A DNA stretch of 64,000 bases from Allobaculum mucilyticum (GTDB lineage: Bacteria > Bacillota_I > Bacilli_A > Erysipelotrichales > Erysipelotrichaceae). This document shows, in pieces, positions 1 to 64,000 of the stretch. The stretch's first letter is position 1. The number at the start of each line of letters is the position of its first letter. The position numbers and the translations under genes were made by a program. Location: positions 1,116,001 to 1,180,000 of the forward strand of contig NZ_CP078089.1 in the NCBI RefSeq assembly GCF_022701195.1, read 5' to 3'. Below the pieces are notes generated by a model that had not been told where the DNA came from, did not search any database, and saw nothing but the letters and a program-made list of their open reading frames with translations.

Positions 1-539
1 AGCTTTGAGGGTGAACGGATCTTCCATCGGCCATGCCGGTACCCGAATCAGAGTGGCACAGACCGGATTTTCCAGATTTCTGCGGTACAGAACCGCTATT
101 ACGCTATCATCCGCAAGCCGCCCGGCGATAATATCTGAGCTGCTGTATCCACACTCTTTATCTGTGGTATATACGCCAAGACCAATAATTCGAAATTCTT
201 CGCCGGCAGGAATCGTTTTTGCGACGATGCCAAGACCATTGGTGTGGCCGTCTTTTACATAAACGTCAACATCCTGATCCGCTTTCCAAAGACTGCTGCT
301 CCGTTTCATCCCTTCACAATATCCATCCGGATCGACTGCTTCTGGAAACAGATAATCCAGCTTTGCAAGCGCATTGGCCGACGACTCTTCGGATGAGTGC
401 GTCTCAGAAGCCTCCGCCGATGAAGCGGCTGACCGGAATCTGAATGACTGGCCCACCCCGCAAAGACTGTTCCACAGAGAATCAGGATCCAGGCGGCTCG
501 TATATTCTGTTTTCGTTTTCCTTCTTTCCAGACTGACAT
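1..539 (-). pseudogene. Secreted or membrane protein, frameshifted and cut by the window edge
   Basis: An ATG at 539 has a good upstream GGGAGGA site and opens a signal-peptide-like start: basic residues (KEGKRKQNIR), then a hydrophobic run ending around FAGWAS. That frame soon becomes Arg-rich and stops at 306. From about 460 down to base 1 a different frame is open and looks like normal protein: a Ser/Ala/Glu-rich linker, then LAKLDYLFPEAVDPDGYCEG and a beta-rich stretch containing DVYVKDGHTNGLG and GVYTTDKECGY. The two frames differ by the equivalent of one lost base, placed somewhere in about 430-460. The beta-rich part resembles a small extracellular SH3-like fold, but I cannot name a family. 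The gene runs off the left edge, so its length is unknown. A sequencing indel would explain it equally well. Confidence 0.6.
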
Positions 540-893
540 GATGTATCCTCCCTCATACGCATCAAATCTGAACTATTTCTGAATATCATCACAAAAAATA
601 GTTTTATTAATCAAAAGGGAAACGCCCGTTTTGGCTCCATTAAATCTTCAGCAAGATTCAGTTCTTCAGAGAACGGCTTTTTGGTCTGTCAGCAAGGCAG
701 TTTAGCTGAATTTTTCTCATCTAGCTTGTCTTTGTACTGTTCTTATGGTTTACTTTGCCCGAACAGAAAGGCCAGGTGAAAGGATGATTTCTATTTCCTG
801 CACAACTCTTTAATCCTTGCGTAATCCAGATTCACCTTCTTTTTATCGTGCCGTCTTTTTCATTGAAACAGACGGACAGCTGATTTTGGACTG
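540..893. other. Intergenic region between divergent genes
   Basis: This stretch should contain the minus-strand promoter for the left-edge secreted gene and the plus-strand promoter for the ABC-F gene. It is locally AT-rich near 590-620. I see no convincing -35/-10 pair, no RNA gene and no ORF with a ribosome site. Confidence 0.4.
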
Positions 894-993
894 TGCATGG
901 AAGCAGGAAACCATCCATCGTCCGGTCGCTTACATATCTTGCTTTTGCCTGTTTTTCTTGCAGGCTCAAGCCAGTTCATTCTTCTGATTTTGC

Positions 994-1024
994 AGACCGC
1001 GGGAGATTTCCTGCGGTCTTTTTT
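994..1024 (+). promoter_or_regulatory. Terminator-like attenuator in the leader of the ABC-F gene
   Basis: AGACCGC at 994-1000 pairs perfectly with GCGGTCT at 1013-1019 and is followed by a run of six T, giving an intrinsic terminator about 90 bases before the ABC-F start codon. Antibiotic-resistance ABC-F genes in Bacillota are often controlled by ribosome-mediated attenuation through such a leader. The stem and T-run are visible. Control by antibiotics is inferred, and I could not find a convincing leader peptide upstream. Confidence 0.6.
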
Positions 1025-1112
1025 GGCAGATTGCTTTCCAGTTCTTCACTGGATTCTAAGAAAAATATGTTCTGTCCTGGAGCGCAGACTCCAATACAAA
1101 GGAGGAATGACT

Positions 1113-2594
1113 ATGTCCATGATCCAGATTCATGATCTGACTTTTACATACGAAAACAGCGCTGAGCCTGTCTTTGAACAGTTCAGCGCAGATATTGATC
1201 CGCAATGGAATCTTGCCCTGTGCGCCCGCAATGGCCGGGGCAAAACTACCCTGCTTCGACTGCTGCAGGGTGAACTCGATTATTCCGGAACCATTACTTC
1301 ACCCGTAGATTTTGTCTATTTTCCCTGCCCCGTTTCCGATGAAAACCAGCTGGTCATCAATGTTCTGGAAGAAATTGCTCCGAATGCTCAGCAATGGGAG
1401 TTTGTCCGGGAACTGGCCAGACTGCAGGTTGAAGAAGATATCCTCTGGCGTATTTTCTCTACCCTTTCTTCCGGGGAGAAAACCAAAGTTCTGCTGGCAG
1501 CCCTGTTTCTTGATGACGGCAAGTTTCCGCTGATCGACGAACCCGCAAACCATCTTGATACCCAGGGACGTCAGGTTCTCAGCCATTATCTGCACAACAA
1601 GCACGGCTTCATTCTCGTCAGCCATGACCGTGCTCTGCTCGATGGCTGTACCGATCATGTTCTGGCCATCAACCGCTCAAGCGTTGAGCTGGTCAAAGGC
1701 AGCTACTCCAGCTGGAAAGCTGACTTTATGAATAACCAGGCCGCTCAGGCAGCCAGAAATGACAGACTGAAAAAGGAAATTTCCACCATGCAGGAAAGCA
1801 GCCGCAGAGCTGCCGACTGGTCCGGTCGCATTGAAGCCACTAAATACGGCAATGGACCGGTTGACCGCGGCTTTATCGGACACCGTGCGGCCAAAATGAT
1901 GAAACGTTCAAAATCTATCGAACGCCGCAGACAGAAAGCAATCGAAGAAAAAGCCTCGCTTCTTCAGGATTACGAAGAAAACGAAGCATTATCCCTTCAT
2001 CCGCTTCACGATTTGCACGGATCGCTCATCTCTTTGCATGATGTCGTCTGCTCATATGACAGAAAACCAGTAAGCAATCCCGTCAGCTTTACCATTCACG
2101 AAGGCGACCGCATCATTCTTGACGGATCAAACGGTTCTGGAAAATCGACGCTTCTCCATCTCATCGAGAACGGAAATATCGAACATACCGGCGATGTCTT
2201 CTGCCCTTCCCGCCTGATCATCTCTTCCGTTCTGCAGGATTCTTCTTTTCTGAAAGGCAGTCTTCGCGAGTTTGCCAGGGAATCCGACATTGACGAAAGT
2301 CTCTTCAAATCCATTCTTCGCAAGCTTGGCTTTGACCGGGCTCAGTTTGAAATCCCGATGGAAGACTTCTCCGCCGGACAGAAAAAGAAAGTACTGATTG
2401 CCCGCAGCTTATGTCAGCAGGCGCATCTGTACATCTGGGACGAACCGCTCAACTACATCGACATCGAATCCCGTGAACAGATCGAAGCCCTCATTCTTGA
2501 ATACCAGCCGACCATGCTGCTGGTCGAACATGACCTTGCCTTCCAGCATGCCATCGCAACCGAAACCGTCTCAGTCACCCGTGCAGACGAGTAA
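1113..2594 (+). CDS. ABC-F family ATPase, Lsa-like ribosomal protection protein
   Basis: A 493-residue cytosolic protein with two ABC ATPase domains and no membrane segments, the ABC-F plan. The first domain has Walker A NGRGKTTL near residue 40, signature LSSGEKTK near 120 and Walker B LIDEP near 140. The second has NGSGKST near 340, FSAGQKKK near 418 and WDEPLNYID near 442. A basic, helical linker joins them. The N-terminal sequence and the WDEPLNYID motif are closest to the Lsa/Vga group, which displaces lincosamides, streptogramin A and pleuromutilins from the ribosome; that function is inferred from family. The start at 1113 is chosen because AAAGGAGG lies seven bases upstream. The frame stays open to 897 but that part looks non-coding and overlaps the attenuator. 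The gene stands alone. Confidence 0.85.
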   Translation: MSMIQIHDLTFTYENSAEPVFEQFSADIDPQWNLALCARNGRGKTTLLRLLQGELDYSGTITSPVDFVYFPCPVSDENQLVINVLEEIAPNAQQWEFVRELARLQVEEDILWRIFSTLSSGEKTKVLLAALFLDDGKFPLIDEPANHLDTQGRQVLSHYLHNKHGFILVSHDRALLDGCTDHVLAINRSSVELVKGSYSSWKADFMNNQAAQAARNDRLKKEISTMQESSRRAADWSGRIEATKYGNGPVDRGFIGHRAAKMMKRSKSIERRRQKAIEEKASLLQDYEENEALSLHPLHDLHGSLISLHDVVCSYDRKPVSNPVSFTIHEGDRIILDGSNGSGKSTLLHLIENGNIEHTGDVFCPSRLIISSVLQDSSFLKGSLREFARESDIDESLFKSILRKLGFDRAQFEIPMEDFSAGQKKKVLIARSLCQQAHLYIWDEPLNYIDIESREQIEALILEYQPTMLLVEHDLAFQHAIATETVSVTRADE

Positions 2595-2791
2595 AAATGC
2601 TGACAGAAACACCGGAAATAAATAGAAGTAACTTTTTTCAATATTCTTTTCTGTAAGCGCAAAAAGTGTTTTACAGCTTTTCATCCATCGATTAAAGTTC
2701 TGTCAGAAGCAGAAAAGATTCGATTCGTTCTGCTCCCCTTACCATATAAATATGGTCTTATAACTATGGTCTTCCGCTTTTCTTTCAGCTT

Positions 2792-2821
2792 CCCGCAGTT
2801 CGCCTGGACTGCGGGCTTTTT
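2792..2821 (+). terminator. Rho-independent terminator downstream of the ABC-F gene
   Basis: CCCGCAGT at 2792-2799 pairs with ACTGCGGG at 2808-2815 and is followed by CTTTTTG. It lies about 200 bases beyond the ABC-F stop and points rightward. The rest of 2595-2975 holds an AT-rich stretch with a small palindrome (ACCATATAAATATGGT near 2740) and no gene. Confidence 0.75.
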
Positions 2822-2892
2822 GAATAATCTGCAATTCGCCGCATTACCGTGCTGGATGAACGACGCATTACAGGCAGCCTGGAACAGACAGA

Positions 2893-2941
2893 AAACCGGT
2901 ACAGGATGATCCATTCCATACTGGATCGGCTGTACCGGTTT
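2893..2941 (-). terminator. Terminator of the argCJBDF unit
   Basis: A perfect 12-bp inverted repeat (2893-2904 with 2930-2941), with further pairing of GATCCA and TGGATC inside the loop, followed in the minus direction by TTTTC. It sits 35 bases after the argF stop and faces the ABC-F terminator. Confidence 0.75.
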
Positions 2942-2975
2942 GTGTTGATGATCGAGATTTTCCGATCCGGGAGAA

Positions 2976-3890
2976 TCAATCTTTGTCTTTCATCAGAAGA
3001 ACCATGACGGCTTTCTGAGCGTGGAGACGGTTTTCTGCTTCTTCGAAGATTTCATCGGCATGGTCTTCGAAGACTTTTTCGGTGATTTCCTGTTCTCGGT
3101 AAGCGGGCAGACAATGCTGGACCATGACCGGATCTTTGGCAAGAGAAAGCAGTTCATCGTTGACCTGATAGCCCTGGAAGGCTTTCATGCGCTCGGCTTT
3201 TTCTGCTTCCTGACCCATGGAAGCCCATGTATCGGTGAAGACGACATCGGCGTCTTTAACAGCAACTTTCGGATCGTCAGTCAGGGTGAAGTGATCGCCG
3301 TATTCTTTGGCGAATTCGAGAACTTCATCTGCAGGACGGTAGCCTTCTGGTGTTGCCACTGCAACATCCATTCCCATTTTCAGACCGCCGACGATCAGCG
3401 AGTTGGCCATGTTGTTGCCATCGCCGATATAGGCCATTTTCAGTCCTTCAAATGTTCCGTATTTTTCACGGATGGTCATCAGGTCTGCGAGCACCTGGCA
3501 TGGGTGGCAGTAGTCAGTCAGACCGTTGATGATTGGGATGGATCCATACTGGGCGAGGTCTTCAACTTCTTTCTGCTCATAGGTACGGATCATGATACCG
3601 TCCAGATAGCGGGAGAGAACGCGGGCGGTATCCTGAACGGGTTCGCCGCGGCCGATCTGCAGGTCGGCAGAAGAGAGGAAGAGCGGCTGTCCGCCAAGCT
3701 GGTGGACGCCGGTCTCGAAGGAGACGCGGGTACGGGTGGATGATTTCTGGAAAATCAGTCCGACGGCTTTGCCTTTGAGATAGGGATGTTCAATGCCGTG
3801 TTTCTTTTCATATTTAAGCTGGTCTGCCAGATCGAGAATCCGGATGATCTCTTCACTCGACAGGTCCTGGAGTTTCAGAAGATGGTTCAT
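2976..3890 (-). CDS. argF: Ornithine carbamoyltransferase
   Basis: Joins carbamoyl phosphate to ornithine to make citrulline, the sixth step of arginine synthesis. The 304-residue length is normal. The carbamoyl-phosphate loop STRTR is at residues 51-55 and the ornithine-side HCLPAYR is at about 259-265. The start codon overlaps the argD stop by four bases (ATGA), which implies translational coupling. It is the last gene of argC-J-B-D-F and is followed by a terminator. Placement at the end of a synthetic operon, with no deiminase or carbamate kinase gene nearby, argues for the anabolic enzyme rather than a catabolic one. Confidence 0.95.
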   Translation of the reverse strand: MNHLLKLQDLSSEEIIRILDLADQLKYEKKHGIEHPYLKGKAVGLIFQKSSTRTRVSFETGVHQLGGQPLFLSSADLQIGRGEPVQDTARVLSRYLDGIMIRTYEQKEVEDLAQYGSIPIINGLTDYCHPCQVLADLMTIREKYGTFEGLKMAYIGDGNNMANSLIVGGLKMGMDVAVATPEGYRPADEVLEFAKEYGDHFTLTDDPKVAVKDADVVFTDTWASMGQEAEKAERMKAFQGYQVNDELLSLAKDPVMVQHCLPAYREQEITEKVFEDHADEIFEEAENRLHAQKAVMVLLMKDKD

Positions 3891-5083
3891 GCAAGTACCT
3901 CTTTCATGGCTTCTACAGCCTGGTCAATTTCTTCATTGCTGATGATGAGCGGGGGAAGCAGACGAATCGTACCGGCTCCGGCTTTCAGAGCCAGAACGCC
4001 CTTTTCTCTCAAGGCAGCCAGCGCGTCGCCGATTGCTTCAGGTCCGACTTCGATGCCGACCATCAGACCCATGCCGCGTACATCGAGAATCTTGTCTGAG
4101 TCGATGGCACGCAGCTTTGTCATGAGATCGTTTCCTTTTGCGGCAACCTCATTCAGAAAATTGGGATCGCCGACGGTATCGAGAACGACATTGGCAGCAG
4201 CCATGGCCAGAGCGTTGCCGCCAAAAGTTGTGCCATGATCACCGGCCTGCAGCGTACTGCGGGTCTTTTCGGTGCCAAGGAATGCGCCGGTTGGAACGCC
4301 GCCGCCAAGACCTTTGGCACAGGAGACAAGATCCGGGATGATGTCGTACTGCTGATAGGAGAAGAAGGTTCCCGTCCGGCCGATGCCGGTCTGGATTTCA
4401 TCGACGATAAACAGAATGTCGTTTTCTTCACACAGATTCCGGACAGACTGGACATAGTCTTTGTCTACAGGTCTTACGCCGCTTTCGCCCTGAACGAGCT
4501 CCATCATGACAGCGCAGACAGTTCCATCGAGATTCTTTTTAAAATCATCGAGGTCATTGGCTTCGATGTAGCGGAATCCGGTTGTAAACGGGAAGAACGA
4601 CTGGTGGAAATGATCCTGGCCGGTTGCTTCAAGTGTCGCAATGGTACGGCCATGGAATGAATTTTTTAAAGTCAGAATCACGGTCCGGTCCGGATCGTGG
4701 TATTTATCGAGCGAGTATTTGCGGGCTGTTTTGATGACGCCCTCATTGGCTTCTGCACCGCTGTTGGCAAAGAAGACTGTATCCATGCCAGCCAGTTTCG
4801 TCAGCTTTTCACCGGCTGCAACGAGCGGCTTTGTGTAATACAGATTGGATGCCTGCATTAATGTGGAGGCCTGATCGGAAATAGCATTCACCAGACCGGG
4901 ATAGTTATGTCCCAGGCAGTTGACGCCGATTCCGGATGTTAAATCCAGATAGGCTTTGCCATTGATGTCATAAAGCGTGCAGCCTTCGCCATGATCGAGA
5001 ACGACCGGAAAGCGTGCGTAAGTGGGCATGAAATGTTCGTGCTCGCTCTGGATGATTGCATCAGACGTATTCAGGTTACTCAT
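3887..5083 (-). CDS. argD: Acetylornithine aminotransferase
   Basis: PLP-dependent class III aminotransferase that converts N-acetylglutamate semialdehyde to N-acetylornithine; many homologues also serve lysine synthesis. FHGRT, VDEIQTGIGRTG and the PLP-lysine region SCAKGLGGG are all present and the length is typical at 398 residues. Two ATG codons lie in tandem at 5086 and 5083. AGGAGG is four bases from the first and seven from the second, so the second is preferred. Either choice overlaps the argB stop (TGA within ATGATG), implying coupled translation. Confidence 0.95.
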   Translation of the reverse strand: MSNLNTSDAIIQSEHEHFMPTYARFPVVLDHGEGCTLYDINGKAYLDLTSGIGVNCLGHNYPGLVNAISDQASTLMQASNLYYTKPLVAAGEKLTKLAGMDTVFFANSGAEANEGVIKTARKYSLDKYHDPDRTVILTLKNSFHGRTIATLEATGQDHFHQSFFPFTTGFRYIEANDLDDFKKNLDGTVCAVMMELVQGESGVRPVDKDYVQSVRNLCEENDILFIVDEIQTGIGRTGTFFSYQQYDIIPDLVSCAKGLGGGVPTGAFLGTEKTRSTLQAGDHGTTFGGNALAMAAANVVLDTVGDPNFLNEVAAKGNDLMTKLRAIDSDKILDVRGMGLMVGIEVGPEAIGDALAALREKGVLALKAGAGTIRLLPPLIISNEEIDQAVEAMKEVLA

Positions 5084-5943
5084 CATAATTCCTCCTGCGA
5101 GAACATCGTTCCGATTCCCTCGTTGGTTAAAAGCTCAATCAGAATGGAGTGCGGGATGCGGCCGTCGATAATCGAAGCACGCTCAACGCCCTGTCGTACA
5201 GCTTCAACACAGCAGTCGACTTTGGGGATCATGCCGCCGGATACAGCACCGGTTGCCAGCATGGCCGGTACCTGGGAAACCTTGATCGAAGCGATCAGGC
5301 TGTCCGGATCGTCCGGATTTTCCAGCAAGCCCGCAATATCGGTCAGCAGAATCAGCTTCTTGGCATGCAGAGCACCGGCAAGACGGCTGGCTGCGGTATC
5401 CGCATTGATGTTGTAGGTGTGCAGATCTTCAAGACCTGCCCCAACAGAAGAGATAACCGGGATATAGCCTTTTTCGATCATGTCTTTGACGATGCCGCAG
5501 TTGACTTTGCGGATCTCGCCGACATAGCCGTATTCGGTCTCTTCATCTTCCAGACGGACAGCCTGGAACAGACCGCCGTCCATTCCGCCAAGGCCGACGC
5601 CTTTGCCCTCTAATAAAGAGACGAGATCTTTATTGACCTTGCCGCACAGAACCATCTGTACGATGTCCATGGTCTGCTCGTCGGTATAGCGCAGACCGTT
5701 GACAAAATGTGATTCAATACCGGTCTTCTTCAACATTCTTGAGATTTCCGGTCCGCCGCCATGGACAAGAACGACGTTGATGCCGACCAGATGGAGCATC
5801 AGCACATCTTCGATGACAGCTTTTTTCAGTTCTTCATCGATCATGGCATTGCCGCCGTATTTCACAACGACGATTTCGCCATGATATTCCTTCAGATACG
5901 GAAGAGCTTCCGCCAGGATAGCTGCGCGCTGCTTGGCGTTCAT
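5083..5943 (-). CDS. argB: Acetylglutamate kinase
   Basis: Phosphorylates N-acetylglutamate with ATP, usually the arginine-inhibited step when argJ is bifunctional. The amino-acid-kinase fold is shown by KYGGNAM near the N-terminus, VHGGGPEIS, and LTDIAGLL in the nucleotide-binding half. The length of 286 residues is normal. It overlaps argJ upstream by ATGA and argD downstream, in a continuous coupled series. The N-terminal helix found in arginine-sensitive homologues may be present (MNAKQRAAILAEALPYL), but sensitivity cannot be judged from sequence alone. Confidence 0.95.
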   Translation of the reverse strand: MNAKQRAAILAEALPYLKEYHGEIVVVKYGGNAMIDEELKKAVIEDVLMLHLVGINVVLVHGGGPEISRMLKKTGIESHFVNGLRYTDEQTMDIVQMVLCGKVNKDLVSLLEGKGVGLGGMDGGLFQAVRLEDEETEYGYVGEIRKVNCGIVKDMIEKGYIPVISSVGAGLEDLHTYNINADTAASRLAGALHAKKLILLTDIAGLLENPDDPDSLIASIKVSQVPAMLATGAVSGGMIPKVDCCVEAVRQGVERASIIDGRIPHSILIELLTNEGIGTMFSQEEL

Positions 5944-7145
5944 GTGCGGTAGTCTCCGTTGATTTTCACGTATTCATAGGTCAGATCGCATCCCCAGCAG
6001 GTGACAGATTCTTTGCCTTCGTTCAGTTCAATCAGAATCTTGACTTCATCTTCCGAGAGGATTTCCAGGGCTTTTTCTTCGGAGAACGGTACGCCTTTTC
6101 CGTTGTGGCAGACCTGGACTTCGCCGGCTTTTGAAGCAAATGCAACATCGACGGTATCCGGGTTAAACTCGGCATCCGAATAGCCCATTGCACACAGAAC
6201 TCTTCCCCAGTTGGCATCTTTTCCGAACATGGCAGCTTTGAGCAGGGTGCTGCAGGCAACGGATTTGGCGATTGTTTCAGCCTGCGCTTCACTTGAAGCA
6301 CTGGAAACAGTTACCGTGATCAGCCGGCTTGCGCCTTCGCCGTCTTTTGCGATTTCAATGGCCAGTGTTTCCATAACATGGAAGAGAGCAGCTTTGAAGG
6401 TTTCATAGTCTTCGCCTTCGGCTTTAACTTCCGCATTGCCGGCTAAGCCGTTAGCCAGAACGATGCACATGTCATTGGTGGATGTATCGCCATCGACGCT
6501 GACACGGTTGAATGTCTTTTTGGCGTTGGCTTTCAGAGCCTGATCCAGCATGGCTGAAGATACAGCTGCATCGGTGGTGATGAAGCAGAGCATCGTGCCC
6601 ATGTTGGGGTGAATCATGCCGGAGCCTTTGGCAATGCCGCCAAGATGAACGAGCTTTCCGCCCAGTTCGAACTCGACTGCAGCTTCTTTGACGCGTGTAT
6701 CGGTTGTCATGATCGCTTTGGCACTATCCTGCGAATCGATGCCTAAAACGATTTCCTTCGTTCCGGCTTCGATTTTTTCAATCGGGAGTTCAACACCGAT
6801 GACGCCAGTCGAAGCAACCAGGACATCTTCTTCCTTCAGTCCCAGTTTTTCAGCTGCGGCTTTTGCCTGTTTTGCAGCGTTGAGCAGATCATTGGGCGCG
6901 CACGCATTGGCGTTGCCCGAGTTGACGGTGATCGCCTGGGCAATGCCGTTGGCGAGCTTCTCCTTATTTAAATGAAGAGGGGCCGCTTTGACTTTGTTCG
7001 TGGTGTACACCGCTGCTGCATTGCAGGGGACATCGGATACGATCAGAGCGAGTTCTTTTTTTAGCGGATTGTTGCGAATCCCGCAATGGACGGCACCGGT
7101 CGTAAATCCGGCTGCTGCTGTAATTCCGCTTGCGATCTCTTTCAT
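5940..7145 (-). CDS. argJ: Bifunctional glutamate N-acetyltransferase / ornithine acetyltransferase
   Basis: Transfers the acetyl group from N-acetylornithine to glutamate, closing the acetyl cycle; the bifunctional form also makes N-acetylglutamate from acetyl-CoA, which would explain why no argA is seen here. The 401-residue precursor contains the self-cleavage site: the proposed nucleophile is Thr184 in HPNMGTML, where Gly replaces the usual Ala before the Thr. GSGMIHPNM just upstream is conserved. AAGGAAAG gives a ribosome site before 7145, and 73 bases separate it from argC. Mono- versus bifunctional activity is not decided by the sequence. Confidence 0.93.
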   Translation of the reverse strand: MKEIASGITAAAGFTTGAVHCGIRNNPLKKELALIVSDVPCNAAAVYTTNKVKAAPLHLNKEKLANGIAQAITVNSGNANACAPNDLLNAAKQAKAAAEKLGLKEEDVLVASTGVIGVELPIEKIEAGTKEIVLGIDSQDSAKAIMTTDTRVKEAAVEFELGGKLVHLGGIAKGSGMIHPNMGTMLCFITTDAAVSSAMLDQALKANAKKTFNRVSVDGDTSTNDMCIVLANGLAGNAEVKAEGEDYETFKAALFHVMETLAIEIAKDGEGASRLITVTVSSASSEAQAETIAKSVACSTLLKAAMFGKDANWGRVLCAMGYSDAEFNPDTVDVAFASKAGEVQVCHNGKGVPFSEEKALEILSEDEVKILIELNEGKESVTCWGCDLTYEYVKINGDYRT

Positions 7146-7218
7146 ATCGGACTTTCCTTTCTTTTTTCTCTTATCGGTTACAGAGCTGCTGCTCTATTTT
7201 TTCTTCTTTTCTTTGGAT

Positions 7219-8160
7219 CTAATCGAGGTGAAGGCCGGCATGCGGGTCAAGGCCGAGCATGAGGTTCATGTTCTGGACTGCTGCACCGCTTGCGCCTTTG
7301 CCCAGGTTGTCGAAGCGAGCAGAGAGCACGTAATTGCCCTGACCATCGCCATTGACGAACAGCTCCATGCCATCCGAACCGGCAAGAGTTGAAGCAAAGA
7401 GGGCGTTTTCGCCATCTTTGACCTGGATCAGCGTGTCTTTGTACCAGTCTTCATACAGATCATGCAGCTCTTCGATGCTGGTTTTTCTGGTGAAATCTTC
7501 ATCGCTGAGCATGACCTGAACAAGCATGCCTTTTTCATAGTCATCGACAATCGGGATAAAAAGCGGTGTCTGTTCCAGAGCGCACACGGCTTTCATTTCC
7601 GGCAGATGCTTGTGACCAAGGGTGAGGGCATAGGGTTTTGGACTGTGCATCTCTTTGGTCGGATCGTTCTCGTAGTCGGCAATCATCTTCTTGCCGCCGC
7701 CGGAATAGCCGGTCAGCGAGAAGGAATGAATCTTTTTTGCGGGATTGAGAAGTCCGCTTTTGCTTAAGGGGTAAACCAGAGCGATAAAGCCGGACGCATG
7801 GCAGCCGGGGTTGGCGACTTTCTTTGCATGGATAATCGCATCGTTCTGTTCGCTGCTCAGTTCACTGAAGCCGTAGACCCAGTCAGGGTTAGTACGGTGA
7901 GCGGTTGAGGCATCGATGATCTTCGTATCGAGTCCTTCCATCAGTTCAACCGCTTCTTTTGCGGCTGCATCGGGAAGGCAGAGGAAGACAAGATCCGCCT
8001 GCGCCATTTTTTCTTTCCGGGTTGCGGGATCTTTACGGTGCCCTTCGTCGATGCTTAACAGTTCAAGATCATCACGCGCCGCCAGACGTTCATGAATCTG
8101 AAGTCCGGTTGTTCCAGCCTGCCCGTCGATATAGATTCTGGGTTTGTTCACTGTTTCCAT
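7219..8160 (-). CDS. argC: N-acetyl-gamma-glutamyl-phosphate reductase, short (type 2) form
   Basis: NADPH-dependent reduction of acetylglutamyl phosphate to the semialdehyde. At 313 residues, with IDGQAGTTGLQIHERL as nucleotide loop and the catalytic Cys120 in NPGCHASGF, it matches the short type 2 ArgC rather than the roughly 345-residue type 1 common in Bacillus. It is the first gene of the argC-J-B-D-F unit. The promoter must lie in the AT-rich spacer 8161-8393, which contains a tandem 19-bp repeat. Confidence 0.93.
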   Translation of the reverse strand: METVNKPRIYIDGQAGTTGLQIHERLAARDDLELLSIDEGHRKDPATRKEKMAQADLVFLCLPDAAAKEAVELMEGLDTKIIDASTAHRTNPDWVYGFSELSSEQNDAIIHAKKVANPGCHASGFIALVYPLSKSGLLNPAKKIHSFSLTGYSGGGKKMIADYENDPTKEMHSPKPYALTLGHKHLPEMKAVCALEQTPLFIPIVDDYEKGMLVQVMLSDEDFTRKTSIEELHDLYEDWYKDTLIQVKDGENALFASTLAGSDGMELFVNGDGQGNYVLSARFDNLGKGASGAAVQNMNLMLGLDPHAGLHLD

Positions 8161-8231
8161 AGATTCTTTTCTTTGTTCTGTTTCTGTATCTCTGAGACTT
8201 TTCAGCTCGTCTTTCTGCCTGTTCCTTTCCT

Positions 8232-8269
8232 ATATTTATATAGAGCTCTTATATTTATATAGAGCTCTT
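8232..8269. repeat. Two perfect 19-bp tandem repeats upstream of argC
   Basis: ATATTTATATAGAGCTCTT occurs twice head to tail at 8232-8250 and 8251-8269, with a related partial copy (GTATTTATATTG) near 8287. Each unit contains the palindrome AGAGCTCT and TATATAAA-like -10 material when read on the minus strand. The spacing places the boxes about two helical turns apart. This is the only structured element before argC, so a regulator site or promoter is likely. It does not match the usual ArgR/AhrC box as I know it. Confidence 0.55.
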
Positions 8270-8393
8270 AGTATGAGTATCTGTGCGTATTTATATTGAT
8301 CAGAAGCAGTTCGGACAGAAAGCCGATTTCAAAGCGTTCAGAAGAACCGCCGCGCCGATGAACTCATCCTGCGCGGCGGACACTGGTGGGATT

Positions 8394-9836
8394 TTATTTT
8401 TTCAGGGTGTATGTCCAGGTGTTTCTCAGTTCGGGTGCTTTGCGCTTGCCGCCTTTTTTGTGTTCCCAAGCAAACGCTTTGGCTTCATTGGCCTGCTCAA
8501 GAACGTTTTCTTTTGCAGGTCCGCCATAGACTTTGCGGGAAGCAAGCGCCTTGTCGAGATCGATTGCTTCATAGAAGCCTTCGTCAAACAGTTCAGAAAG
8601 TTCGTTGAGCTGTTCAAGCGAAACGTCTTCAAGCGTGAGGCCTTTCTCGATGCAGTCAGCAACCAGAGCGCCGGTCAGCTTGTAAGCATCCCTGAACGGC
8701 ATGCCTTTCTTGGCGAGGTAGTCTGCGCATTCGGTGGCGTTGATGAATCCGCCACTTGCAGCTGCACGCATTTTGTCTTTGCGTACTTTCATGGTTCTGA
8801 GCATGCCCGGCAGAACTTTGAGACACATCTTTACCGTATCGACCGCATCAAAGACAGCTTCTTTGTCTTCCTGCATGTCTTTGTTATAGGCAAGAGGCAG
8901 ACCTTTCATGACAGTCAGCAGACCCATCAGGTCGCCATAGACCCGGCCTGTTTTGCCGCGGATCAGTTCGCACATATCAGGGTTCTTTTTCTGCGGCATG
9001 ATCGAGCTGCCTGTGGAATAGGCATCATCGAGTTCGATGAACTTGAACTCCCAGGAGCTCCAGAGAATCATCTCTTCGCTCAGGCGGCTCATGTGCATCA
9101 TCAGAATCGACATGTCAGACAGGAATTCAAGAGCGAAATCCCGGTCCGAAACGGCGTCGATGGAGTTGGACATCGGTTTTGAAAAGCCAAGATGGCTTGC
9201 GGTGTAGTCCAGGTCAAGCGGGAAAGTCGTTCCGGCCAGAGCGCCTGCGCCAAGAGGACATTCGTCCATGACCGCAAGGGTGTTTTCCAGACGGAGAACA
9301 TCCCGGCGGAACATATTGGCATAAGCCATCATCGTGTGACCGAAGCTGACTGGCTGTGCCCGCTGCAGATGGGTGTAGCCGGGCATGATGGTTTCGGCAT
9401 GTTCAGCGCCAAGATCGGCAAGGATCTGGATCAGATACAGAAGACTGTCTTTGATGTCTTCGATCTGGCTGACGACATACAGCCGGAAGTCGAGCGCAAC
9501 CTGGTCGTTGCGGCTGCGGCCGGTGTGAAGCTTTTTGCCGGCATCGCCGATCGACTGTGTAAGCAGCTGTTCGACGCAGGTATGAATGTCTTCATATTCA
9601 TCGGTAAATTCGATATTGCCGGCGTTAATCTGATTGAGAATTTCGAGAAGGCCATGATGAATGGCCTGTTTTTCTTCGTAGCTGATGATTCCCTGCTGTT
9701 CCAGCATGCAGCTGTGTACCAGGCTGCCCAGGATATCCTGCTGATACAGGCGGGAGTCAAAGGAGATGGAACTGTTGAAGTCGTTGGCGTCCGCATCGGT
9801 CTCTTTCGAGATCCGGCCGGTCCACAGCTTGCTCAT
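8394..9836 (-). CDS. argH: Argininosuccinate lyase
   Basis: Cleaves argininosuccinate to arginine and fumarate, the last step of the pathway. The fumarase/aspartase superfamily signature GSSIMPQKKNPD is near residue 280, with HTGRSRNDQ in the first third. The 480 residues slightly exceed the usual 460, with a Lys-rich C-terminus (HKKGGKRKAPELRNT). The ATG directly follows the argG TAA with no spacer, so translation is coupled to argG and depends on the upstream T-box. Confidence 0.95.
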   Translation of the reverse strand: MSKLWTGRISKETDADANDFNSSISFDSRLYQQDILGSLVHSCMLEQQGIISYEEKQAIHHGLLEILNQINAGNIEFTDEYEDIHTCVEQLLTQSIGDAGKKLHTGRSRNDQVALDFRLYVVSQIEDIKDSLLYLIQILADLGAEHAETIMPGYTHLQRAQPVSFGHTMMAYANMFRRDVLRLENTLAVMDECPLGAGALAGTTFPLDLDYTASHLGFSKPMSNSIDAVSDRDFALEFLSDMSILMMHMSRLSEEMILWSSWEFKFIELDDAYSTGSSIMPQKKNPDMCELIRGKTGRVYGDLMGLLTVMKGLPLAYNKDMQEDKEAVFDAVDTVKMCLKVLPGMLRTMKVRKDKMRAAASGGFINATECADYLAKKGMPFRDAYKLTGALVADCIEKGLTLEDVSLEQLNELSELFDEGFYEAIDLDKALASRKVYGGPAKENVLEQANEAKAFAWEHKKGGKRKAPELRNTWTYTLKK

Positions 9837-11108
9837 TTATTCCACGCTGGAGAAATGCTCTCCAGTCTCCTGTGCGAGCTGTTTATCATTGATGGCCCGA
9901 ACCGCAATCGGCAGACCGAACAGGTTGATGAATCCTGCAGAATCGCTCTGGTCGTAGCAGTCGTCTTCATCGAATGTAGCCATGCCTGCGTTGTAGAGCG
10001 AATACGGAGAAGTAACGGATACCGGGATGATATTGCCTTTGTAGAGCTTGAGGGTGACATCGCCGGTTACGGTTTCCTGTGTGGAATCGACGAAAGCGGA
10101 GAGTGCTTTGCGAAGCGGTGTGAACCAGAGACCGTCGTAGACGAGTTCGCCGAATTTCTGAGCAACAGTCTGTTTGAAGTGCTTGGTGTTCTTGTCGAGG
10201 GTGATTTCTTCGAGCTTGTCATGAGCTGCATAGAGAATCGATCCGCCCGGTGTTTCATAGACACCTCTGGACTTCATGCCGACCAGCCGGTTTTCAACGA
10301 TATCGAGGATGCCGATGCCGTTTGCACCGCCAAGTTCGTTGAGCAGCAGGATGATTTCTTTGGCGCTCATCTCTTTGCCATCAACGGCTGTCGGAACGCC
10401 TTTTTCAAAATGGATAGTGACGTTGGTCGGTTTGTCCGGAGCATTTTCCGGGGATACGCCAAGTTCGAGAAAGCCTTCCTGGTTGATCGGTGCTTCGTTT
10501 GCCGGATCTTCCAGATCGAGACCTTCATGAGAGAGGTGCCAGAGGTTTTTATCTTTGGAGTAGTTGGTTTCTTTGTTGATCTTCAGAGGGATGTTGTGCT
10601 CTTCTGCATAAGCGATTTCTTTTTCCCGGCTGTTGAGATCCCAGAACCGCCATGGAGCGATGATGTCGATTTCCGGAGCGAAAGCTTTAATCGCCAGTTC
10701 GAACCGGACCTGGTCGTTTCCTTTACCGGTACAGCCGTGGCAGATGGCATCTGCGCCTTCAGCTTTGGCGATTTCAACGATCCGCTTAGCGATGATTGGT
10801 CTTGCAAAGGATGTGCCGAGCAGATACTGTTCGTAGCTTGCGCCGGCTTTCAGGGATGGAATGATATAGTCGTCGACAAATGTGTCGGTCAGATCTTCAA
10901 TGTACAGTTTGGAAGCGCCAGTTTTGAGTGCTTTTTCTTCGAGGCCGTCGAGTTCGCCGCCCTGTCCGACATTTCCGCTGACTGCGATGACTTCGCAGTT
11001 TCCGTAATGTTCTTTGAGCCAGGGAATCAGAACGGATGTATCAAGGCCTCCGGAATAGGCGAGGACAATTTTCTTGTAGTTTTTATTTTCGTTATGCAGG
11101 TTGCTCAT
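9837..11108 (-). CDS. argG: Argininosuccinate synthase
   Basis: Condenses citrulline with aspartate, using ATP, to form argininosuccinate. The N-type ATP pyrophosphatase loop AYSGGLDTS is at residues 17-25. [13 protein letters not shown] and [12 protein letters not shown] are typical. The length of 423 residues is about 20 more than common, partly from the N-terminal extension before [18 protein letters not shown] lies nine bases before the ATG. It is the first gene after the T-box and forms a two-gene unit with argH. Confidence 0.95.
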
Positions 11109-11246
11109 GATTATTTTCTCCTTTGGTTGTCAGAATCGACATTGTAGATAAATCTCTTTCAAGATGAAACGAACGGCAGAACAGAGTGTTTTGATGAACT
11201 GGTTTTTGTCTGTTTTCGAACGGATTATCTGTTCTGTCCCTTGACG

Positions 11247-11288
11247 CTAAGCGTCAGCTGCCTGTGGGCATCGTCGGTCTTCCTGCAT
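11247..11288 (-). CDS. Possible 13-residue leader peptide between the T-box and argG
   Basis: A small ORF begins about 16 bases after the T-box terminator T-run, with AAGGGGCG as a possible ribosome site, and reads MQEDRRCPQAADA. It holds two adjacent Arg codons. Its stop codon lies inside a perfect 7-bp palindrome (TGACGCT-T-AGCGTCA, 11242-11256). This could be a second, translation-based control layer before argG, or chance. I see no anti-terminator arrangement or T-run after the palindrome. Confidence 0.2.
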   Translation of the reverse strand: MQEDRRCPQAADA

Positions 11289-11303
11289 GAAATCGCCCCT
11301 TCC

Positions 11304-11534
11304 AAAAAAAAAACGTCCCTTCATACGAAAGGACGATAAGGATCGCGGTACCACCTGTCTTCCCCCTTGAGTCAAGGGGACACTTTCCCATAACGCCGGG
11401 TCGCGGGAACAGCTCGATTTCTGTCGCGGTTCCACTCACGGGCACGTTCGCTGCACGCTGGACACTCCGTTTCACCATACCGGAGCTCTCTTTGGACCTT
11501 TGTACAGGTACTTCTTCCGATCACTGATTTGATA
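11304..11534 (-). ncRNA. T-box riboswitch (proposed Arg specifier) controlling argG-argH
   Basis: Read on the minus strand, the leader contains AGAGAGC and GGTGAAAC (Stem I AG bulge and distal loop), a CTGTAC/GTGCAG helix, the antiterminator motif GGTGGTACCGCG at 11355-11344 and a terminator (CGTCCTT paired with AAGGGACG) followed by ten T. After the helix the sequence GCGAA-CGT fits the usual GNGAA-codon pattern, so the specifier is probably CGT (Arg) at 11446-11444. By known T-box action, uncharged tRNA-Arg would pair with the specifier and the UGGN loop and allow read-through into argG. The class is certain; the specifier is inferred. Confidence 0.9.
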
Positions 11535-11540
11535 GTCCGT

Positions 11541-11568
11541 ATTCTAGCCGATTGAACTTTGATTTCAA
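11541..11568 (-). promoter_or_regulatory. Sigma-A type promoter for the T-box-argGH transcript
   Basis: On the minus strand TTGAAA (11568-11563) is separated by 16 bases from TAGAAT (11546-11541). Transcription would begin near 11534, just before Stem I of the T-box, which supports the assignment. Confidence 0.6.
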
Positions 11569-11896
11569 CCCCGTTGAAACCTGATTGCTTCGGTTTCAGA
11601 AAATTTTGTAAAAATCCGAACATTTTTCAGCTTCCATTCTGAAAAAACTTCGTTTTTCCTCTTGCAATCAGAAGACAGACACGCTTCTGACTCTGCTCTT
11701 TTCATTTTTCTGACATCAAACATTCTTTTTATCGGCCAAAAAATGGCAGAGAAAAAATTCAGAACTCTGTATTTCATGTCCAGAAAAACAGCCAAAAACC
11801 CGACACTTTCCGATCTTGCGGCAGGTGTTCTTTTTTCCTGCACGTACACTGAAACTGAACACGAAGCATTGCTGACGCAAAGAAAGGAAATGACCT

Positions 11897-12946
11897 ATGG
11901 AGGATCGGAATCTTTTGACAGAACGCAGTGAACGCTTTGAATGCTTTCTCTGCTACAGACGGGCAACCGGATTTTTTGCGGCAAGAGCGATACAGGATCG
12001 TCTGGAAGCAGCCGGGATTTCCTGTTTTCTCGATCTCGATACATCCAGAGCCGGGCCGCTCAGCCGCCGGATCCAGTCGGCGATTGAACAGTGCCATACA
12101 TTTCTGCTGCTTCTTACATCCGATACGCTTGAAAGATGCACTCATCCAGACGACTGGGTACGAATCGAAATTGAAACCGCCCTTTCAAGCGGCTGCACAA
12201 TTGTCCCGATTCGGATGAATAATTTTGTCTGGCCTGAACACCTCGTTTCCCAGCTTCCTGACGGTTTTGCAGCGCTCAACGATCTGGATTCCGTTACGCT
12301 CTCACAGGAATATTTCGAAGCTCCCTGCGCCGGCTGATTGCCTTTATCGGACAGCCTGCAGACCGTCTCGGACTGCCTGAATCACTTTTCAGAGATCATG
12401 ATGTGAGCTTCTTCCTTTCTTCCATCAGCAGTCTGGAAGACATCGCCGGAATCGATTTTGCGTTTCATGCCGGAGCAGAATGGCACAGGGACTTTGCGAA
12501 GATCGATTTTCTCGATCTTTTGATCACGCATTCGATTCCTTTACGTGTCCTGATCAATTCTCCGGCGATTGATCCCCTGATTATCCATATGCGCAAAACA
12601 CGGAAGCGTTACGTCCCTATTTCGGAAAATATTCAGGAATGGAAAGAATTCGCTCTTGCTCATCCAGATCTCGTCGAACTGAGAATCTGTTCCGTCCCTC
12701 TTCTGCATTGTCTCCACCTGTGCCATCGAACAGATGGCACAGGTGGAGACAATCGGGGAGTATCTTTACGGCGGAGAGTTTACGGAATTTACAAGAAGAC
12801 GGCAGGTATCGGATTCCAGTCAGGCTGACGGACTGCCATACCAGGCCTTCACAGATGAGTTCAACTTCCTGTGGGATAATCTTTCGATCCCCATCGAGGA
12901 CTATGATCCGGACTCTCCTCCTTCAGTCTTTATGGAGGAAAACTAG
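11897..12946 (+). pseudogene. TIR-domain protein, broken by two frameshifts
   Basis: The first frame (11897-12337) encodes a TIR domain: FECFLCYRR, then AIQDRLEAAGISCFLD, and WVRIEIETA, where the conserved Glu of NADase-type TIR domains is expected. Near 12310 the reading continues in another frame, equivalent to one lost base (SSLRRLIAFIGQPADRLG to LVELRICSVPLLH). Near 12705-12735 it returns to the first frame (MAQVETIGEYLYG to EDYDPDSPPSVFMEEN). The rejoined product would be about 350 residues: TIR plus a C-terminal region without recognised catalytic motifs. AAAGGA eight bases before the ATG supports the start. Bacterial TIR proteins often act in antiphage or stress signalling. The second break coincides with a long perfect palindrome, described separately. 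Confidence 0.75.
12707..12753. repeat. Perfect 21-bp inverted repeat with 5-base loop inside the TIR gene
   Basis: Bases 12707-12727 are the exact reverse complement of 12733-12753, with GAACA between. The right arm encodes the plausible protein text QMAQVETIG, while the left arm falls where the reading frame is lost. This is what a fold-back template-switch mutation at a pre-existing quasi-palindrome would leave. An amplification or assembly artefact is the alternative. Confidence 0.85.
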
Positions 12947-12966
12947 CCTTCAATGACGCAGAAACA

Positions 12967-13010
12967 TAAAAAAGACGAAATCTCTGGTGGATACACGCAG
13001 AGGTTTCGTC
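12967..13010 (-). terminator. Terminator downstream of the DUF1275 gene
   Basis: On the minus strand GACGAAACCTCTG pairs with CAGAGATTTCGTC (one G-T wobble) and is followed by six T. It lies about 75 bases beyond the stop of the gene at 13084. In the plus direction it has little T-run, so it would serve the TIR gene only weakly. Confidence 0.75.
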
Positions 13011-13083
13011 CTGAATTATTATCAATCGGATCTGTCGACAGTTGATGAAAAAAACGTTTGCCTGCATTCCTGTTCTCTGGCCA

Positions 13084-13881
13084 TCAGGCTGCGCTTGAAA
13101 CAGCCGTCTTCTGCTTAGGCGGAATCGCAATGCAAAGACACAGAGCAAGAAGGCCGGCAGAAATCAGGGAGACATAATGGCCCAGATACGGACAGAGCCA
13201 GGCACCGATCACAATACCGGTGAAATACGACAGCACAATCACGCTGTAGAGCAGTGTCCTGAAGGCATCCTGCGGATCATGAAGATGCAGAAAGCGCGTG
13301 AGATGAATAAACGCATTCTGAAAGCTTCCAGTCAGAACGACTGTCGCAACCGGGTTGCTCCGGATCCGTTTAAACGTGATCGTCTGGAGTCCGCAGCATA
13401 AGCCAAAAATCGGATTGGCAAGCGCATTCCAGGAATCCGGAAGAAAGGTCGCCAGCGCAATCAGAATAATTTCAAAAAGAAACGGGACTTTGCGCCATTG
13501 CGGATAGCCGGGCTTGTCGTGATAATGCTCGGCAATAACAATTCCAGCCGCAAACATCAGCGGCGGAAAGAGATATTTTGTCACATTGCCAAACTCGCCT
13601 TTGGCCAGATCCAGCCCTAGATAAAGCAGGTTTCCGGACTGACTTGAAGCAAAAACATGGCCGCGCGTTACATACGTACAGGCATTGAGAATTCCAATTC
13701 CAAGCGTCAGAAGCAGACCGACTCGCATGGATTCTTCATGCTCTTCGACATCTTCTTCAACCAGTTCCCGCATAAGTTCCTTAGGCGCCGGCGCACTGAA
13801 ATCCGGCTGCGTTGGACTGCTCTGATTATCTGTATGTGAGAGAGTCTCACTGTGTTCATCCATCTTGTCTTTTTCCATCAT
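13084..13881 (-). CDS. DUF1275 (YoaK) family membrane protein
   Basis: 265 residues. A hydrophilic N-terminus of about 50 residues is rich in Asp, Glu and Ser and includes ELVEEDVEEHEE. About six hydrophobic segments follow. ACTYVTRGHVFASSQSGNLL and the repeated GxxxAxQxxxF-like pattern (FGLCCGLQTITFKRI) are the hallmarks of the YoaK/DUF1275 family, whose members usually have about 220-240 residues and unknown function. There is no strong ribosome site at the first ATG pair. It is a single gene with its own terminator. Confidence 0.8.
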   Translation of the reverse strand: MMEKDKMDEHSETLSHTDNQSSPTQPDFSAPAPKELMRELVEEDVEEHEESMRVGLLLTLGIGILNACTYVTRGHVFASSQSGNLLYLGLDLAKGEFGNVTKYLFPPLMFAAGIVIAEHYHDKPGYPQWRKVPFLFEIILIALATFLPDSWNALANPIFGLCCGLQTITFKRIRSNPVATVVLTGSFQNAFIHLTRFLHLHDPQDAFRTLLYSVIVLSYFTGIVIGAWLCPYLGHYVSLISAGLLALCLCIAIPPKQKTAVSSAA

Positions 13882-13982
13882 GGCAGTATTATCCCGCCAT
13901 CATGACTCCCTGCTTTTTGCGATGCCCGTAACGCTGGAGCTCATCTGCCAGGCAAGGAATTCAGTGTGCAGACAGAACGGAC

Positions 13983-14267
13983 TTATTGTGCGGACTGCTT
14001 TGGAGTACTGGTACGGTCTTTGAGGCAGACATGAACTTTGTCACCGAATGTTTTGCCAAGCTGACTGCGCACCTTCTTATTGAGACCGATCAGATAGAAC
14101 GGTGTTTTCATGCGGACAACCTGTCCTGAATATGGCACGTCATCAAAAAGCGTATCAACAAGCCAGCGGCCTTTGCCAGTCAGCTCTTTGATATCGTAAG
14201 GAACTTCTACATAGGCAGCATCCATGTCACCGTTCTGCACAATAATCGCATTGAATTCAATTTCCAT
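13983..14267 (-). CDS. DUF1905 domain protein
   Basis: A small protein of 94 residues. The start MEIEFNAII, the segment YVEVPYDIKELTGKGRWLVD, YSGQVVRMKTPFYLIGLNKKVRSQL-like text and the end GDKVHVCLKDR match the DUF1905 beta-barrel family of unknown function. The ATG at 14267 is preferred over the GTG at 14276 because AGGTGA lies just upstream. It is monocistronic as far as can be seen. Confidence 0.75.
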   Translation of the reverse strand: MEIEFNAIIVQNGDMDAAYVEVPYDIKELTGKGRWLVDTLFDDVPYSGQVVRMKTPFYLIGLNKKVRSQLGKTFGDKVHVCLKDRTSTPKQSAQ

Positions 14268-14388
14268 ATCTCTCACCTAATCTGATTCTTCAAGTCTGTA
14301 TCGTACAGAACGTTCTGAAAAACAGTAATCCAGAAGCACGGATGGACTGAGATAGCGTGATTCAGCCAAGCCCATCTGCCTTTCTGGC

Positions 14389-14424
14389 AAAAGAACCCGG
14401 TCTTTGAAATGAAAGACCGGGCTC
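14389..14424 (-). terminator. Terminator downstream of the coiled-coil membrane protein gene
   Basis: On the minus strand GAGCCCGGTCTTT pairs with AAAGACCGGGTTC (one wobble), with a 6-base loop, followed by TTTT. It is 47 bases after the stop at 14471. Confidence 0.8.
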
Positions 14425-14470
14425 TTCGTATGTGAATGAAAACTCTGGATCATCCAGGGAGCTGTACGGT

Positions 14471-15631
14471 TTACTGATCGATTTTATCGACGAGAACCGA
14501 TGGAATCGAAATGGTTGCGTTCAGAACGCTTGTATAACTGTACATACCCGTAGATGCTCCATAAACAGTAATAATGTCATCCTCAAGAATCCGCGAAGGC
14601 GTGATCGAGGGGTCAAACATGCAGTAGAGCATGTGATCGTAATCCGAGTCAACCGCAAGACGGATTACCGCAATATCATCTTCGTAGAGAACCTGAACCG
14701 CTTTTCCGGTGAATTTCACTTTCTGGGCGACAAAATCATCCGGCGTACGGGCGAGCTGTTCGTAGGTAATGCCAGTCTCATAGCCGCGGGCTTCTTCTTC
14801 GGCTTTGCGACGGGCTTCTTCCTCAGCTGCCTTTTTCTTTGCTTCCTCTTCCTGTCTCTTGGCTTCGGCAGCTTTTTCCAGTTCTGCATCCGCCTGATCC
14901 GCAAGTTTCTTGGCTTCCTGATCCTGTTCCATGCCGTTGTACTTGGTATGCAGATCCGCGTAGAGCGTCTTGACCTTGTCATACTCGCCGGCTTCAAACG
15001 CATTGCGTACTTCGCGCAGCGCTGCATCCGGTCCGTTTTTGATTTCGTCTAATTCATTCTGTAATGATTTATTCTCCCGGATTTTATCTCTCAGTCTTTC
15101 GCTTTGTTCCTCGTTTTTGTTTTCCAGACTCTGCACTTCACTGCGAAGATCTGAAATCGTTTCTGATGTACTCGATCCGCTGCTGCAATATGAGCAGGTT
15201 GAGGCACCGAAAACAAGGGTGCAGATGAGCAGTGTCCAGCCGACTTTCCGGTTGGTGAGAATTCTGTCGATCTTTTCGACAAGCCCCGCTTTTCCCTGTC
15301 CCTTTGGCTTCTGTGGATACGGTGCTGCGGGACTACTGCCAGAATCTGCAGGCTCTTTTCCCGCTTTGCCCGGCTTCTTCAGAGCGTCTTTCCAGCTTTT
15401 TCTGGATTTTTTGCTTTCAGGATCTGGAATCGCTTCAGTCGGCTCTTGGGAATCCGGTCTTCTGAAAGGAAGCGATAAGTCTGTGGACTGCGCACCGTGG
15501 CTGTTTGCCTCCTGAGTATCAAGGGGTGAAGAAGGCGGAACGGGCGGCTGGTCATTTTCGGGTTTACGAAGATCCAGCTTCACATCTTCCGGTTTGTCAT
15601 TTACTGAATTATTTCTGTTATCGTCGTTCAT
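14471..15631 (-). CDS. Single-pass membrane protein with coiled coil and C-terminal OB-like domain
   Basis: 386 residues in four parts: a charged Pro/Ser-rich cytosolic N-terminus (1-130); a membrane segment near VGWTLLICTLVFGASTCSYC; a long heptad-like coiled coil (ISDLRSEVQSLENK and onward) that becomes an Ala/Glu/Lys helix (EAKRQEEEAKKKAAEEEA); and a C-terminal domain beginning GITYEQLARTPDDFVAQKVKFTG and ending with LEDDIITVYG and PSVLVDKI. The last part resembles the tRNA_anti-like/OB-fold domain of secreted or membrane Bacillota proteins of unknown role. AGGAGG lies eight bases before the ATG. The EEP gene lies upstream on the same strand at a distance of 190 bases. Confidence 0.65.
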   Translation of the reverse strand: MNDDNRNNSVNDKPEDVKLDLRKPENDQPPVPPSSPLDTQEANSHGAQSTDLSLPFRRPDSQEPTEAIPDPESKKSRKSWKDALKKPGKAGKEPADSGSSPAAPYPQKPKGQGKAGLVEKIDRILTNRKVGWTLLICTLVFGASTCSYCSSGSSTSETISDLRSEVQSLENKNEEQSERLRDKIRENKSLQNELDEIKNGPDAALREVRNAFEAGEYDKVKTLYADLHTKYNGMEQDQEAKKLADQADAELEKAAEAKRQEEEAKKKAAEEEARRKAEEEARGYETGITYEQLARTPDDFVAQKVKFTGKAVQVLYEDDIAVIRLAVDSDYDHMLYCMFDPSITPSRILEDDIITVYGASTGMYSYTSVLNATISIPSVLVDKIDQ

Positions 15632-15824
15632 TCTCTGATCCTCCTGACGCGTATGCGTCGCAGGCTGCGCAGTTCCTGTCTGCAGAGTACCAGCAGATAT
15701 GACATTATTAATGTCAGTATAATTTTTAGGCCAAACAGATTACCAGATTTTACATCAGTACCAGGATTTTGAATTGCGCTTTCAGAAATACTGTCGGCTT
15801 TCAGAATTACCTGTTGATCTTCTT

Positions 15825-16652
15825 TTATCGATCAAGTTCGACAAGTACGCCATAATGGTCGGAAACGACCGGTTCATTTGTGCCGTTAAAGACGACACGG
15901 CTTGAGCTGACCGGCGTTTTACGATCAACCCAGACCTGGTCGATGCGCTTGGCACCCTGATCCGGCTGATCTTCCCAGCCGTCGATCAGACCGCCGACTG
16001 TCATGCCGCCATCTTTTGTCTGTGCCATCTCGTACGTATCAAACCAGCCCGATGCTTTTACGACATCAGCGGACTGGCCATGAACATTGGCATCCGAGTT
16101 GAAATCGCCCATCAGCACGACGAGATCTGCCGGTGTCTGGTCTGCAAGAAGCGGTGTCAGGCGGTTCCACTGTTCAATAAAGGGTTCATTGGGATCCAGC
16201 CACCAGGAAAGATGGATGGAGTAGAACCAGCCGTCCTCATTGCGGATGCCAAGAATGCGGCGTGTGCGGAAATCGGTATATTCATCAATCCGGGAAGCAA
16301 GCAGATCTGCGCTTTCCAGAATCGGCTTTCTGGAGAACAGCGCTAGACCTTCATCGTATTTGTCATAGCCGATTTTCATCGGCAGCCAGGACCATTCATA
16401 GTGCAGACCGGCTTCATGAAGCATCTTTGCGACAAGAAGAGCGTGGTTTCCTTCTTTAAGCTCGCTGCCTTCTGGATGAAAGCGCAGACCGAATGTATCG
16501 CCTGTATAGAGCGGAGCGCTCATCAGCTGATTGACTTCCTGCAGTGCGATGACATCCGGCTGGGTGTCTTTTACAAACGAGACAAACTGTTCCCGTTTTT
16601 CATTCATGTTCTCTTCCTGTAAAGAGTGAGTGTTTAACGTAAGAATTTTCAT
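15825..16652 (-). CDS. Endonuclease/exonuclease/phosphatase (EEP) family protein
   Basis: 275 residues starting MKILTLNTHS. The catalytic signatures of the family are visible: LQEV (Glu for metal), GDFNSDANV (Asp/Asn) and SDHYGVLVEL (final His). The family includes DNases, phosphodiesterases and lipid or sugar phosphatases, so the substrate is open. No signal peptide or membrane segment is seen, so it is probably cytosolic. The start at 16652 is chosen because AAGGAAGG lies seven bases upstream; a 59-residue upstream extension has no such site and poor composition. Confidence 0.85.
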   Translation of the reverse strand: MKILTLNTHSLQEENMNEKREQFVSFVKDTQPDVIALQEVNQLMSAPLYTGDTFGLRFHPEGSELKEGNHALLVAKMLHEAGLHYEWSWLPMKIGYDKYDEGLALFSRKPILESADLLASRIDEYTDFRTRRILGIRNEDGWFYSIHLSWWLDPNEPFIEQWNRLTPLLADQTPADLVVLMGDFNSDANVHGQSADVVKASGWFDTYEMAQTKDGGMTVGGLIDGWEDQPDQGAKRIDQVWVDRKTPVSSSRVVFNGTNEPVVSDHYGVLVELDR

Positions 16653-17328
16653 ATCCTGTCCTTCCTTTATCCTTATTGATCCATGTCTTGTTTCTGGATG
16701 TTTTCCATATTCGAACGCATGGATCACCTGCTGAGAATTCTGTCTGGTCCGGCTTTTCGGACCGTTTTTATTTTCTGTACACATCTTAGCGATCTGTCTG
16801 AATCTGTGTCTGATCAAACTCCTGTCCATTTTAAAAAAGCCGGTCCGCAGACTGCTTGAATGCCGTTGTCCTTCTTAACCAGACCCTGATCTGGAATTAC
16901 CGCTGCCACGTCGCTCATCATTTTCTGTGCGAAAATCGGAACGGGAACTTCGGTAATGAAGACGGCTTGCCGCACAGCGGCGCCGCTATGAAAATCAGAT
17001 TCCCCTGTTCTTTGTCACTCACAGCTTTCCTCCTGGTTATGAGCAGCAGTTTCCCCACAGTTTACCCAGGCTGTGTTTTCTGCCGGGCAATCATCGAACT
17101 GTAACCGGTTGAAAAAAGAAAATCCGTCCCGGAAAAGTGCCCGGATGCATCTTCCGGTGCTCAATCCGGTATTCTGAACTATGCTCTGAGACAATAGGTC
17201 TGCCAGAAACCATCCGCTCTTCTAAACGGAACCGGCTTATGGCCTTTGATCTCTGGTTCTTTTCATTTGCAGTAACCAATTAATTTCTGCTGCCACGTGG
17301 CGGCAGTGTGTAAAGAAAGGAGTTTGCG
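16653..17328. other. Intergenic region before the polysaccharide genes
   Basis: Divergent promoter region for the EEP gene and the polysaccharide operon. The only clear structure is a near-perfect palindrome (CTGCTGCCAC-GTGGCGGCAG, 17287-17306) 22 bases before the first polysaccharide ATG, which could be an operator or a hairpin in the leader. No supported ORF. Confidence 0.4.
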
Positions 17329-19131
17329 ATGACTGCATCTTCTGCTCGGTCTTTTTTCGGACCTGAACAAGTCGCAGCTTTGCGTCATTCCAAAGCTGCT
17401 GTCTTCTGGAGAAAATACGGACAGCTCGTTCTGACGGCCCTCCTTTTTCTCTTTCTTCTGTTTTCCTGGATGGAAAACGTCATTCTGGCCGGTGAGGATT
17501 CCGGTCACTATGTGGCTGCTTTTGCGCTTTTTTTCAAATTTGGCCGCTATCTGATTTACCTGATGCTCGCTGTGGCTGTCGTACTCAACCTGATTTCCAG
17601 ACGGACGTACAACCTGTATCTGTTTCTGGCGATCGGACTGCTGAGCGTAATCGTTCTGATTGCTTCAAGAAACATGCCTCTTGCGATTCTGACGCTTTAC
17701 CTCTTTGCGTTTACGCCTCTTGGCTTTAAGCGCGGCGTGAAAGTGTATGTACTGGCTCTGTCGATGGTTCTGATCGGCGTTCTGTTCCTGTCTGCACTTG
17801 GCGTGTTCCCGAACATCAACATCGATCCGGCAAGAAACCGCTATGGACTGGGCTTTACCTGGGTATCGACCGCACCGGTTCTCTTTTTCTTTCTTCTGAT
17901 GTCGCTGATGAGCACACAGGCAAAGAAACTGAGCAGCATTACCCTGTGGTCTTTTGTACTGATTGATATCTGTCTGTTTCTGCTGACCGATACCAACTTC
18001 ACCTTCCTGGCGATCCTGATCCTGCTTCTTGTATTTGCGCTCTATCGCAACAGGCCGGATCTGTTCGCGTTCACGCATAAAAAATGGTTTGCGGTTGCTC
18101 TCATGCTTCTGCCGATCGTTCTGACGCTGATTGCTCTGCTCTGTTCCTTCTTCTATTCGGCAGACAATACAGTTCTCAACAGCCTCAACGGAATTTTCTC
18201 CGGCCGTTTTGCGAATGCGAAAGCTGCTATGGATGAATATGGCTTCAGCCTCTTCGGAAAGCCAATCGTATGGATGGGCAACTATGCCGGAAGCGTAGGC
18301 GAAAACAATTACATGTATGTCGACTGCTCTTACCTTAACTTTCTGCTCAACTACGGCATTCTCTACTGGGCGCTGGTCATGGGCGGCTGTGCACTGATGG
18401 TTCATCAGGCTTCAAAATCGCACAATACGCTGATGCTGATTCTGCTGTTCTTCCTGTTCTGCTTCTCGTTCTATGAAGTCCGCCTGCTTAACCCGATCTA
18501 CAACCCGTTCCTGCTGATTGCCAGCCATGAACTTGCTCTGCCAGAGGGATGGTTTACACAGGGTATTCTTCACCGTCCTGAACGAAAAGAAAAAACGGAT
18601 AACAGAACGGATCACAAAGCGGATGGAAAACCTTCCCGCTTTGCCGGTTTTCTGAATTCTCTCCATGCACCAAAAGCTGATAAAAAAGCGGCTTCGCCGG
18701 CTGTAGAAAAAGCACCTGAACTGGCTGCTGCGACAATTGTTGAAAGTGTTGAGCCGGACAATACCGACGAAGCCTTTGATCTGACATCCGCAAAAGCTGC
18801 TGCAAGAGAGATTGCTGAAGAAGAATCTGAGGCTGTTTCTGCTCTTAAAAAAGAAGAGGAGCGCACAAGCCTCGAGGAAGCCGCTGCGTTTCTGAGCGAA
18901 CCGGCTGTCAGCACCGAAACTGTTCTTGAAGATCTCTCCGCTTTATCCGCGCCCGCAGGAAAGACCAATCCTGCCGCAGGCGTTGACCGTGATGATTCTG
19001 CCCGCCACAATGAAGAGAGTCCCTTAGCATCGCAATCGAATCCGGACGAAAAAGACATCCGGAACTCGAACTCTGTAAATACAGAGACGGATCAGGGAAA
19101 GCCGGAAGGTGATTCCGGCAGGGAGGACTGA
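17329..19131 (+). CDS. Polytopic membrane protein, probable polysaccharide polymerase (Wzy-like)
   Basis: 600 residues. About ten hydrophobic segments fill residues 30-400 and include a large loop with SGRFANAKAAMDEYGFSLFGKP and VDCSYLNFLLNYGILYW, features seen in O-antigen/teichuronic-type polymerases. From about residue 410 the protein is a hydrophilic Ala/Glu/Ser/Asp-rich cytosolic tail of nearly 200 residues (APKADKKAASPAVEKAPE and onward), unusual for this class. AAAGGAG lies six bases before the ATG. The next gene starts three bases after the stop and all four downstream genes are coupled, so it likely polymerises repeat units made by the following transferases. Confidence 0.7.
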   Translation: MTASSARSFFGPEQVAALRHSKAAVFWRKYGQLVLTALLFLFLLFSWMENVILAGEDSGHYVAAFALFFKFGRYLIYLMLAVAVVLNLISRRTYNLYLFLAIGLLSVIVLIASRNMPLAILTLYLFAFTPLGFKRGVKVYVLALSMVLIGVLFLSALGVFPNINIDPARNRYGLGFTWVSTAPVLFFFLLMSLMSTQAKKLSSITLWSFVLIDICLFLLTDTNFTFLAILILLLVFALYRNRPDLFAFTHKKWFAVALMLLPIVLTLIALLCSFFYSADNTVLNSLNGIFSGRFANAKAAMDEYGFSLFGKPIVWMGNYAGSVGENNYMYVDCSYLNFLLNYGILYWALVMGGCALMVHQASKSHNTLMLILLFFLFCFSFYEVRLLNPIYNPFLLIASHELALPEGWFTQGILHRPERKEKTDNRTDHKADGKPSRFAGFLNSLHAPKADKKAASPAVEKAPELAAATIVESVEPDNTDEAFDLTSAKAAAREIAEEESEAVSALKKEEERTSLEEAAAFLSEPAVSTETVLEDLSALSAPAGKTNPAAGVDRDDSARHNEESPLASQSNPDEKDIRNSNSVNTETDQGKPEGDSGRED

Positions 19132-19134
19132 CTC

Positions 19135-20043
19135 ATGACAGAAGCCGTTTCTTCAAGTCCCTGTTCATCTACCGCAATTGTGGTGACGTATAACCGCAAA
19201 GCGCTGCTCGTTCAGTGCATCGAAGCTCTGCTCAAACAGACTGTTCCCTGCCGGATTCTGGTTGTCGACAATGCATCGACCGACAACACGCGTGAAGCGA
19301 TTGAATCCTATATCGAATCCGGTACGATTGAATATTTCCGCATGGAGAAAAACATCGGCGGCGCAGGAGGTTTCAACTTTGGCCTGAAAACTGCCGCAAA
19401 TGAAGGGTTCAAGTACCTGTGGGCAATGGACGATGACTGTCTGCCCACTCCTGATGCGCTTGAACAGCTTCTCTCTTTTGCAAAAGAGCATCCGGACTTT
19501 GGCTTTCTCAGCTCGAAAGTGCTCTGGACCGATGGTTCAATATGCCGGATGAATGAGCCAAAGCTGCTGGAGGGAAGCTTTAACGACGACAAACCTCGGC
19601 GCTGCCGTCAGGCTTCTTTCGTTTCCTTCTTTACCCAGACATCCACCCTGGAAAAACATGGTCTGCCGATCTCTGACTTTTTTATCTGGGGCGATGATGT
19701 TGAATACACCAGACGCATTTCTGCAATCGACCCGTCCTGGTATGTACCGGCAAGCGTGGTCGTTCACCATACGGCATCGAATACCGGATCCGATATTTCA
19801 AAAGACAGCCTGGAGCGGCTTGGCCGCTATCGCTTTGCTTATCGCAACGAAGTCTATATTGCCCGTGAGGAAGGTTTTTCCCGCCGCATGTACCAGCTGG
19901 CCAAAATTCTCTATCACACTGGCCGTGTCCTGTTTCTCTCTCCCGATCACAAAGGCGAGAGAATCCGCATGATCTGGTCATCATCGAAAGAAGGTCTGTC
20001 CTTCAGTCCGAAAAGGGAGGAATTCCATGCTCCGGGTCATTGA
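19135..20043 (+). CDS. Family 2 glycosyltransferase
   Basis: 302 residues, GT-A fold. TAIVVTYNRKALLVQCIEALLKQ and ILVVDNASTDNT form the nucleotide-sugar site, IGGAGGFNFG follows, and WAMDDDCLP carries the DxD-like metal motif. The pattern resembles rhamnosyl/galactofuranosyl transferases (GlfT-like), but the sugar cannot be told. It starts three bases after the polymerase gene and overlaps the next gene by 17 bases, so translation is coupled. It lacks membrane segments and is probably peripheral. Confidence 0.85.
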   Translation: MTEAVSSSPCSSTAIVVTYNRKALLVQCIEALLKQTVPCRILVVDNASTDNTREAIESYIESGTIEYFRMEKNIGGAGGFNFGLKTAANEGFKYLWAMDDDCLPTPDALEQLLSFAKEHPDFGFLSSKVLWTDGSICRMNEPKLLEGSFNDDKPRRCRQASFVSFFTQTSTLEKHGLPISDFFIWGDDVEYTRRISAIDPSWYVPASVVVHHTASNTGSDISKDSLERLGRYRFAYRNEVYIAREEGFSRRMYQLAKILYHTGRVLFLSPDHKGERIRMIWSSSKEGLSFSPKREEFHAPGH

Positions 20044-21154
20044 AGTCTTCCGTGAACCGATCGCCAACGGCGGTCAGGAAAGCTATCTGATGAATATGTA
20101 CCGCAACATCGACCGCACAAAAGTACAGCTTGATTTTTTCACGCCTTTTACGGTGGATAACCCCGCTCTCAAGGCAGAAATCGAATCGATGGGCGGTCAT
20201 GTCTACAGCGCCAATCATCCCTTTGGCGTCTCCAACAATAAGGTCTTCAAAGAAAGCCTTGAACAGTTCCTTTCCACGCATCACTACCCGATCGTGCACC
20301 TGCACTCGGGCAGTGCATATGCGCTGATGGAAGGATCACGTCTGGCCGCAAAAGCCGGCGTTCCGAATATTCTGGTTCACTCGCACTGCGGCGGGTTCAA
20401 GAACCTGAAATACCGGATCATCAAAACGATTTCCATTCCATGGATGCTCCGCTATCCGACCAAATATCTAGCCTGCTCCGATCTTGCAGCCGAGTGGAAA
20501 TTCCCCGCAAAAATCATCCGCTCGAAAAACTATACCGTTCTCAAAAATGCGGTCGACCTCGATGTCTTCCGTTATAACCCAGAGTGGAATCATGAGATTC
20601 GCCAGTCGCTTGGCATTGGCGAAGATACGCTGGTCGTCGGTCATGTCGGCCGGTTTTCTCTACAGAAAAACCATGCGTTTCTGATCGATATCTTTGAGCA
20701 GATTCATAAGCTGCACCCAGATTCTGTTCTGATGCTTGCCGGAAGCGGCGAGCTTGAAGATGAAATCCGAACAAAAGTTCACGAGAAGCATCTCGATGAT
20801 GCAGTGCTCTTTCTGGGAATCCGCAAAGACATCAACAAGCTGATGAATGCCATGAATGTCTTTGTTCTGCCCTCCTTTTTTGAAGGCCTGCCTGTAGTCG
20901 GCGTTGAAGCACAGTGCACGGGCCTTCGCGTAGTGACTTCAACAGCTGTTGCCAGAGAGCTGCCAATCGAAAACATGGCTCTTTATATTCCGCTGGAAGA
21001 TTCGCCTGAAACCTGGGCGAAGAAGATTCTTGAATTTGCGAAATACGAAAGACACGATACGTCCGAGCAGATCCGCAAAGCCGGCTATGAAGTCAAAGAA
21101 GCCGCCCGCAAGTTCCAGGATCTGTATCTCTCTCTTGAGGGGGATCATGCATGA
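20027..21154 (+). CDS. Family 4 (GT-B) glycosyltransferase
   Basis: 375 residues starting MLRVIEVFREPIANGGQES, where the GG loop binds the acceptor side. VGHVGRFSLQKNHAFLIDIF and the C-terminal PSFFEGLPVVGVEAQCTG with the conserved Glu pair are characteristic of the GT4 group in capsule and exopolysaccharide clusters. AAAGGGAGG lies within the end of the preceding gene. It overlaps the following gene by four bases. Donor and acceptor are unknown. Confidence 0.88.
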   Translation: MLRVIEVFREPIANGGQESYLMNMYRNIDRTKVQLDFFTPFTVDNPALKAEIESMGGHVYSANHPFGVSNNKVFKESLEQFLSTHHYPIVHLHSGSAYALMEGSRLAAKAGVPNILVHSHCGGFKNLKYRIIKTISIPWMLRYPTKYLACSDLAAEWKFPAKIIRSKNYTVLKNAVDLDVFRYNPEWNHEIRQSLGIGEDTLVVGHVGRFSLQKNHAFLIDIFEQIHKLHPDSVLMLAGSGELEDEIRTKVHEKHLDDAVLFLGIRKDINKLMNAMNVFVLPSFFEGLPVVGVEAQCTGLRVVTSTAVARELPIENMALYIPLEDSPETWAKKILEFAKYERHDTSEQIRKAGYEVKEAARKFQDLYLSLEGDHA

Positions 21155-21927
21155 AACTGACCAACTACATCATCACCCACAAGCCCTTTACGCCTCCTGC
21201 CGATCCGTCCTACGTTCCGCTTCAGGTCGGCTTTGGCGAAGACTTTGGCTTTCTGCGGGATAACACAAACGAAAACATCGCAGCGAAAAATGCGAACTGG
21301 TGCGAGCTGACCGGTATCTACTGGATCTGGAAAAACGACCAGACAAGCGACTATATCGGCATCTCTCATTACCGCCGCTATTTCGAAAAAAAAGGCGCAC
21401 CGATTTCCGGTGCGGATGCTCTTGCACTGCTTAAAGACTGCGATGTTCTGATTGCAGAATTTGAACCGTACCGCCAGAGCGTCTATGAGCAGTACGCGAT
21501 CGAATCCGGTTTTGCAAAAGACCTTGATACCGTACGGGATATCATCCAGGAAAAATATCCGCGGGATGTAAAAGCTTTTGATGCCGTTATGGCACAGGGC
21601 GGTCTGTCTCAGTACAACATGATGATCGCATCAAAAGAAATCTATGATGACTACTGTTCCTGGCTGTTTTCCATTCTCGAAGAAGCTGAACGGCGCATCG
21701 ATCTGACTGGCTATAACGATTATCAGAAGCGGATCTTCGGCTTCATCTCTGAGCGTCTGCTCAACGTCTATGTTCTGGCCAGACACTTGAACGTACGCCG
21801 TATGCCCATTCTGCAGACAGAAATGAGCACAAAAGACAGGATGCGTCTGTCGCTTCGCCGCCAGAAAAACCGTCTGCTCTTCTCTCTTTCCAACTCATCT
21901 TCTAATTCGCCCGGCTCCTCAGCATAA
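21151..21927 (+). CDS. DUF4422 family glycosyltransferase-like protein
   Basis: 258 residues. YIITHKPFTPP at the N-terminus, AAKNANWCELTGIYWIWKN and YIGISHYRRYF are diagnostic of DUF4422 proteins, which occur in capsule and exopolysaccharide loci and are thought to transfer sugars. It is the last gene of the four-gene cluster, and a terminator overlaps its stop region. The Arg/Ser-rich tail may contact membrane or partner. Confidence 0.82.
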   Translation: MKLTNYIITHKPFTPPADPSYVPLQVGFGEDFGFLRDNTNENIAAKNANWCELTGIYWIWKNDQTSDYIGISHYRRYFEKKGAPISGADALALLKDCDVLIAEFEPYRQSVYEQYAIESGFAKDLDTVRDIIQEKYPRDVKAFDAVMAQGGLSQYNMMIASKEIYDDYCSWLFSILEEAERRIDLTGYNDYQKRIFGFISERLLNVYVLARHLNVRRMPILQTEMSTKDRMRLSLRRQKNRLLFSLSNSSSNSPGSSA

Positions 21928-21948
21928 GCTGTCTGCCGGGCTTTTTTT
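21909..21948 (+). terminator. Terminator of the polysaccharide operon
   Basis: GCCCGGC (21909-21915, inside the last codons) pairs with GCCGGGC (21935-21941) and is followed by seven T. Confidence 0.85.
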
Positions 21949-21956
21949 CAGACAGA

Positions 21957-21994
21957 AAAGCCGTCTTGCTCCTGTTTTGGGAGAATACGGCTTT
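21957..21994 (-). terminator. Terminator of the FIVAR protein gene
   Basis: On the minus strand AAAGCCGT pairs with ACGGCTTT, followed by TTCTG. It lies 60 bases after the stop at 22055 and backs onto the polysaccharide terminator. Confidence 0.6.
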
Positions 21995-22054
21995 CGTATG
22001 CAGAACGTTCTGTTATTCGATTAAATACGATCTGTTCTGGCTTCCTGCAAAGAC

Positions 22055-23077
22055 TTATGGAAGCGGGTTGATTTGGGGATCAACGCTCAGACGGACCGCA
22101 AGCCATGCCTGGTTGAGTGCAGAAGCTGCTGCGTCGATTTCATCCTGGGTATGATCGGCAGTTTCTTTTGTATCCAGAATATCCTGGGCCGCTTCGAGTT
22201 TATCGCTCAGGGCTGTCCAAGCATCGTTAGCCTGGAAATTTGCGGCTTCTGCCCCTTTGACATCATCGCAGGCAGTCTGCAGAAGCGAGTAATCGAGTTC
22301 AGGTTCAACGACAGGCTGAACCGGGTTGTCATCGGCTGAAATCCACAGAGCAGCATCGCTGACAGTCAGACCGTTCAGGTCAGCAGCTGTTTTTGCGCCG
22401 GTGAAGAGTTTGACCGACTTGAAGAGATACGTCGAATCACGGCCGGTTTCAGCGCATCCGCCAAGTGTCAGAGCATAGTTTGAAAGTGTAAGACCGTTAT
22501 CCGGATTGGCAATGGCCTGCACCTGTTTTTCGCCGCCATCGAGGATGTAGAACAGCTGTTTGTTTGTGCTGTCATATCCGGCAATTACGGTATGTTTCTT
22601 TCCCTGATATTCACTGGTATTCTGGACGACATTCAGGTTTGTCCAGGCGCCGCTGTTATGACCGACGACCTGCGAGGTTGTTCCGTTCGTGTTATCCATG
22701 TACTGATAGTCGCGCAGAGTGAATCCGTGGTCGCCGTTGGCAACAATCTGCTGGTATTCCTGACGATCTCCTGCCGGGACTTTGTAGACCACTTCAAATG
22801 TGAACGACTGATTGCCTGCAAGCAGATTTTTCACGGTGTTTTCTGCCGATGGATTATCGATTGCAGCATACCCTTTGAAATATTTTCCATCTCCGGCAAC
22901 ACTTTCAACGCTCATCGTATCGCCCATCGAAAACCAGGTGTCTCTGGAATGGTCATAAAGCGTGGTGGTCGACTGTTCAGGCGCTGTTTCATCCTGCATA
23001 AGTGCAGGTTCAGCCGCAAGAACGGAAGCAGGAGTCACAAATCCTGTCAGCAGCGAAAAAGACAGGAAAGCCGACAT
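22055..23077 (-). CDS. Secreted LamG-like / FIVAR-domain protein, start probably frameshifted
   Basis: 340 residues in the open frame: a hydrophobic export signal ending at VLAAEP; a concanavalin/LamG-like beta region (SRDTWFSMGDTMSVESV to YLFKSVKLFTGA); and a C-terminal FIVAR helix bundle (LLQTACDDVKGAEAANFQ to ALNQAWLAVRL). Such modules occur in secreted glycan-binding proteins and sialidases. No sortase motif or membrane anchor follows, so release to the medium is likely. The frame's first ATG (23077) has no ribosome site and the signal lacks basic residues. An ATG at 23093 with AGGTTTGAG upstream encodes MK and then goes out of frame at AAAA. Two more A would give a normal signal, MKKHTAMSAFLS. 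A real deletion or an indel error is possible. Confidence 0.65.
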   Translation of the reverse strand: MSAFLSFSLLTGFVTPASVLAAEPALMQDETAPEQSTTTLYDHSRDTWFSMGDTMSVESVAGDGKYFKGYAAIDNPSAENTVKNLLAGNQSFTFEVVYKVPAGDRQEYQQIVANGDHGFTLRDYQYMDNTNGTTSQVVGHNSGAWTNLNVVQNTSEYQGKKHTVIAGYDSTNKQLFYILDGGEKQVQAIANPDNGLTLSNYALTLGGCAETGRDSTYLFKSVKLFTGAKTAADLNGLTVSDAALWISADDNPVQPVVEPELDYSLLQTACDDVKGAEAANFQANDAWTALSDKLEAAQDILDTKETADHTQDEIDAAASALNQAWLAVRLSVDPQINPLP

Positions 23078-23093
23078 TGCAGTATGTTTTCAT

Positions 23094-23680
23094 AATCTCA
23101 AACCTCTCTTTGCCTGTTTCTCAATTGCCTGATTCTCTTCAGACAAAGATCACATCGTATAAGCAGCAAACAGAGTAAAGGCGGAAAGCTGAATCCGAAA
23201 TCCCTCTGCCTCTTTTTTGCCCGAATGAGACAAAGAGCGGACTGTCTTCCTGTCCTTACACAGCTCCACTATCGCCGGCTGGCCTGTTTTCATTCAGCAC
23301 TCATCGCCCGATCGAATGCTGAAGAATCTGCCATCCTCTGGAAATGGTCTGTCTCTGCGCTTGTGAGCAGACTGATTCTGCCAGAAGAGACACAGGAAAC
23401 ATTGATGCTTCAATCATAGCAATCAGAATTACCGCGATCGGATGTTTTTTTGATGCATAGTGTCGAATGAAACGCATTGACTTATTTGTAAATTGAATAC
23501 GTTTGTCGAATTGTCCAACTCGGACATTAAATTCGCCGAAAAACTGCCGAAAATCATACATTGTTTCATTTTCCATCGATTCTATTAAAATACGATATCA
23601 AAATTCGAATAATTAATGCGTCATTATGAATGCTTTTTATCTGATTTTCGCACCGCTTTCATTTCTCTGTATAAGCGCAG
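23094..23680. other. Intergenic region, AT-rich in part
   Basis: Contains the upstream region of the FIVAR gene and, at 23440-23630, AT-rich sequence with several TATAA-like words. I find no ORF with a ribosome site and no RNA structure. Confidence 0.4.
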
Positions 23681-23737
23681 AAAAAGAGCGCCGGGATCAG
23701 ACGGTCTTCTTCCGTCCGATCCTGGCGCACGTTTTTT
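23681..23737. terminator. Bidirectional terminator between the M20 gene and the intergenic region
   Basis: A long stem (23688-23728, GCGCC-GGATC with GATCC-GGCGC and two wobbles) has AAAAA on its left and GTTTTTT on its right, so it works in both directions. It most likely ends the M20 amidohydrolase transcript on the minus strand. Confidence 0.8.
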
Positions 23738-23769
23738 CTAGTGTCTGTTCTTCAGAAATTTCCCGTCTT

Positions 23770-24924
23770 TCAGAATTTCATCCGGGCAATTTTCTCAAAA
23801 AGATCTGCACCACTAAGCAGCAGATCTTCTTCAAAGTCAAAATGCGAATCGTGCAGTTCAATGCCGGTACCTGTTCCTAAAAAGAAGAACACGCCGGGAA
23901 CTGCGCGCTGATAGGCCGCAAAATCTTCCGAAATCATGACCGGCTTCTCCAGACGCTCAATACCCGGAATCGCTGCCTCAATCTTTTCATACAGTTCCTG
24001 ATCATTCAGTACTGCCGGATAGCCGGAAGAATAGGTCACAGTAATCTGTGCCCCGCTCTGCTCTTCAAGCGATTTGCGGATCTGTTCGATTCCCTCCTGC
24101 AGTTCATCAAAGTATTCGTCTTCAAAAGCACGAAGCGTGCCTTCCAGATGGCAGGTATCAGCAACCACATTCATTGCCCTGCCTGCCTGAAAGATGCCAA
24201 AGCGCAGCAGACGGTAAACATCATCGGGAAGAGAAGCTTCCAGTGCATAGGCCTGCTGAACAAACCGTGTCGCGATTTCAAGTGCATCGATGCCTTCCTG
24301 ATAGCGGGCAGCATGGGCTGCTTTGCCTTTGATGTCCACATAGATCTCGCTGGCTTTGGACATCAGCGGACCCGGACGGGAAGTAACTGTTCCCTTTTTA
24401 GCATGCGGCCAGAGATGGAGACCGAATACCGCCTGAACGTTTTTCTCTTCAAACAGACCGGTATCGAGAATTGGCTGTGCTCCGCCTGGCGTTTCTTCGC
24501 CCGGCTGAAAGATCAGCAGGACGTTGTGATCAAGCGTTCGGTAAAACGAATTGAGACGGTGTGCAAGCAGAAGCAGACTGCTCATATGGCCGTCATGACC
24601 GCAGGCATGCATGCGGCCTGGATGTTTTGAAGCAAATTCGACACCGGTCTTTTCATCGACCGGCAGGCCATCCATATCCGAGCGAAAGGCAATCGTCGTA
24701 TCCTTTCCGGCATCAAAAAACGCAGCGACAGAATAATCAATGGGCTGCGTAATCGTGCAGTAGAGCCCTTCAAGCTGGCTGAGGATGTAATCACAGGTAC
24801 GGGGTACATCAAGGGCGACTTCCGGAATCTGATGAAGCGTCCGACGCCACTCAATGACCTGTTCGAGTTCAGGATTCTGCCCGGCCAGAGAAGCCGGCGA
24901 ACCTTCTGTATTGTTTTTAGGCAT
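23770..24924 (-). CDS. M20 family amidohydrolase (N-acyl-amino-acid / N-acetyl-diaminopimelate type)
   Basis: About 384 residues. RSDMDGLPVDEKTG and MHACGHDGHMSSLL contain the metal-binding Asp/Cys/His of HipO/AmaA-type M20 hydrolases; FQPGEETPGGA has the catalytic Glu pair, GLHLWPHAKKG follows, and MISEDFAAYQ has the late Glu. Bacillota DapL (N-acetyl-LL-diaminopimelate deacetylase) belongs to this group, and the gene lies divergently next to lysA and near dapF, so a diaminopimelate role is plausible; a general N-acyl-amino-acid deacylase is the alternative. The proposed start MPKNN has no ribosome site; TATACAAT lies only about 10 bases upstream, so a leaderless message is possible. A TTG-initiated form 20 residues longer also exists. 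Confidence 0.78.
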   Translation of the reverse strand: MPKNNTEGSPASLAGQNPELEQVIEWRRTLHQIPEVALDVPRTCDYILSQLEGLYCTITQPIDYSVAAFFDAGKDTTIAFRSDMDGLPVDEKTGVEFASKHPGRMHACGHDGHMSSLLLLAHRLNSFYRTLDHNVLLIFQPGEETPGGAQPILDTGLFEEKNVQAVFGLHLWPHAKKGTVTSRPGPLMSKASEIYVDIKGKAAHAARYQEGIDALEIATRFVQQAYALEASLPDDVYRLLRFGIFQAGRAMNVVADTCHLEGTLRAFEDEYFDELQEGIEQIRKSLEEQSGAQITVTYSSGYPAVLNDQELYEKIEAAIPGIERLEKPVMISEDFAAYQRAVPGVFFFLGTGTGIELHDSHFDFEEDLLLSGADLFEKIARMKF

Positions 24925-25037
24925 GAGACTATTGTATAAATTCCCGCTGAAATTGCGAAAAATGGAACAGATCCGAATCAGCAATGTAGTGAAAGAGAAC
25001 AGAATTCGCTAAACTTACGACATTCAGAAATAAAGCG

Positions 25038-25063
25038 CTCAACTGCAGCAGACTGCAGTTGAG
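25038..25063. repeat. Perfect 11-bp inverted repeat before lysA
   Basis: CTCAACTGCAG and CTGCAGTTGAG flank a CAGA loop, ending 17 bases before the lysA start. There is no T-run, so it is not a terminator. It could be an operator or a structured leader that affects lysA translation. Confidence 0.6.
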
Positions 25064-25080
25064 TCTGGAGAATGAGGACT

Positions 25081-26385
25081 ATGAAAGAAAATGTATTTGG
25101 ATCTCTGATCATGCAGGACGGCGATGCAGCCATCTCCGGCGTATCCGTCCGTGCATTAGCCGACCAGTACGGCACACCTCTGTATATCTATGATGAAAAC
25201 ACGCTCACTTCGACCATGGACGCCTACATGGATGAGTTCCGCAGCGATGAATTTGAAACCCGTGTTGTCTACGCCACAAAAGCATTCAACTGCAAAGCCA
25301 TGCTGAAACTGTGCGATGCGCACGGTCTGTACTGCGATGCGGTATCTCTTGGTGAAATCTATACCGCAAAACGCGCAGGCATCGATCTTTCGAAAATCTA
25401 CTTCCACGGCAATAACAAGACCGCTTTCGAGCTGAACAGAGCCTTTGAATACGGCGTTGGAACGATCATTGTCGACTCGAAAGAAGAAGCGGAAAAGCTC
25501 GTTTCCGTTGCCAAAGATCATCCTGAGACATCCATGCGCACGCTGATCCGCGTCAACCCGCTCATTGAAGCCCATACCCATAAACATATCCAGACCGCTG
25601 CGCCGGATTCCAAGTTCGGCATCCCGATCATGATGAAAGAGCGTCTGCTTGAAACCATTGCGATCCTCCAGTCGGCTGACAATATCCATTTTGCGGGTCT
25701 GCACTGCCACATCGGCTCGCAGCTGTTCGAGCTTGAACCCTATATCAAAGCCGTTGAAGAACTCGCTGATCTTGCTTTAGATCTCGAATCGAGCCTCAGT
25801 TCGTCTATTGAAGAAATCGACCTTGGCGGCGGCTTTGGTGTCTGGTACACCGATGCCGATACGCCAAACCCGATTGCTCTGACCTGCAAAACCATCCTGG
25901 ATGCCTGCAATACCGTCTTTAAAGAAAAAGGCATCACACCGAAAATCGTCACCATCGAACCGGGACGTTCCATCGTTGCGGAAGCCGGCTATCTGCTCTA
26001 TACCGTCACGATGATCAAGCAGAGTCTCAAAGACAAGTTCTACTTTGTAGATGGCGGCATGTCTGACCTCATCCGTCCGGCTCTCTATCAGGCCGAATAC
26101 ACCGCTGATCTGATCGGAGATTCCGCAAATGAAGAAAAAGAACTCGTCACAATCGGCGGCAAATGCTGCGAAAGCGGCGATATCGTCATCCGTGATATCA
26201 TGCTTCCGCCTGCTAAAGAAGGCGACCTGCTTCTGATCTACTCCGCTGGTGCCTACGGCTACGCGATGGCCTCCAACTACAACAAGCAGCCACTACCAGG
26301 CGTCGTGTTCGTCAAAGACGGTCAGACCCGTCTTGTGATCCGTCCGCAGACACTCGATGAAATGATCGAGCGCGAATGCGACTGA
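25081..26385 (+). CDS. lysA: Diaminopimelate decarboxylase
   Basis: 434 residues, PLP-dependent fold III. It converts meso-diaminopimelate to lysine. YATKAFNCKAML carries the PLP lysine, CHIGSQ and DLGGGFGVWY hold the phosphate-binding region, EPGRSIVAEAGYLLY is the glycine-rich loop, and GKCCESGDI with YGYAMASNYN gives the substrate-side Cys and Tyr. The ATG at 25081 (GAGG four bases upstream) is marginally preferred; an in-frame ATG at 25072 with GGAG two bases upstream is the alternative. A short spacer with a hairpin separates it from dapF. Confidence 0.95.
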   Translation: MKENVFGSLIMQDGDAAISGVSVRALADQYGTPLYIYDENTLTSTMDAYMDEFRSDEFETRVVYATKAFNCKAMLKLCDAHGLYCDAVSLGEIYTAKRAGIDLSKIYFHGNNKTAFELNRAFEYGVGTIIVDSKEEAEKLVSVAKDHPETSMRTLIRVNPLIEAHTHKHIQTAAPDSKFGIPIMMKERLLETIAILQSADNIHFAGLHCHIGSQLFELEPYIKAVEELADLALDLESSLSSSIEEIDLGGGFGVWYTDADTPNPIALTCKTILDACNTVFKEKGITPKIVTIEPGRSIVAEAGYLLYTVTMIKQSLKDKFYFVDGGMSDLIRPALYQAEYTADLIGDSANEEKELVTIGGKCCESGDIVIRDIMLPPAKEGDLLLIYSAGAYGYAMASNYNKQPLPGVVFVKDGQTRLVIRPQTLDEMIERECD

Positions 26386-26427
26386 TGGACGATCAGCATT
26401 CACCTGCAATTCTCAATCCGTTTTTCT

Positions 26428-26450
26428 CCCGAAAGCATCCAGCTTTCGGG
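26428..26450 (+). terminator. Hairpin between lysA and dapF, weak terminator
   Basis: CCCGAAAGC pairs with GCTTTCGGG around ATCCA. The following TTCCTGCTTTT is a broken T-run, so it may only reduce read-through into dapF or stabilise the 3' end. Confidence 0.5.
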
Positions 26451-26482
26451 TTCCTGCTTTTAGATGCTATGGAGGCAAATAC

Positions 26483-27370
26483 ATGACAAAAACTTCTTCT
26501 CAGTCTGCAGACAAGCCCCCCGTCCAGGTCGTTCGCGTATGCAAATACCATGGACTGGGCAACGACTTTATCCTGCTTTCTGAACAGTGCGCGAACACCA
26601 TCCATGATCTGAAAGACTTTATTATTCAAGTCTGCGACAGACATACCGGAATCGGAGCCGATGGTCTGATCCTCGCCAGGACGCATCCGTTTTTCATGGA
26701 GTATTACAACCAGGACGGATCGACAGCGCCCATGTGCGGCAACGGTCTTCGCTGCTTATGCGCCTTTCTGAACGATGAGCACCTCATCGCCGGGCTCGAC
26801 AGGATTGAAGTCGAAACCCTCGCCGGTCTGAAAACTGCAGAAGTGATCAGCCGCTCTCCCTTTCTTGTGCGCGTGCAGATGGGAAAAGCGATTGATGATC
26901 CCAAAGCCATTGATGCCCGCGCTGACCATCCCATTCATGACTATCCATTGCAGATTGACGGAAAGACGATCCCCATTGATTCGTTCTTCATGTCAACAAC
27001 GCATACCATCGTCTACGATCTCAATGCCATGGGCGACATTGAGCACCCTGGCAAAGAAATCTGCGAACATCCGCTGTTTGAAAAGCAGACCAATGTCGAC
27101 TTCGTCCATGTTCTCGACCGCAGTCACATTGAAGTACAGACGTATGAGCGCGGCTGCGGCGTAACGCTGGCGTGCGGAACCGGCGTTTGCGCCAGCGCGC
27201 TTGACGCATTCCGGCGCGGACTTGTTGACCGCTCCGTTGACGTCCGGCTAAAGCGCGGCTGGCTCCATATTGATATTGAAGAAGACGAATCTGTGATCAT
27301 GAGCGGACCGGCCGAAAAGATCCTCGATGGAAATTTCTTCTATACGCCCTCCACAATGTCATTAAGTTAA
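26483..27370 (+). CDS. dapF: Diaminopimelate epimerase
   Basis: Interconverts LL- and meso-diaminopimelate for lysine and peptidoglycan. Both catalytic cysteines are present: MCGNGLRC and ACGTGVCASA. GLGNDFI near the start and DFVHV are also typical. The 295 residues include an N-terminal extension of about 15 (MTKTSSQSADKPPVQ). GGAGG lies eight bases before the ATG. The last residues MSLS and the TAA are not native: they are encoded by the terminal inverted repeat of the insertion sequence that begins at 27354. The family's usual C-terminus (SGPAEKILDGNFF) is complete, so the enzyme is probably active. Confidence 0.94.
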   Translation: MTKTSSQSADKPPVQVVRVCKYHGLGNDFILLSEQCANTIHDLKDFIIQVCDRHTGIGADGLILARTHPFFMEYYNQDGSTAPMCGNGLRCLCAFLNDEHLIAGLDRIEVETLAGLKTAEVISRSPFLVRVQMGKAIDDPKAIDARADHPIHDYPLQIDGKTIPIDSFFMSTTHTIVYDLNAMGDIEHPGKEICEHPLFEKQTNVDFVHVLDRSHIEVQTYERGCGVTLACGTGVCASALDAFRRGLVDRSVDVRLKRGWLHIDIEEDESVIMSGPAEKILDGNFFYTPSTMSLS

Positions 27371-27379
27371 GATTTCTCA

Positions 27380-27416
27380 GACCACATCAGCGTTAAGCAG
27401 TGATGTGGTCTTTTTT
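27380..27416 (+). terminator. Terminator at the left end of the insertion sequence
   Basis: GACCACATCA pairs with TGATGTGGTC and is followed by six T, within 10 bases of the left repeat. It stops lysA-dapF transcription from entering the transposase. Confidence 0.85.
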
Positions 27417-27434
27417 CTACTCTTCAAGTCAAAT

Positions 27435-27455
27435 CTCGAATGATTCGAGTTTTTT
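27435..27455 (+). terminator. Second terminator at the left end of the insertion sequence
   Basis: CTCGAA-TGA-TTCGAG followed by TTTTTT. Tandem shielding from external promoters is common in IS elements. Confidence 0.65.
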
Positions 27456-27542
27456 CACTTTTTTCTAAAAATCTATTGACAAATTTCTGCCGCCGCGCGG
27501 CTGCTTCGCAGCCGATGGGGAGAACTTAAAGGAGTTTTCCCT

Positions 27543-28853
27543 ATGACTGCTATCGCCAAAGAATGTTCTTTCTTCAGAAACACCTTCCTCAATATCATCA
27601 GCTCAGAAACGGCGAACCCTGCCAATTTTACTTCTCAGTCCGCCTTCACCCGTAAGCGGCAGATTGACCTGCATGAGCTTGTCCTTCTTCCGTTTCAGCT
27701 GACAGAGGAATCCCTCGCTGCTTCCTTTCCCTGGATCCTGTTTAAGGGCGGATCATCTGTTTCAGCCTCTGCTGTGTCTCAGGCCCGTTCCAAAATCAAC
27801 TCTTCACTTTATAAAAACGTCTTCAATCGGTTTAACAAGGCAACTTCCAGCTCTGATGTTAAAACCTTCAAGGGTTATCGCCTCCTCGCTGTAGATGGAA
27901 GCGAGATTCAAGTTCTTCCTGAACAGGACAATGACATCACCTATGGCGCTTCTAAAAAAGGCAAGAAGAGGCACTTTGTTCATTTGAATGCCGAATTCGA
28001 CGCCCTCAACTCCGTCTTTACTGACGCGCTGCTTCAACCCGGCTCTGAGAAGAATGAAGATTCAGCTCTTCTTGAACTCGCTCAGCGTTCTTCATTTCAG
28101 AAAGCCATCTTCATCGCTGATCGGGGATACGAAGCTCTTATGTCTTTCTATCGCCTGCAGAAGGAACATGTCCCTTTTGTCATACGTATCAAAGACGAGA
28201 CATCATCTACAAGCATTCTCAAGTACTATAAGACTCCCGAGTCAGAAGAGTATGACATTCCTTTCAATGTGATTCTGACCAGTAAAAACAACAGGCATGT
28301 CAAAGACCATTGGGATGTCTATAAGTACATCTCTTCGTACAGGAAGCAGCCTGAATTTGACGGTCAAACGACTGAACTCCCTTTAAATATCAGGGTTGTG
28401 AGGTTCAAAGCTGCCTGCGAAGGGAATGAATCATTCATTACCGTCTGCACCAATCTGTCGGAAGCTGAGTTTGGGACCGAGGACATCAAGCAGATCTACC
28501 GTCTGCGCTGGCAGGTTGAAGTCGGCTTCAGGGGACTGAAACGAAACACCGATCTTGAATGGACTCATTCAAGGAAGCTTGATCTGGTCCAGGCAGAGAT
28601 CTATGCCAAAATGACTCTCTACAATCTTTGTTCCCGTTTGCGCAACAAGGTAGAAAGATCTCGTCAGCACCAGAAGCGCATCGCTCAGGCCAAAAAGCAC
28701 AAGCAGAAGGCAGATTTCGGATTCATCATCAAAACGATTCAACAGTGGCTGTTCAAAAAAGCCAGAATCAGCTTGAGTACACTGGAAGATCTTCTTCTGG
28801 CCAGGATATCTCCGATCAGAGAAGGAAGAGCTGATACCAGAAAGAAGAAGTGA
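27543..28853 (+). CDS. IS4-family DDE transposase
   Basis: 436 residues, full length. The acidic triad is visible: Asp in LLAVDGSEIQ, Asp in IFIADRGYEA and Glu in YRLRWQVEVGFRGLK. The last fits the family's Y-(2)-R-(3)-E-(6)-K signature exactly. The C-terminus is Lys/Arg-rich. AAAGGAG lies eight bases before the ATG. The frame is intact and the terminal repeats are perfect, so the element may still move. Confidence 0.92.
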   Translation: MTAIAKECSFFRNTFLNIISSETANPANFTSQSAFTRKRQIDLHELVLLPFQLTEESLAASFPWILFKGGSSVSASAVSQARSKINSSLYKNVFNRFNKATSSSDVKTFKGYRLLAVDGSEIQVLPEQDNDITYGASKKGKKRHFVHLNAEFDALNSVFTDALLQPGSEKNEDSALLELAQRSSFQKAIFIADRGYEALMSFYRLQKEHVPFVIRIKDETSSTSILKYYKTPESEEYDIPFNVILTSKNNRHVKDHWDVYKYISSYRKQPEFDGQTTELPLNIRVVRFKAACEGNESFITVCTNLSEAEFGTEDIKQIYRLRWQVEVGFRGLKRNTDLEWTHSRKLDLVQAEIYAKMTLYNLCSRLRNKVERSRQHQKRIAQAKKHKQKADFGFIIKTIQQWLFKKARISLSTLEDLLLARISPIREGRADTRKKK

Positions 28854-28878
28854 CAGATTTGAAAACCGAAAAGTCATC

Positions 28879-28915
28879 AGGATGATTTTTTCAACAGGTA
28901 GAAAATCATCCTTTT
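28879..28915 (+). terminator. Terminator after the transposase
   Basis: AGGATGATTTT pairs with AAAATCATCCT, followed by TTTTC. It lies 26 bases after the transposase stop and within the element. Confidence 0.8.
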
Positions 28916-29003
28916 CGTCATGCCTGAGACGCAAAATATAAGAAATGACAACGCTCATGAACAGGGTATACGATTTTTATCCCTCCTTAACTTAATGACA
29001 TTG

Positions 29004-29439
29004 CTTGTTTCTCTATACAGAAAGCCTTGAGAATTCGTTTCTGCTCCATAACCGATATTATTTCTCCGCTTTTTCCTCCGCTGTATGAATCCTGCAGAGA
29101 CTGAAAACCGGCAGGACAGTACAGAAAAAGAACACGGAGAAAACAGGAGATTTCGATTTCTGAAAGTATTAAGGTCTGAATAGCGATACTCCCAAGCGAC
29201 AAAAAAGCTCAGCCTCATTCATCCTTTCTGCAAAAGGACGTGATGACTGAGCTTTTGGGTATAGGAAACAGCCAGGGATTTCACTGTCTGTTTCAGGATG
29301 GGAAAGTGGATCTCCGGCGGATTGTACCGGGATCCGTATCCAACTTGAGATCTTTGTTCTCAGGTTTGTGACTCAAGATCATATGACTTGAGTTGCTGCC
29401 GGGATGAGCTCTGGTTCTGTCTTTGCAGAATATCAGGGA
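29004..29439. other. Short intergenic region right of the insertion sequence
   Basis: No supported gene. It holds the bidirectional terminator at 29203-29256. A minus-strand frame ends at the IS repeat with the same MSLS-stop text but lacks a ribosome site. Confidence 0.4.
29203..29256. terminator. Possible bidirectional terminator
   Basis: AAAAGCTCAG at 29203-29212 pairs with CTGAGCTTTT at 29247-29256 around a long loop that itself contains TCCTTT/AAAGGA. A-runs and T-runs flank both sides. It would end the minus-strand SUKH transcript about 180 bases after its stop. Confidence 0.55.
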
Positions 29440-29889
29440 CTATTCACTCAGAGGCGGCTGTTTGCTCTGGCATAAGAGCTGGAAAAATTCATGAAGAGAG
29501 TTTGCGGCAAGATGAAAACTTCCGTCGATATCATCGAGAAGCTGGATCTGTCCGGTATCCGGATCAAGCAGGAAGAACCTGTCATTCAGATCGACGCCGA
29601 TCGGAATCCATCCTTTGGGAGTCGTCATTGCGAAATAAGGTGTCTCAAACAGATCTTCGAGATTGAGAAGACTCGGTGAGATGGTTACAAGCGCATCGAG
29701 CGTAAAGGTTTCCCCGTTGCAGGTATACTCGCATGTCCGTGTTGGAATGGAATCATACTTCAGATAGAAATCTTTCAGCTCAGGGGGCATGAAGAGGTTC
29801 AGTTCCTCTTCAATCCGGTCGAGTTCTTCAGGGGTAACGTTGTATCGTTTTTTCTCTCCTTCAAGAAAGAATGTCGGATTGTCGTTCAC
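29440..29889 (-). CDS. SMI1/KNR4 (SUKH) family protein
   Basis: 149 residues. VTPEELDRIEEELNLFMPPELKDFYLKYDS at the N-terminus and WIPIGVDLNDRFFLLDPDTGQIQLLD in the middle form the SUKH fold. In bacteria most SUKH proteins are immunity proteins of contact-dependent or polymorphic toxins, but orphan copies are frequent. No toxin gene is seen next to it, and the 1.1-kb gap upstream and the IS downstream suggest the locus was rearranged. GGAGG before the ATG supports the start. Confidence 0.8.
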   Translation of the reverse strand: MNDNPTFFLEGEKKRYNVTPEELDRIEEELNLFMPPELKDFYLKYDSIPTRTCEYTCNGETFTLDALVTISPSLLNLEDLFETPYFAMTTPKGWIPIGVDLNDRFFLLDPDTGQIQLLDDIDGSFHLAANSLHEFFQLLCQSKQPPLSE

Positions 29890-31022
29890 TGGACACCTCC
29901 CGACTTCCCGGTTTCAGGCAGACTCATTCTTTGCAGGAGGCTCTGTTCTGGCTGCAGTTCTGACTGACTGCAGACCTGTATCCTGTGCCTGGAAAGGCGG
30001 CATCCGTCTTCCAGGGGATGAACTGTATTCATCTGAAATCTCCTTGGAGCAGGTTTCTGCTCCCTGTCTGTACATAACGCCAGCATACTCTGGCTGACTT
30101 GAAAAATTGCGATAACCGCATTTCTTCAGCGGATCAGTTCTAACTTAAGTCATGTATCCGAAAAGTACAAGAAAAGAAACCTATTAAATCACTGTTCTAC
30201 TCTGACAAGAATTTGCTGCAGAGTCTGCGGGTGTGATCATGAGTGTTTTTTACGGTTCTTTTCTTCGTTTTTCCTCCTCTCCTGCCAGCAGATTTCCTGC
30301 ATGCTGCACGCTGGTTCTGCGGATTGTATCCACAGATATGGATCCTTTTAAAGAAACTGAAGAGCCGTTCAGAATGACGAAGATTATCCTGTCTTTCTGA
30401 TCTCTCTGTTCTCTGTCTTTCTTTGCGGATCCGAAAAATATCGACTGCAGCTTCTGCCGGAAACTCTGTTTCCATCATGGACTGTGTATGCAGGCAGAAA
30501 GCCGGTCGATCCCATCCTTTTTATGCCACGCCGCTTCTGTCTGTTCCAGCCCATTTCTGGATCGATAAGAGAGTTTCTCTGAATCCTCATATTCATTTAC
30601 TTCTCGTTAAGAAGTGTCAGCTTCTCCCGCTTCGTGTACAGACTACACTTGTAAAAAATGCGTTCCGTAAGCGGGTAAGAAATGAAGACGAAGACCGTTT
30701 CTGACGGACAGATGCACAGAAACCTGCTGGCGAAAGATGGCGAATTTCTGGAAAAGAAAAAACAGAAAAAGATATTGAGGAGTTAGAGGAGATAGAAGAG
30801 AGCTTCTGCGCGAGACGCTGCGACCTGAGCCCATCAGAAGTTTCAGTCACCTGTATCAGAGAACGCGCAGAAAGCCGGACTGGATATCCAGCCCGGGATC
30901 GCAAATACCGGATTGAAAACTCAGCCTCTGACATCCATTCCGCCTCTGCTATAAAATGGAAGTACAGTCTCTTTATCCTGACTGTTTTTTGAAGCAAAGC
31001 CGTACGGAAGGGAGCGGATACC
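29890..31022. other. 1.1-kb stretch without a supported gene
   Basis: Overlapping frames in both directions are open here, but none has a ribosome site with plausible composition and none recalls a family. It may hold decayed remnants linked to the neighbouring IS and SUKH gene. The last 100 bases contain the treR promoter region. Confidence 0.4.
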
Positions 31023-31733
31023 ATGTCCAAGTACATTGAAATTGCCAGAGAGCTTTCTGAGCGGATCACGAGCCGGAAATATCCGGCAGATTCCTACCTG
31101 CCAAGTGAAAACGAACTGTGTCAGGAATTCGATGCGAGCCGGGACACAATCCGCAAAGCCCTCAATCTTCTTGCCGAGCGCAAACGCATTATCAAAGAAA
31201 AAGGCAAAGGCTCCCGGGTTCTTCCGGTCGATCTGGTCACTTTTCCAACGTCCGGTCTGACGTCCTTTAAAGAACTTGCCGACCTTTCCACGCAGAAGAT
31301 CGAAACGCAGCTCGTTAAATTCGGACTGACGGATGATCCATTTATCCTCGAAAAACTGTGCATGCCAGAAGGTTCAAAAGCCGTGGAAGTCATCCGCATC
31401 CGTGCGTATGACGGCGAACGGATTATTGAAGACCGCGACTATCTGAATCCCGACATCATTCCAGGACTTACACCCGAGATCGCAAAAAAATCTCTGTATG
31501 AATACATCGAAAAGGACCTCAATCTGCCGATCGGGTTTGCCCGCAAGGAAATTACCGTCGAACCCGCCAGTGCATTTGATGCCGAGCATATGGATCTCAA
31601 CGATGGCAATCTGCTCGTTGTTGTTCGATCCAACACTTACCTGGAAGATGCCAGACTGTTTGAATACACAGAATCCCGGCATCGTCCGGATAAGTTCAGA
31701 TTTCTCGATTTCTCCCGCCGGGAACGCCTGTAG
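31023..31733 (+). CDS. treR: GntR-family trehalose operon repressor
   Basis: 236 residues. The N-terminal winged helix-turn-helix (LPSENELCQEFDASRDTIRKAL) is followed by a UTRA effector domain (EVIRIRAYDGERIIEDRDYLNPD). The order treR-treP-treA and the palindromic sites before treP identify it as TreR, which in Bacillus responds to trehalose-6-phosphate. It has its own ribosome site (GGGAGCGG) and a terminator overlapping its stop, so it is transcribed apart from treP-treA. Confidence 0.88.
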   Translation: MSKYIEIARELSERITSRKYPADSYLPSENELCQEFDASRDTIRKALNLLAERKRIIKEKGKGSRVLPVDLVTFPTSGLTSFKELADLSTQKIETQLVKFGLTDDPFILEKLCMPEGSKAVEVIRIRAYDGERIIEDRDYLNPDIIPGLTPEIAKKSLYEYIEKDLNLPIGFARKEITVEPASAFDAEHMDLNDGNLLVVVRSNTYLEDARLFEYTESRHRPDKFRFLDFSRRERL

Positions 31734-31756
31734 CGTTTCCGGTTTTTCTTTTTCCC
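31721..31756 (+). terminator. Terminator overlapping the treR stop
   Basis: GGAACGC pairs with GCGTTTCC (one bulge) around CTGTA, followed by GGTTTTTCTTTTT. Confidence 0.65.
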
Positions 31757-31853
31757 TGTCTGCTTTCTGTATGCTTCCTGTCTGTTTCAGTTCTCTGCTT
31801 TTTTTCTTTCTGTATGAACATGTCCGCTTTTTTGAATTGCAAAAGGCGCATGG

Positions 31854-31867
31854 TGTAAGCGTTTGTA
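31854..31867 (+). promoter_or_regulatory. Candidate cre site for catabolite control
   Basis: TGTAAGCGTTTGTA agrees with most positions of the CcpA cre consensus (TGWAANCGNTNWCA). It lies about 90 bases before the tre promoter and overlaps a TATAAT word. CcpA control of tre genes is known in Bacillota; here it is inferred from the match. Confidence 0.45.
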
Positions 31868-31951
31868 TAATTCATTTAAAATTTGTTTTATTTCTGTTTG
31901 CGCCTTTATGAATGGTTCTGAACAGGAATACGTTTTTTTCTGATTTTTGCG

Positions 31952-32011
31952 TTGACAACACTTGTACGTACAAGTTACAGTAAGGGTGTCAACAGACATG
32001 TACGCACAAGT
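31952..32011 (+). promoter_or_regulatory. tre promoter with two TreR operators
   Basis: TTGACA at 31952-31957 is followed at 17-18 bases by TTACAGT as a weak -10. A perfect 16-bp palindrome ACTTGTACGTACAAGT lies within the promoter (31960-31975), and a related site ACATGTACGCACAAGT lies 36 bases downstream (31996-32011). The spacing, about 3.5 helical turns, and the TTGTAYRTACAA core fit GntR/TreR binding. Confidence 0.75.
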
Positions 32012-32105
32012 TGATGGAGCAGGGGCATCTGCTTCATCCCCCGGATCGCCTGCAGCATCCGGCAATCAATGAAAGGAATACAACCGAAAGGAAAAGGAGA
32101 AGATC

Positions 32106-34032
32106 ATGGCTGATTATCAAAGCGAAGCACGCGAGCTCATGAGACTGGTCGGCGGAAAAGACAACATCGTATCCGTTGCCCACTGTGTTACCCGAATGCG
32201 TTTTGTCCTGGCAGAATCGGATAAAGCGGATATTGATGGAATTGAAAAACTTCCGACTGCGAAAGGAACCTTTACGCAGGCTGGACAGTTCCAGGTCATC
32301 ATCGGAAATGACGTTACAAACTACTACAACGACTTCATTAAAGTTTCCGGACTGGAAGGCGCGACAAAAGAGTCTGTCAAACAGGCCGCAAAGAGCAACC
32401 AGAACTGGCTGCAGCGCCTGATCGGCAACCTCGGTGAAATCTTTACGCCAATCATTCCAGCCCTTGTTGCGGGCGGTCTGATTCTTGGTTTCCGCAACTG
32501 CATTGACTCGCTGTACCTCTTTGAAGAAGGAACAAAACTCTCGTTGAGATTTCTCAGTTCTGGAGCGGCGTCGACAGCTTCCTGTGGCTGATCGGCGAAG
32601 CCATCTTCCACTTCCTGCCTGTTGCCATCACCTGGTCCATTACCCGCAAGATGGGAACCAGCCAGGTTCTTGGCATCATCCTTGGTATTACCCTAGTTTC
32701 TCCCCAGCTGCTCAACGCATACGCGGTTGCGACTACACCGGCAGCGGAAATACCTGTCTGGGATTTTGGATTTGCGACCGTTCGGATGATCGGCTATCAG
32801 GCGCAGGTCATCCCGGCAATTCTGGCCGGCTTTGTTCTGGTTTATCTTGAACGCTTCTTCCAGAAGATCACCCCGGCTATTGTTTCTATCATCGTTGTTC
32901 CATTCTGCTCTCTTGTTCTGTCTGTTCTGATTGCACACACCATCGTTGGTCCAATCGGATGGGCAATCGGCGACTGGATCTCCAAAGTTGTCTACGCCGG
33001 ACTGATGAATCCGTTTGGATGGCTGTTTGCGGGTCTGTTTGGTCTGCTCTATGCACCGCTGGTTATCACCGGTCTGCATCACATGTCCAACGCGATCGAC
33101 TCTCAGCTGATCAGCAGCTACGGCGGCACCATTCTCTGGCCGATGATCGCATTAAGCAACATCGCTCAGGGTTCCGCAGTTCTTGGTTTCTCTTTCCTCA
33201 CACGTAAAAACGAACGTATCCAGCAGGTTGCTCTGCCTGCCGCAATTTCCTGCTACCTTGGCGTAACTGAACCTGCATTATTTGGTATCAACCTGAAATA
33301 CGGTTTCCCGATCGTCTGCGGCATGATCGGCAGCTCCATTGCCGCTATGTTTTCTGTAGGCTTCGGAATCAGCGCTGTTTCAATCGGCGTCGGCGGTCTG
33401 CCAGGCATTCTTTCCATCTTCCCGCAGTACTGGGGCTTATTCCTGATTGCGATGCTCATCGCTATCGTTATTCCATTTGCACTGACTGTCATCTGGGGTC
33501 AGAAACACCTTTCCGATGAAATCCGCTATGGCCAGGCTCAGCCAGAAAAAAACTGACCAGCCAGCAGGCGGATGAAGATGTCATCCTTAACGCACCAATG
33601 ACCGGAACCATGCTTCCGCTAACTGAAATCGAAGATAAAGTATTCTCTTCCGGCGCTATGGGTCAGGGCTTTGCGATTGATCCTGCCAACGGACTTGTTC
33701 TTGCACCATGCAACGCAGAAGTCATGATGGTTTTCCCAACCAAACATGCGATTGGTCTGAAGACGCAAAGAGGTGAAGAAGTTCTGGTTCACCTTGGCAT
33801 GGATACTGTTGAACTGAATGGTGAAGCCTTCACGATGCTCGTTAAACAGGGCGATCTGGTCACTGCCGGTGATCCGATGGTCCGGATGGATCTCGATGCC
33901 ATTCGCAAAGCTGGCAAATCCACTGTTTCTCCTGTTGTTGTGACAAGCGGTCAGAACGTAAAACTCCTGGCTTCCGGAAACGTTGAAGCCACCACACCAG
34001 CCGCAGTTATTCTCTCTTCTACAAATATTTAA
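32106..34032 (+). pseudogene. treP: Trehalose PTS permease EIIBCA, two frameshifts
   Basis: Three consecutive frames together encode a complete EIIB-EIIC-EIIA fusion of about 640 residues that would import trehalose as trehalose-6-phosphate. EIIB holds the phosphorylated Cys in VAHCVTRMRF. EIIC has about ten membrane spans, including VITGLHHMSNAIDSQLI and YLGVTEPALFGINLKYGFP. EIIA holds the His in EVLVHLGMDTVELNG. The first break is near 32531-32540, where KTLVEISQFWSG is expected; the second is in a seven-A run at 33546-33552. Each equals one missing base. AAGGAG lies six bases before the ATG. With no correction the product stops after EIIB and the first membrane spans. Confidence 0.85.
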
Positions 34033-34043
34033 GCTTTTCATTC

Positions 34044-34092
34044 CAGACAGAACCATCGCCGCTCAGACTTGCAGTCCGCGATGGTCTGTCTG
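34044..34092 (+). other. Hairpin between treP and treA
   Basis: CAGACAGA-CCATCGC and GCGATGG-CTGTCTG form a long stem without a following T-run. It is better read as an RNA stabiliser or processing site between cistrons than as a terminator. Confidence 0.5.
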
Positions 34093-34183
34093 CATTCATA
34101 TGCATCACAATATTTCTAAATAATCGAAATGATCCGAAGAAAACAGAATCAGAATCAGAGTAAGAATCAGAAAGGATATTTGT

Positions 34184-35898
34184 ATGGACTGCTCAAAACA
34201 GGTTGTTTACCAGATTTATCCCAAGTCCTTTCAGGACACAACCGGAAATGGACTCGGGGATTTAAAAGGCATCGTTTCTCACCTGGATTACCTTCAGAAT
34301 CTTGGCATTACCATGATCTGGCTCAATCCGATTTTCCCTTCTCCTCAGAAAGACAACGGCTATGACGTTGCAGACTACAAAGCCATTAATCCGGACTACG
34401 GCACAATGGAAGACTTTGAAGAGCTCGTACAGGAAGCCGGAAAGCGCGGTATCGGCATCATGCTCGATATGGTGTTCAACCATACGTCAACTGAACATGA
34501 ATGGTTCAGGAAAGCACTGGCCGGCGATGAAAAATACCGAAACTACTACATCTGGAAAAAAGGAAAAGACGGGGCTCTGCCCACCAACTGGCCATCCAAA
34601 TTCGGCGGTCCAAGCTGGGAATATGTTCCAGAAAAGGAAAAGACGGGGCTCTGCCCACCAACTGGCCATCCAAATTCGGCGGTCCAAGCTGGGAATATGT
34701 TCCAGAAGCGGATGAGTATTATCTCCATCTGTTCGATCCGACACAGGCCGATCTGAACCTGGCCAACCCGGATGTCCGGGAAGAACTCGCCGGTATTCTG
34801 AACTTCTGGATCGAAAAAGGCGTAAAAGGATTCCGCTTCGATGTCGTTAATCTAATCGACAAAATGGCCTTTGAAGATGCACCGGAAGGCAGCGAAGGAA
34901 AAGAATTCTATACAGACGGACCAAAGGTCGGTGAATACCTTCATCAGCTGTATGTCGAAGCGCTTGGAAAAGCGGATGTCATGACGGTCGGGGAAATGTC
35001 TGCGACAACTGTTGAGAAATGTGCGGGCTACTCGAAGCCGGAAAATGAAGAACTGTCCATGTGCTTCAACTTCCACCATCTGAAAGTCGACTACAAAGAC
35101 AAACAGAAATGGACCCTGATGCCTTTTGACTTCCAGGAGCTCAAAGACCTGTTCTTTGAATGGGATCTGAAGATGGAAGAAGAAGGCGGCTGGAACGCTC
35201 TGTTCTGGAACTGCCACGATCAGCCAAGAGCACTCTCCCGCTTTGGCGATCCCGTCAATTACCCGAAAGAATCCGCGAAAATGCTGGCTAACGTCATCTT
35301 TACCCGCCGTGGGACGCCCTATTTCCTCTATGGTGACGAGATCGGCATGACCAACCTCAACAGTACGTCGATCGACGACTACGCCGACGTCGTATCGCAC
35401 AATGCAGCTGCCATGCTCAAAGATGAGCAGAAGAAAAGCGATGAAAAAATCCTCGTAATTCTTCAGGCAAAAAGCCGCGACAACGGCCGTACGCCAATGC
35501 AGTGGACAAATGGTGTTAACGGCGGCTTTACCACAGGAAAGCCCTGGCTGCGTCTCAATGACAATCTGGAAACCGTTAATGTTGAAGCGGTTTTAAAAGA
35601 AGACGATTCGATCTACGACTATTACCGGAAACTGATCGAGCTCAAAAAAAGCAATCCGGTTCTTCAGCAAGGCAATACAGTTCCTCTTCTGCAGAACGAT
35701 CCAAACATCTACGCTTATCGCCGCCAGCTTGATGGCGAAGAGATTCTGTGCATCCATAACTTCTATGGACATCAGGCACCTGTAGACTTGGATCTTGCCG
35801 GGTATGAGCGCATTCTCTCGAACTATGATGATTTCAACCCGGCAGCCGGTTTTCTCCGCCCTTATGAGTCGCTGATTTTAAAGAAGACAGCTGACTGA
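34184..35898 (+). pseudogene. treA: Trehalose-6-phosphate hydrolase, interrupted by a 74-bp tandem duplication
   Basis: GH13 enzyme that hydrolyses trehalose-6-phosphate to glucose and glucose-6-phosphate in the cytosol. VVYQIYPKSFQDTTGNGLGD, MLDMVFNHTSTEHEWF and, after the break, KGVKGFRFDVVNLI (nucleophile Asp), TVGEMSATTVEKC (acid Glu) and NCHDQPRALSRFGD closely follow Bacillus TreA. Bases 34558-34631 are repeated directly at 34632-34705. Since 74 is not a multiple of three, the frame is lost after WEYVPE and stops at 34756. Removing one copy restores an uninterrupted protein of about 545 residues. AAAGG lies eight bases before the ATG. Confidence 0.88.
34558..34707 (+). repeat. Perfect 74-bp tandem duplication within treA
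   Basis: Two head-to-tail copies at a 74-base period, identical over 76 bases (34558-34633 and 34632-34707). Loss of one copy by slippage would restore treA, so the event is reversible in principle. A mis-assembled read overlap is the other explanation. Confidence 0.92.
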
Positions 35899-36041
35899 AC
35901 ACAAATCTGAAGGAACTGTGATTCCATCATTCCTTTACACTTCTATAATTCATTCACACTTCTACACTTCGTTCTTCGCTGTAATCACATTTGCCCGTTA
36001 CGATTACAGCCTGGATTTAAATTCTGTATAATTCTTCTCCT

Positions 36042-36084
36042 GCTCTTCGAATGGCCGTTTGCCTGGCTGTTCGAAGAGCTTTTT
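36042..36084 (+). terminator. Terminator of the tre operon
   Basis: GCTCTTCGAA at 36042-36051 pairs with TTCGAAGAGC at 36070-36079, followed by five T. It lies about 145 bases after the treA stop. The spacer 35899-36376 contains no supported gene. Confidence 0.75.
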
Positions 36085-36279
36085 CTGTTCCCGTTTCCCT
36101 TTTCCGCCTGGGTTCTTTCGTCTGACCTCTGTTCTGTACGGTGCTCTGTATGCTGACCTGTATGCGGCTTCCTCTGCCGTTCCCTCTGCCTCTCTGTCTG
36201 CTGTTCATTGCTGAGGAGGAGGGCCTGGCGGATGGAGGATTGCCGCTTTGCAAAGCAGCTCTGCATGCGGCCTTTGGGA

Positions 36280-36314
36280 AACGAAAACAGCAGCCCCTGC
36301 TGGAGGGACTGCTG
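36280..36314 (-). terminator. Terminator downstream of the giant Ig-like surface protein
   Basis: On the minus strand CAGCAGTCCC pairs with GGGGCTGCTG, followed by TTTTCGTTT, 63 bases beyond the stop at 36377. Confidence 0.7.
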
Positions 36315-36376
36315 CTTCTCTCTGGATTGGGGCTGTTAAGGCCGGAATCCGTGATTAATGTTATCGCCTGGGGCGA

Positions 36377-39300
36377 TTATTTCTTTTTGGTTTTGCTGGT
36401 TTCAGATTCTTCTTCGTCTTCATCATCTTTGAATTTCTTCTTGTAGAAGAAGTAGAATCCGCCGGCAATTGCTGCAAGCAGAGCTGCAATTGTGGCATAG
36501 CGTGCAGGCAGGTTATACCACCAGCGCAGGAAGAAGTTGGTCGATACAGTGACTTCTTTCGGGAAGTAATCCTGAATAGCCTGCTCTTCTTCGATCGTAT
36601 CTACTTTCAGATTGGCCGTATCAACTTTGTTTCCAGCCTGGTCGATCGCAACGACGTTGACGATCTGGCCGGTATCTTCGCCAAGTTCAAGCGAGATATC
36701 CTGTGTGAATACAGATCCGTCTCTGCGGTCGAAGGTGACAGTTGCAACGGTGATCGTTCTGCCTTTATCATCCGTCTCTTCTGTGATCTTCGGTTTTTCT
36801 CCGCCGATCGTGATGGTATCTGTGTTCAGTTTACCTTTGACACGAACCTGAATCTCTTTGAGACCAATTGCGTCATCGACGCTCATGGTGATTCTCTGGC
36901 TGCGGGTGTTGTAGAAGCTCTGTTCCAGACCCTGAACCTTGGAAATAACCGGAGCTGTATCGTCGAGTCGGAACTCGAGGATCTTCGGCATGATTTCGTT
37001 TTCGGCCGTTACTGCGACTTCTTCGTCGCCGCTTCCGGTCTTCGGTTCTTCTTTGTCTGTTTCTTCAGCTTTCTCGGCAGCTGTATCGTTGATCTTTCCG
37101 CTGTTGACGCTTTCTGCGTAATCGGAATAGGAGGAAACGATACCGGTGCTGTCTTTGGTATCAAGCGTTACACGGTATACACCGTCGAGGAAGTCGACTT
37201 CTGCATTTTCTGCTTCTGCATCATCATCTGCGACAAAGGCTTTGTCGTCGATGGAATGCTGGTAACCGTTCCAGCTTGCACGGCTGGTGTTATCGATGTT
37301 GCTTACTGTGTCGCCTTCAATCTTGGAAGTCGGGCTCTGTTTGAGTTCGTCTTCATCAAGAGCGAAGTTTTCACCGTCACGGCTCAGGGAGACACGGGTG
37401 ATGTGGTGCTCGGAAGCACGCGGATTTTCTTTCGTTCCGGTTACGGCGTTGAACTCGTAAACGGTCAGAACATCATCAACGGACTGAACATAGTCGTTGA
37501 CCACGCTCTTGAAGTAGTCGCCAAGAACATAGACCGAACCATAGCGGCTGACGATGAAGGTCATGCTGGCTTCATTGGAGTTGCCGGCTTTGTCTCTTGC
37601 TCTTCCGGTCAGCTGGTAGATACCGTCGTTATCCTGAGTTTCACCGATCTTCTGCAGATCGAACTTCGTCTGTTCACCGCTCTGGGCGCCGGTTTCGAGT
37701 TTCGGTTTTGTTGCGATGACATCTTTCTTGTTCCATACGTAACGTGTGTATTCGCCCTGAACGGAAGAACCGTCGAGGTACTTATCGGAAACGACTACGG
37801 AGGGGATAATGTCTTTTTCCGTGTAAGCCGGAATGTTGTCGTCATGTTCGTTGTTGACTTCAACATGGATTTCCGGTTTTGTCCGGTCAATTACGAATGT
37901 CTGGATGGTGTAGGTCGCCATGACGTTGCCGGACTTGTCGGTATATGTCATTGTTCCTTCATATTTACCTTCCTGAGTGAAGGTGAAGGTACCGGTGTGG
38001 TGATCTGTATCGCCGCCCCAGCTTGGAGATACTGCATATGGTGCTCCATCGCAGGTGACATTGAAGTGAACATCGCCTGGATAGAAGTTGGCTTCGGTAA
38101 TATGAATCGTCATATTTGCGTCGCCTGCATAGTAGCGGGCTTCGCCGTCTGTGTTATCCGGATTGCTGAAGTCAACGGTGCAGGTCGGAGAAATATTATC
38201 GACGACTACACGTTTGGTATCAGAGTATTTTCTGGAAACCAGATCTGAATGGTTGGTTGCGGTAAAGTCAACGCTTCCGTTGAACTGGTTCGACCCAGTC
38301 AGTGCGCCGGCAGGAATCTGGAAGGTTGCTGTTCCGGTCTTCATATCTGCAGAGTTCTTAATCTGCGGATCACGGATGAGTCCGGAAGAAGAGTTGCCAT
38401 TGACGCCGGAAACGCCTGCAGCTTTGAGGAGATCATAGTTGAAGGCTTTGATTCCGGAAACGTTATCGTAGGCACTGACTGTAGCTGTTGCCGGCGCCTG
38501 GTAGAAGCCGAAGCTGATGCCTTCAAGAATCGTGTCCGTGACACTCTTTGAGTAGCTGATCTGCAGGTTCTGCGGAGCCGTTTTGTCTACAGTAAAGTAG
38601 TTGTTTGCCCATTCTGCTTTATGACCGGCAAGGTCTGTAAAGCTGACGCCGTATTCATAGTTGGCATCGCCTGCGAAAATAGCGCTGCGTGTATAGGTAT
38701 CACTGTTCTTTGTCCAGATGCTCTGTGCAGATGTGGAGTGACCCATATCTTTGCCGCCTGCATCTGTTTCATTGAGGACTATATTCAGATCCTTAACGAT
38801 CTCGCCGTCATCAAAGGCAACGTTGTGCTCATTGAGTTCAACATGGGCGACAATCGTCTGGTCGTAATACTGACGCGAAGCATTGTCTTTGGCACTGATG
38901 CCGACTTCGCTCATGTTCTCTAAGCGGTAGACAACGCTCAGCTGTGGAGCAACCGTATCGACAACCAGTTTCGGGCTGACATACAGACCCTGGACAATGG
39001 ATGTTCCGCTTTCGCCAACCATGTCGTTGGTGCTGCGGTCGGTGTACTGAATATGAACGCGGTAATCGCCGTCGAGTCCCTTCGGATTGAAGAGTGTTGC
39101 TGGATGAATCTTAGCAATATAGGTATCGCCGCTGACATGGGTCCACTGAACCTCAGACGGATCAATGTCACGGGTTTCGATTCCATCACGGGTAATGCCC
39201 ATCTTGACATCTTCCGGGAAGAACCGGGTTTCTGTCATGGTCAGAGTAACTTCAAAATTCGGGTTCTGATAGTACTGATTGAGCATGCCGTCAGTAATTG

Positions 39301-42300
39301 TCTGCGGCGTGTTGTGCATCAGGCACTCGTCTGTGTTATAGCCGACGCTCAGTTTCGGAGCGATCGTATCGTGAACAAGCGTTCCGGATTCATCTGTCCA
39401 TGCGCTGGAATGACCATGCACGTCAACAGCCTGTGCTTTGACTCTTCCGCTGATCTGCTCAGCTGCAGATTTTGGAACCACAAACTCAACAACATACTTC
39501 GATCCCTGAATCTGGACACTTCGTACATTGTCATTTGGCTTATCTTTGTTCCAGACAAGATACTTGGTTTCACTGTCCGATCCTGTCGGTCTGAAATTCA
39601 GGATAATGTCCTGGATACCCGACGCTGCATCGCTGACTGTTACGGTAACAATCGCATTCTTTCCTTTGTCCTGGTTGTAGTAGTTCACTGCATCCTTGGC
39701 ATTGGTTGTTGAACCAGGATTGTCTGCAATCGAATAGCCTTCAGACACGGTCATGCTTTCAACTACAGGATTTGTGTTATCCACAACATGGGTATAGGAA
39801 GCAGAGGATGCTTCTCCGCCCTGGTAGTCTGTGATGCTGCAGTTCAGGGAGTAAATGCCATCAAAGCTTGCATCCCCCTCTGTAAACAGCTTGAGTGTTG
39901 CGGTGTATTCTCCTTCGGGCAGTTTATTGACTGTCTGTCCGTCGATTTTCCAGTTACTCAGACTTTGCATCTGCTGCTGCAAAGCGGCTTGGATCTGCTG
40001 GCGTTTTTCTTCTGGAAGTTCTCCGTCACGGTCACGCAGTGAATCGATTCTAAGCACGGCTTCCGTCGGATCGAAATAGCGGCCCGTAATTTCAATTACA
40101 AGCGGGTTCTGATTTTCAATGACTGAGCCGTCTGCATTCCGTTCCGGTCCCACTGTGACTGCTGCATGAGCAAGCTGAGAAACTACAGGCAGCGTGCTGA
40201 TCTCACCAGCGCCATTCGATGTATTTGCACTGCCCAGTGAATCATCTGTCGAGCCGTTCCACACGATCGGGTTTCCTGCAGCATCGGTAAACTTCATCGT
40301 TGCAGAGAACTCTCCAGGTCCTTCGCATGGAATTGTGCCAATATATGCGCCGCCCACTGGATTCTCACCAAATACAGCTCTGGCATCGGAACCGTTTATC
40401 TGCGTCGTAGATTTTGCAGTCGAATTCGTTACGGTAAGAACGACATTATTATTCGCACCCGGAGCGTTGAAAGCCTGATCAAAATACTTTTCTTTTACAG
40501 CGAAAACGAAATTAAACTTGTCACTGTCAGTAAAGAACTTATCAAGGTTGCTGTCTTTCTTCTGAACCCGATTCCAGGATCTGTTTGCATTAACTGTATG
40601 ACCGATCCAGCCGATTGGCGTCTCACGGTCAACCACAATCGTTCTGTCACCAGCGAAGACTGCAATTGCAATATTTCCAGCTTCATCAGAAATCTTGAAA
40701 CTGATGGTCATATTCTCTGATGCAGTGTTTTCCTGAACGCGGGTGTCAATTCTTGCGGTCCACGCATCGGTTCCGTTTTCAACGCTATCCCCCTCTAAGC
40801 TGGTGTAATCGACACCATCAAGAGAATATGAGAGAACCTTGCATTTTCCCGAGAGATTATCTTTGTAAGAACCACCGAACTCCAGAAATGGGTATTTGGT
40901 GAATGACTCATTATTTATTTCATTCAGCGGGATTTGATCTGCTCCACGTATCGCCGTTACAGAAGTGATTAGAACCTCTGGTTTTTCAAAGTCTGCACTA
41001 TATTCGAACGTTGGATGGCCAAACAGCTGACCGTTTGCATCCCTCGAGTAGATGTTTTTCCACAAATCGGTTCCCTTGTCTTCGAACGACAGAGATTTCT
41101 GGAAACCGCCTTCGTGTGATCCATCCCAGATCATGCAGTTTGTCAGCGCAGTGAATTCAACAGTATTGAGATCGTCCTTTCCTGAGTTGAACCATTCTCC
41201 GTTTCTGTTGCTGGAAGTTTTCCAGTCATCTTCTGTTTTGCCTTCCAGGACTAAGTCAACCGGTACAGTTGTAGTAATCGGAGTGTTATCTGCCATGTAG
41301 ATGGCTTTTACATGCAGAGTGACGGTAAGCTGACCGTTATCTGCAGCAGGTTTTCCATGATCTTCCATGAACTTAATCTGCTGCTCATCCGTTCCGCACG
41401 TCAGAACCAGATGTCCATTTTCGACCTGTGCCTTGAAGCCGTATGATGCAGCATCCCCAACGGTCATTCGATCAGATGAAACTACCTGTTCGGAATTTCC
41501 GCTGACCACAGAAATTTCTGTCTTATACCCAGTAAGCGGAAGCGAATAGTCTTCGCCGTCTAGGACATAAGGTGTTTCTGTAGAATTTTGTGCGCTGTAT
41601 ACTTTGCGCGTCAGCTTTGCAGCTTTTTTATTGGATGCCCGGACTACCTGAACGTTAACGTTCATTGAATCTTTGCCATTGGCAAAGACATAGTTTTTGT
41701 TATAGTCGCCATTCAGATAAACCTTCATGCCAACTGCAGAATCATATGCGTTGCCAGGGGTTGTACTGGAAATATCCGCGAAGAAGCGAGCACCTTCTGT
41801 ATGAGCACGGGTACCCTCTGTGTCGAGACCGGTCAGCTGCAAGCCAAGCATTCCTTCAGCATCCGCAGCTCCGCCAAGACCTGTTTTGGCATCAAAGAGA
41901 GCCACACTATCCAGAACATTCGGATCGATCAGTGCAATAACCTGTTTTTTGTCAGGATTATAGGAAATCTGGTAGTCAGTACTGCCCGGAACAGCCTTTT
42001 CAAAAGTAACCTGATCCAGTTTTTTCTTCTCGATCTTGCCGGCGACAGTCACTGTTCTGTCATTGAATCCAGGAATTGAAACTCGGAACGTTTTCATATA
42101 AACGCCGGCATTGGTTTCTTTCACGTCCTGAAGTTTCGTACCTCCATCAGCTAATACAGCTGTCCAGCCATCTACTGTGTCTGTAAAGCCTTTTTCAAAC
42201 AGCTGCTGAGGATTCTTGTTGTAGACGAGGTTCGGCTTAGCAACAATCTTTGCCCAGTTATCCGGGATATCTGGATTCGCAATTGTTAACGTGTAATTTT

Positions 42301-43117
42301 TAGTGGTACGTTTCTCATTCGGATTATCACCGTTCTGGTATACCAGTCTGATGGTGTACGTTCCTGCAGTCAGAGAAGCCGGATCCTTCACTCCATAGCT
42401 AGCCTTTTCGGAAGGAGTGACTTCCCATCCTGCATAATTCCATTTCTTTCCGTCCTGAGAGGTACTTGCTGTAACAGTTGGTTTATAGTGCAGAGTTCTT
42501 TCTTTCACACCATTTGTAAGCAGTTCGGGTTTAAACCGGATTGTGCTGCCGTTGACCGCATCAGCATTCTTATCAAATTCAGCTGCTGTTGGGTTCCAGT
42601 TCACAACGATCAGTTTGGACGGATCAGGGTTTTCTTCACTTCCGGAATTGCTGGAGCTGTCCGAACTTCCGGTGCTCTCTGTGCTTCCGGTGCTGTCCGA
42701 GCTGCTGGATTGGCTGGATGAGCTGGCCGAAGAATTCGACGACTGGCTGGAAGATGCACTTGAAGTATCACTGGATTCGCTGCCAGGCTGGCTTGTCGAA
42801 GAGCCTTCGCTGGACGGGGTATCCGTCGTTGTGCCATCCGGAGTGCTTGGGGTTGCGCTCGGTGTTTCGGCTGAAGATTCAGCCGGTGTCTCTGCTGGTG
42901 CGACGGGTGTTTCTTCCGTTGTTAACGCTGGTGCTGGCTCAGATGCCGGCGCGTGGGCGGGTGCTGACGTGACTGCTTCCTGAGCGCCTTCCGGTGCAGC
43001 TGATTCTTCGGCAAAAACAGCTGTCGAAGAAAGAGAGCTGACATTCATCAGAAGGGTTGTCGGAACCAGAGTTACAGCGAGAAGTCTGTTTTTTGCTCTC
43101 GAAAAACGTTTACTCAT
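36377..43117 (-). CDS. Giant cell-surface protein with tandem Ig-like repeats and membrane anchor
   Basis: 2,246 residues. It has an export signal (MSKRFSRAKNRLLAVTL to STAVFAEES), a stalk of about 130 residues rich in Ser/Thr/Ala/Pro/Glu, then a long series of beta-sandwich modules. These repeatedly open with D-x-T-x-P (VVDTVAPQL, TVDKTAPQN, VIDRTKPEI) and close with Y-x-D-x-x-G-N or similar, the pattern of bacterial Ig-like adhesin repeats. The C-terminus has a membrane span (RYATIAALLAAIAGGFYFFY) and a charged tail (KKFKDDEDEEESETSKTKKK). There is no LPXTG, so it is membrane-anchored rather than sortase-linked. The start at 43117 has GAGG six bases upstream. It is the last gene of the FHA-PP2C-kinase-adaptor series, and its cytosolic tail could be read by that system; this is inference. 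Confidence 0.85.
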   Translation of the reverse strand: MSKRFSRAKNRLLAVTLVPTTLLMNVSSLSSTAVFAEESAAPEGAQEAVTSAPAHAPASEPAPALTTEETPVAPAETPAESSAETPSATPSTPDGTTTDTPSSEGSSTSQPGSESSDTSSASSSQSSNSSASSSSQSSSSDSTGSTESTGSSDSSSNSGSEENPDPSKLIVVNWNPTAAEFDKNADAVNGSTIRFKPELLTNGVKERTLHYKPTVTASTSQDGKKWNYAGWEVTPSEKASYGVKDPASLTAGTYTIRLVYQNGDNPNEKRTTKNYTLTIANPDIPDNWAKIVAKPNLVYNKNPQQLFEKGFTDTVDGWTAVLADGGTKLQDVKETNAGVYMKTFRVSIPGFNDRTVTVAGKIEKKKLDQVTFEKAVPGSTDYQISYNPDKKQVIALIDPNVLDSVALFDAKTGLGGAADAEGMLGLQLTGLDTEGTRAHTEGARFFADISSTTPGNAYDSAVGMKVYLNGDYNKNYVFANGKDSMNVNVQVVRASNKKAAKLTRKVYSAQNSTETPYVLDGEDYSLPLTGYKTEISVVSGNSEQVVSSDRMTVGDAASYGFKAQVENGHLVLTCGTDEQQIKFMEDHGKPAADNGQLTVTLHVKAIYMADNTPITTTVPVDLVLEGKTEDDWKTSSNRNGEWFNSGKDDLNTVEFTALTNCMIWDGSHEGGFQKSLSFEDKGTDLWKNIYSRDANGQLFGHPTFEYSADFEKPEVLITSVTAIRGADQIPLNEINNESFTKYPFLEFGGSYKDNLSGKCKVLSYSLDGVDYTSLEGDSVENGTDAWTARIDTRVQENTASENMTISFKISDEAGNIAIAVFAGDRTIVVDRETPIGWIGHTVNANRSWNRVQKKDSNLDKFFTDSDKFNFVFAVKEKYFDQAFNAPGANNNVVLTVTNSTAKSTTQINGSDARAVFGENPVGGAYIGTIPCEGPGEFSATMKFTDAAGNPIVWNGSTDDSLGSANTSNGAGEISTLPVVSQLAHAAVTVGPERNADGSVIENQNPLVIEITGRYFDPTEAVLRIDSLRDRDGELPEEKRQQIQAALQQQMQSLSNWKIDGQTVNKLPEGEYTATLKLFTEGDASFDGIYSLNCSITDYQGGEASSASYTHVVDNTNPVVESMTVSEGYSIADNPGSTTNAKDAVNYYNQDKGKNAIVTVTVSDAASGIQDIILNFRPTGSDSETKYLVWNKDKPNDNVRSVQIQGSKYVVEFVVPKSAAEQISGRVKAQAVDVHGHSSAWTDESGTLVHDTIAPKLSVGYNTDECLMHNTPQTITDGMLNQYYQNPNFEVTLTMTETRFFPEDVKMGITRDGIETRDIDPSEVQWTHVSGDTYIAKIHPATLFNPKGLDGDYRVHIQYTDRSTNDMVGESGTSIVQGLYVSPKLVVDTVAPQLSVVYRLENMSEVGISAKDNASRQYYDQTIVAHVELNEHNVAFDDGEIVKDLNIVLNETDAGGKDMGHSTSAQSIWTKNSDTYTRSAIFAGDANYEYGVSFTDLAGHKAEWANNYFTVDKTAPQNLQISYSKSVTDTILEGISFGFYQAPATATVSAYDNVSGIKAFNYDLLKAAGVSGVNGNSSSGLIRDPQIKNSADMKTGTATFQIPAGALTGSNQFNGSVDFTATNHSDLVSRKYSDTKRVVVDNISPTCTVDFSNPDNTDGEARYYAGDANMTIHITEANFYPGDVHFNVTCDGAPYAVSPSWGGDTDHHTGTFTFTQEGKYEGTMTYTDKSGNVMATYTIQTFVIDRTKPEIHVEVNNEHDDNIPAYTEKDIIPSVVVSDKYLDGSSVQGEYTRYVWNKKDVIATKPKLETGAQSGEQTKFDLQKIGETQDNDGIYQLTGRARDKAGNSNEASMTFIVSRYGSVYVLGDYFKSVVNDYVQSVDDVLTVYEFNAVTGTKENPRASEHHITRVSLSRDGENFALDEDELKQSPTSKIEGDTVSNIDNTSRASWNGYQHSIDDKAFVADDDAEAENAEVDFLDGVYRVTLDTKDSTGIVSSYSDYAESVNSGKINDTAAEKAEETDKEEPKTGSGDEEVAVTAENEIMPKILEFRLDDTAPVISKVQGLEQSFYNTRSQRITMSVDDAIGLKEIQVRVKGKLNTDTITIGGEKPKITEETDDKGRTITVATVTFDRRDGSVFTQDISLELGEDTGQIVNVVAIDQAGNKVDTANLKVDTIEEEQAIQDYFPKEVTVSTNFFLRWWYNLPARYATIAALLAAIAGGFYFFYKKKFKDDEDEEESETSKTKKK

Positions 43118-43307
43118 ATCATTCCTCATGCGTCCGCCAGGACGCTTCTTTTCTCTTTCAGAACTGCAATACACATAGCCCTTACGGGTTTTAAGCTTCT
43201 TAGAACCGGGAAACCGTCTGCCTGAATACCAGATTCTGACAGACGGGATCCTGTTTCATTGTTCATTCATTCTGTTTATAAAATAACATCATCAATCGTT
43301 CTGCTGA

Positions 43308-44222
43308 TCAGTACGATTCAACTGGAATCTCCTGATCGGTATGGATGATCATGACGCGCTCGCCCATGATGAACCGCGGATTCACAGGTTTTCTTACCGA
43401 CTGTGCGGCAGGCTGAGCGGCAGATCTCTGATTCAGATTTGTCGTCAGCAGCTGCGTTTCATCTTCGGTATCTGCACTGTGGTAGTTTTCCGTCACCAGA
43501 TCGTGGGTCTGGCTGTCCGTCAGCTCAGATGTATCGAGGATATCCTCAAATTCAACACTCTCTGCCTGAGGGATACGTGCGGAAAGCGGCGTTGTCGGTT
43601 CGTCTTCAAGCGGTTCCGGCTCATCTTCAAGCGGTGTCGTCTGAATGTCATCTTCGTCAAAGTCGTAAAGCGACTCATCGGAAATATCCGCACTGCCTGG
43701 TCCGGCTGCTGCAGCTGTCACCGTAGCTGTGCTGTCCGTGTCATCTTCACGCATCGAGCCATCTGGCGAGGTGAGGGTCTCGGTCAGGCCGGCTTCTTCA
43801 ACAAAGCCAGGCTGGCGCTCTGCATCAGAGAGCGGTACGGTGTCACATTCATCATCAAGACTGCCGTCGTCATACTGCAGCTCAGTGAGCTGAACAGTTT
43901 CGTTTCCAGCCTCGTCCTGCTGATTCCAGTCAAGCGGTGCTGTATCGGATTGACCTTCCGGAAGAGCCTGCTCTCCGGGAGCCTGACTGGCGAACTTCCT
44001 GTAATCTTTGTCCGGTTTTTCTTTGACCGGAGTCGCGGTCTTTTTCTTCTTTTCGCGTTCCTGACGGCGGGCCGCAATTTCACGTCTTGCGCTCTTGCCG
44101 TTCAGGTCGGCGATGACATCGGGAATACGGAGTTTCCAGAAGAAGAATGCGGCCGCAACCGCAAATACAGCTGCCAGGATATACAGACCGTAAGCGATCA
44201 GACGTAAGTTATCTGTACTCAT
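43308..44222 (-). CDS. Single-pass membrane adaptor with six acidic Thr-x-x-Leu motifs
   Basis: 304 residues. One membrane segment (about 8-30, LIAYGLYILAAVFAVAAAFFFW) is followed by a basic stretch (SARREIAARRQEREKKKK), so most of the protein should be cytosolic. The acidic middle carries repeated sites with Leu at Thr+3: TAPL (94), TVQL (109), TVPL (128), TTPL (195 and 210) and TQLL (256), flanked by Asp/Glu. The C-terminus FIMGERVMIIHTDQEIPVE looks conserved but is unassigned. It starts two bases after the kinase stop, so the two are coupled. I recognise no family. The motif pattern makes it a likely phosphorylation target and FHA docking platform. Confidence 0.75.
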   Translation of the reverse strand: MSTDNLRLIAYGLYILAAVFAVAAAFFFWKLRIPDVIADLNGKSARREIAARRQEREKKKKTATPVKEKPDKDYRKFASQAPGEQALPEGQSDTAPLDWNQQDEAGNETVQLTELQYDDGSLDDECDTVPLSDAERQPGFVEEAGLTETLTSPDGSMREDDTDSTATVTAAAAGPGSADISDESLYDFDEDDIQTTPLEDEPEPLEDEPTTPLSARIPQAESVEFEDILDTSELTDSQTHDLVTENYHSADTEDETQLLTTNLNQRSAAQPAAQSVRKPVNPRFIMGERVMIIHTDQEIPVESY

Positions 44223-44224
44223 AA

Positions 44225-45943
44225 CTAATCACCTTCGAGTCCCTTCGTATCTTCAATGTTCTGTTTGATCTGTTCGGCAATCTTCTGCTGGAACGCACTT
44301 GGATGACTCAGCTCTTTGCCGTCTACCTGGATTGAAGCGCCATTCTGAACCACATTTGAGGAAATCTGGTCCAGAAGCTGTGTTCTGCGTTCGGCGATTG
44401 CCGGATCTTTACCGAAGGCATCTGCTGCTGCACGCTCTCCATTAAGAATGGAAGTAATGATGGAATACTGAATCAGCTTTTCATCACCAGGCGTACCCTG
44501 CGTCTGAACAATCGATTCGGCATGGTCGAAGAAGGATGCCGGTGTAACATTATCCTGCTGTTCTTCCTGACCAGGCATATGCGTCTTGTCGGCAATAATG
44601 TTGTCTCTGTAATAATTGAGCAGCGTATAGAAGTCTTCCGAAACTTTGGCGTTGTCGAATGTATCCGTTCCGCGTTCTTGGATGGCGTCTTCATTTGCGC
44701 TTAGATACGGCATCGCTTTACTGATCTGGTCACGGAGTGTCTTACCTTCTCCGTAGTCGACCAGGAAGTATTCAGCAAGCCGCAGGTTCATATCAAACTG
44801 TTCAGATGTTGACGGGTTTCGATGGAAACTGGTCGCATCATAGGCTTTCAGGAATTCGTCAACTTGTTTGGACGTAAAGTCTTCGGACCACAGGCTATTG
44901 ATCATTGCCTGATAGGGCTGAACGTCTTCTTTTCTGCCGCTGACCGCAATGGCCTCCTGGAATGCCTGAAGCTTTCCGTCGGTGCTGGTCGAGTTTGTGA
45001 CCATGCTTACATGCTCTGCAAAGTTGTTCTGGTCCTGAACAGATGCATAGACCTGAATGCCGATGCCGCCAACAAGCATGACGGTTGCAGTCGCCGCGGT
45101 GATCGCAAACGTGCGGAGTTTGCTTTTCTGCTTTTTCCGGTAGTCACGGGTGATCTGGTCCGGATGCGAGAGATCGTAAAGAAGCTCTTCACAGTTCTGG
45201 TACCGGTTTTCCGGAGCAGGCGCCGTACATTTGTTGATGATGAGCTCGATACCTTCAGAAAGGTTCGGGTCCCAGCTTCGTACTGGTGCATAGGCATCAG
45301 CTGTACGCGGGTCAACGCCGGTCAGCAGGTGGTGCATGGTCATACCGATCGCATAGATATCGGATCTTGGATCGGTCTGGCCGCTGTACTGTTCGGGAGG
45401 AATGTAGCCGCGTGTTCCAAGAGCAACCGTATCGGTGAGGTTGCCGACTTTGTATTCACGCGCGATACCGAAGTCAATGATCTTGATGTTGCCGTCAGGC
45501 TTAAGCATGACGTTTCCGGGTTTCATATCGCGATAAATAATCGGAGGATCCTGCCGGTGCAGATAGCTGAGCGCATCGGTGATCTGCTTGCCCCATTCAA
45601 TGACTTCGTCTTCCGGGAATTTCTGTCTTTCTTTCATGACTTCGAAGAGGTTCTGACCTTCGACGAAGTCCATAACTACGTATTTCTTGCCGTTTTCATC
45701 GATCAGGTCGACGATTCGCGGCAGAGCGGGATGGTCAAGACGCATGAGCATCTTGGCTTCCTGCATAAACTGGCTGATGTAAATTTCTCCGTTTTCATCC
45801 TTGCCGGTCTGTTTGACTTCTTTTACAGCCCACAGCTTGCGCAGACGGAGGTCGAGGGCCAGGTAGACAATTGACATGCCGCCCCGGCCGACTTCTCGCT
45901 GAATTTCGTATTTACCGCCAAGGACATATCCGCTCTGAAGCAT
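44225..45943 (-). CDS. Transmembrane Ser/Thr protein kinase without PASTA domains
   Basis: 572 residues. A cytosolic kinase domain (about 10-265) has GRGGMSIVYLA, Lys41 (AVKEVK), YRDMKPGN with catalytic Asp140, DFG at 158-160, the activation segment TDTVALGTRGYIPPEQ and SDIYAIGMT. A single span (278-302) leads to an external helical region of about 270 residues. It has none of the PASTA repeats of PrkC/Stk1 and no recognised ligand domain, so the signal sensed is unknown. It sits between PP2C (three-base gap, GGAGG inside the PP2C end) and the adaptor (two-base gap). The Thr-rich activation loop suggests autophosphorylation reversed by the neighbouring phosphatase. Confidence 0.92.
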   Translation of the reverse strand: MLQSGYVLGGKYEIQREVGRGGMSIVYLALDLRLRKLWAVKEVKQTGKDENGEIYISQFMQEAKMLMRLDHPALPRIVDLIDENGKKYVVMDFVEGQNLFEVMKERQKFPEDEVIEWGKQITDALSYLHRQDPPIIYRDMKPGNVMLKPDGNIKIIDFGIAREYKVGNLTDTVALGTRGYIPPEQYSGQTDPRSDIYAIGMTMHHLLTGVDPRTADAYAPVRSWDPNLSEGIELIINKCTAPAPENRYQNCEELLYDLSHPDQITRDYRKKQKSKLRTFAITAATATVMLVGGIGIQVYASVQDQNNFAEHVSMVTNSTSTDGKLQAFQEAIAVSGRKEDVQPYQAMINSLWSEDFTSKQVDEFLKAYDATSFHRNPSTSEQFDMNLRLAEYFLVDYGEGKTLRDQISKAMPYLSANEDAIQERGTDTFDNAKVSEDFYTLLNYYRDNIIADKTHMPGQEEQQDNVTPASFFDHAESIVQTQGTPGDEKLIQYSIITSILNGERAAADAFGKDPAIAERRTQLLDQISSNVVQNGASIQVDGKELSHPSAFQQKIAEQIKQNIEDTKGLEGD

Positions 45944-45946
45944 GGC

Positions 45947-46732
45947 TTACGCCTCCGCGCCTGGCTGTTCCCCGGCGTAGACAAGAATGGCCGAGATGTT
46001 GTCTTTCTCCTGACGCTTCTTATCTTCTTCAATGAGCGCCCGCAGATTGCGGTGCATATCCCCAGTTCCGCGCTGACTGCCCGGACCGAGCAAGTTGTAG
46101 ATTTCCTGCGGGGAAATGACATGACGGAATCCGTCGGAGCAGAGCAGATAGGTTCCAGGAACTGTGGTTCCAAGAATGATATCCGGTTCAACTTTCTGCG
46201 AAGCGCCGACGCACTGCAGAAGCATGCTTCTGCGGCGGTCTACTTTCGCCTGCTCAGGGGTCATCCGGCCCATGGCAATTTCTCTGGCAACAAAGGTCTG
46301 GTCGTTGGTGACCTGTTCGATGTGATCGGTCATCAGATACAGACGGGAGTCGCCGACATGAACGCAGACAAATTCGTTGTCCACGATCAGAAGCGCGGTT
46401 ACGGTTGTTCCCAGGCTGATATCAATGGATACGCCATAGTTGTAAATCGTTTCGTTGAGCGTAACGAGCATCTTGGCAAGACGTTCGCCGATGACACGCA
46501 GATCGAGGTTGTCCATCTGAAGCGGGAGCTCCTCATCAAACCAGCGGTCGAATACCCGTACTACGGTGGCACTGGCCAGTTCGCCCTTGGACAGACCGCC
46601 CATTCCGTCACAGACGACGGCGAGCATCACTTCTTTGTTGTCGCAGGCAGCGTGCCTGTAAAGCAGGCTGTCCTGATTCGTCGCTTTGCGCAGTCCGACA
46701 TCTGTCTGGGCTGCAGCCGCAAATCGCAGCAT
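45947..46732 (-). CDS. PP2C-type Ser/Thr phosphatase
   Basis: 261 residues, cytosolic. The PPM motifs appear in order: TDVGLRKATNQDS, VCDGMGG with metal Asp42, SLGTTVTALLI, HVGDSRLYL, LLCSDG and KDNISAILV. It should dephosphorylate the adjacent kinase and its substrates, as PrpC does for PrkC. AAGGA lies seven bases before the ATG. The kinase follows three bases after its stop. Confidence 0.94.
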   Translation of the reverse strand: MLRFAAAAQTDVGLRKATNQDSLLYRHAACDNKEVMLAVVCDGMGGLSKGELASATVVRVFDRWFDEELPLQMDNLDLRVIGERLAKMLVTLNETIYNYGVSIDISLGTTVTALLIVDNEFVCVHVGDSRLYLMTDHIEQVTNDQTFVAREIAMGRMTPEQAKVDRRRSMLLQCVGASQKVEPDIILGTTVPGTYLLCSDGFRHVISPQEIYNLLGPGSQRGTGDMHRNLRALIEEDKKRQEKDNISAILVYAGEQPGAEA

Positions 46733-46945
46733 AGTGAGTTCCTTTCCTGCCCGGATGCGTCCATCCGGACTCTGTTCATCTGCTCAGCCGGGCTGAGCCG
46801 GCTGATTCGTCCGGCTGTCTGCATCGGCAGTCAGCCGTTCTGTTTCTTCTAATCTCTATCTCTTGTGGTTCTCTTATATTTCTCTTGTGTGGCTTCTTTT
46901 CTTCTTTATTTATTACTGATTTATTTATTACTGACGCCTGTGGGC

Positions 46946-48364
46946 TCAGCTCGAGGTGAAGATGAATTCTTCATCTGCAAGCATCAGACGGTCGCCGCTG
47001 TTGATCGGGAAGTTTACATTCGGTGTCAGGACGGTGCCGTTGACATAGGTTTTGTTCATCGAGTTGCGGTCAACGACATAGCCTCTGCCATTCTGGAAAA
47101 CCAGATCAGCATGTGCGCGGCCGACAGCCGTGTTGCCGCGGATCTGATAGTCGCTCTTCTTGTCGCGGCCTAAACGGAAGACTGAACGGTTAACAGGAAT
47201 CTGTTCATTCGTGCTGGTCCGTCTCAGAAGACCCCACTGCTGGAAGTCCTGTGCACCGGAATTCATTCCGTTCATGCTATTCATGGAATTCATGCTGTTC
47301 ATGCTGTTCATGCTGTTCATGCCGTTCATGGCATTCATTCCGCCATCCATGAGCATCGTGTCGCTGTCCATCAGCGCATTGTCGATGACCATGGTTTCGC
47401 CAAATTCAGCAGAAAGCGTCGGCATGGAAGGACCGGCAGGTCTTGGAGCCTGGCCAAAGCCCTGAACTGGCATGCCATTTCCCTGCGGCATGCCGCCCGG
47501 TCTGTTATCTGGCATACGGTTTGGCATTGGCTGCATGTTCACCTGCATTCCGCTGTTTGGCATGCCCATTGGCATACCGCCTGGCTGCATTCCCATCGGC
47601 TGCATGCCTGCCGGCTGCATCATGGGTCCGTTGGATCCTGGACCGCCTGGCATCATGCCGTTGGGCTGTCCTTGCGGATGAGGCTGCGGGCCGCCGCGGT
47701 TGATGAAAGCACTCGGGCTGGTTCTTGCAACGCCAAGACGTTTGACTTTCTTGACAATTTCCGGATTTCTCTGGTTTACAAACTCTTCAAGATTCGAGCA
47801 GACCTGCTTGGTGTGCTGGCTGATTTCTGCATCCCGGCGGATCGGGTCGATCATATCGACATTCAGAATTGGGATCTGGCTCATCCGGTGCATGAATTCG
47901 TCACGGACACGGGCGGCCATTTCAGAGTCCGGAATGAACATCTGACATACCTGATCCAGGAATGCACGGATATCAACATAAGGAACATCGACCATCATCG
48001 GTACAAAAAGGAAATACATCTCTGTTGTCGCGAGATTGATGAAGACGTGTTCCGGATCAAAATCGACAAATCCAAGCGGGATATGCTGCTGATCCATCCG
48101 GCTTGTCAGGTCAACGGCCTGCATGACCATTTTGAAAAAGGCTTCAGCCGGCAATGGTCCGGACAGCCAGTTTGAAAGCGGAACTGCAGCCGGTCCGGAA
48201 AATTCAACGCTGTTGTTTTTTACAGATTCCTGAATCGGCCGAAACAGACCGCGAACTTCAACATCGGAGAAAAAGCCGATGCCGCCGCGGTCGATCTTGC
48301 ATCCCCGCGGCAATTTAGCACGAATGACAATCTTGTTATCGTACTGTTTGACTTTGATTTTCAT
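46946..48364 (-). CDS. Protein with N-terminal DUF6382/EssB-like domain and C-terminal FHA domain
   Basis: 472 residues. The N-terminal 170 residues (PRGCKIDRGGIGFFSDVEVRG to FINLATTEMYFLFVP) recall the pseudokinase-like module found before FHA domains in Bacillota. A linker rich in Met/Gly/Pro/Asn/Gln follows and includes a run of NSM units. The FHA domain is at about 385-472 (RLGRDKKSDYQ, RAHADL, NKTYVNG). The usual Ser of SRxH is Gly and the NGT is NKT, so phosphothreonine binding may be weakened. Two Thr sites before the run (ETMVIDN, DTMLMDG) match the adaptor's motif style. The start MKIK has AGGGGA upstream; ATGs at 48415/48412 with AAAGGA are alternatives. It heads the FHA-PP2C-kinase-adaptor series. 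Confidence 0.8.
   Translation of the reverse strand: MKIKVKQYDNKIVIRAKLPRGCKIDRGGIGFFSDVEVRGLFRPIQESVKNNSVEFSGPAAVPLSNWLSGPLPAEAFFKMVMQAVDLTSRMDQQHIPLGFVDFDPEHVFINLATTEMYFLFVPMMVDVPYVDIRAFLDQVCQMFIPDSEMAARVRDEFMHRMSQIPILNVDMIDPIRRDAEISQHTKQVCSNLEEFVNQRNPEIVKKVKRLGVARTSPSAFINRGGPQPHPQGQPNGMMPGGPGSNGPMMQPAGMQPMGMQPGGMPMGMPNSGMQVNMQPMPNRMPDNRPGGMPQGNGMPVQGFGQAPRPAGPSMPTLSAEFGETMVIDNALMDSDTMLMDGGMNAMNGMNSMNSMNSMNSMNSMNGMNSGAQDFQQWGLLRRTSTNEQIPVNRSVFRLGRDKKSDYQIRGNTAVGRAHADLVFQNGRGYVVDRNSMNKTYVNGTVLTPNVNFPINSGDRLMLADEEFIFTSS
47275..47342. repeat. Nine-base tandem repeats encoding (NSM)n / (NGM)n
   Basis: ATTCATGCT-type 9-mers are repeated about seven times with small changes and encode an Asn-Ser-Met run between the linker and the FHA domain. 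Length changes here would stay in frame. Confidence 0.75.
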
Positions 48365-48775
48365 ATTCAGATTCCCCTGCCTTCTCTTTCCCGCTCCGGT
48401 CTGCTGCGTCATCATGCTGTCCTTTTTTGTGCCAAAAAAAGAGACAGCCGGACACGGCTTCCGGAACTGCAAGATGTTCTGTAAATTAATTAAAGAATTT
48501 TTTAAATAAAATAGATTTTTCAGTTATATAAATATCTATCATGGCAGTGTAGTATTTAAAAATTCTGCTTATTCTTATTTAAGATACTATGCAAATCCGC
48601 ATCCGCAAAAGATATTTTTCTCTGATTGTTAGTTCTTGAGCTGAATCATCATAATTTATTACATTAATCTTCAAACATGGTCTAAGATATTTTCACATTT
48701 CTCTAGTAGAAGAAATACATGCTACTTTCAGATACACTGATATTCAGATAAATCTGTCAGAAAGGAGGATGCTCT
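48365..48775. other. Divergent promoter region of the two FHA arms
   Basis: AT-rich (especially 48480-48700), placed between the minus-strand FHA-PP2C-kinase unit and the plus-strand FHA genes, so it should hold both promoters. Several TATAAA/TAATTT words occur, but I cannot choose a reliable -35/-10 pair. Confidence 0.5.
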
Positions 48776-50719
48776 ATGCCGCCTTACAGCGACAATTGCC
48801 AGACCGCGCCGGTTGTCCTTGAAAACGAACTTGGGCAGATGCAGAGATTCAACGGACCATTTGTCTGTGCAGGACGCCGGCAGGGATGCGATCTTTATCT
48901 GGAAGATCCGCAGGTCAGCCGGGATCACTTCAATCTGTTCTGGCAGGACGGAACCTGGATGATCCAGGATACATCCGCCAACGGAACATTCCTGAATGGT
49001 GTCCGTCTTACCCGCAATACAGCCGCACCGCTGACTGAAGGCACAAAAATCGGCATCCGCATCCGGACAGGGTCCAGCGCCGGATCTGCATACTATAAAA
49101 ATATAGAATGGACCGTTCACCTTTCTGACAGACCGCCAGCGGAGAACCTGTATCTGGGAACGATCTGGTTCGATCTCTCGCTGAACGGAACGTCTTCTGC
49201 CATTGACCTCAACAAGCTGCTTGAACAGCAGGGATTCATTCTTTCAAGAGATCCGCTGATCCTTGAGCAGCGTTCGAATTCATGGATTCTGCGTCAGAGC
49301 CGGGAAAACCGGCCGATTCAGAATGGCACGAATCTGACGACCGACTCCGGTCTCCATCTTTACTTTGGAAAGAACAGCGAACCGGAGATTCTCTCCAGTC
49401 TTACACGCGCCACAACGGCGTTCAGTCTGTACCATCATGATCCGGCCAGCCGCCATACCAGACAGGAACTTCTTGCCTGCATGAATTCAATGAACCTCTA
49501 TATTCCTGTTCTGCCTGTGCCAAAAAAGCTGAATCTCCCGTTTGGAAATGGAACATTTGCGGTCGGTTCTCCTTTTGGTCATCTGCCCGGCATGTTCCCG
49601 ATCCTGTTTTTCCCCAATGGCAGTCAGCGTCCCATGACCCCGCTGTTCTTTGACCCGCGTACCCTTCGTTCCATGTTTCCCCAGGCAATGATCGTCGTAA
49701 CAACCGGCGTTCGCTATGTCGACATTCACCTTGGTTCACAGAGTGATTCCAGAATTGGTACCCTTCTTGTCTCAACAGACGGAAAAGGAGCCGAACTTGA
49801 CCGCGGTTTCTTTACGGGAGATGACCCTGATCCTGATCCTCGCCATGTGCTTAATGCCGACCCCCCGTTTCCTCCCGGAGACGAGCCAACGGGTTCCGGC
49901 TGGACTCCCCAGAGACTTGCCTCAAAAGTTACCGAGCTGTCTAACGGTCAGTTCGAAGTGCTGACTACATACCCTTCTACGATCACAAAAGATAAAGCCA
50001 ATCTGATGGGACGTCGAACCGGATCGGTTGAATTTGTCCGCATCAGCATCGACTTCAATCCTGACCGCTTCAGCCAGTCGGGTCATACCGGCGGCGGATC
50101 GCTGTTTGATCAGTTCATCAATCTGCAGCACCCCTGTCTGCAGCGTCCCTGTTTCTACAACCGGGATCATGAATGCATGGTCTTTATCTACCCCAGCCTG
50201 AAGCTTTCCCTGCTCAGAGGTGAAATTGATGCGACCGGAAGCTATGAACGGGCCAAAGCCCTGGCAATTACCCTGCAGATTCTCAATTTTCTGAAGTATC
50301 TGTATTCACAGCCTGTTCCGATGCTTCTGCGCCAGATCGATCCGGACAGTTTCTACATCACACAGGACGGCCGCGTAATCTGTGCCTCGCTGCTGAGTCT
50401 GAACGATATTCTCCTTCCAGGAGAAGCGGATCCGATCAGCGGCAGTCCATATACGGCACCAGAAGTGTTCACCAAAAAGCAGGACATCTGTTCTTCCGTC
50501 TACTCTGTCGGCATGATGGCACTCTATCTGGTTACCGGACAGAATCCGGGAGAACTCATCAGTGCTTATGGTTCAGACATCAAGGTGAAAAAGCTCGGCT
50601 ATGACGTATCGCAGGCTTTCGATCACTTCATCCGAAAGAGCATCCGCCCCGCTTCAAGCGCGCGCTACCAGAATCTTGAAGAATGCATTGATGAAATCCG
50701 TGCCGCTGCTGCCCCATAG
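48776..50719 (+). CDS. FHA domain protein with C-terminal pseudokinase-like domain
   Basis: 647 residues, cytosolic. A complete FHA domain (1-105) has CAGRRQGCDLYLED, QVSRDHFNLFW and SANGTFLNG, all key residues present. A middle region (about 200-320) is beta-rich and resembles the SseB N-terminal type at LYIPVLPVPKK and MTPLFFDPRTL, with low certainty. The last 180 residues align in layout with a Ser/Thr kinase C-lobe (PYTAPEVFTKKQDICSSVYSVGMMALYLVTG, then an Arg-rich end), but the catalytic loop reads LRQIDPDSFYI and no DFG is found, so it cannot be an ordinary kinase. AAAGGAGG lies seven bases before the ATG. It probably scaffolds phosphoproteins. Confidence 0.8.
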   Translation: MPPYSDNCQTAPVVLENELGQMQRFNGPFVCAGRRQGCDLYLEDPQVSRDHFNLFWQDGTWMIQDTSANGTFLNGVRLTRNTAAPLTEGTKIGIRIRTGSSAGSAYYKNIEWTVHLSDRPPAENLYLGTIWFDLSLNGTSSAIDLNKLLEQQGFILSRDPLILEQRSNSWILRQSRENRPIQNGTNLTTDSGLHLYFGKNSEPEILSSLTRATTAFSLYHHDPASRHTRQELLACMNSMNLYIPVLPVPKKLNLPFGNGTFAVGSPFGHLPGMFPILFFPNGSQRPMTPLFFDPRTLRSMFPQAMIVVTTGVRYVDIHLGSQSDSRIGTLLVSTDGKGAELDRGFFTGDDPDPDPRHVLNADPPFPPGDEPTGSGWTPQRLASKVTELSNGQFEVLTTYPSTITKDKANLMGRRTGSVEFVRISIDFNPDRFSQSGHTGGGSLFDQFINLQHPCLQRPCFYNRDHECMVFIYPSLKLSLLRGEIDATGSYERAKALAITLQILNFLKYLYSQPVPMLLRQIDPDSFYITQDGRVICASLLSLNDILLPGEADPISGSPYTAPEVFTKKQDICSSVYSVGMMALYLVTGQNPGELISAYGSDIKVKKLGYDVSQAFDHFIRKSIRPASSARYQNLEECIDEIRAAAAP

Positions 50720-51029
50720 AACAACTGAGCTGAACACGCATAACATCTGTCCAGAAAAATAAAAGCGGACAGACACATTCTTACCGCCTGATCGGTCGAC
50801 CGGCTTTCGGGGGTGACAATGGGTCTGCTCGCTTTTCTCTGTTTAAAACCCATCTGACAGACTGGACAGAAGTAGCAGAAAAGCCGTCAGAAACGATGAT
50901 AAAATTCGTTTTCGGTTTCAATGTCTGTATTTGGGTCGTATAAAAATATTACAGGAATAATTGCGGCTCGCCGTCAGTATGCAGGATTCGCTCTGAGAGG
51001 TGATGTTCTGCATGGAAGGAGGAATCTGC
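50720..51029. other. Spacer between the two plus-strand FHA genes
   Basis: About 310 bases without a gene. A TATAAAAATATT word near 50940 may be a -10 for the FHA-kinase gene. A GC-rich hairpin-like stretch (GATCGGTCGACCGG near 50790) is present without a T-run. Confidence 0.35.
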
Positions 51030-52568
51030 GTGATTTTTAACACAGACCAAAAAGACAGCTCTGCACTCGTCCAGGACGGGCAGTCCGCTGCAAATGACCA
51101 ATGCTATATGCCAGGCTCCGGCCCATCTGCAGGAAAAGGCTCCCGTGCAATGCGACGGTACGGCCTGTTCGGCTGGCACAAAGGCAGCCGAAGCAGTGAA
51201 AGCAGTCAGCCACAGCCGCAAATTCAGCCAAACCGCCCGTCACCTTCAGATACCGTTCTGCTTCCGCAGAGTGAACTTGGCCCTGAGCTGAGTTCAGGTA
51301 CAAGTGATGGCACCGCCGGTTCAACGACTTCCCAGACTGGCAGCATCAACGTCGGTCTTCGTTTTATCGGAAGTCCGGAAAAGAAAGAATTTCCAGGACC
51401 CCGGGTCGTTCTTGGCCGTGAAGGCGATTTCTTCGTCACGGATCCAAAACGCACCGTTTCCCGCGTCCATGCGGAAATCACCTGGAATAAAACAAGGAAG
51501 AAATGGGTTCTGCTTGACCGTTCAGCAAACGGAACCTTCCTGAATGGCAAACGCATCGTCTCCGGAACCGCTGCTCCATTAAAGAATGGAGACAGAATCC
51601 GTCTGGCCTGCGCACAGGAAATTGAAATTTTTCTTCCGAAAACAAGTGAAGAAAAGCTTCCGCCTGAAATCATGAACGATAAACAGATGTCGCTCAATGG
51701 CAGAACGCTGCGCGGTATCCGGGTTCTCAATGAAATCGGCCGCGGCGGCTTCTCCAAAGTCTATGTAGCCGTTACACCCGATGATCAGCTGATCTGCATT
51801 AAGCATCTTGCCGGCAAAGGCGCAACGCCGCAGAACCTGCAGGAATTCATCGACAGCATCAACTCCGACAACCCGCCGATGTTTGCTGAACATCAGTCCA
51901 GCAAGCTCCGTATTTCAGAAAACGAATACAGCATGGTCAGTCAGTTCAGACACCCGGGCATTCTGCATGTTTTCGAAAAATTCGCAGCGCCCGAGCACAT
52001 CATGATCTTCATGGAACTGCTCGACGGACCGACGCTTCATCAGATGATTAACGACGTCCGCCGGATTGACCCGCTTCTTGTCACGGATATTTCCATTCAG
52101 ATCGCATCGATTCTTGCCTACTTGCATACCCTGCCAAGACCGGTTGTCTACCGTGACCTCAAACCGATCAACCTGATTATTACCAGAGATGAAAAAGTGC
52201 ACCTGCTCGACTTCGGTATTTCTGAATATTATGTTCCGGGTCAGGCTGATGCCAACCCATGCCATACCGAAGGCTATTCAGCCCCGGAGCAGGACAACCA
52301 GCATTCAACGCCTCTTTCTGATCTATATTCTCTGGGCGTTACCATGTTCGTTGCTCTGACCGGACGTTCCGTTACCCGGCTGAAAAACGCCAAGCCGCCT
52401 TATCACCCCGGCGACTATGTAGCTGTTCCACACGAACTCGACCAGGTGATCGCCCGCCTGACCGAACCCAATCCCGCCATGCGTTTCCAGAGTGCTAACG
52501 AAGTTGTTCAGGCTCTGCTTGACGTACAGTACCGGATCGGCAAACCAGGCCCCTGGTTCAGCAACTGA
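51030..52568 (+). CDS. Soluble Ser/Thr kinase with N-terminal FHA domain
   Basis: 512 residues. A disordered start contains SDTVLLPQ, another Thr-x-x-Leu site. The FHA domain (about 110-200) has VVLGREGDFFV, TVSRVHAEI and SANGTFLNG intact. The kinase (about 230-490) has GRGGFSKVY, IKHL with Lys258, YRDLKPIN, LDFGISEYY and EGYSAPEQD. There is no membrane span. The kinase appears active, and the FHA could recruit primed substrates or the kinase's own phosphorylated tail. The start is GTG at 51030, since AAGGAGG lies seven bases upstream and the earlier in-frame ATGs have no such site. A 47-base spacer leads to the repeat protein. Confidence 0.9.
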   Translation: MIFNTDQKDSSALVQDGQSAANDQCYMPGSGPSAGKGSRAMRRYGLFGWHKGSRSSESSQPQPQIQPNRPSPSDTVLLPQSELGPELSSGTSDGTAGSTTSQTGSINVGLRFIGSPEKKEFPGPRVVLGREGDFFVTDPKRTVSRVHAEITWNKTRKKWVLLDRSANGTFLNGKRIVSGTAAPLKNGDRIRLACAQEIEIFLPKTSEEKLPPEIMNDKQMSLNGRTLRGIRVLNEIGRGGFSKVYVAVTPDDQLICIKHLAGKGATPQNLQEFIDSINSDNPPMFAEHQSSKLRISENEYSMVSQFRHPGILHVFEKFAAPEHIMIFMELLDGPTLHQMINDVRRIDPLLVTDISIQIASILAYLHTLPRPVVYRDLKPINLIITRDEKVHLLDFGISEYYVPGQADANPCHTEGYSAPEQDNQHSTPLSDLYSLGVTMFVALTGRSVTRLKNAKPPYHPGDYVAVPHELDQVIARLTEPNPAMRFQSANEVVQALLDVQYRIGKPGPWFSN

Positions 52569-52615
52569 TCTGCATCATCCATCATCCGTAATGGAAAAAT
52601 TTAAGGAGACTCCAT

Positions 52616-55519
52616 ATGTCCCGTAATGATGAAAGCTTATATTCCACGTCCATTCTCAGTGACGATCCAGCCGCTTCAGGTCAGCCGGAAGGACCTTCAT
52701 CCGGCGGCGGTTCTTCGTTCCAGTTTTCAAGCTGGAACGGTTCGGATAATTCCAGAAAACCATCCTGGAGTACGCAGACCGCCTTTGCCTTTGAAAGCGC
52801 AAACCAGAATCAGAATTCTTCCATGAATCAGGGCGGCCAGAATCAGAACAGTCCGTACGGAAATTCCCGCCCGCAGCAGCCGCAGAATTCCGGATTCAGT
52901 TTTGGACCGAGTGTCCAGGAGCGCCAGTCAGCTTCTGCACACCACACGCAGCCTGACCCAGCCAATGAGCCATCGCCCTACACTTCTAATGAAGCCCGCC
53001 GGCCCAGCTTCTCATCCTCTATTCTTGATGCCTATGCCCGTTCGGAAGATGGAAGCTACAGAGCCCATGCTTCTCTTGATACATACACAACAACCTTTAA
53101 GAGTCCGGAACCTGAATACCAGAATCCGAATGCTTTGTTTGGTTCTCCGTTCCCACAGAACAATGCCGGTTTCAATGCCGGATATCAGGCGCCCATCCAG
53201 GACGATGACGATCTGGATTCTGAAATGCCGACCTCTCTGCTGAACGGCCAGCCGGATTTCTCCAGATCCCATTTGGCTGCAGATGAATCAGACGATTCCG
53301 ACCTGCCAACTTCTCTGTTAAACAGACCAGCCGGCAATTCCCAGAACTCAAACGCTTCGTCTGGATCTTCTTTCTCCCAGAACAACGCCGGTTTCAATGC
53401 CGGATATCAGGCACCCGCTGAAGAAGATGACGACCTCGACTCGGAAATGCCGACGTCTCTGCTGAGCAGCCGGCCAAGTTTCTCCGGAGCGGATTCTGCT
53501 ATGGATGATGACGATGATTCTGATCTGCCAACTTCCCTGCTTGGAAGCAAACCAGATTTCTCCAGCGCTCACTTTGCGGCGAACGAACCTGACGATTCCG
53601 ACCTGCCAACTTCTCTGCTGAACAGTAACCCAAGTTTCTCCAGTTCAGACTTCGCAGCAAACGAGCCTGATGACTCTGACCTGCCAACTTCTCTGCTGAA
53701 TGGTAAGCCCAGCTTCTCCAGCTCAGACTTCGCAGCAAACGAGCCTGATGACTCTGACCTGCCAACTTCTCTGCTGAATGGTAAGCCCAGCTTCTCCAGC
53801 TCAGACTTCGCGGCAAATGAACCCGATGATTCTGACATCCCTACTTCTTTGCTGAATGGAAAGCCCAGCTTCTCCAGCTCAGACTTCTCAGCAAACGAAC
53901 CAGATGACTCCGATCTGCCAACTTCTCTGCTGAATGGTAAGCCCAGCTTCTCCAGCTCGGACTTTGCCGCGAATGAACCCGACGATTCTGATCTTCCGAC
54001 TTCTCTGCTAAACGGCAAACCGACTTTCACCAGCACAGTCTTTGGCTCAAGCGAACCGGACGATTCCGATCTGCCAACCTCTCTGCTGAACGGCAAACCA
54101 ACTTTCACCAGCACAGTCTTTAACCAAAACGAGCCGGACGATTCTGATCTTCCGACTTCTCTGCTCAACGGCAGCCACGGCTTCTCCAGTTCAGGCTTTA
54201 CCCCGAACGAACCAGTCGATTCCGTCCAGCCGACCTCCCTGGCTGGGGGCAGACCAGATTTTTCCGGTCTGAATCCGGACAATACCGTTCCATATGATTC
54301 CCCGCAGAATTTCAGCGCAGGCTATTCGATGAATAACAGTTACATGGACATCGAACCAGATCCCGTCCTTTCTGCTAATCACCCCGCTTTCCAGTCCGCA
54401 AATTCCTTTGGCGGTTTCTCTTCTGCAGACATGAATGAATCTGAGCCGCCGACTTTCCTGAACATGGAACCGGATCCGGCTTATATGAACCTGGATGCGG
54501 ATCAGACAATGCCGTACGAGCAGCGTATGAACCCCGGTTACCAGAACCAAGGCAATCCTTCTGCTTCCAGTTTCCAGAGTTCCAGCTATTTCTCATCTGC
54601 GAGCGAAACCGGCAATCCGTTCTATTCAAACCCTCAGAATGCCGGCAGATCATCCGGATCGTTCATTATGGACGATGAACCCGAAACTTCGGTCAATGAG
54701 TTCCCTGAACTGGAGGAAATGGACAGCAATCCAATTCCCGGTGCTGACGAACCCGGTTATTTCCAGTCCTCTTTTTCTGGCAGCAGCTGGAACAGTCAGG
54801 AAGTTGATGATTCACTAACCTGGTCTGCTGATCAGGGAAAACGTAATCAGGGCTGGAACGATTCGTACCATGATATGGGCGACCCGAATCAGACTCAGGT
54901 CATGGAAGACAGACGCAGACAGGCTTCCAGAAGCCAGTCTTCCGCCGCTCAGTCCGTGCATTTCTCTGCTGCCGATGCAGACTGGAACCGTAAGCAGGAT
55001 CAGTATTACGATGACCTGGATGAAGACGATATTGAAACGAACATTTATGCAGACGATCCTGTACAGGATCCAGATGCGACGAATGTTGTCTACAAAAACA
55101 TGCCCGGAAACTGGTCTGACGTTCTTGGCGATCAGTCAGACGAGGCTTCCAGACTGCCTGCCAGAGGACAGACCATCTGGATCAGGAAGGGCGAAGGCAA
55201 ATCAGTTCCTTCAGCACTCTATCTGCAGAGCATCAACTATGGCTATACAGCTGCATTAGGTCAGGAAGCTGTTCTGCTTGGCCGCGGTGAAATCTGCGAC
55301 TGGGTCATCGGCAAATGCCGCAACTCCCATTCGATCAGCCGCCAGCATGCATGGATTACCTGGGAACCGTCTCATCGTGCCTGGGCGATTCAGGATATCT
55401 CCAAAGCCGGTACAACACTGAACAACCGTCCGGTTTCGCAGGATCATTTCGTTCTGCTCAAAGAAGGAGATATTGTCCAGTTCGGCAGTTCGGATGCCTT
55501 CCGCATCCACATTGGCTGA
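52616..55519 (+). CDS. Repeat-rich scaffold with 12 PTSLL motifs and a C-terminal FHA domain
   Basis: 967 residues, no signal peptide or membrane span, with Ser, Asn, Asp and Pro dominating. Residues about 195-545 hold 12 good copies of an acidic motif [SE]-D/E-x-PTSLL plus one decayed copy (QPTSLAGG). The central copies have an exact 26-residue period (ANEPDDSDLPTSLLNGKP and SFSSSDF). In every copy Thr is followed by Leu at +3. Later sites DNTVPYD, DQTMPYE and NQTQVMED have the same acidic Thr style. The C-terminal FHA (about 870-967) has LLGRGEICDW and SISRQHAWITW, but NGT is replaced by AGT. AAGGAG lies seven bases before the ATG. It is best read as a multi-phosphorylated hub for FHA proteins. 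Confidence 0.85.
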   Translation: MSRNDESLYSTSILSDDPAASGQPEGPSSGGGSSFQFSSWNGSDNSRKPSWSTQTAFAFESANQNQNSSMNQGGQNQNSPYGNSRPQQPQNSGFSFGPSVQERQSASAHHTQPDPANEPSPYTSNEARRPSFSSSILDAYARSEDGSYRAHASLDTYTTTFKSPEPEYQNPNALFGSPFPQNNAGFNAGYQAPIQDDDDLDSEMPTSLLNGQPDFSRSHLAADESDDSDLPTSLLNRPAGNSQNSNASSGSSFSQNNAGFNAGYQAPAEEDDDLDSEMPTSLLSSRPSFSGADSAMDDDDDSDLPTSLLGSKPDFSSAHFAANEPDDSDLPTSLLNSNPSFSSSDFAANEPDDSDLPTSLLNGKPSFSSSDFAANEPDDSDLPTSLLNGKPSFSSSDFAANEPDDSDIPTSLLNGKPSFSSSDFSANEPDDSDLPTSLLNGKPSFSSSDFAANEPDDSDLPTSLLNGKPTFTSTVFGSSEPDDSDLPTSLLNGKPTFTSTVFNQNEPDDSDLPTSLLNGSHGFSSSGFTPNEPVDSVQPTSLAGGRPDFSGLNPDNTVPYDSPQNFSAGYSMNNSYMDIEPDPVLSANHPAFQSANSFGGFSSADMNESEPPTFLNMEPDPAYMNLDADQTMPYEQRMNPGYQNQGNPSASSFQSSSYFSSASETGNPFYSNPQNAGRSSGSFIMDDEPETSVNEFPELEEMDSNPIPGADEPGYFQSSFSGSSWNSQEVDDSLTWSADQGKRNQGWNDSYHDMGDPNQTQVMEDRRRQASRSQSSAAQSVHFSAADADWNRKQDQYYDDLDEDDIETNIYADDPVQDPDATNVVYKNMPGNWSDVLGDQSDEASRLPARGQTIWIRKGEGKSVPSALYLQSINYGYTAALGQEAVLLGRGEICDWVIGKCRNSHSISRQHAWITWEPSHRAWAIQDISKAGTTLNNRPVSQDHFVLLKEGDIVQFGSSDAFRIHIG
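53210..54250 (+). repeat. 78-bp tandem repeat array in the FHA scaffold gene
   Basis: Units of 78 bases (26 codons) are repeated from about 53570 to 54240 with high identity between neighbours (for example 53651 and 53729), and two looser, longer-spaced copies precede them. The copies differ at silent positions as well, so the array is not a recent single burst. Copy-number change would keep the frame. Confidence 0.88.
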
Positions 55520-55553
55520 TTCACCTGAATACTTGATCTTTCAATTGAAACGT

Positions 55554-55586
55554 ACGCCGTCTTTCACAGTGGAAGCCGGCGTTTTT
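55554..55586 (+). terminator. Terminator of the plus-strand FHA arm
   Basis: ACGCCG pairs with CGGCGT, with further TTTC/GGAA pairing inside, followed by five T. It lies 35 bases after the scaffold gene. Confidence 0.75.
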
Positions 55587-55610
55587 GCATGCGCTCTCAT
55601 GAAAAAGCGC

Positions 55611-55643
55611 AAAAAGGCACCGACCGTGAATGCGGCCAGTGCC
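55611..55643 (-). terminator. Terminator of the zinc-ribbon gene at 55702
   Basis: On the minus strand GGCAC-GGCCG and CGGTC-GTGCC form the stem, followed by TTTTT. It lies about 60 bases after the stop. Confidence 0.7.
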
Positions 55644-55701
55644 TGTCTTTCGTGGATGGGAAAAAGAAATCCAGCTGAAGTTCAGATTCTGGATTGTGTG
55701 T

Positions 55702-56313
55702 TTAAAGAGGGGTATGGCAGCGCAGGCACTCCGAACGTCCTTTCGGGTTTTTGACGCCGCAGCGGGAGCAGACCTGACTGGTTGGAACTTCCTGTCTGCC
55801 TTTTCTGCGCCAGATACTGCCGCCTGCCTGCTCTGGAACCGAAGTCTGTGCCAGCTGATTGAGCGTGTCGATGTAGTGGTAAAGCAGGTCCGGAAGATCT
55901 TTTCCGATTGTCGCTTTCCACTCTGTTCTCCAGACGTCTTTTGATCCTTCGGATCCGTAAATCGAACGTGCGCACCGACGTTTGAAATCCGCGGTCATTA
56001 CGCTGAGCCAGTTGACATCTTCTCCGAGCATTTTCAGAGGATAGTTGACCTGAAAATAGAACATGCCGCGCAGTCTGTCGTTCCAGAAACGATAGTCTTT
56101 GAGGTTGGAAAGAATCCGGCGTACCTCTGTCACTTTTTTGGCGAAAGTTTCTGAGAGCTCATCGATTTCTTTTGGCGTGACTGTCTCAAAGGAAAAATCA
56201 ATGCGGCGGTTGATAAAGTTTACATCCTCGGACAGCCCTCTGAGCTGGTTAGCCGCAGCATGGGCGATATTGGCGATCGATACTTGTTCCGATGTAATCA
56301 TAATGGTTTCCAT
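55702..56313 (-). CDS. Helical protein with C-terminal zinc ribbon
   Basis: 203 residues. The N-terminal 150 residues are predicted helical (ANIAHAAANQLRGLSEDVNFINRR and on) with conserved-looking Trp/Arg positions (FWNDRLRGMFYFQV), and no family is recognised. The C-terminus has a rubredoxin-like zinc ribbon, CSRCGVKNPKGRSECLRC. No membrane segment. The first ATG has no clear ribosome site; the ATG four codons later is the alternative. It shares strand and zinc-ribbon style with the next gene, which suggests a common job. It may report to the FHA network, but that is inferred from position. Confidence 0.6.
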   Translation of the reverse strand: METIMITSEQVSIANIAHAAANQLRGLSEDVNFINRRIDFSFETVTPKEIDELSETFAKKVTEVRRILSNLKDYRFWNDRLRGMFYFQVNYPLKMLGEDVNWLSVMTADFKRRCARSIYGSEGSKDVWRTEWKATIGKDLPDLLYHYIDTLNQLAQTSVPEQAGGSIWRRKGRQEVPTSQVCSRCGVKNPKGRSECLRCHTPL

Positions 56314-56489
56314 TCAGCCAGGAGCGGCTGTTCTTTTTCCTTAATCTCTTATTTCATTTTCCTGTTTCTTTTGTGCAGCTCTGATCTGTCTGCTTTTCTG
56401 GCAGCTTCAGTTTCATTTCTGTTCTCTTTTCCCTGCTTCGGACCTTTGTTTCTGTGTCCGGAATACGGGGTACACTGCCTGGTCGCAAA

Positions 56490-57794
56490 TCAGGAAGCTT
56501 TGTTGAAGAAGATATTTCCGTAAGCCTGCAGGCAGACATAATTTCCGTCATCCAGACGTCCCCAGACAAGATCCGGATAGTCAGGATTTACGTACAGTTC
56601 AACAACATGGACCGGAGTTCCTGGCGGCGTAGAGCCAACGATGGTCTGATCGAACAGATCTGGCGCACTGCGAACATACATCTCTTCTGCCGGGATGTAA
56701 TTGCCTGCATCAGGACTGGCTTCAACTGCTCCGGAAGGAGACTGTGAAGAAACTGCGACATCATTCTGGACAGAAGCCTGAGCAGATGAGGCATTGGGGT
56801 CTGTCGCATTTGTCTGCGAGGAAGGATTCATTGAATCTGTCTGCGATGTCATCAGAGAACCGTCTGCTTCAGAAACTGCAGCTGAATCCGTCATCCTCTC
56901 TGACATTGCTGCATCTGAGTAAGTTTCAGAAGACGGCACTGAGGGTTCAAAAGAAGATTCACTGGTGATTTCAATTGCGGTCTTCTCCGGGTTTGTTTCT
57001 GGCGGATTAATCTTGAAGAAATAGATGAGGGCAGCTGAGGCACAAAGTGCAAGAACGCAGAATGTAACTGCCGCAGTCTTTACTCCGTTGTGGCGTTTTG
57101 GCGGCTTTCCATCCGGATAGACGGAAGCTGATCCTTTTGCGGCAGCTTTGGAATGTCGCGGGTTGTAGCTCGACGAATGGGCGCCAGTCGAACCGTAAGA
57201 TGCTTCTGCTGCGCTCGACATATCCGGGCGCTGTCTTTTGGGGAGTTTTGAATTGTTAAAGGTCGAGGTGTCGCTCGGATAGCTGACATGAACCGGTGAT
57301 CCCGGCGCAGCTGCCTGCGGCTGCAGATTTGTCTGAGCACTGCTCTGCATGCCGGTCTGCGAATAGCCCGGACGTCTGCGATCGGGTGCCGCCTGGCGGA
57401 CGCCGGATAGTCGCGATGAAGAAGGTGCTGCAGTTCTCCGTCTTGGGTCAGGGGAAGCCCCCCATTTTTTGGCAGCCGGGGCGGATCTTGCAGGATCATA
57501 GCCGGTTGCCCGGAGCGTATACACCGAGGCTTCCTGTTTTTTTGCGTAATCAGAGTGAACGCCGGACATCACATAATCGGAAAGGACTTCAACGACCTGA
57601 CTGTCGTAGTCATCCTCTTTTCCTAACGCGGTCTGACGGTAATAGTCGATCGTTTCAAGCCGTCTATCACGGTGTGAAGACTGCTCGTCGAATCCAGCCT
57701 GCGGGTGCCGGTTTGCGTTTGGCATTGCACTTCCGCAGCGGATACAGTACTTTGCGTTTTCCGGATTGTCTGTTCCACAGTGAGAACAATACAT
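56490..57794 (-). CDS. Zinc-ribbon membrane protein with external SH3-like domain
   Basis: 434 residues. The N-terminal zinc ribbon (MYCSHCGTDNPENAKYCIRCG) is followed by about 230 residues of disordered, Ser/Pro/Gln/Arg-rich cytosolic sequence, one membrane span (TAAVTFCVLALCASAALIYFF), a Ser/Thr/Glu-rich external linker and a C-terminal SH3b-like domain (MYVRSAPDLFDQTIVGSTPPGTPV to DLVWGRLDDGNYVCLQAY). SH3b domains outside the membrane usually contact peptidoglycan, so the protein could connect the wall with cytosolic partners. The start is at the ATG before YCSHCG, as in other zinc-ribbon proteins; an ATG eight codons upstream is possible. It lies 230 bases downstream of the vWA gene on the same strand. 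Confidence 0.78.
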   Translation of the reverse strand: MYCSHCGTDNPENAKYCIRCGSAMPNANRHPQAGFDEQSSHRDRRLETIDYYRQTALGKEDDYDSQVVEVLSDYVMSGVHSDYAKKQEASVYTLRATGYDPARSAPAAKKWGASPDPRRRTAAPSSSRLSGVRQAAPDRRRPGYSQTGMQSSAQTNLQPQAAAPGSPVHVSYPSDTSTFNNSKLPKRQRPDMSSAAEASYGSTGAHSSSYNPRHSKAAAKGSASVYPDGKPPKRHNGVKTAAVTFCVLALCASAALIYFFKINPPETNPEKTAIEITSESSFEPSVPSSETYSDAAMSERMTDSAAVSEADGSLMTSQTDSMNPSSQTNATDPNASSAQASVQNDVAVSSQSPSGAVEASPDAGNYIPAEEMYVRSAPDLFDQTIVGSTPPGTPVHVVELYVNPDYPDLVWGRLDDGNYVCLQAYGNIFFNKAS

Positions 57795-57982
57795 GGGGAT
57801 CACCATCCTTCGGTCCATCTGAAGTGTTTCAGAAACATGGACTACCGTATTATTTAACTATACTTGCAAAGTTCCTGAAGATAAACCAATTCTGAGAATC
57901 CCGCAGCGATTCTTTGTGAATGAGACGAAATTTGAAGACCAGTTCGTCATGCAAACGAATCTGTTCTTTTTTTGCACCAGAA

Positions 57983-58021
57983 AGCCCGGAGTCGCTGAGA
58001 TGAGCTCGCTGACTCCGGGCT
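57983..58021 (-). terminator. Terminator of the vWA surface protein gene
   Basis: AGCCCGGAGTC pairs with GACTCCGGGCT over a 17-base loop that can also pair. The following TTTCTGG is a weak T-run. It lies 30 bases after the stop at 58051. Confidence 0.6.
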
Positions 58022-58050
58022 ATTGACTCTTTCAAACAGAATCTTATTTT

Positions 58051-61000
58051 TTATCGAATTCGTTTACGCAGACTGAATAAGATTACGCTCATTGCCAGAA
58101 GCAAAAGCATCCATTCAAATCCGTGGGCTGCGCTGGCGGTTCCCGGCGTTGACGAAGGTTTCTGTCCAGCGTTTTTAATCGTATTGGTAAAGAGCAGATC
58201 CTTTTCGCTGTTTACCTGCGCCTGAAGCGCTCCATTTTTATCTTCTGTAATCTGAATCTTCACCGTATACTGCGACGAATCATATTCAATATCGCTGCGC
58301 GATCCTGCTTTTTCACGGATGATCAGCTCATCCTCTCCTGGCTGGTTGTAGGTCAGCGGATCAAAGACAATCGAACCATCCTTTTTATTGGAAACGGTTT
58401 GAATGACTTTCCCGTCTCTGAGCAGTTCAAAGCTGAAATCCCCGTCTTTCAGGGTTCCGTTCTTCAGCTCTTTTTTCGCGTTCAGAGTAACTGAAACCGA
58501 CTGTTCTCCAGCTGCTTTCCAGGTGTTGTTGAAGACTGTACTCTGCGGCCAGCTGGTTTCAACCACAAGAACTCCCCGTTCAGCCCGGACATCATAGCTC
58601 CAGGTGAGAATTGAAGAATCGTACTGGACCTGCTGATCTTCTCCCGTCTCTTCACGCAGACTGATCTCATAGTGACCAGGCTTTACAAAGAGCAGGTCAT
58701 TTCCGAAAAACTTGATCTGACCGTCAGCGCTGTTTCTGACAGTCTGCTCATCATTCCACATACTGCCATCAACCTGAACGCCGTCACTGATATCCGTATC
58801 CAGACTCCAGACAAAGCTGAATTCGCCATCTTCAAGATCTTTTCCGCTCAGCTGTTTTTCACCATAAGGCAGAGCTGCTGCAGGAACCGGTGTCGGTGTC
58901 ATTGAATTTTCAAAGAGAATACGGTCGACTGGAGCACCGTCTTTATAGATCTGCGGTGTCTGGGCTTTCAGAACGCCCTGTCCATCATCGAGAACCTCAA
59001 TTTCAATACGGTACTTTGCCGGATCGAAATGGATCGATTCCTGCGGATAGCTCATGACAACCATTTCTTCTTCAAGCTGATAGACATAGGTCCCAGCCGA
59101 TGGAAAAATCTGATTTTTCAGAACATCAAAGACTCCCTCTGGCGAATTCAGAACACTCTGATCGCCATTCGGATCTGTCAGAAGGAACCGGAAAACCGCT
59201 TCATGAATGTCCTGGTTATCAGCGGATGAGAGAACAACTTTCTGGGCGGCTACAGATACCGCGCTCAGCGCATCAAAGACTGGTGTATAGATGTTTTCAA
59301 ACTGAACCGCATTCTGTTCAACATCTTCTGCATTCAGGTATTTGACCTGTGCCTGCAAAGCAGCCGTCTGGGCATTGAGCGTGACTTCGATCTGGACATA
59401 ATGATGACTTTCATCGAGAACAACACCAGGGACTGTCTGCTGAGATTCAGTCACTTCAAAGAAATAGAGACCAGGTTTCAGAAACTGGATCGGTCCAAAG
59501 TCAAAGGAAGAGGGCTGTCCGTCTTTCGACGCACCGGCAGACGCTGTGCTGTTTAAAATGATGCCGCCTTCTTCGATTGCTTTTGCGGTTTCATCATTTG
59601 CGGCAGACAGATTAAATGAGAATTCTCCATCCTTCATATCCCGGCCTTCCAGTGTCTTTCTGGCCTGAATCAGTGCAGAAGCCGGTGTATAGACATAGCG
59701 ATTGATCAGTGCGACCTGATCAGCCTGAATCGGCTGATGGTCTTCCGTGTAGTACTGAGGCGTGCAGACAATCGTTTCAACTCCATCGACCTGTGCGCGT
59801 GAAACCTGAATATCGAGCAGAATCTTCTGGGCGCTCGTGCTCATGCCAGGGATATCTGAACCTGAATTCTCGCTGATTTCATAGTGCCAGGTCTTTCCGA
59901 TGCTAGACTGATCAAACGTAATCGGTGCGAACTGCACCAGAGAACCAGTATTGACAGTCTGAATCTGATCCGATTGCGCGCCATCTGGCATCGGCGCACC
60001 GGCATCCAGTGCTTTGAGCGTAAAGGAGAACGTAAACTCATCCGGTTTGATGATGCCGCTTTGCGGGATACCCGATCCTGCCGTTCCTGCCAGAATATGC
60101 TTGGTGACTGTCGGGCTATAGGAAACTTCAGCCGCATTATAGGTATTGGTAAACACTGCAGACTGAACATCGTTTTCCACATTCTGACCCTGATCATTGC
60201 GCAGCTGAACAATTTTTGGCGCCGCAGCCTGCATCGTTCCATTGTCCGCATCCGTTACGGTGATCTCGACGACATAGACGCTCAGAGAATTCGTTACGCC
60301 AGGAAGCTGAGACTGCTCTGTTTTTTCATACATGGCATAGACGTAATTGCCCGGGTGATCAAACTGAATGGTTCCAAAGTCGAACGTCTTATTCACATCC
60401 TTGCCCGTGATCGTTACGCTCGTTTTCTGCGGCAGATAGGCATCATCCGGCGCAAGAGGGACAACTTCAAATGTAAAGCTGTCATCGTCCTGCCAGGCTC
60501 GCCCGCTCAGAACTTTTTCACCTTTGAGCTGGCTCTGATCCGGACTCATAACAAGAGGAGTCAGGCTGTATGTGTTGACATAGTCAATTGAAGTTCTGGT
60601 TCCAGGGACAATCAGAATCTCATCTGATGTTCCTGCACTTCTTGGCTGAACATGGGTTCCATTTACTGTATGAACCGAAGAAGTAAAGCCGGCTGCCGGC
60701 ATTTCTTCGATCTGCATAGTGGAAAACAGAGGCAGATTTTTAAAAAGGATCTGGTCTGCATCCGAGAGTTCGAACGAAGCTTTTCCATCCGTAAATGTCA
60801 GCTGACTGCTTTGATGATCTGCAGTTTCAATCGAAACATTTCCACTGTAGGGCTGACCGTTTCTGTCTTCCAGCAAAGCCTGATACTGGAACTTGCTTTG
60901 CGGTGCAGGATAGTCGCCGGCACTGATAACTGTTTTGGATACCCGGACTGCAGATTCAAAAGAAAGATCAAGTCGTCCGTTATTGCCTAAAGTAAGCCGC

Positions 61001-62838
61001 CAGGAAGAATCCGGCTGATTTCCTTCCCGTTCAAGAGAAGTCTGATGATCCAGCGTTTCTGTCGGATTGGATGTCTTCATCACTGTCTGCAAAGTCACTG
61101 GATCCGAATCGGATGAATGGTAGAACTGGTTTTCTGAAGCCGGGACAAAGGAAGCCCAGGACTCCTGAGAAGGTTTCCAGAGATTGGAAAAGAAGCTTGC
61201 CGAGCTGCGCGCATCGGAAGACTGAACTCCTGATTGTGCATCGAGCCATGCAGCAGCCTGTACTGAGCCAGTTGTCTTCTGACCGCTCAGCGCCTGTTTC
61301 ATTGAGTCATCGAGCATAGCCTGATACGTCAGAGAAACAGGAATTGCATAGACGACTTTTGAATAGATTTCGCGTTCCTGACTGGCCGCTCTTGCCTGGA
61401 ATGAATAGGCATCAAGCGGCAGAAGGGCAGCTGGAATATCCGCATCGAGGATATCGCCTGCACCGTCTATTCCTCTGGTTACAGTCAGTTTTATACAGGA
61501 TAGATCAGTCGTTTTACCCGGAACGTTTGTTGGTACCTCGCCGGAATACGTGTAGGTAACCGTATTTCCCTGCACCTGAGATGAGGCAGGCGAATACTCC
61601 TGTGACTGTACATGCAGAATGGGATCTGTAAACTCCATCCACTCTCCTGCTTCATCGTGCAGGTGGACATAACCTGAAGATTCCGGTGCATTCAGATCAG
61701 TCTTTGTCGGATAGCCTGTACCGCCATCCATAATCTGGAAGATATATTCAAATGTCGTCTCCAGTTTTTCCGGATTATCCGCACTCAGGTAGTACTGACT
61801 GGATTCCTTTAAACCTAAATCTGTCGAATACAGGCTGGCCTGAGGATAATTGGATGAAACAGCCTGCATAAAGCGGTTGGTATTTTCCGTACCGGGTTTT
61901 AATGCGACATCTTCATCCGGATCAGCACCCGGAAAGATGCCTACTGTGTAGATCTTCGCTCCGGCAGAACGAATCTGCGCGGCTGCCTGGACAGCCTCAT
62001 CCGCAATTGAACGGGTAAATCCATAGCCATCAGAAGGCTGGCCGTCTGTAAAGAAAATCAGAACCTTCCCCCGTCCATCCTGCTCAGAGCCTTCAATCAT
62101 CCTCAGTCCTTCCTTCAGACCGAGGTTGGAATACGTCACCCCGCTGAATCTCAGCTGATCAATGCAGTTTCGCATAGCAGAGATATCACTAGTCAGAGGC
62201 AGTTCCGGCTCAGCATAGGTATTGTAGGTAATAATGCCAAGGTTCGATTTTGGAATCCCAGCTTCCTGGGCATTGTTCGACTTTTCCAGGCTGTCCACAA
62301 ACAGACTTATGGACTCTTTCATCGCATCCATGCGGGTCATGCCGGATCCATAGTCAGCTTTCATGCTTCCCGATGTATCCAGAACGAGAACGATATCGAG
62401 AGGCCGGGTCAGTAAGCTTGAAATATCGCTCCAGCTTGAGAGTGCTGAAAGCGAAATATCAAATGAAGAGTTCGAAGGCGTATTTCCTGTCTGTGCCTGA
62501 ACATTCTTGGATACAAGAATCTCTCCGATCCTGGATGGCGAAGTATTCAGCTGCATCAGCGGATCGGAACGCATGGAAAAGCCAATCGAATTTTCCGCAG
62601 GTGTGCTTTCTGTACTTCCAGGCCAGCCTGGCTCACTCTGTGCTGTACTTTGCGGACTGTTTTCCTGGGCAGCCATCGGCCAGGCTGACAGACCATATCC
62701 CACAAGCATGGCAAAAATCACCAGCCAGCTCAGCACTGCAGTCAGTGTATGAGTAAAACGTTGCTTCCGCCGTCCTGTCATCCTTTTGAAAAAACGAAAA
62801 AATCCGAATCCAGATGTCCGGTTCTTCTTCTGCTTCAT
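58051..62838 (-). CDS. Giant surface protein with vWA domain and six pilin-type isopeptide modules
   Basis: 1,595 residues. The long export signal has a basic start (MKQKKNRTS to RKQRFTH) and a hydrophobic core at 35-56. A von Willebrand A domain (about 145-370) has the metal-site motif DTSGSM at 154-159 and FFTDGQPSD. A beta region follows, then six modules like Spy0128/FctA pilin domains, each opening with a Lys-containing strand (GEKVLSG, VTKHILAG, ARKTLEG, AQKVVLS, GEKQLSG, AKKELKN) and a FSF-type strand, where internal Lys-Asn isopeptide bonds are expected. The C-terminus is a membrane span (WMLLLLAMSVILF) with SLRKRIR. No LPXTG is seen; KPSSTPGTAS stands at that place. AGGAGG lies seven bases before the ATG. 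It is likely an adhesin or pilus-tip-like protein. Confidence 0.88.
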   Translation of the reverse strand: MKQKKNRTSGFGFFRFFKRMTGRRKQRFTHTLTAVLSWLVIFAMLVGYGLSAWPMAAQENSPQSTAQSEPGWPGSTESTPAENSIGFSMRSDPLMQLNTSPSRIGEILVSKNVQAQTGNTPSNSSFDISLSALSSWSDISSLLTRPLDIVLVLDTSGSMKADYGSGMTRMDAMKESISLFVDSLEKSNNAQEAGIPKSNLGIITYNTYAEPELPLTSDISAMRNCIDQLRFSGVTYSNLGLKEGLRMIEGSEQDGRGKVLIFFTDGQPSDGYGFTRSIADEAVQAAAQIRSAGAKIYTVGIFPGADPDEDVALKPGTENTNRFMQAVSSNYPQASLYSTDLGLKESSQYYLSADNPEKLETTFEYIFQIMDGGTGYPTKTDLNAPESSGYVHLHDEAGEWMEFTDPILHVQSQEYSPASSQVQGNTVTYTYSGEVPTNVPGKTTDLSCIKLTVTRGIDGAGDILDADIPAALLPLDAYSFQARAASQEREIYSKVVYAIPVSLTYQAMLDDSMKQALSGQKTTGSVQAAAWLDAQSGVQSSDARSSASFFSNLWKPSQESWASFVPASENQFYHSSDSDPVTLQTVMKTSNPTETLDHQTSLEREGNQPDSSWRLTLGNNGRLDLSFESAVRVSKTVISAGDYPAPQSKFQYQALLEDRNGQPYSGNVSIETADHQSSQLTFTDGKASFELSDADQILFKNLPLFSTMQIEEMPAAGFTSSVHTVNGTHVQPRSAGTSDEILIVPGTRTSIDYVNTYSLTPLVMSPDQSQLKGEKVLSGRAWQDDDSFTFEVVPLAPDDAYLPQKTSVTITGKDVNKTFDFGTIQFDHPGNYVYAMYEKTEQSQLPGVTNSLSVYVVEITVTDADNGTMQAAAPKIVQLRNDQGQNVENDVQSAVFTNTYNAAEVSYSPTVTKHILAGTAGSGIPQSGIIKPDEFTFSFTLKALDAGAPMPDGAQSDQIQTVNTGSLVQFAPITFDQSSIGKTWHYEISENSGSDIPGMSTSAQKILLDIQVSRAQVDGVETIVCTPQYYTEDHQPIQADQVALINRYVYTPASALIQARKTLEGRDMKDGEFSFNLSAANDETAKAIEEGGIILNSTASAGASKDGQPSSFDFGPIQFLKPGLYFFEVTESQQTVPGVVLDESHHYVQIEVTLNAQTAALQAQVKYLNAEDVEQNAVQFENIYTPVFDALSAVSVAAQKVVLSSADNQDIHEAVFRFLLTDPNGDQSVLNSPEGVFDVLKNQIFPSAGTYVYQLEEEMVVMSYPQESIHFDPAKYRIEIEVLDDGQGVLKAQTPQIYKDGAPVDRILFENSMTPTPVPAAALPYGEKQLSGKDLEDGEFSFVWSLDTDISDGVQVDGSMWNDEQTVRNSADGQIKFFGNDLLFVKPGHYEISLREETGEDQQVQYDSSILTWSYDVRAERGVLVVETSWPQSTVFNNTWKAAGEQSVSVTLNAKKELKNGTLKDGDFSFELLRDGKVIQTVSNKKDGSIVFDPLTYNQPGEDELIIREKAGSRSDIEYDSSQYTVKIQITEDKNGALQAQVNSEKDLLFTNTIKNAGQKPSSTPGTASAAHGFEWMLLLLAMSVILFSLRKRIR

Positions 62839-63035
62839 ATGTAAGCCTCCTGTGCAAGGTCCTGAATTTATTCTTGTTTACTAGCAATGTAACATCTGTT
62901 TTTTTACAGATTTGTGCAGATGACTAGAATTAATGCCAGACCGTTTACATTACAGTTTCAGAAGGCCGCGCAAAACCAGTATTCCCTTTACCTGAGGGGA
63001 TATGGGGTGATGTCCCTTCCCCTGACAAATAGAAA

Positions 63036-63077
63036 AAGCCCGATGTCTTTGAGAATTGCTTCTCTGACATCGGGCTT
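63036..63077 (-). terminator. Terminator-like stem upstream of the vWA gene
   Basis: AAGCCCGATGTC pairs perfectly with GACATCGGGCTT, followed on the minus strand by TTTCT. No minus-strand gene is seen to its right, so it may belong to a lost gene or insulate the vWA promoter from the mobile element. Confidence 0.7.
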
Positions 63078-63198
63078 ATCTATTCAGCAGCTTCCTATTT
63101 TGACAATCTAAAATTTCTTGAGGTGGGCACAGGCCTATAAAGTTTTCTAAGGTGCGAACCTCAAGAGACTAAGGCGACCTTTAAAGCTTCGTGAGGCT

Positions 63199-63274
63199 GG
63201 GGGGGAGGTGTCAGCTGAAGGGGGCATTAGACATAGCTCGGACCATGCCCCCTGGAAGCTGACACCTCCCCCCC
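63199..63274. repeat. Large GC-rich palindrome
   Basis: An 18-bp perfect outer stem (63199-63216 with 63257-63274, beginning with seven G) encloses a second 8-bp stem (GGGGGCAT at 63220-63227 with ATGCCCCC at 63245-63252). It has no T-run. It is probably a terminal or recombination structure of the element at the window edge. Confidence 0.8.
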
Positions 63275-63371
63275 CTATCCATTTTCTTGAGGTTTTCGCC
63301 TCTCTGAGACTTATGGGTATTGAAAGAGCTTTCCGCACGAAATACAGTTAGGAGTAACAAAGCGTAAAAAA

Positions 63372-63417
63372 AGGACGAAACCCCATTTGAAGTTGGCCAC
63401 TCAAAAGGTTTCGTCCT
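63372..63417 (-). terminator. Terminator-like stem just before the DUF6431-like gene
   Basis: AGGACGAAACC pairs with GGTTTCGTCCT; on the minus strand it is followed by TTTTTT. It ends 19 bases before the edge gene starts, so it may also fold in that gene's leader. Confidence 0.65.
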
Positions 63418-63435
63418 GCCCAGAAAGGCATCTAT

Positions 63436-64000
63436 ATGATAACAATAGGGCAGGCCCTTAACAACGATCTCCTTAAGAATACAGATTTGGATTCGACTGC
63501 TATCCAATATCACCTTCAGTCTGAATACAACCAGGACTACGATCATTTTATGGCTGGTCATCCTGTCTGCCCTGATTGCGGACATCGACTGTACCGCCAT
63601 GACACATGCAACAGAAGTGTTAAGATCCAATCGGCACAAACCGTAGTAAGCCTTACTATCCGCCGAGTCCATTGCCCTCATTGCGGCAGAAACCATCGTG
63701 TTCTGCCGCTTTTCGTCATTCCCAGCTTCCAGATCTGCAGCGACACCGCTGCTGAAATCATTGAGCTTCACAACAGTGGAAAGCCAGTTTCCAAGCAGTC
63801 CAACGGACTGGTTGATGCATCGACGGCCTACCGCTTTCTAAACCAGATGAAGAAGCGCTTTTCTGCCGTTCTTAAACGACTGCGCACTTTCAACGATCTA
63901 TTCACATGTTCCGCAGTAAAAATCGGTCCTTACCTGATGATTTCTCCTGGATTTCTGCATTTTTCGATTTTTCAACCTGATGCGCCCGACAAAAGTAACA
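63436..64000 (+). CDS. DUF6431-like zinc-ribbon protein, partial at the right edge
   Basis: The frame opens with ATG at 63436 (AGAAAGG seven bases upstream) and runs off the window after 188 residues. It reads MITIGQALNNDLLKNTDL, then a zinc-ribbon pair CPDCGHRLYRHDTC and CPHCGRNHRVLP, then a helix-turn-helix-like region (SDTAAEIIELHNSGKPVSKQ, ASTAYRFLNQMKKRF). This arrangement matches proteins of the DUF6431 type, which are thought to belong to mobile elements related to ISL3/IS66-like transposases. The rest, including any catalytic domain, lies outside the window. Confidence 0.65.
   Translation, partial: MITIGQALNNDLLKNTDLDSTAIQYHLQSEYNQDYDHFMAGHPVCPDCGHRLYRHDTCNRSVKIQSAQTVVSLTIRRVHCPHCGRNHRVLPLFVIPSFQICSDTAAEIIELHNSGKPVSKQSNGLVDASTAYRFLNQMKKRFSAVLKRLRTFNDLFTCSAVKIGPYLMISPGFLHFSIFQPDAPDKSN

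Follow-up and report, generated by a model that had tools for sequence, protein, structure and literature searches.

The type VII secretion system T7SSe, named in 2024, is described as comprising the components A, A2, B, C, D, F, H, I, J and K (Garrett, Higginson and Palmer 2024, PMC11217815), among them two WXG100 proteins (TseA and TseA2), a YukD-like protein (B), an EssC bearing an FHA domain (C), a membrane Ser/Thr kinase (D), a PPM phosphatase (F), a DUF6382-FHA protein (J), a giant Sec-exported, Ig-like protein with a transmembrane (TM) segment (I), as well as TseH and TseK, each having one TM segment and a short unstructured cytoplasmic stretch. According to the available text of that description, threonine phosphorylation may control the assembly, the phosphorylated partner not being named there (PMC11217815). 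The related types T7SSd and T7SSj have a kinase and a giant I component in common with the locus presented here, T7SSd being listed for Actinomycetota only and without A2, B, F, J and K (PMC11217815). A similar principle operates in the type VI secretion system, an unrelated machine, where the PpkA-Fha switch—a kinase and an FHA protein—controls the secretion complex, Fha activating secretion by binding the sequence DLPpTVVEI of the membrane protein TssL (PMC3953482).

The stretch of DNA analysed as a whole (the window, 64,000 nucleotides) covers the positions 1,116,001-1,180,000 of the Allobaculum genome G000, a single contig of 3,144,153 bases that is 92.5% complete. The island of interest is organized in three transcription units (Table 1): the minus unit 36377-48364 with P0004, P0003, P0002, P0001 and P0010, the plus unit 48776-55519 with P0005, P0006 and P0007, and the minus unit 55702-62838 with P0009, P0008 and a 203-aa Zn-ribbon protein. 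Since the third unit is convergent with the second one, the arrangement assumed in the earlier note, i.e. all genes cotranscribed or divergent around one promoter region, does not hold. As far as the promoters themselves are concerned, nine promoter-like sites were observed in the island region against 11.9 expected by chance, and evidence from single sites was therefore discarded. On the other hand, all the protein classes named in that note are indeed encoded—a membrane Ser/Thr kinase, an FHA-kinase, a PP2C phosphatase, four FHA proteins (each above the Pfam cut-off), a pseudokinase, a membrane adaptor, two Zn-ribbon proteins (one scoring under its Pfam cut-off) and two surface proteins. Apart from the island, the window contains a run of seven large minus-strand ORFs for arginine biosynthesis (2976-11108; named by eye), and a type I restriction-like set, broken by a transposase-like ORF, lies just to the right of the window (L015:3573-13546).

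Table 1 Features of the island in window coordinates
Feature	Position	Strand	Characteristics
P0010, TseI-like giant surface protein, 2,246 aa	36377..43117	-	MSKRF start; signal peptide, Ig-like repeats, C-terminal TM
P0001, TseH/TseK-like protein	43308..44222	-	Single TM at the N-terminus; acidic tail carrying 10 T-x-x-L
P0002, TseD-like membrane Ser/Thr kinase	44225..45943	-	Pkinase 3.4e-47; TM by eye
P0003, TseF-like PP2C/PPM phosphatase	45947..46732	-	69.5% identical in G092
P0004, TseJ-like protein	46946..48364	-	N-terminal domain resembling DUF6382, linker rich in Met, Gly and Pro, FHA at the C-terminus
Intergenic region from which the two main units diverge	48365..48775	.	Promoter-like sites without excess
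P0005, FHA + uncharacterised middle + pseudokinase	48776..50719	+	Genus-specific in the genomes searched
P0006, FHA + kinase	51000..52568	+	Catalytic residues present
P0007, long disordered region + C-terminal FHA	52616..55519	+	12 PTSLL repeats
Zn-ribbon protein, 203 aa	55702..56313	-	Homologue (35%) at the matching place in G092
P0008, Zn-ribbon, TM, C-terminal SH3-like part	56490..57818	-	TM and SH3 by eye
P0009, VWA + FctA/Spy0128 isopeptide domains + C-terminal TM, 1,595 aa	58051..62838	-	6 isopeptide stretches

That the unit 36377-48364 represents one half (J-F-D-H-I) of a secretion system of the T7SSe type is well supported by sequence comparison. The five genes of this unit match the components J, F, D, H (or K) and I, so that the set can no longer be considered as not described; a single protein of the TseH/TseK type, P0001, was found. 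The frame of P0010 opens at 43174 and has 2,265 codons, the length of 2,246 residues being counted from the MSKRF start; the protein has one C-terminal TM segment and ends in a short, charged tail on the cytoplasmic side, both signal peptide and TM being assigned by eye. Its Ig-like Big_13 match is weak (E 0.001), the domain scoring over the cut-off in the orthologues from G092 and G085 (E 3e-97 to P0010), and homologues are present in the other block-bearing loci as well. P0001 ends with a conserved IHTDE-like motif, and both P0002 and P0006 retain the kinase lysine, the catalytic aspartate and the DFG. For P0004, the start was taken as the ATG at 48364 rather than the TTG at 48472. Its FHA domain is recognized by Pfam (9.6e-12), and its N-terminus matches DUF6382-like proteins in the profile comparison (hhalign 95.9%, E 6e-9; the target consisting of eight proteins whose own DUF6382 matches have E up to 0.05). 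The Pfam DUF6382 model applied directly to P0004 gave no match, and a search of PDB sequences with the P0004 profile yielded, apart from marginal ones, matches by the FHA domain alone.

The island has its counterpart in G092, the metagenome-assembled genome of an uncultured Allobaculum, where two contigs meeting inside the kinase gene carry ten island genes in the order found in the window, i.e. P0008, Zn-ribbon, P0007, P0006, P0005, P0004, PP2C, kinase, P0001 and P0010. The identities are 84% for the kinase (residues 1-217), 49% for P0004, 43% for P0001, 42% for P0010 (over the main match), 32% for P0005 and 31% for P0007. Because the order of ten genes is preserved on the two contigs at about 30-84% identity, the clustering goes beyond chance and the island is a real cluster, with the exception of the gene for the 1,595-aa protein. 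P0009 has homologues in two further Allobaculum genomes, in surroundings of 15.7 and 20 kb without other island genes, and no match in G092; its membership in the island was therefore rejected and it is probably a mere neighbour.

Beyond G092, P0005 was matched somewhere in 42 of 244 genomes of the family, the full-length match being confined to G000 and G092; a search across 392 genomes of the phylum (E 1e-20) retrieved its own genome alone, that sample evidently being without G092. With the P0004 alignment, 38 of 272 family genomes gave a match, again at full length only in G000 and G092; one of 98 candidate stretches from genome contigs was a relative, once more the Allobaculum G092, and none of the 180 candidates from viral contigs was. 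DUF6382 itself was matched in four of 395 genomes of the class. Together with the FHA-pseudokinase gene, those for the FHA-kinase, the repeat-FHA scaffold and the Zn-ribbon proteins, likewise present in G092, are a genus-level addition, by which the locus is unlike T7SSe as far as the latter has been described (PMC11217815). The pseudokinase domain of P0005 has neither the usual kinase lysine nor the aspartate of HRD nor the DFG. It may be added that residues about 250-345 of P0005 look SseB-like by eye, without a Pfam match.

Concerning the secretion ATPase and WXG100 proteins, whose absence the earlier note had pointed out, neither is found in the window plus 20 kb on each side, where the type VII query proteins gave no match; a type VII locus next door, which that note had regarded as able to explain the FHA proteins, was accordingly rejected. 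The genome, however, has two type VII loci elsewhere; a search for FHA domains pointed to nine places, two of them inside these loci. The one at 1,796.9-1,804.7 kb, about 630 kb away from the island, is by its domain content the A/B/C-like half with an additional FHA protein and a MinD-like protein: it encodes two Esx-like ORFs of 105 and 115 aa, a YukD-like protein, a 1,555-aa FHA-EssC (L010:12930-17597; FHA 2.8e-18, FtsK_SpoIIIE 4.3e-45), the MinD-like protein and FHA298. The YukD-like ORF (95 aa), located directly upstream of the EssC gene, scores 26.1 bits (1.5e-5) against the cut-off of 27 bits. Of the Esx-like ORFs, located shortly before B and C, one matches WXG100 at E 0.0016, i.e. below the cut-off, and the other does not match; the genome-wide WXG100 search yielded only the pair at the second type VII locus. 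FHA298, also DUF6382-like (E 0.0038, below the cut-off), represents a second J-like candidate beside P0004.

The second type VII locus (L014; G000 C1:695,246-704,624) contains the WXG100 pair, a 1,150-aa EssC of another branch without a Pfam FHA match, a 464-aa kinase and a 556-aa FHA protein; loci of this type recur in G003, G116, G134 and others. Among the Pfam matches of ten proteins from the two loci, there was no EssB/YukC pseudokinase, EsaA or EssA known from T7SSb, and no LXG match was found in the genome. A literature search pairing Allobaculum with type VII secretion returned nothing. It should also be mentioned that a third locus with kinase, Zn-ribbon, SH3-like and FHA-ABC-transporter genes (L012:5544-17619; G000 C1:1,355-1,368 kb) has its homologues in G092 (L089), where the gene order is unchanged, and that transposase-like ORFs of 436 aa, identical in their first 90 residues, are situated in opposite orientation near both the island and the 1.80-Mb locus (window 27543-28853 and L011:10137-11447).

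Further evidence comes from relatives belonging to other genera. In all seven of them (G085, G141, G238, G262, G267, G050 and G111), the FHA-PP2C-kinase-small TM-giant block is present together with an FHA-EssC on one contig, within spans of 10.7-24.5 kb; G092, G080, G267 C84 and G264 were left out of this count owing to contig ends. The type VII locus that could explain the FHA proteins therefore does exist in the relatives, and the view of the island as free-standing, not belonging to a secretion system, had to be abandoned in the light of these relatives and of the 1.80-Mb EssC locus in its own genome. Some variation within the block was seen: no H (small TM) gene was found in G262, and the J-position protein in G141, G238 and G267 has a different N-terminal domain—by eye a trypsin-like (SGGPLVD) domain with a TM segment (L077-L083). 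In G080, EssC and the J-F-D-H-I block are on separate contigs, J being cut by the contig edge. Beyond the giant gene of G080 (L108:12056-14688), a lipase-like 568-aa ORF and two WXG100-like small ORFs were seen by eye, a set that resembles a type VII substrate module.

A J-like gene alone is no sign of the block: in G043 (L102), one of the four genomes with a DUF6382 match, such a gene directly precedes EssC, and the 20 kb examined there contain no F-D-H-I. Within the genus, G003 (Allobaculum, 98% complete) has neither the J-F-D-H-I block nor the 1.80-Mb type of EssC, its EssC being of the 0.70-Mb type (509 vs 172 bits). G136, another Allobaculum, possesses a related EssC (66% over 267 aa) in a locus with a different kinase and frame breaks, the giant protein and P0004 being undetected.

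In the EssC tree, the 1.80-Mb EssC is grouped (99/100) with those from G141, G238, G262, G267 C228, G085 C40, G080 C68 and G267 C62, a group that spans five of the seven block-bearing loci; the EssCs from G050 and G111 fall into a clade of their own (98/100), and the 0.70-Mb EssC is positioned outside both. It should be noted that the tree has several long branches, including that of the partial sequence from G085 C40, that it is without published T7SSe sequences, and that its root serves for drawing only. The gene order in G085 is J-F-D-H-I-173aa-FHA311-MinD-YukD-EssC, and in G092 FHA297 comes directly after the I gene, the contig then ending within the first part of a MinD-like gene; in the own genome, I is the last gene of the block, ending at 36377, and FHA298 with MinD adjoins EssC, 652 kb from I. 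Based on these orders, the break point is placed after the I gene and before the FHA and MinD genes. The lack of a secretion ATPase in the window is thus accounted for by the splitting of the locus. Unlike the described T7SSe (PMC11217815), the components are found here in two loci and the Esx-like ORFs are weak; because clustering is how the type was recognized, and the halves are united on one contig in the seven relatives and not in this genome, the locus is filed as a split variant rather than a plain member of T7SSe. The two halves presumably work together.

With regard to the FHA domains as potential readers, those of EssC, P0005 and P0006 have the canonical phosphate-binding positions G-R, S-R-x-H and N-G (S-R-Q-H in EssC); in P0004 and FHA298 a glycine takes the place of the usual serine, and in P0007 an alanine that of the usual asparagine (threonine in G092). 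Based on these residues, three clear readers and three altered FHA domains can be distinguished. Profile searches also returned matches to FHA proteins of the GarA/OdhI type. In these switches, which regulate metabolic enzymes, a kinase-controlled threonine motif precedes the FHA domain N-terminally; the combination of a threonine motif with FHA is common to both, the motif being arrayed and membrane-anchored in the present case.

A candidate for such a motif is T-x-x-L, a spacing that FHA domains can read. The unstructured tails of eight H-like orthologues (P0001, G092, G080, G085, G141, G238, G267 and G050) are enriched in it with respect to residue shuffles within each tail's own composition, seven of the eight being nominally below 0.05; the combined p of 1.5e-13 is optimistic because the orthologues are related (G000/G092, as well as G141/G238/G267 of one genus). 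The count of 10 in P0001 compares with 1.84 expected, the others being 8 in G092, 8 in G080, 3 in G085 and 2-4 in G141, G238 and G267, and a single one in G050 (p 0.39). The tails have diverged, the motif often reading [D/E]T-x-x-L; a short H-like frame of G111, read after the set was fixed and thus outside the test, contains DKTQLLD. In the linkers of J-like proteins, T-x-x-L occurs in five of seven (combined p 2.6e-4), with none in P0004 or its G092 counterpart. When the 130 ORFs of 150 aa or more from about 204 kb of the own genome are compared, the excess is highest in P0007 (z 6.97) and P0001 (z 6.61), followed by P0002 (2.52). Residues 1-840 of P0007 have 13 T-x-x-L, 12 of them PTSLL, with T-x-L raised too; since they are tandem copies (78-bp units, 9.1 copies), they are not independent evidence. 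P0007 of G092 has 5. The DLPTSLL repeat of the island's P0007 resembles the FHA-bound TssL peptide DLPpTVVEI, that system relying on a single site of low affinity (Kd 1.58 mM for an 8-mer) versus the arrays observed here (PMC3953482). In the available text of the T7SSe description, a tail motif is not mentioned (PMC11217815).

From the domain content and motif distribution, we infer that the kinase would write, the PP2C erase and the FHA domains read T-x-x-L. The membrane kinase P0002 would phosphorylate the T-x-x-L threonines on the cytoplasmic tail of P0001, and the FHA domains of EssC, P0005, P0006 and perhaps P0004 would dock on the phosphorylated tail; this docking would bring together the ATPase, the pseudokinase and the scaffold beneath the giant protein that spans the envelope, switching the secretion on, and the phosphatase P0003 would reverse the phosphorylation. 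P0007, with its motifs and its own FHA, could serve as a polyvalent scaffold raising avidity, P0006 as a second, recruited kinase—the genus-specific FHA-kinase adding amplification—and the FHA-pseudokinase P0005 as a non-catalytic adaptor. A T7SSe gated by such polyvalent docking, in which the H-like tail and, in this genus, P0007 form a multi-site phospho-scaffold recruiting FHA-EssC as well as the kinase and the pseudokinase with FHA domains beneath the giant protein, is put forward tentatively, as a model whose chances we rate somewhat below even. The T-x-x-L excess might also result from the acidic, low-complexity character of the sequences or from tandem duplication rather than reflect FHA docking, given the tandem origin of the P0007 repeats, the G050 tail without a significant excess, and the biased composition and common descent of the tails. 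Such an origin seems unlikely, however, since the shuffles use each tail's own residues and the motifs are varied and non-tandem in both P0001 (SDTAPLD, NETVQLT, CDTVPLS) and G080 (DATELLD, DATEVLY, AETIVLE). Moreover, S-x-x-L and T-x-x-x-L are raised in none of the eight tails, the latter being at expectation in all of them, and T-x-L is nominally raised in two.

At the level of the whole locus, the phosphothreonine-regulated envelope machine envisaged in the earlier note fits the anatomy well, and what has to be weighed is whether it stands apart from type VII secretion. An independent surface-assembly system, building or displaying giant proteins on its own, would agree with the flanks free of type VII matches, with the joint conservation of the genus-specific P0005-P0008 and the block, and with the signal peptide and TM segment (by eye) of the giant protein itself; the block accompanied by EssC in seven of seven relatives, the EssC of the same group on the own chromosome and the P0009 homologues unlinked to any island make it improbable. 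We also regard as rather doubtful that the island was decoupled after the split and came to serve envelope signalling in general, with the ATPase half working alone or decaying. The physical separation of the halves, the added FHA and kinase genes and the weak Esx-like ORFs would suit such a history, as would the presence of the second type VII locus and of another, higher-scoring kinase at 3,107 kb; yet the frames are full-length in both halves, P0001 and P0010 have been kept in G092, and G003 is without both halves. The split T7SSe-type locus with the proposed phosphothreonine-gated assembly is therefore preferred as the best explanation, and we consider it probable.

The split has a consequence for how such systems are recognized: a neighbourhood survey anchored on EssC would overlook the J-F-D-H-I components here, just as a reading based on the window overlooks the ATPase. 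If true, the avidity switch would be a mode of control that the available text of the T7SSe description (PMC11217815) does not propose for type VII secretion, and the T-x-x-L arrays offer a concrete, testable candidate for what the T7SSe FHA domains may read.
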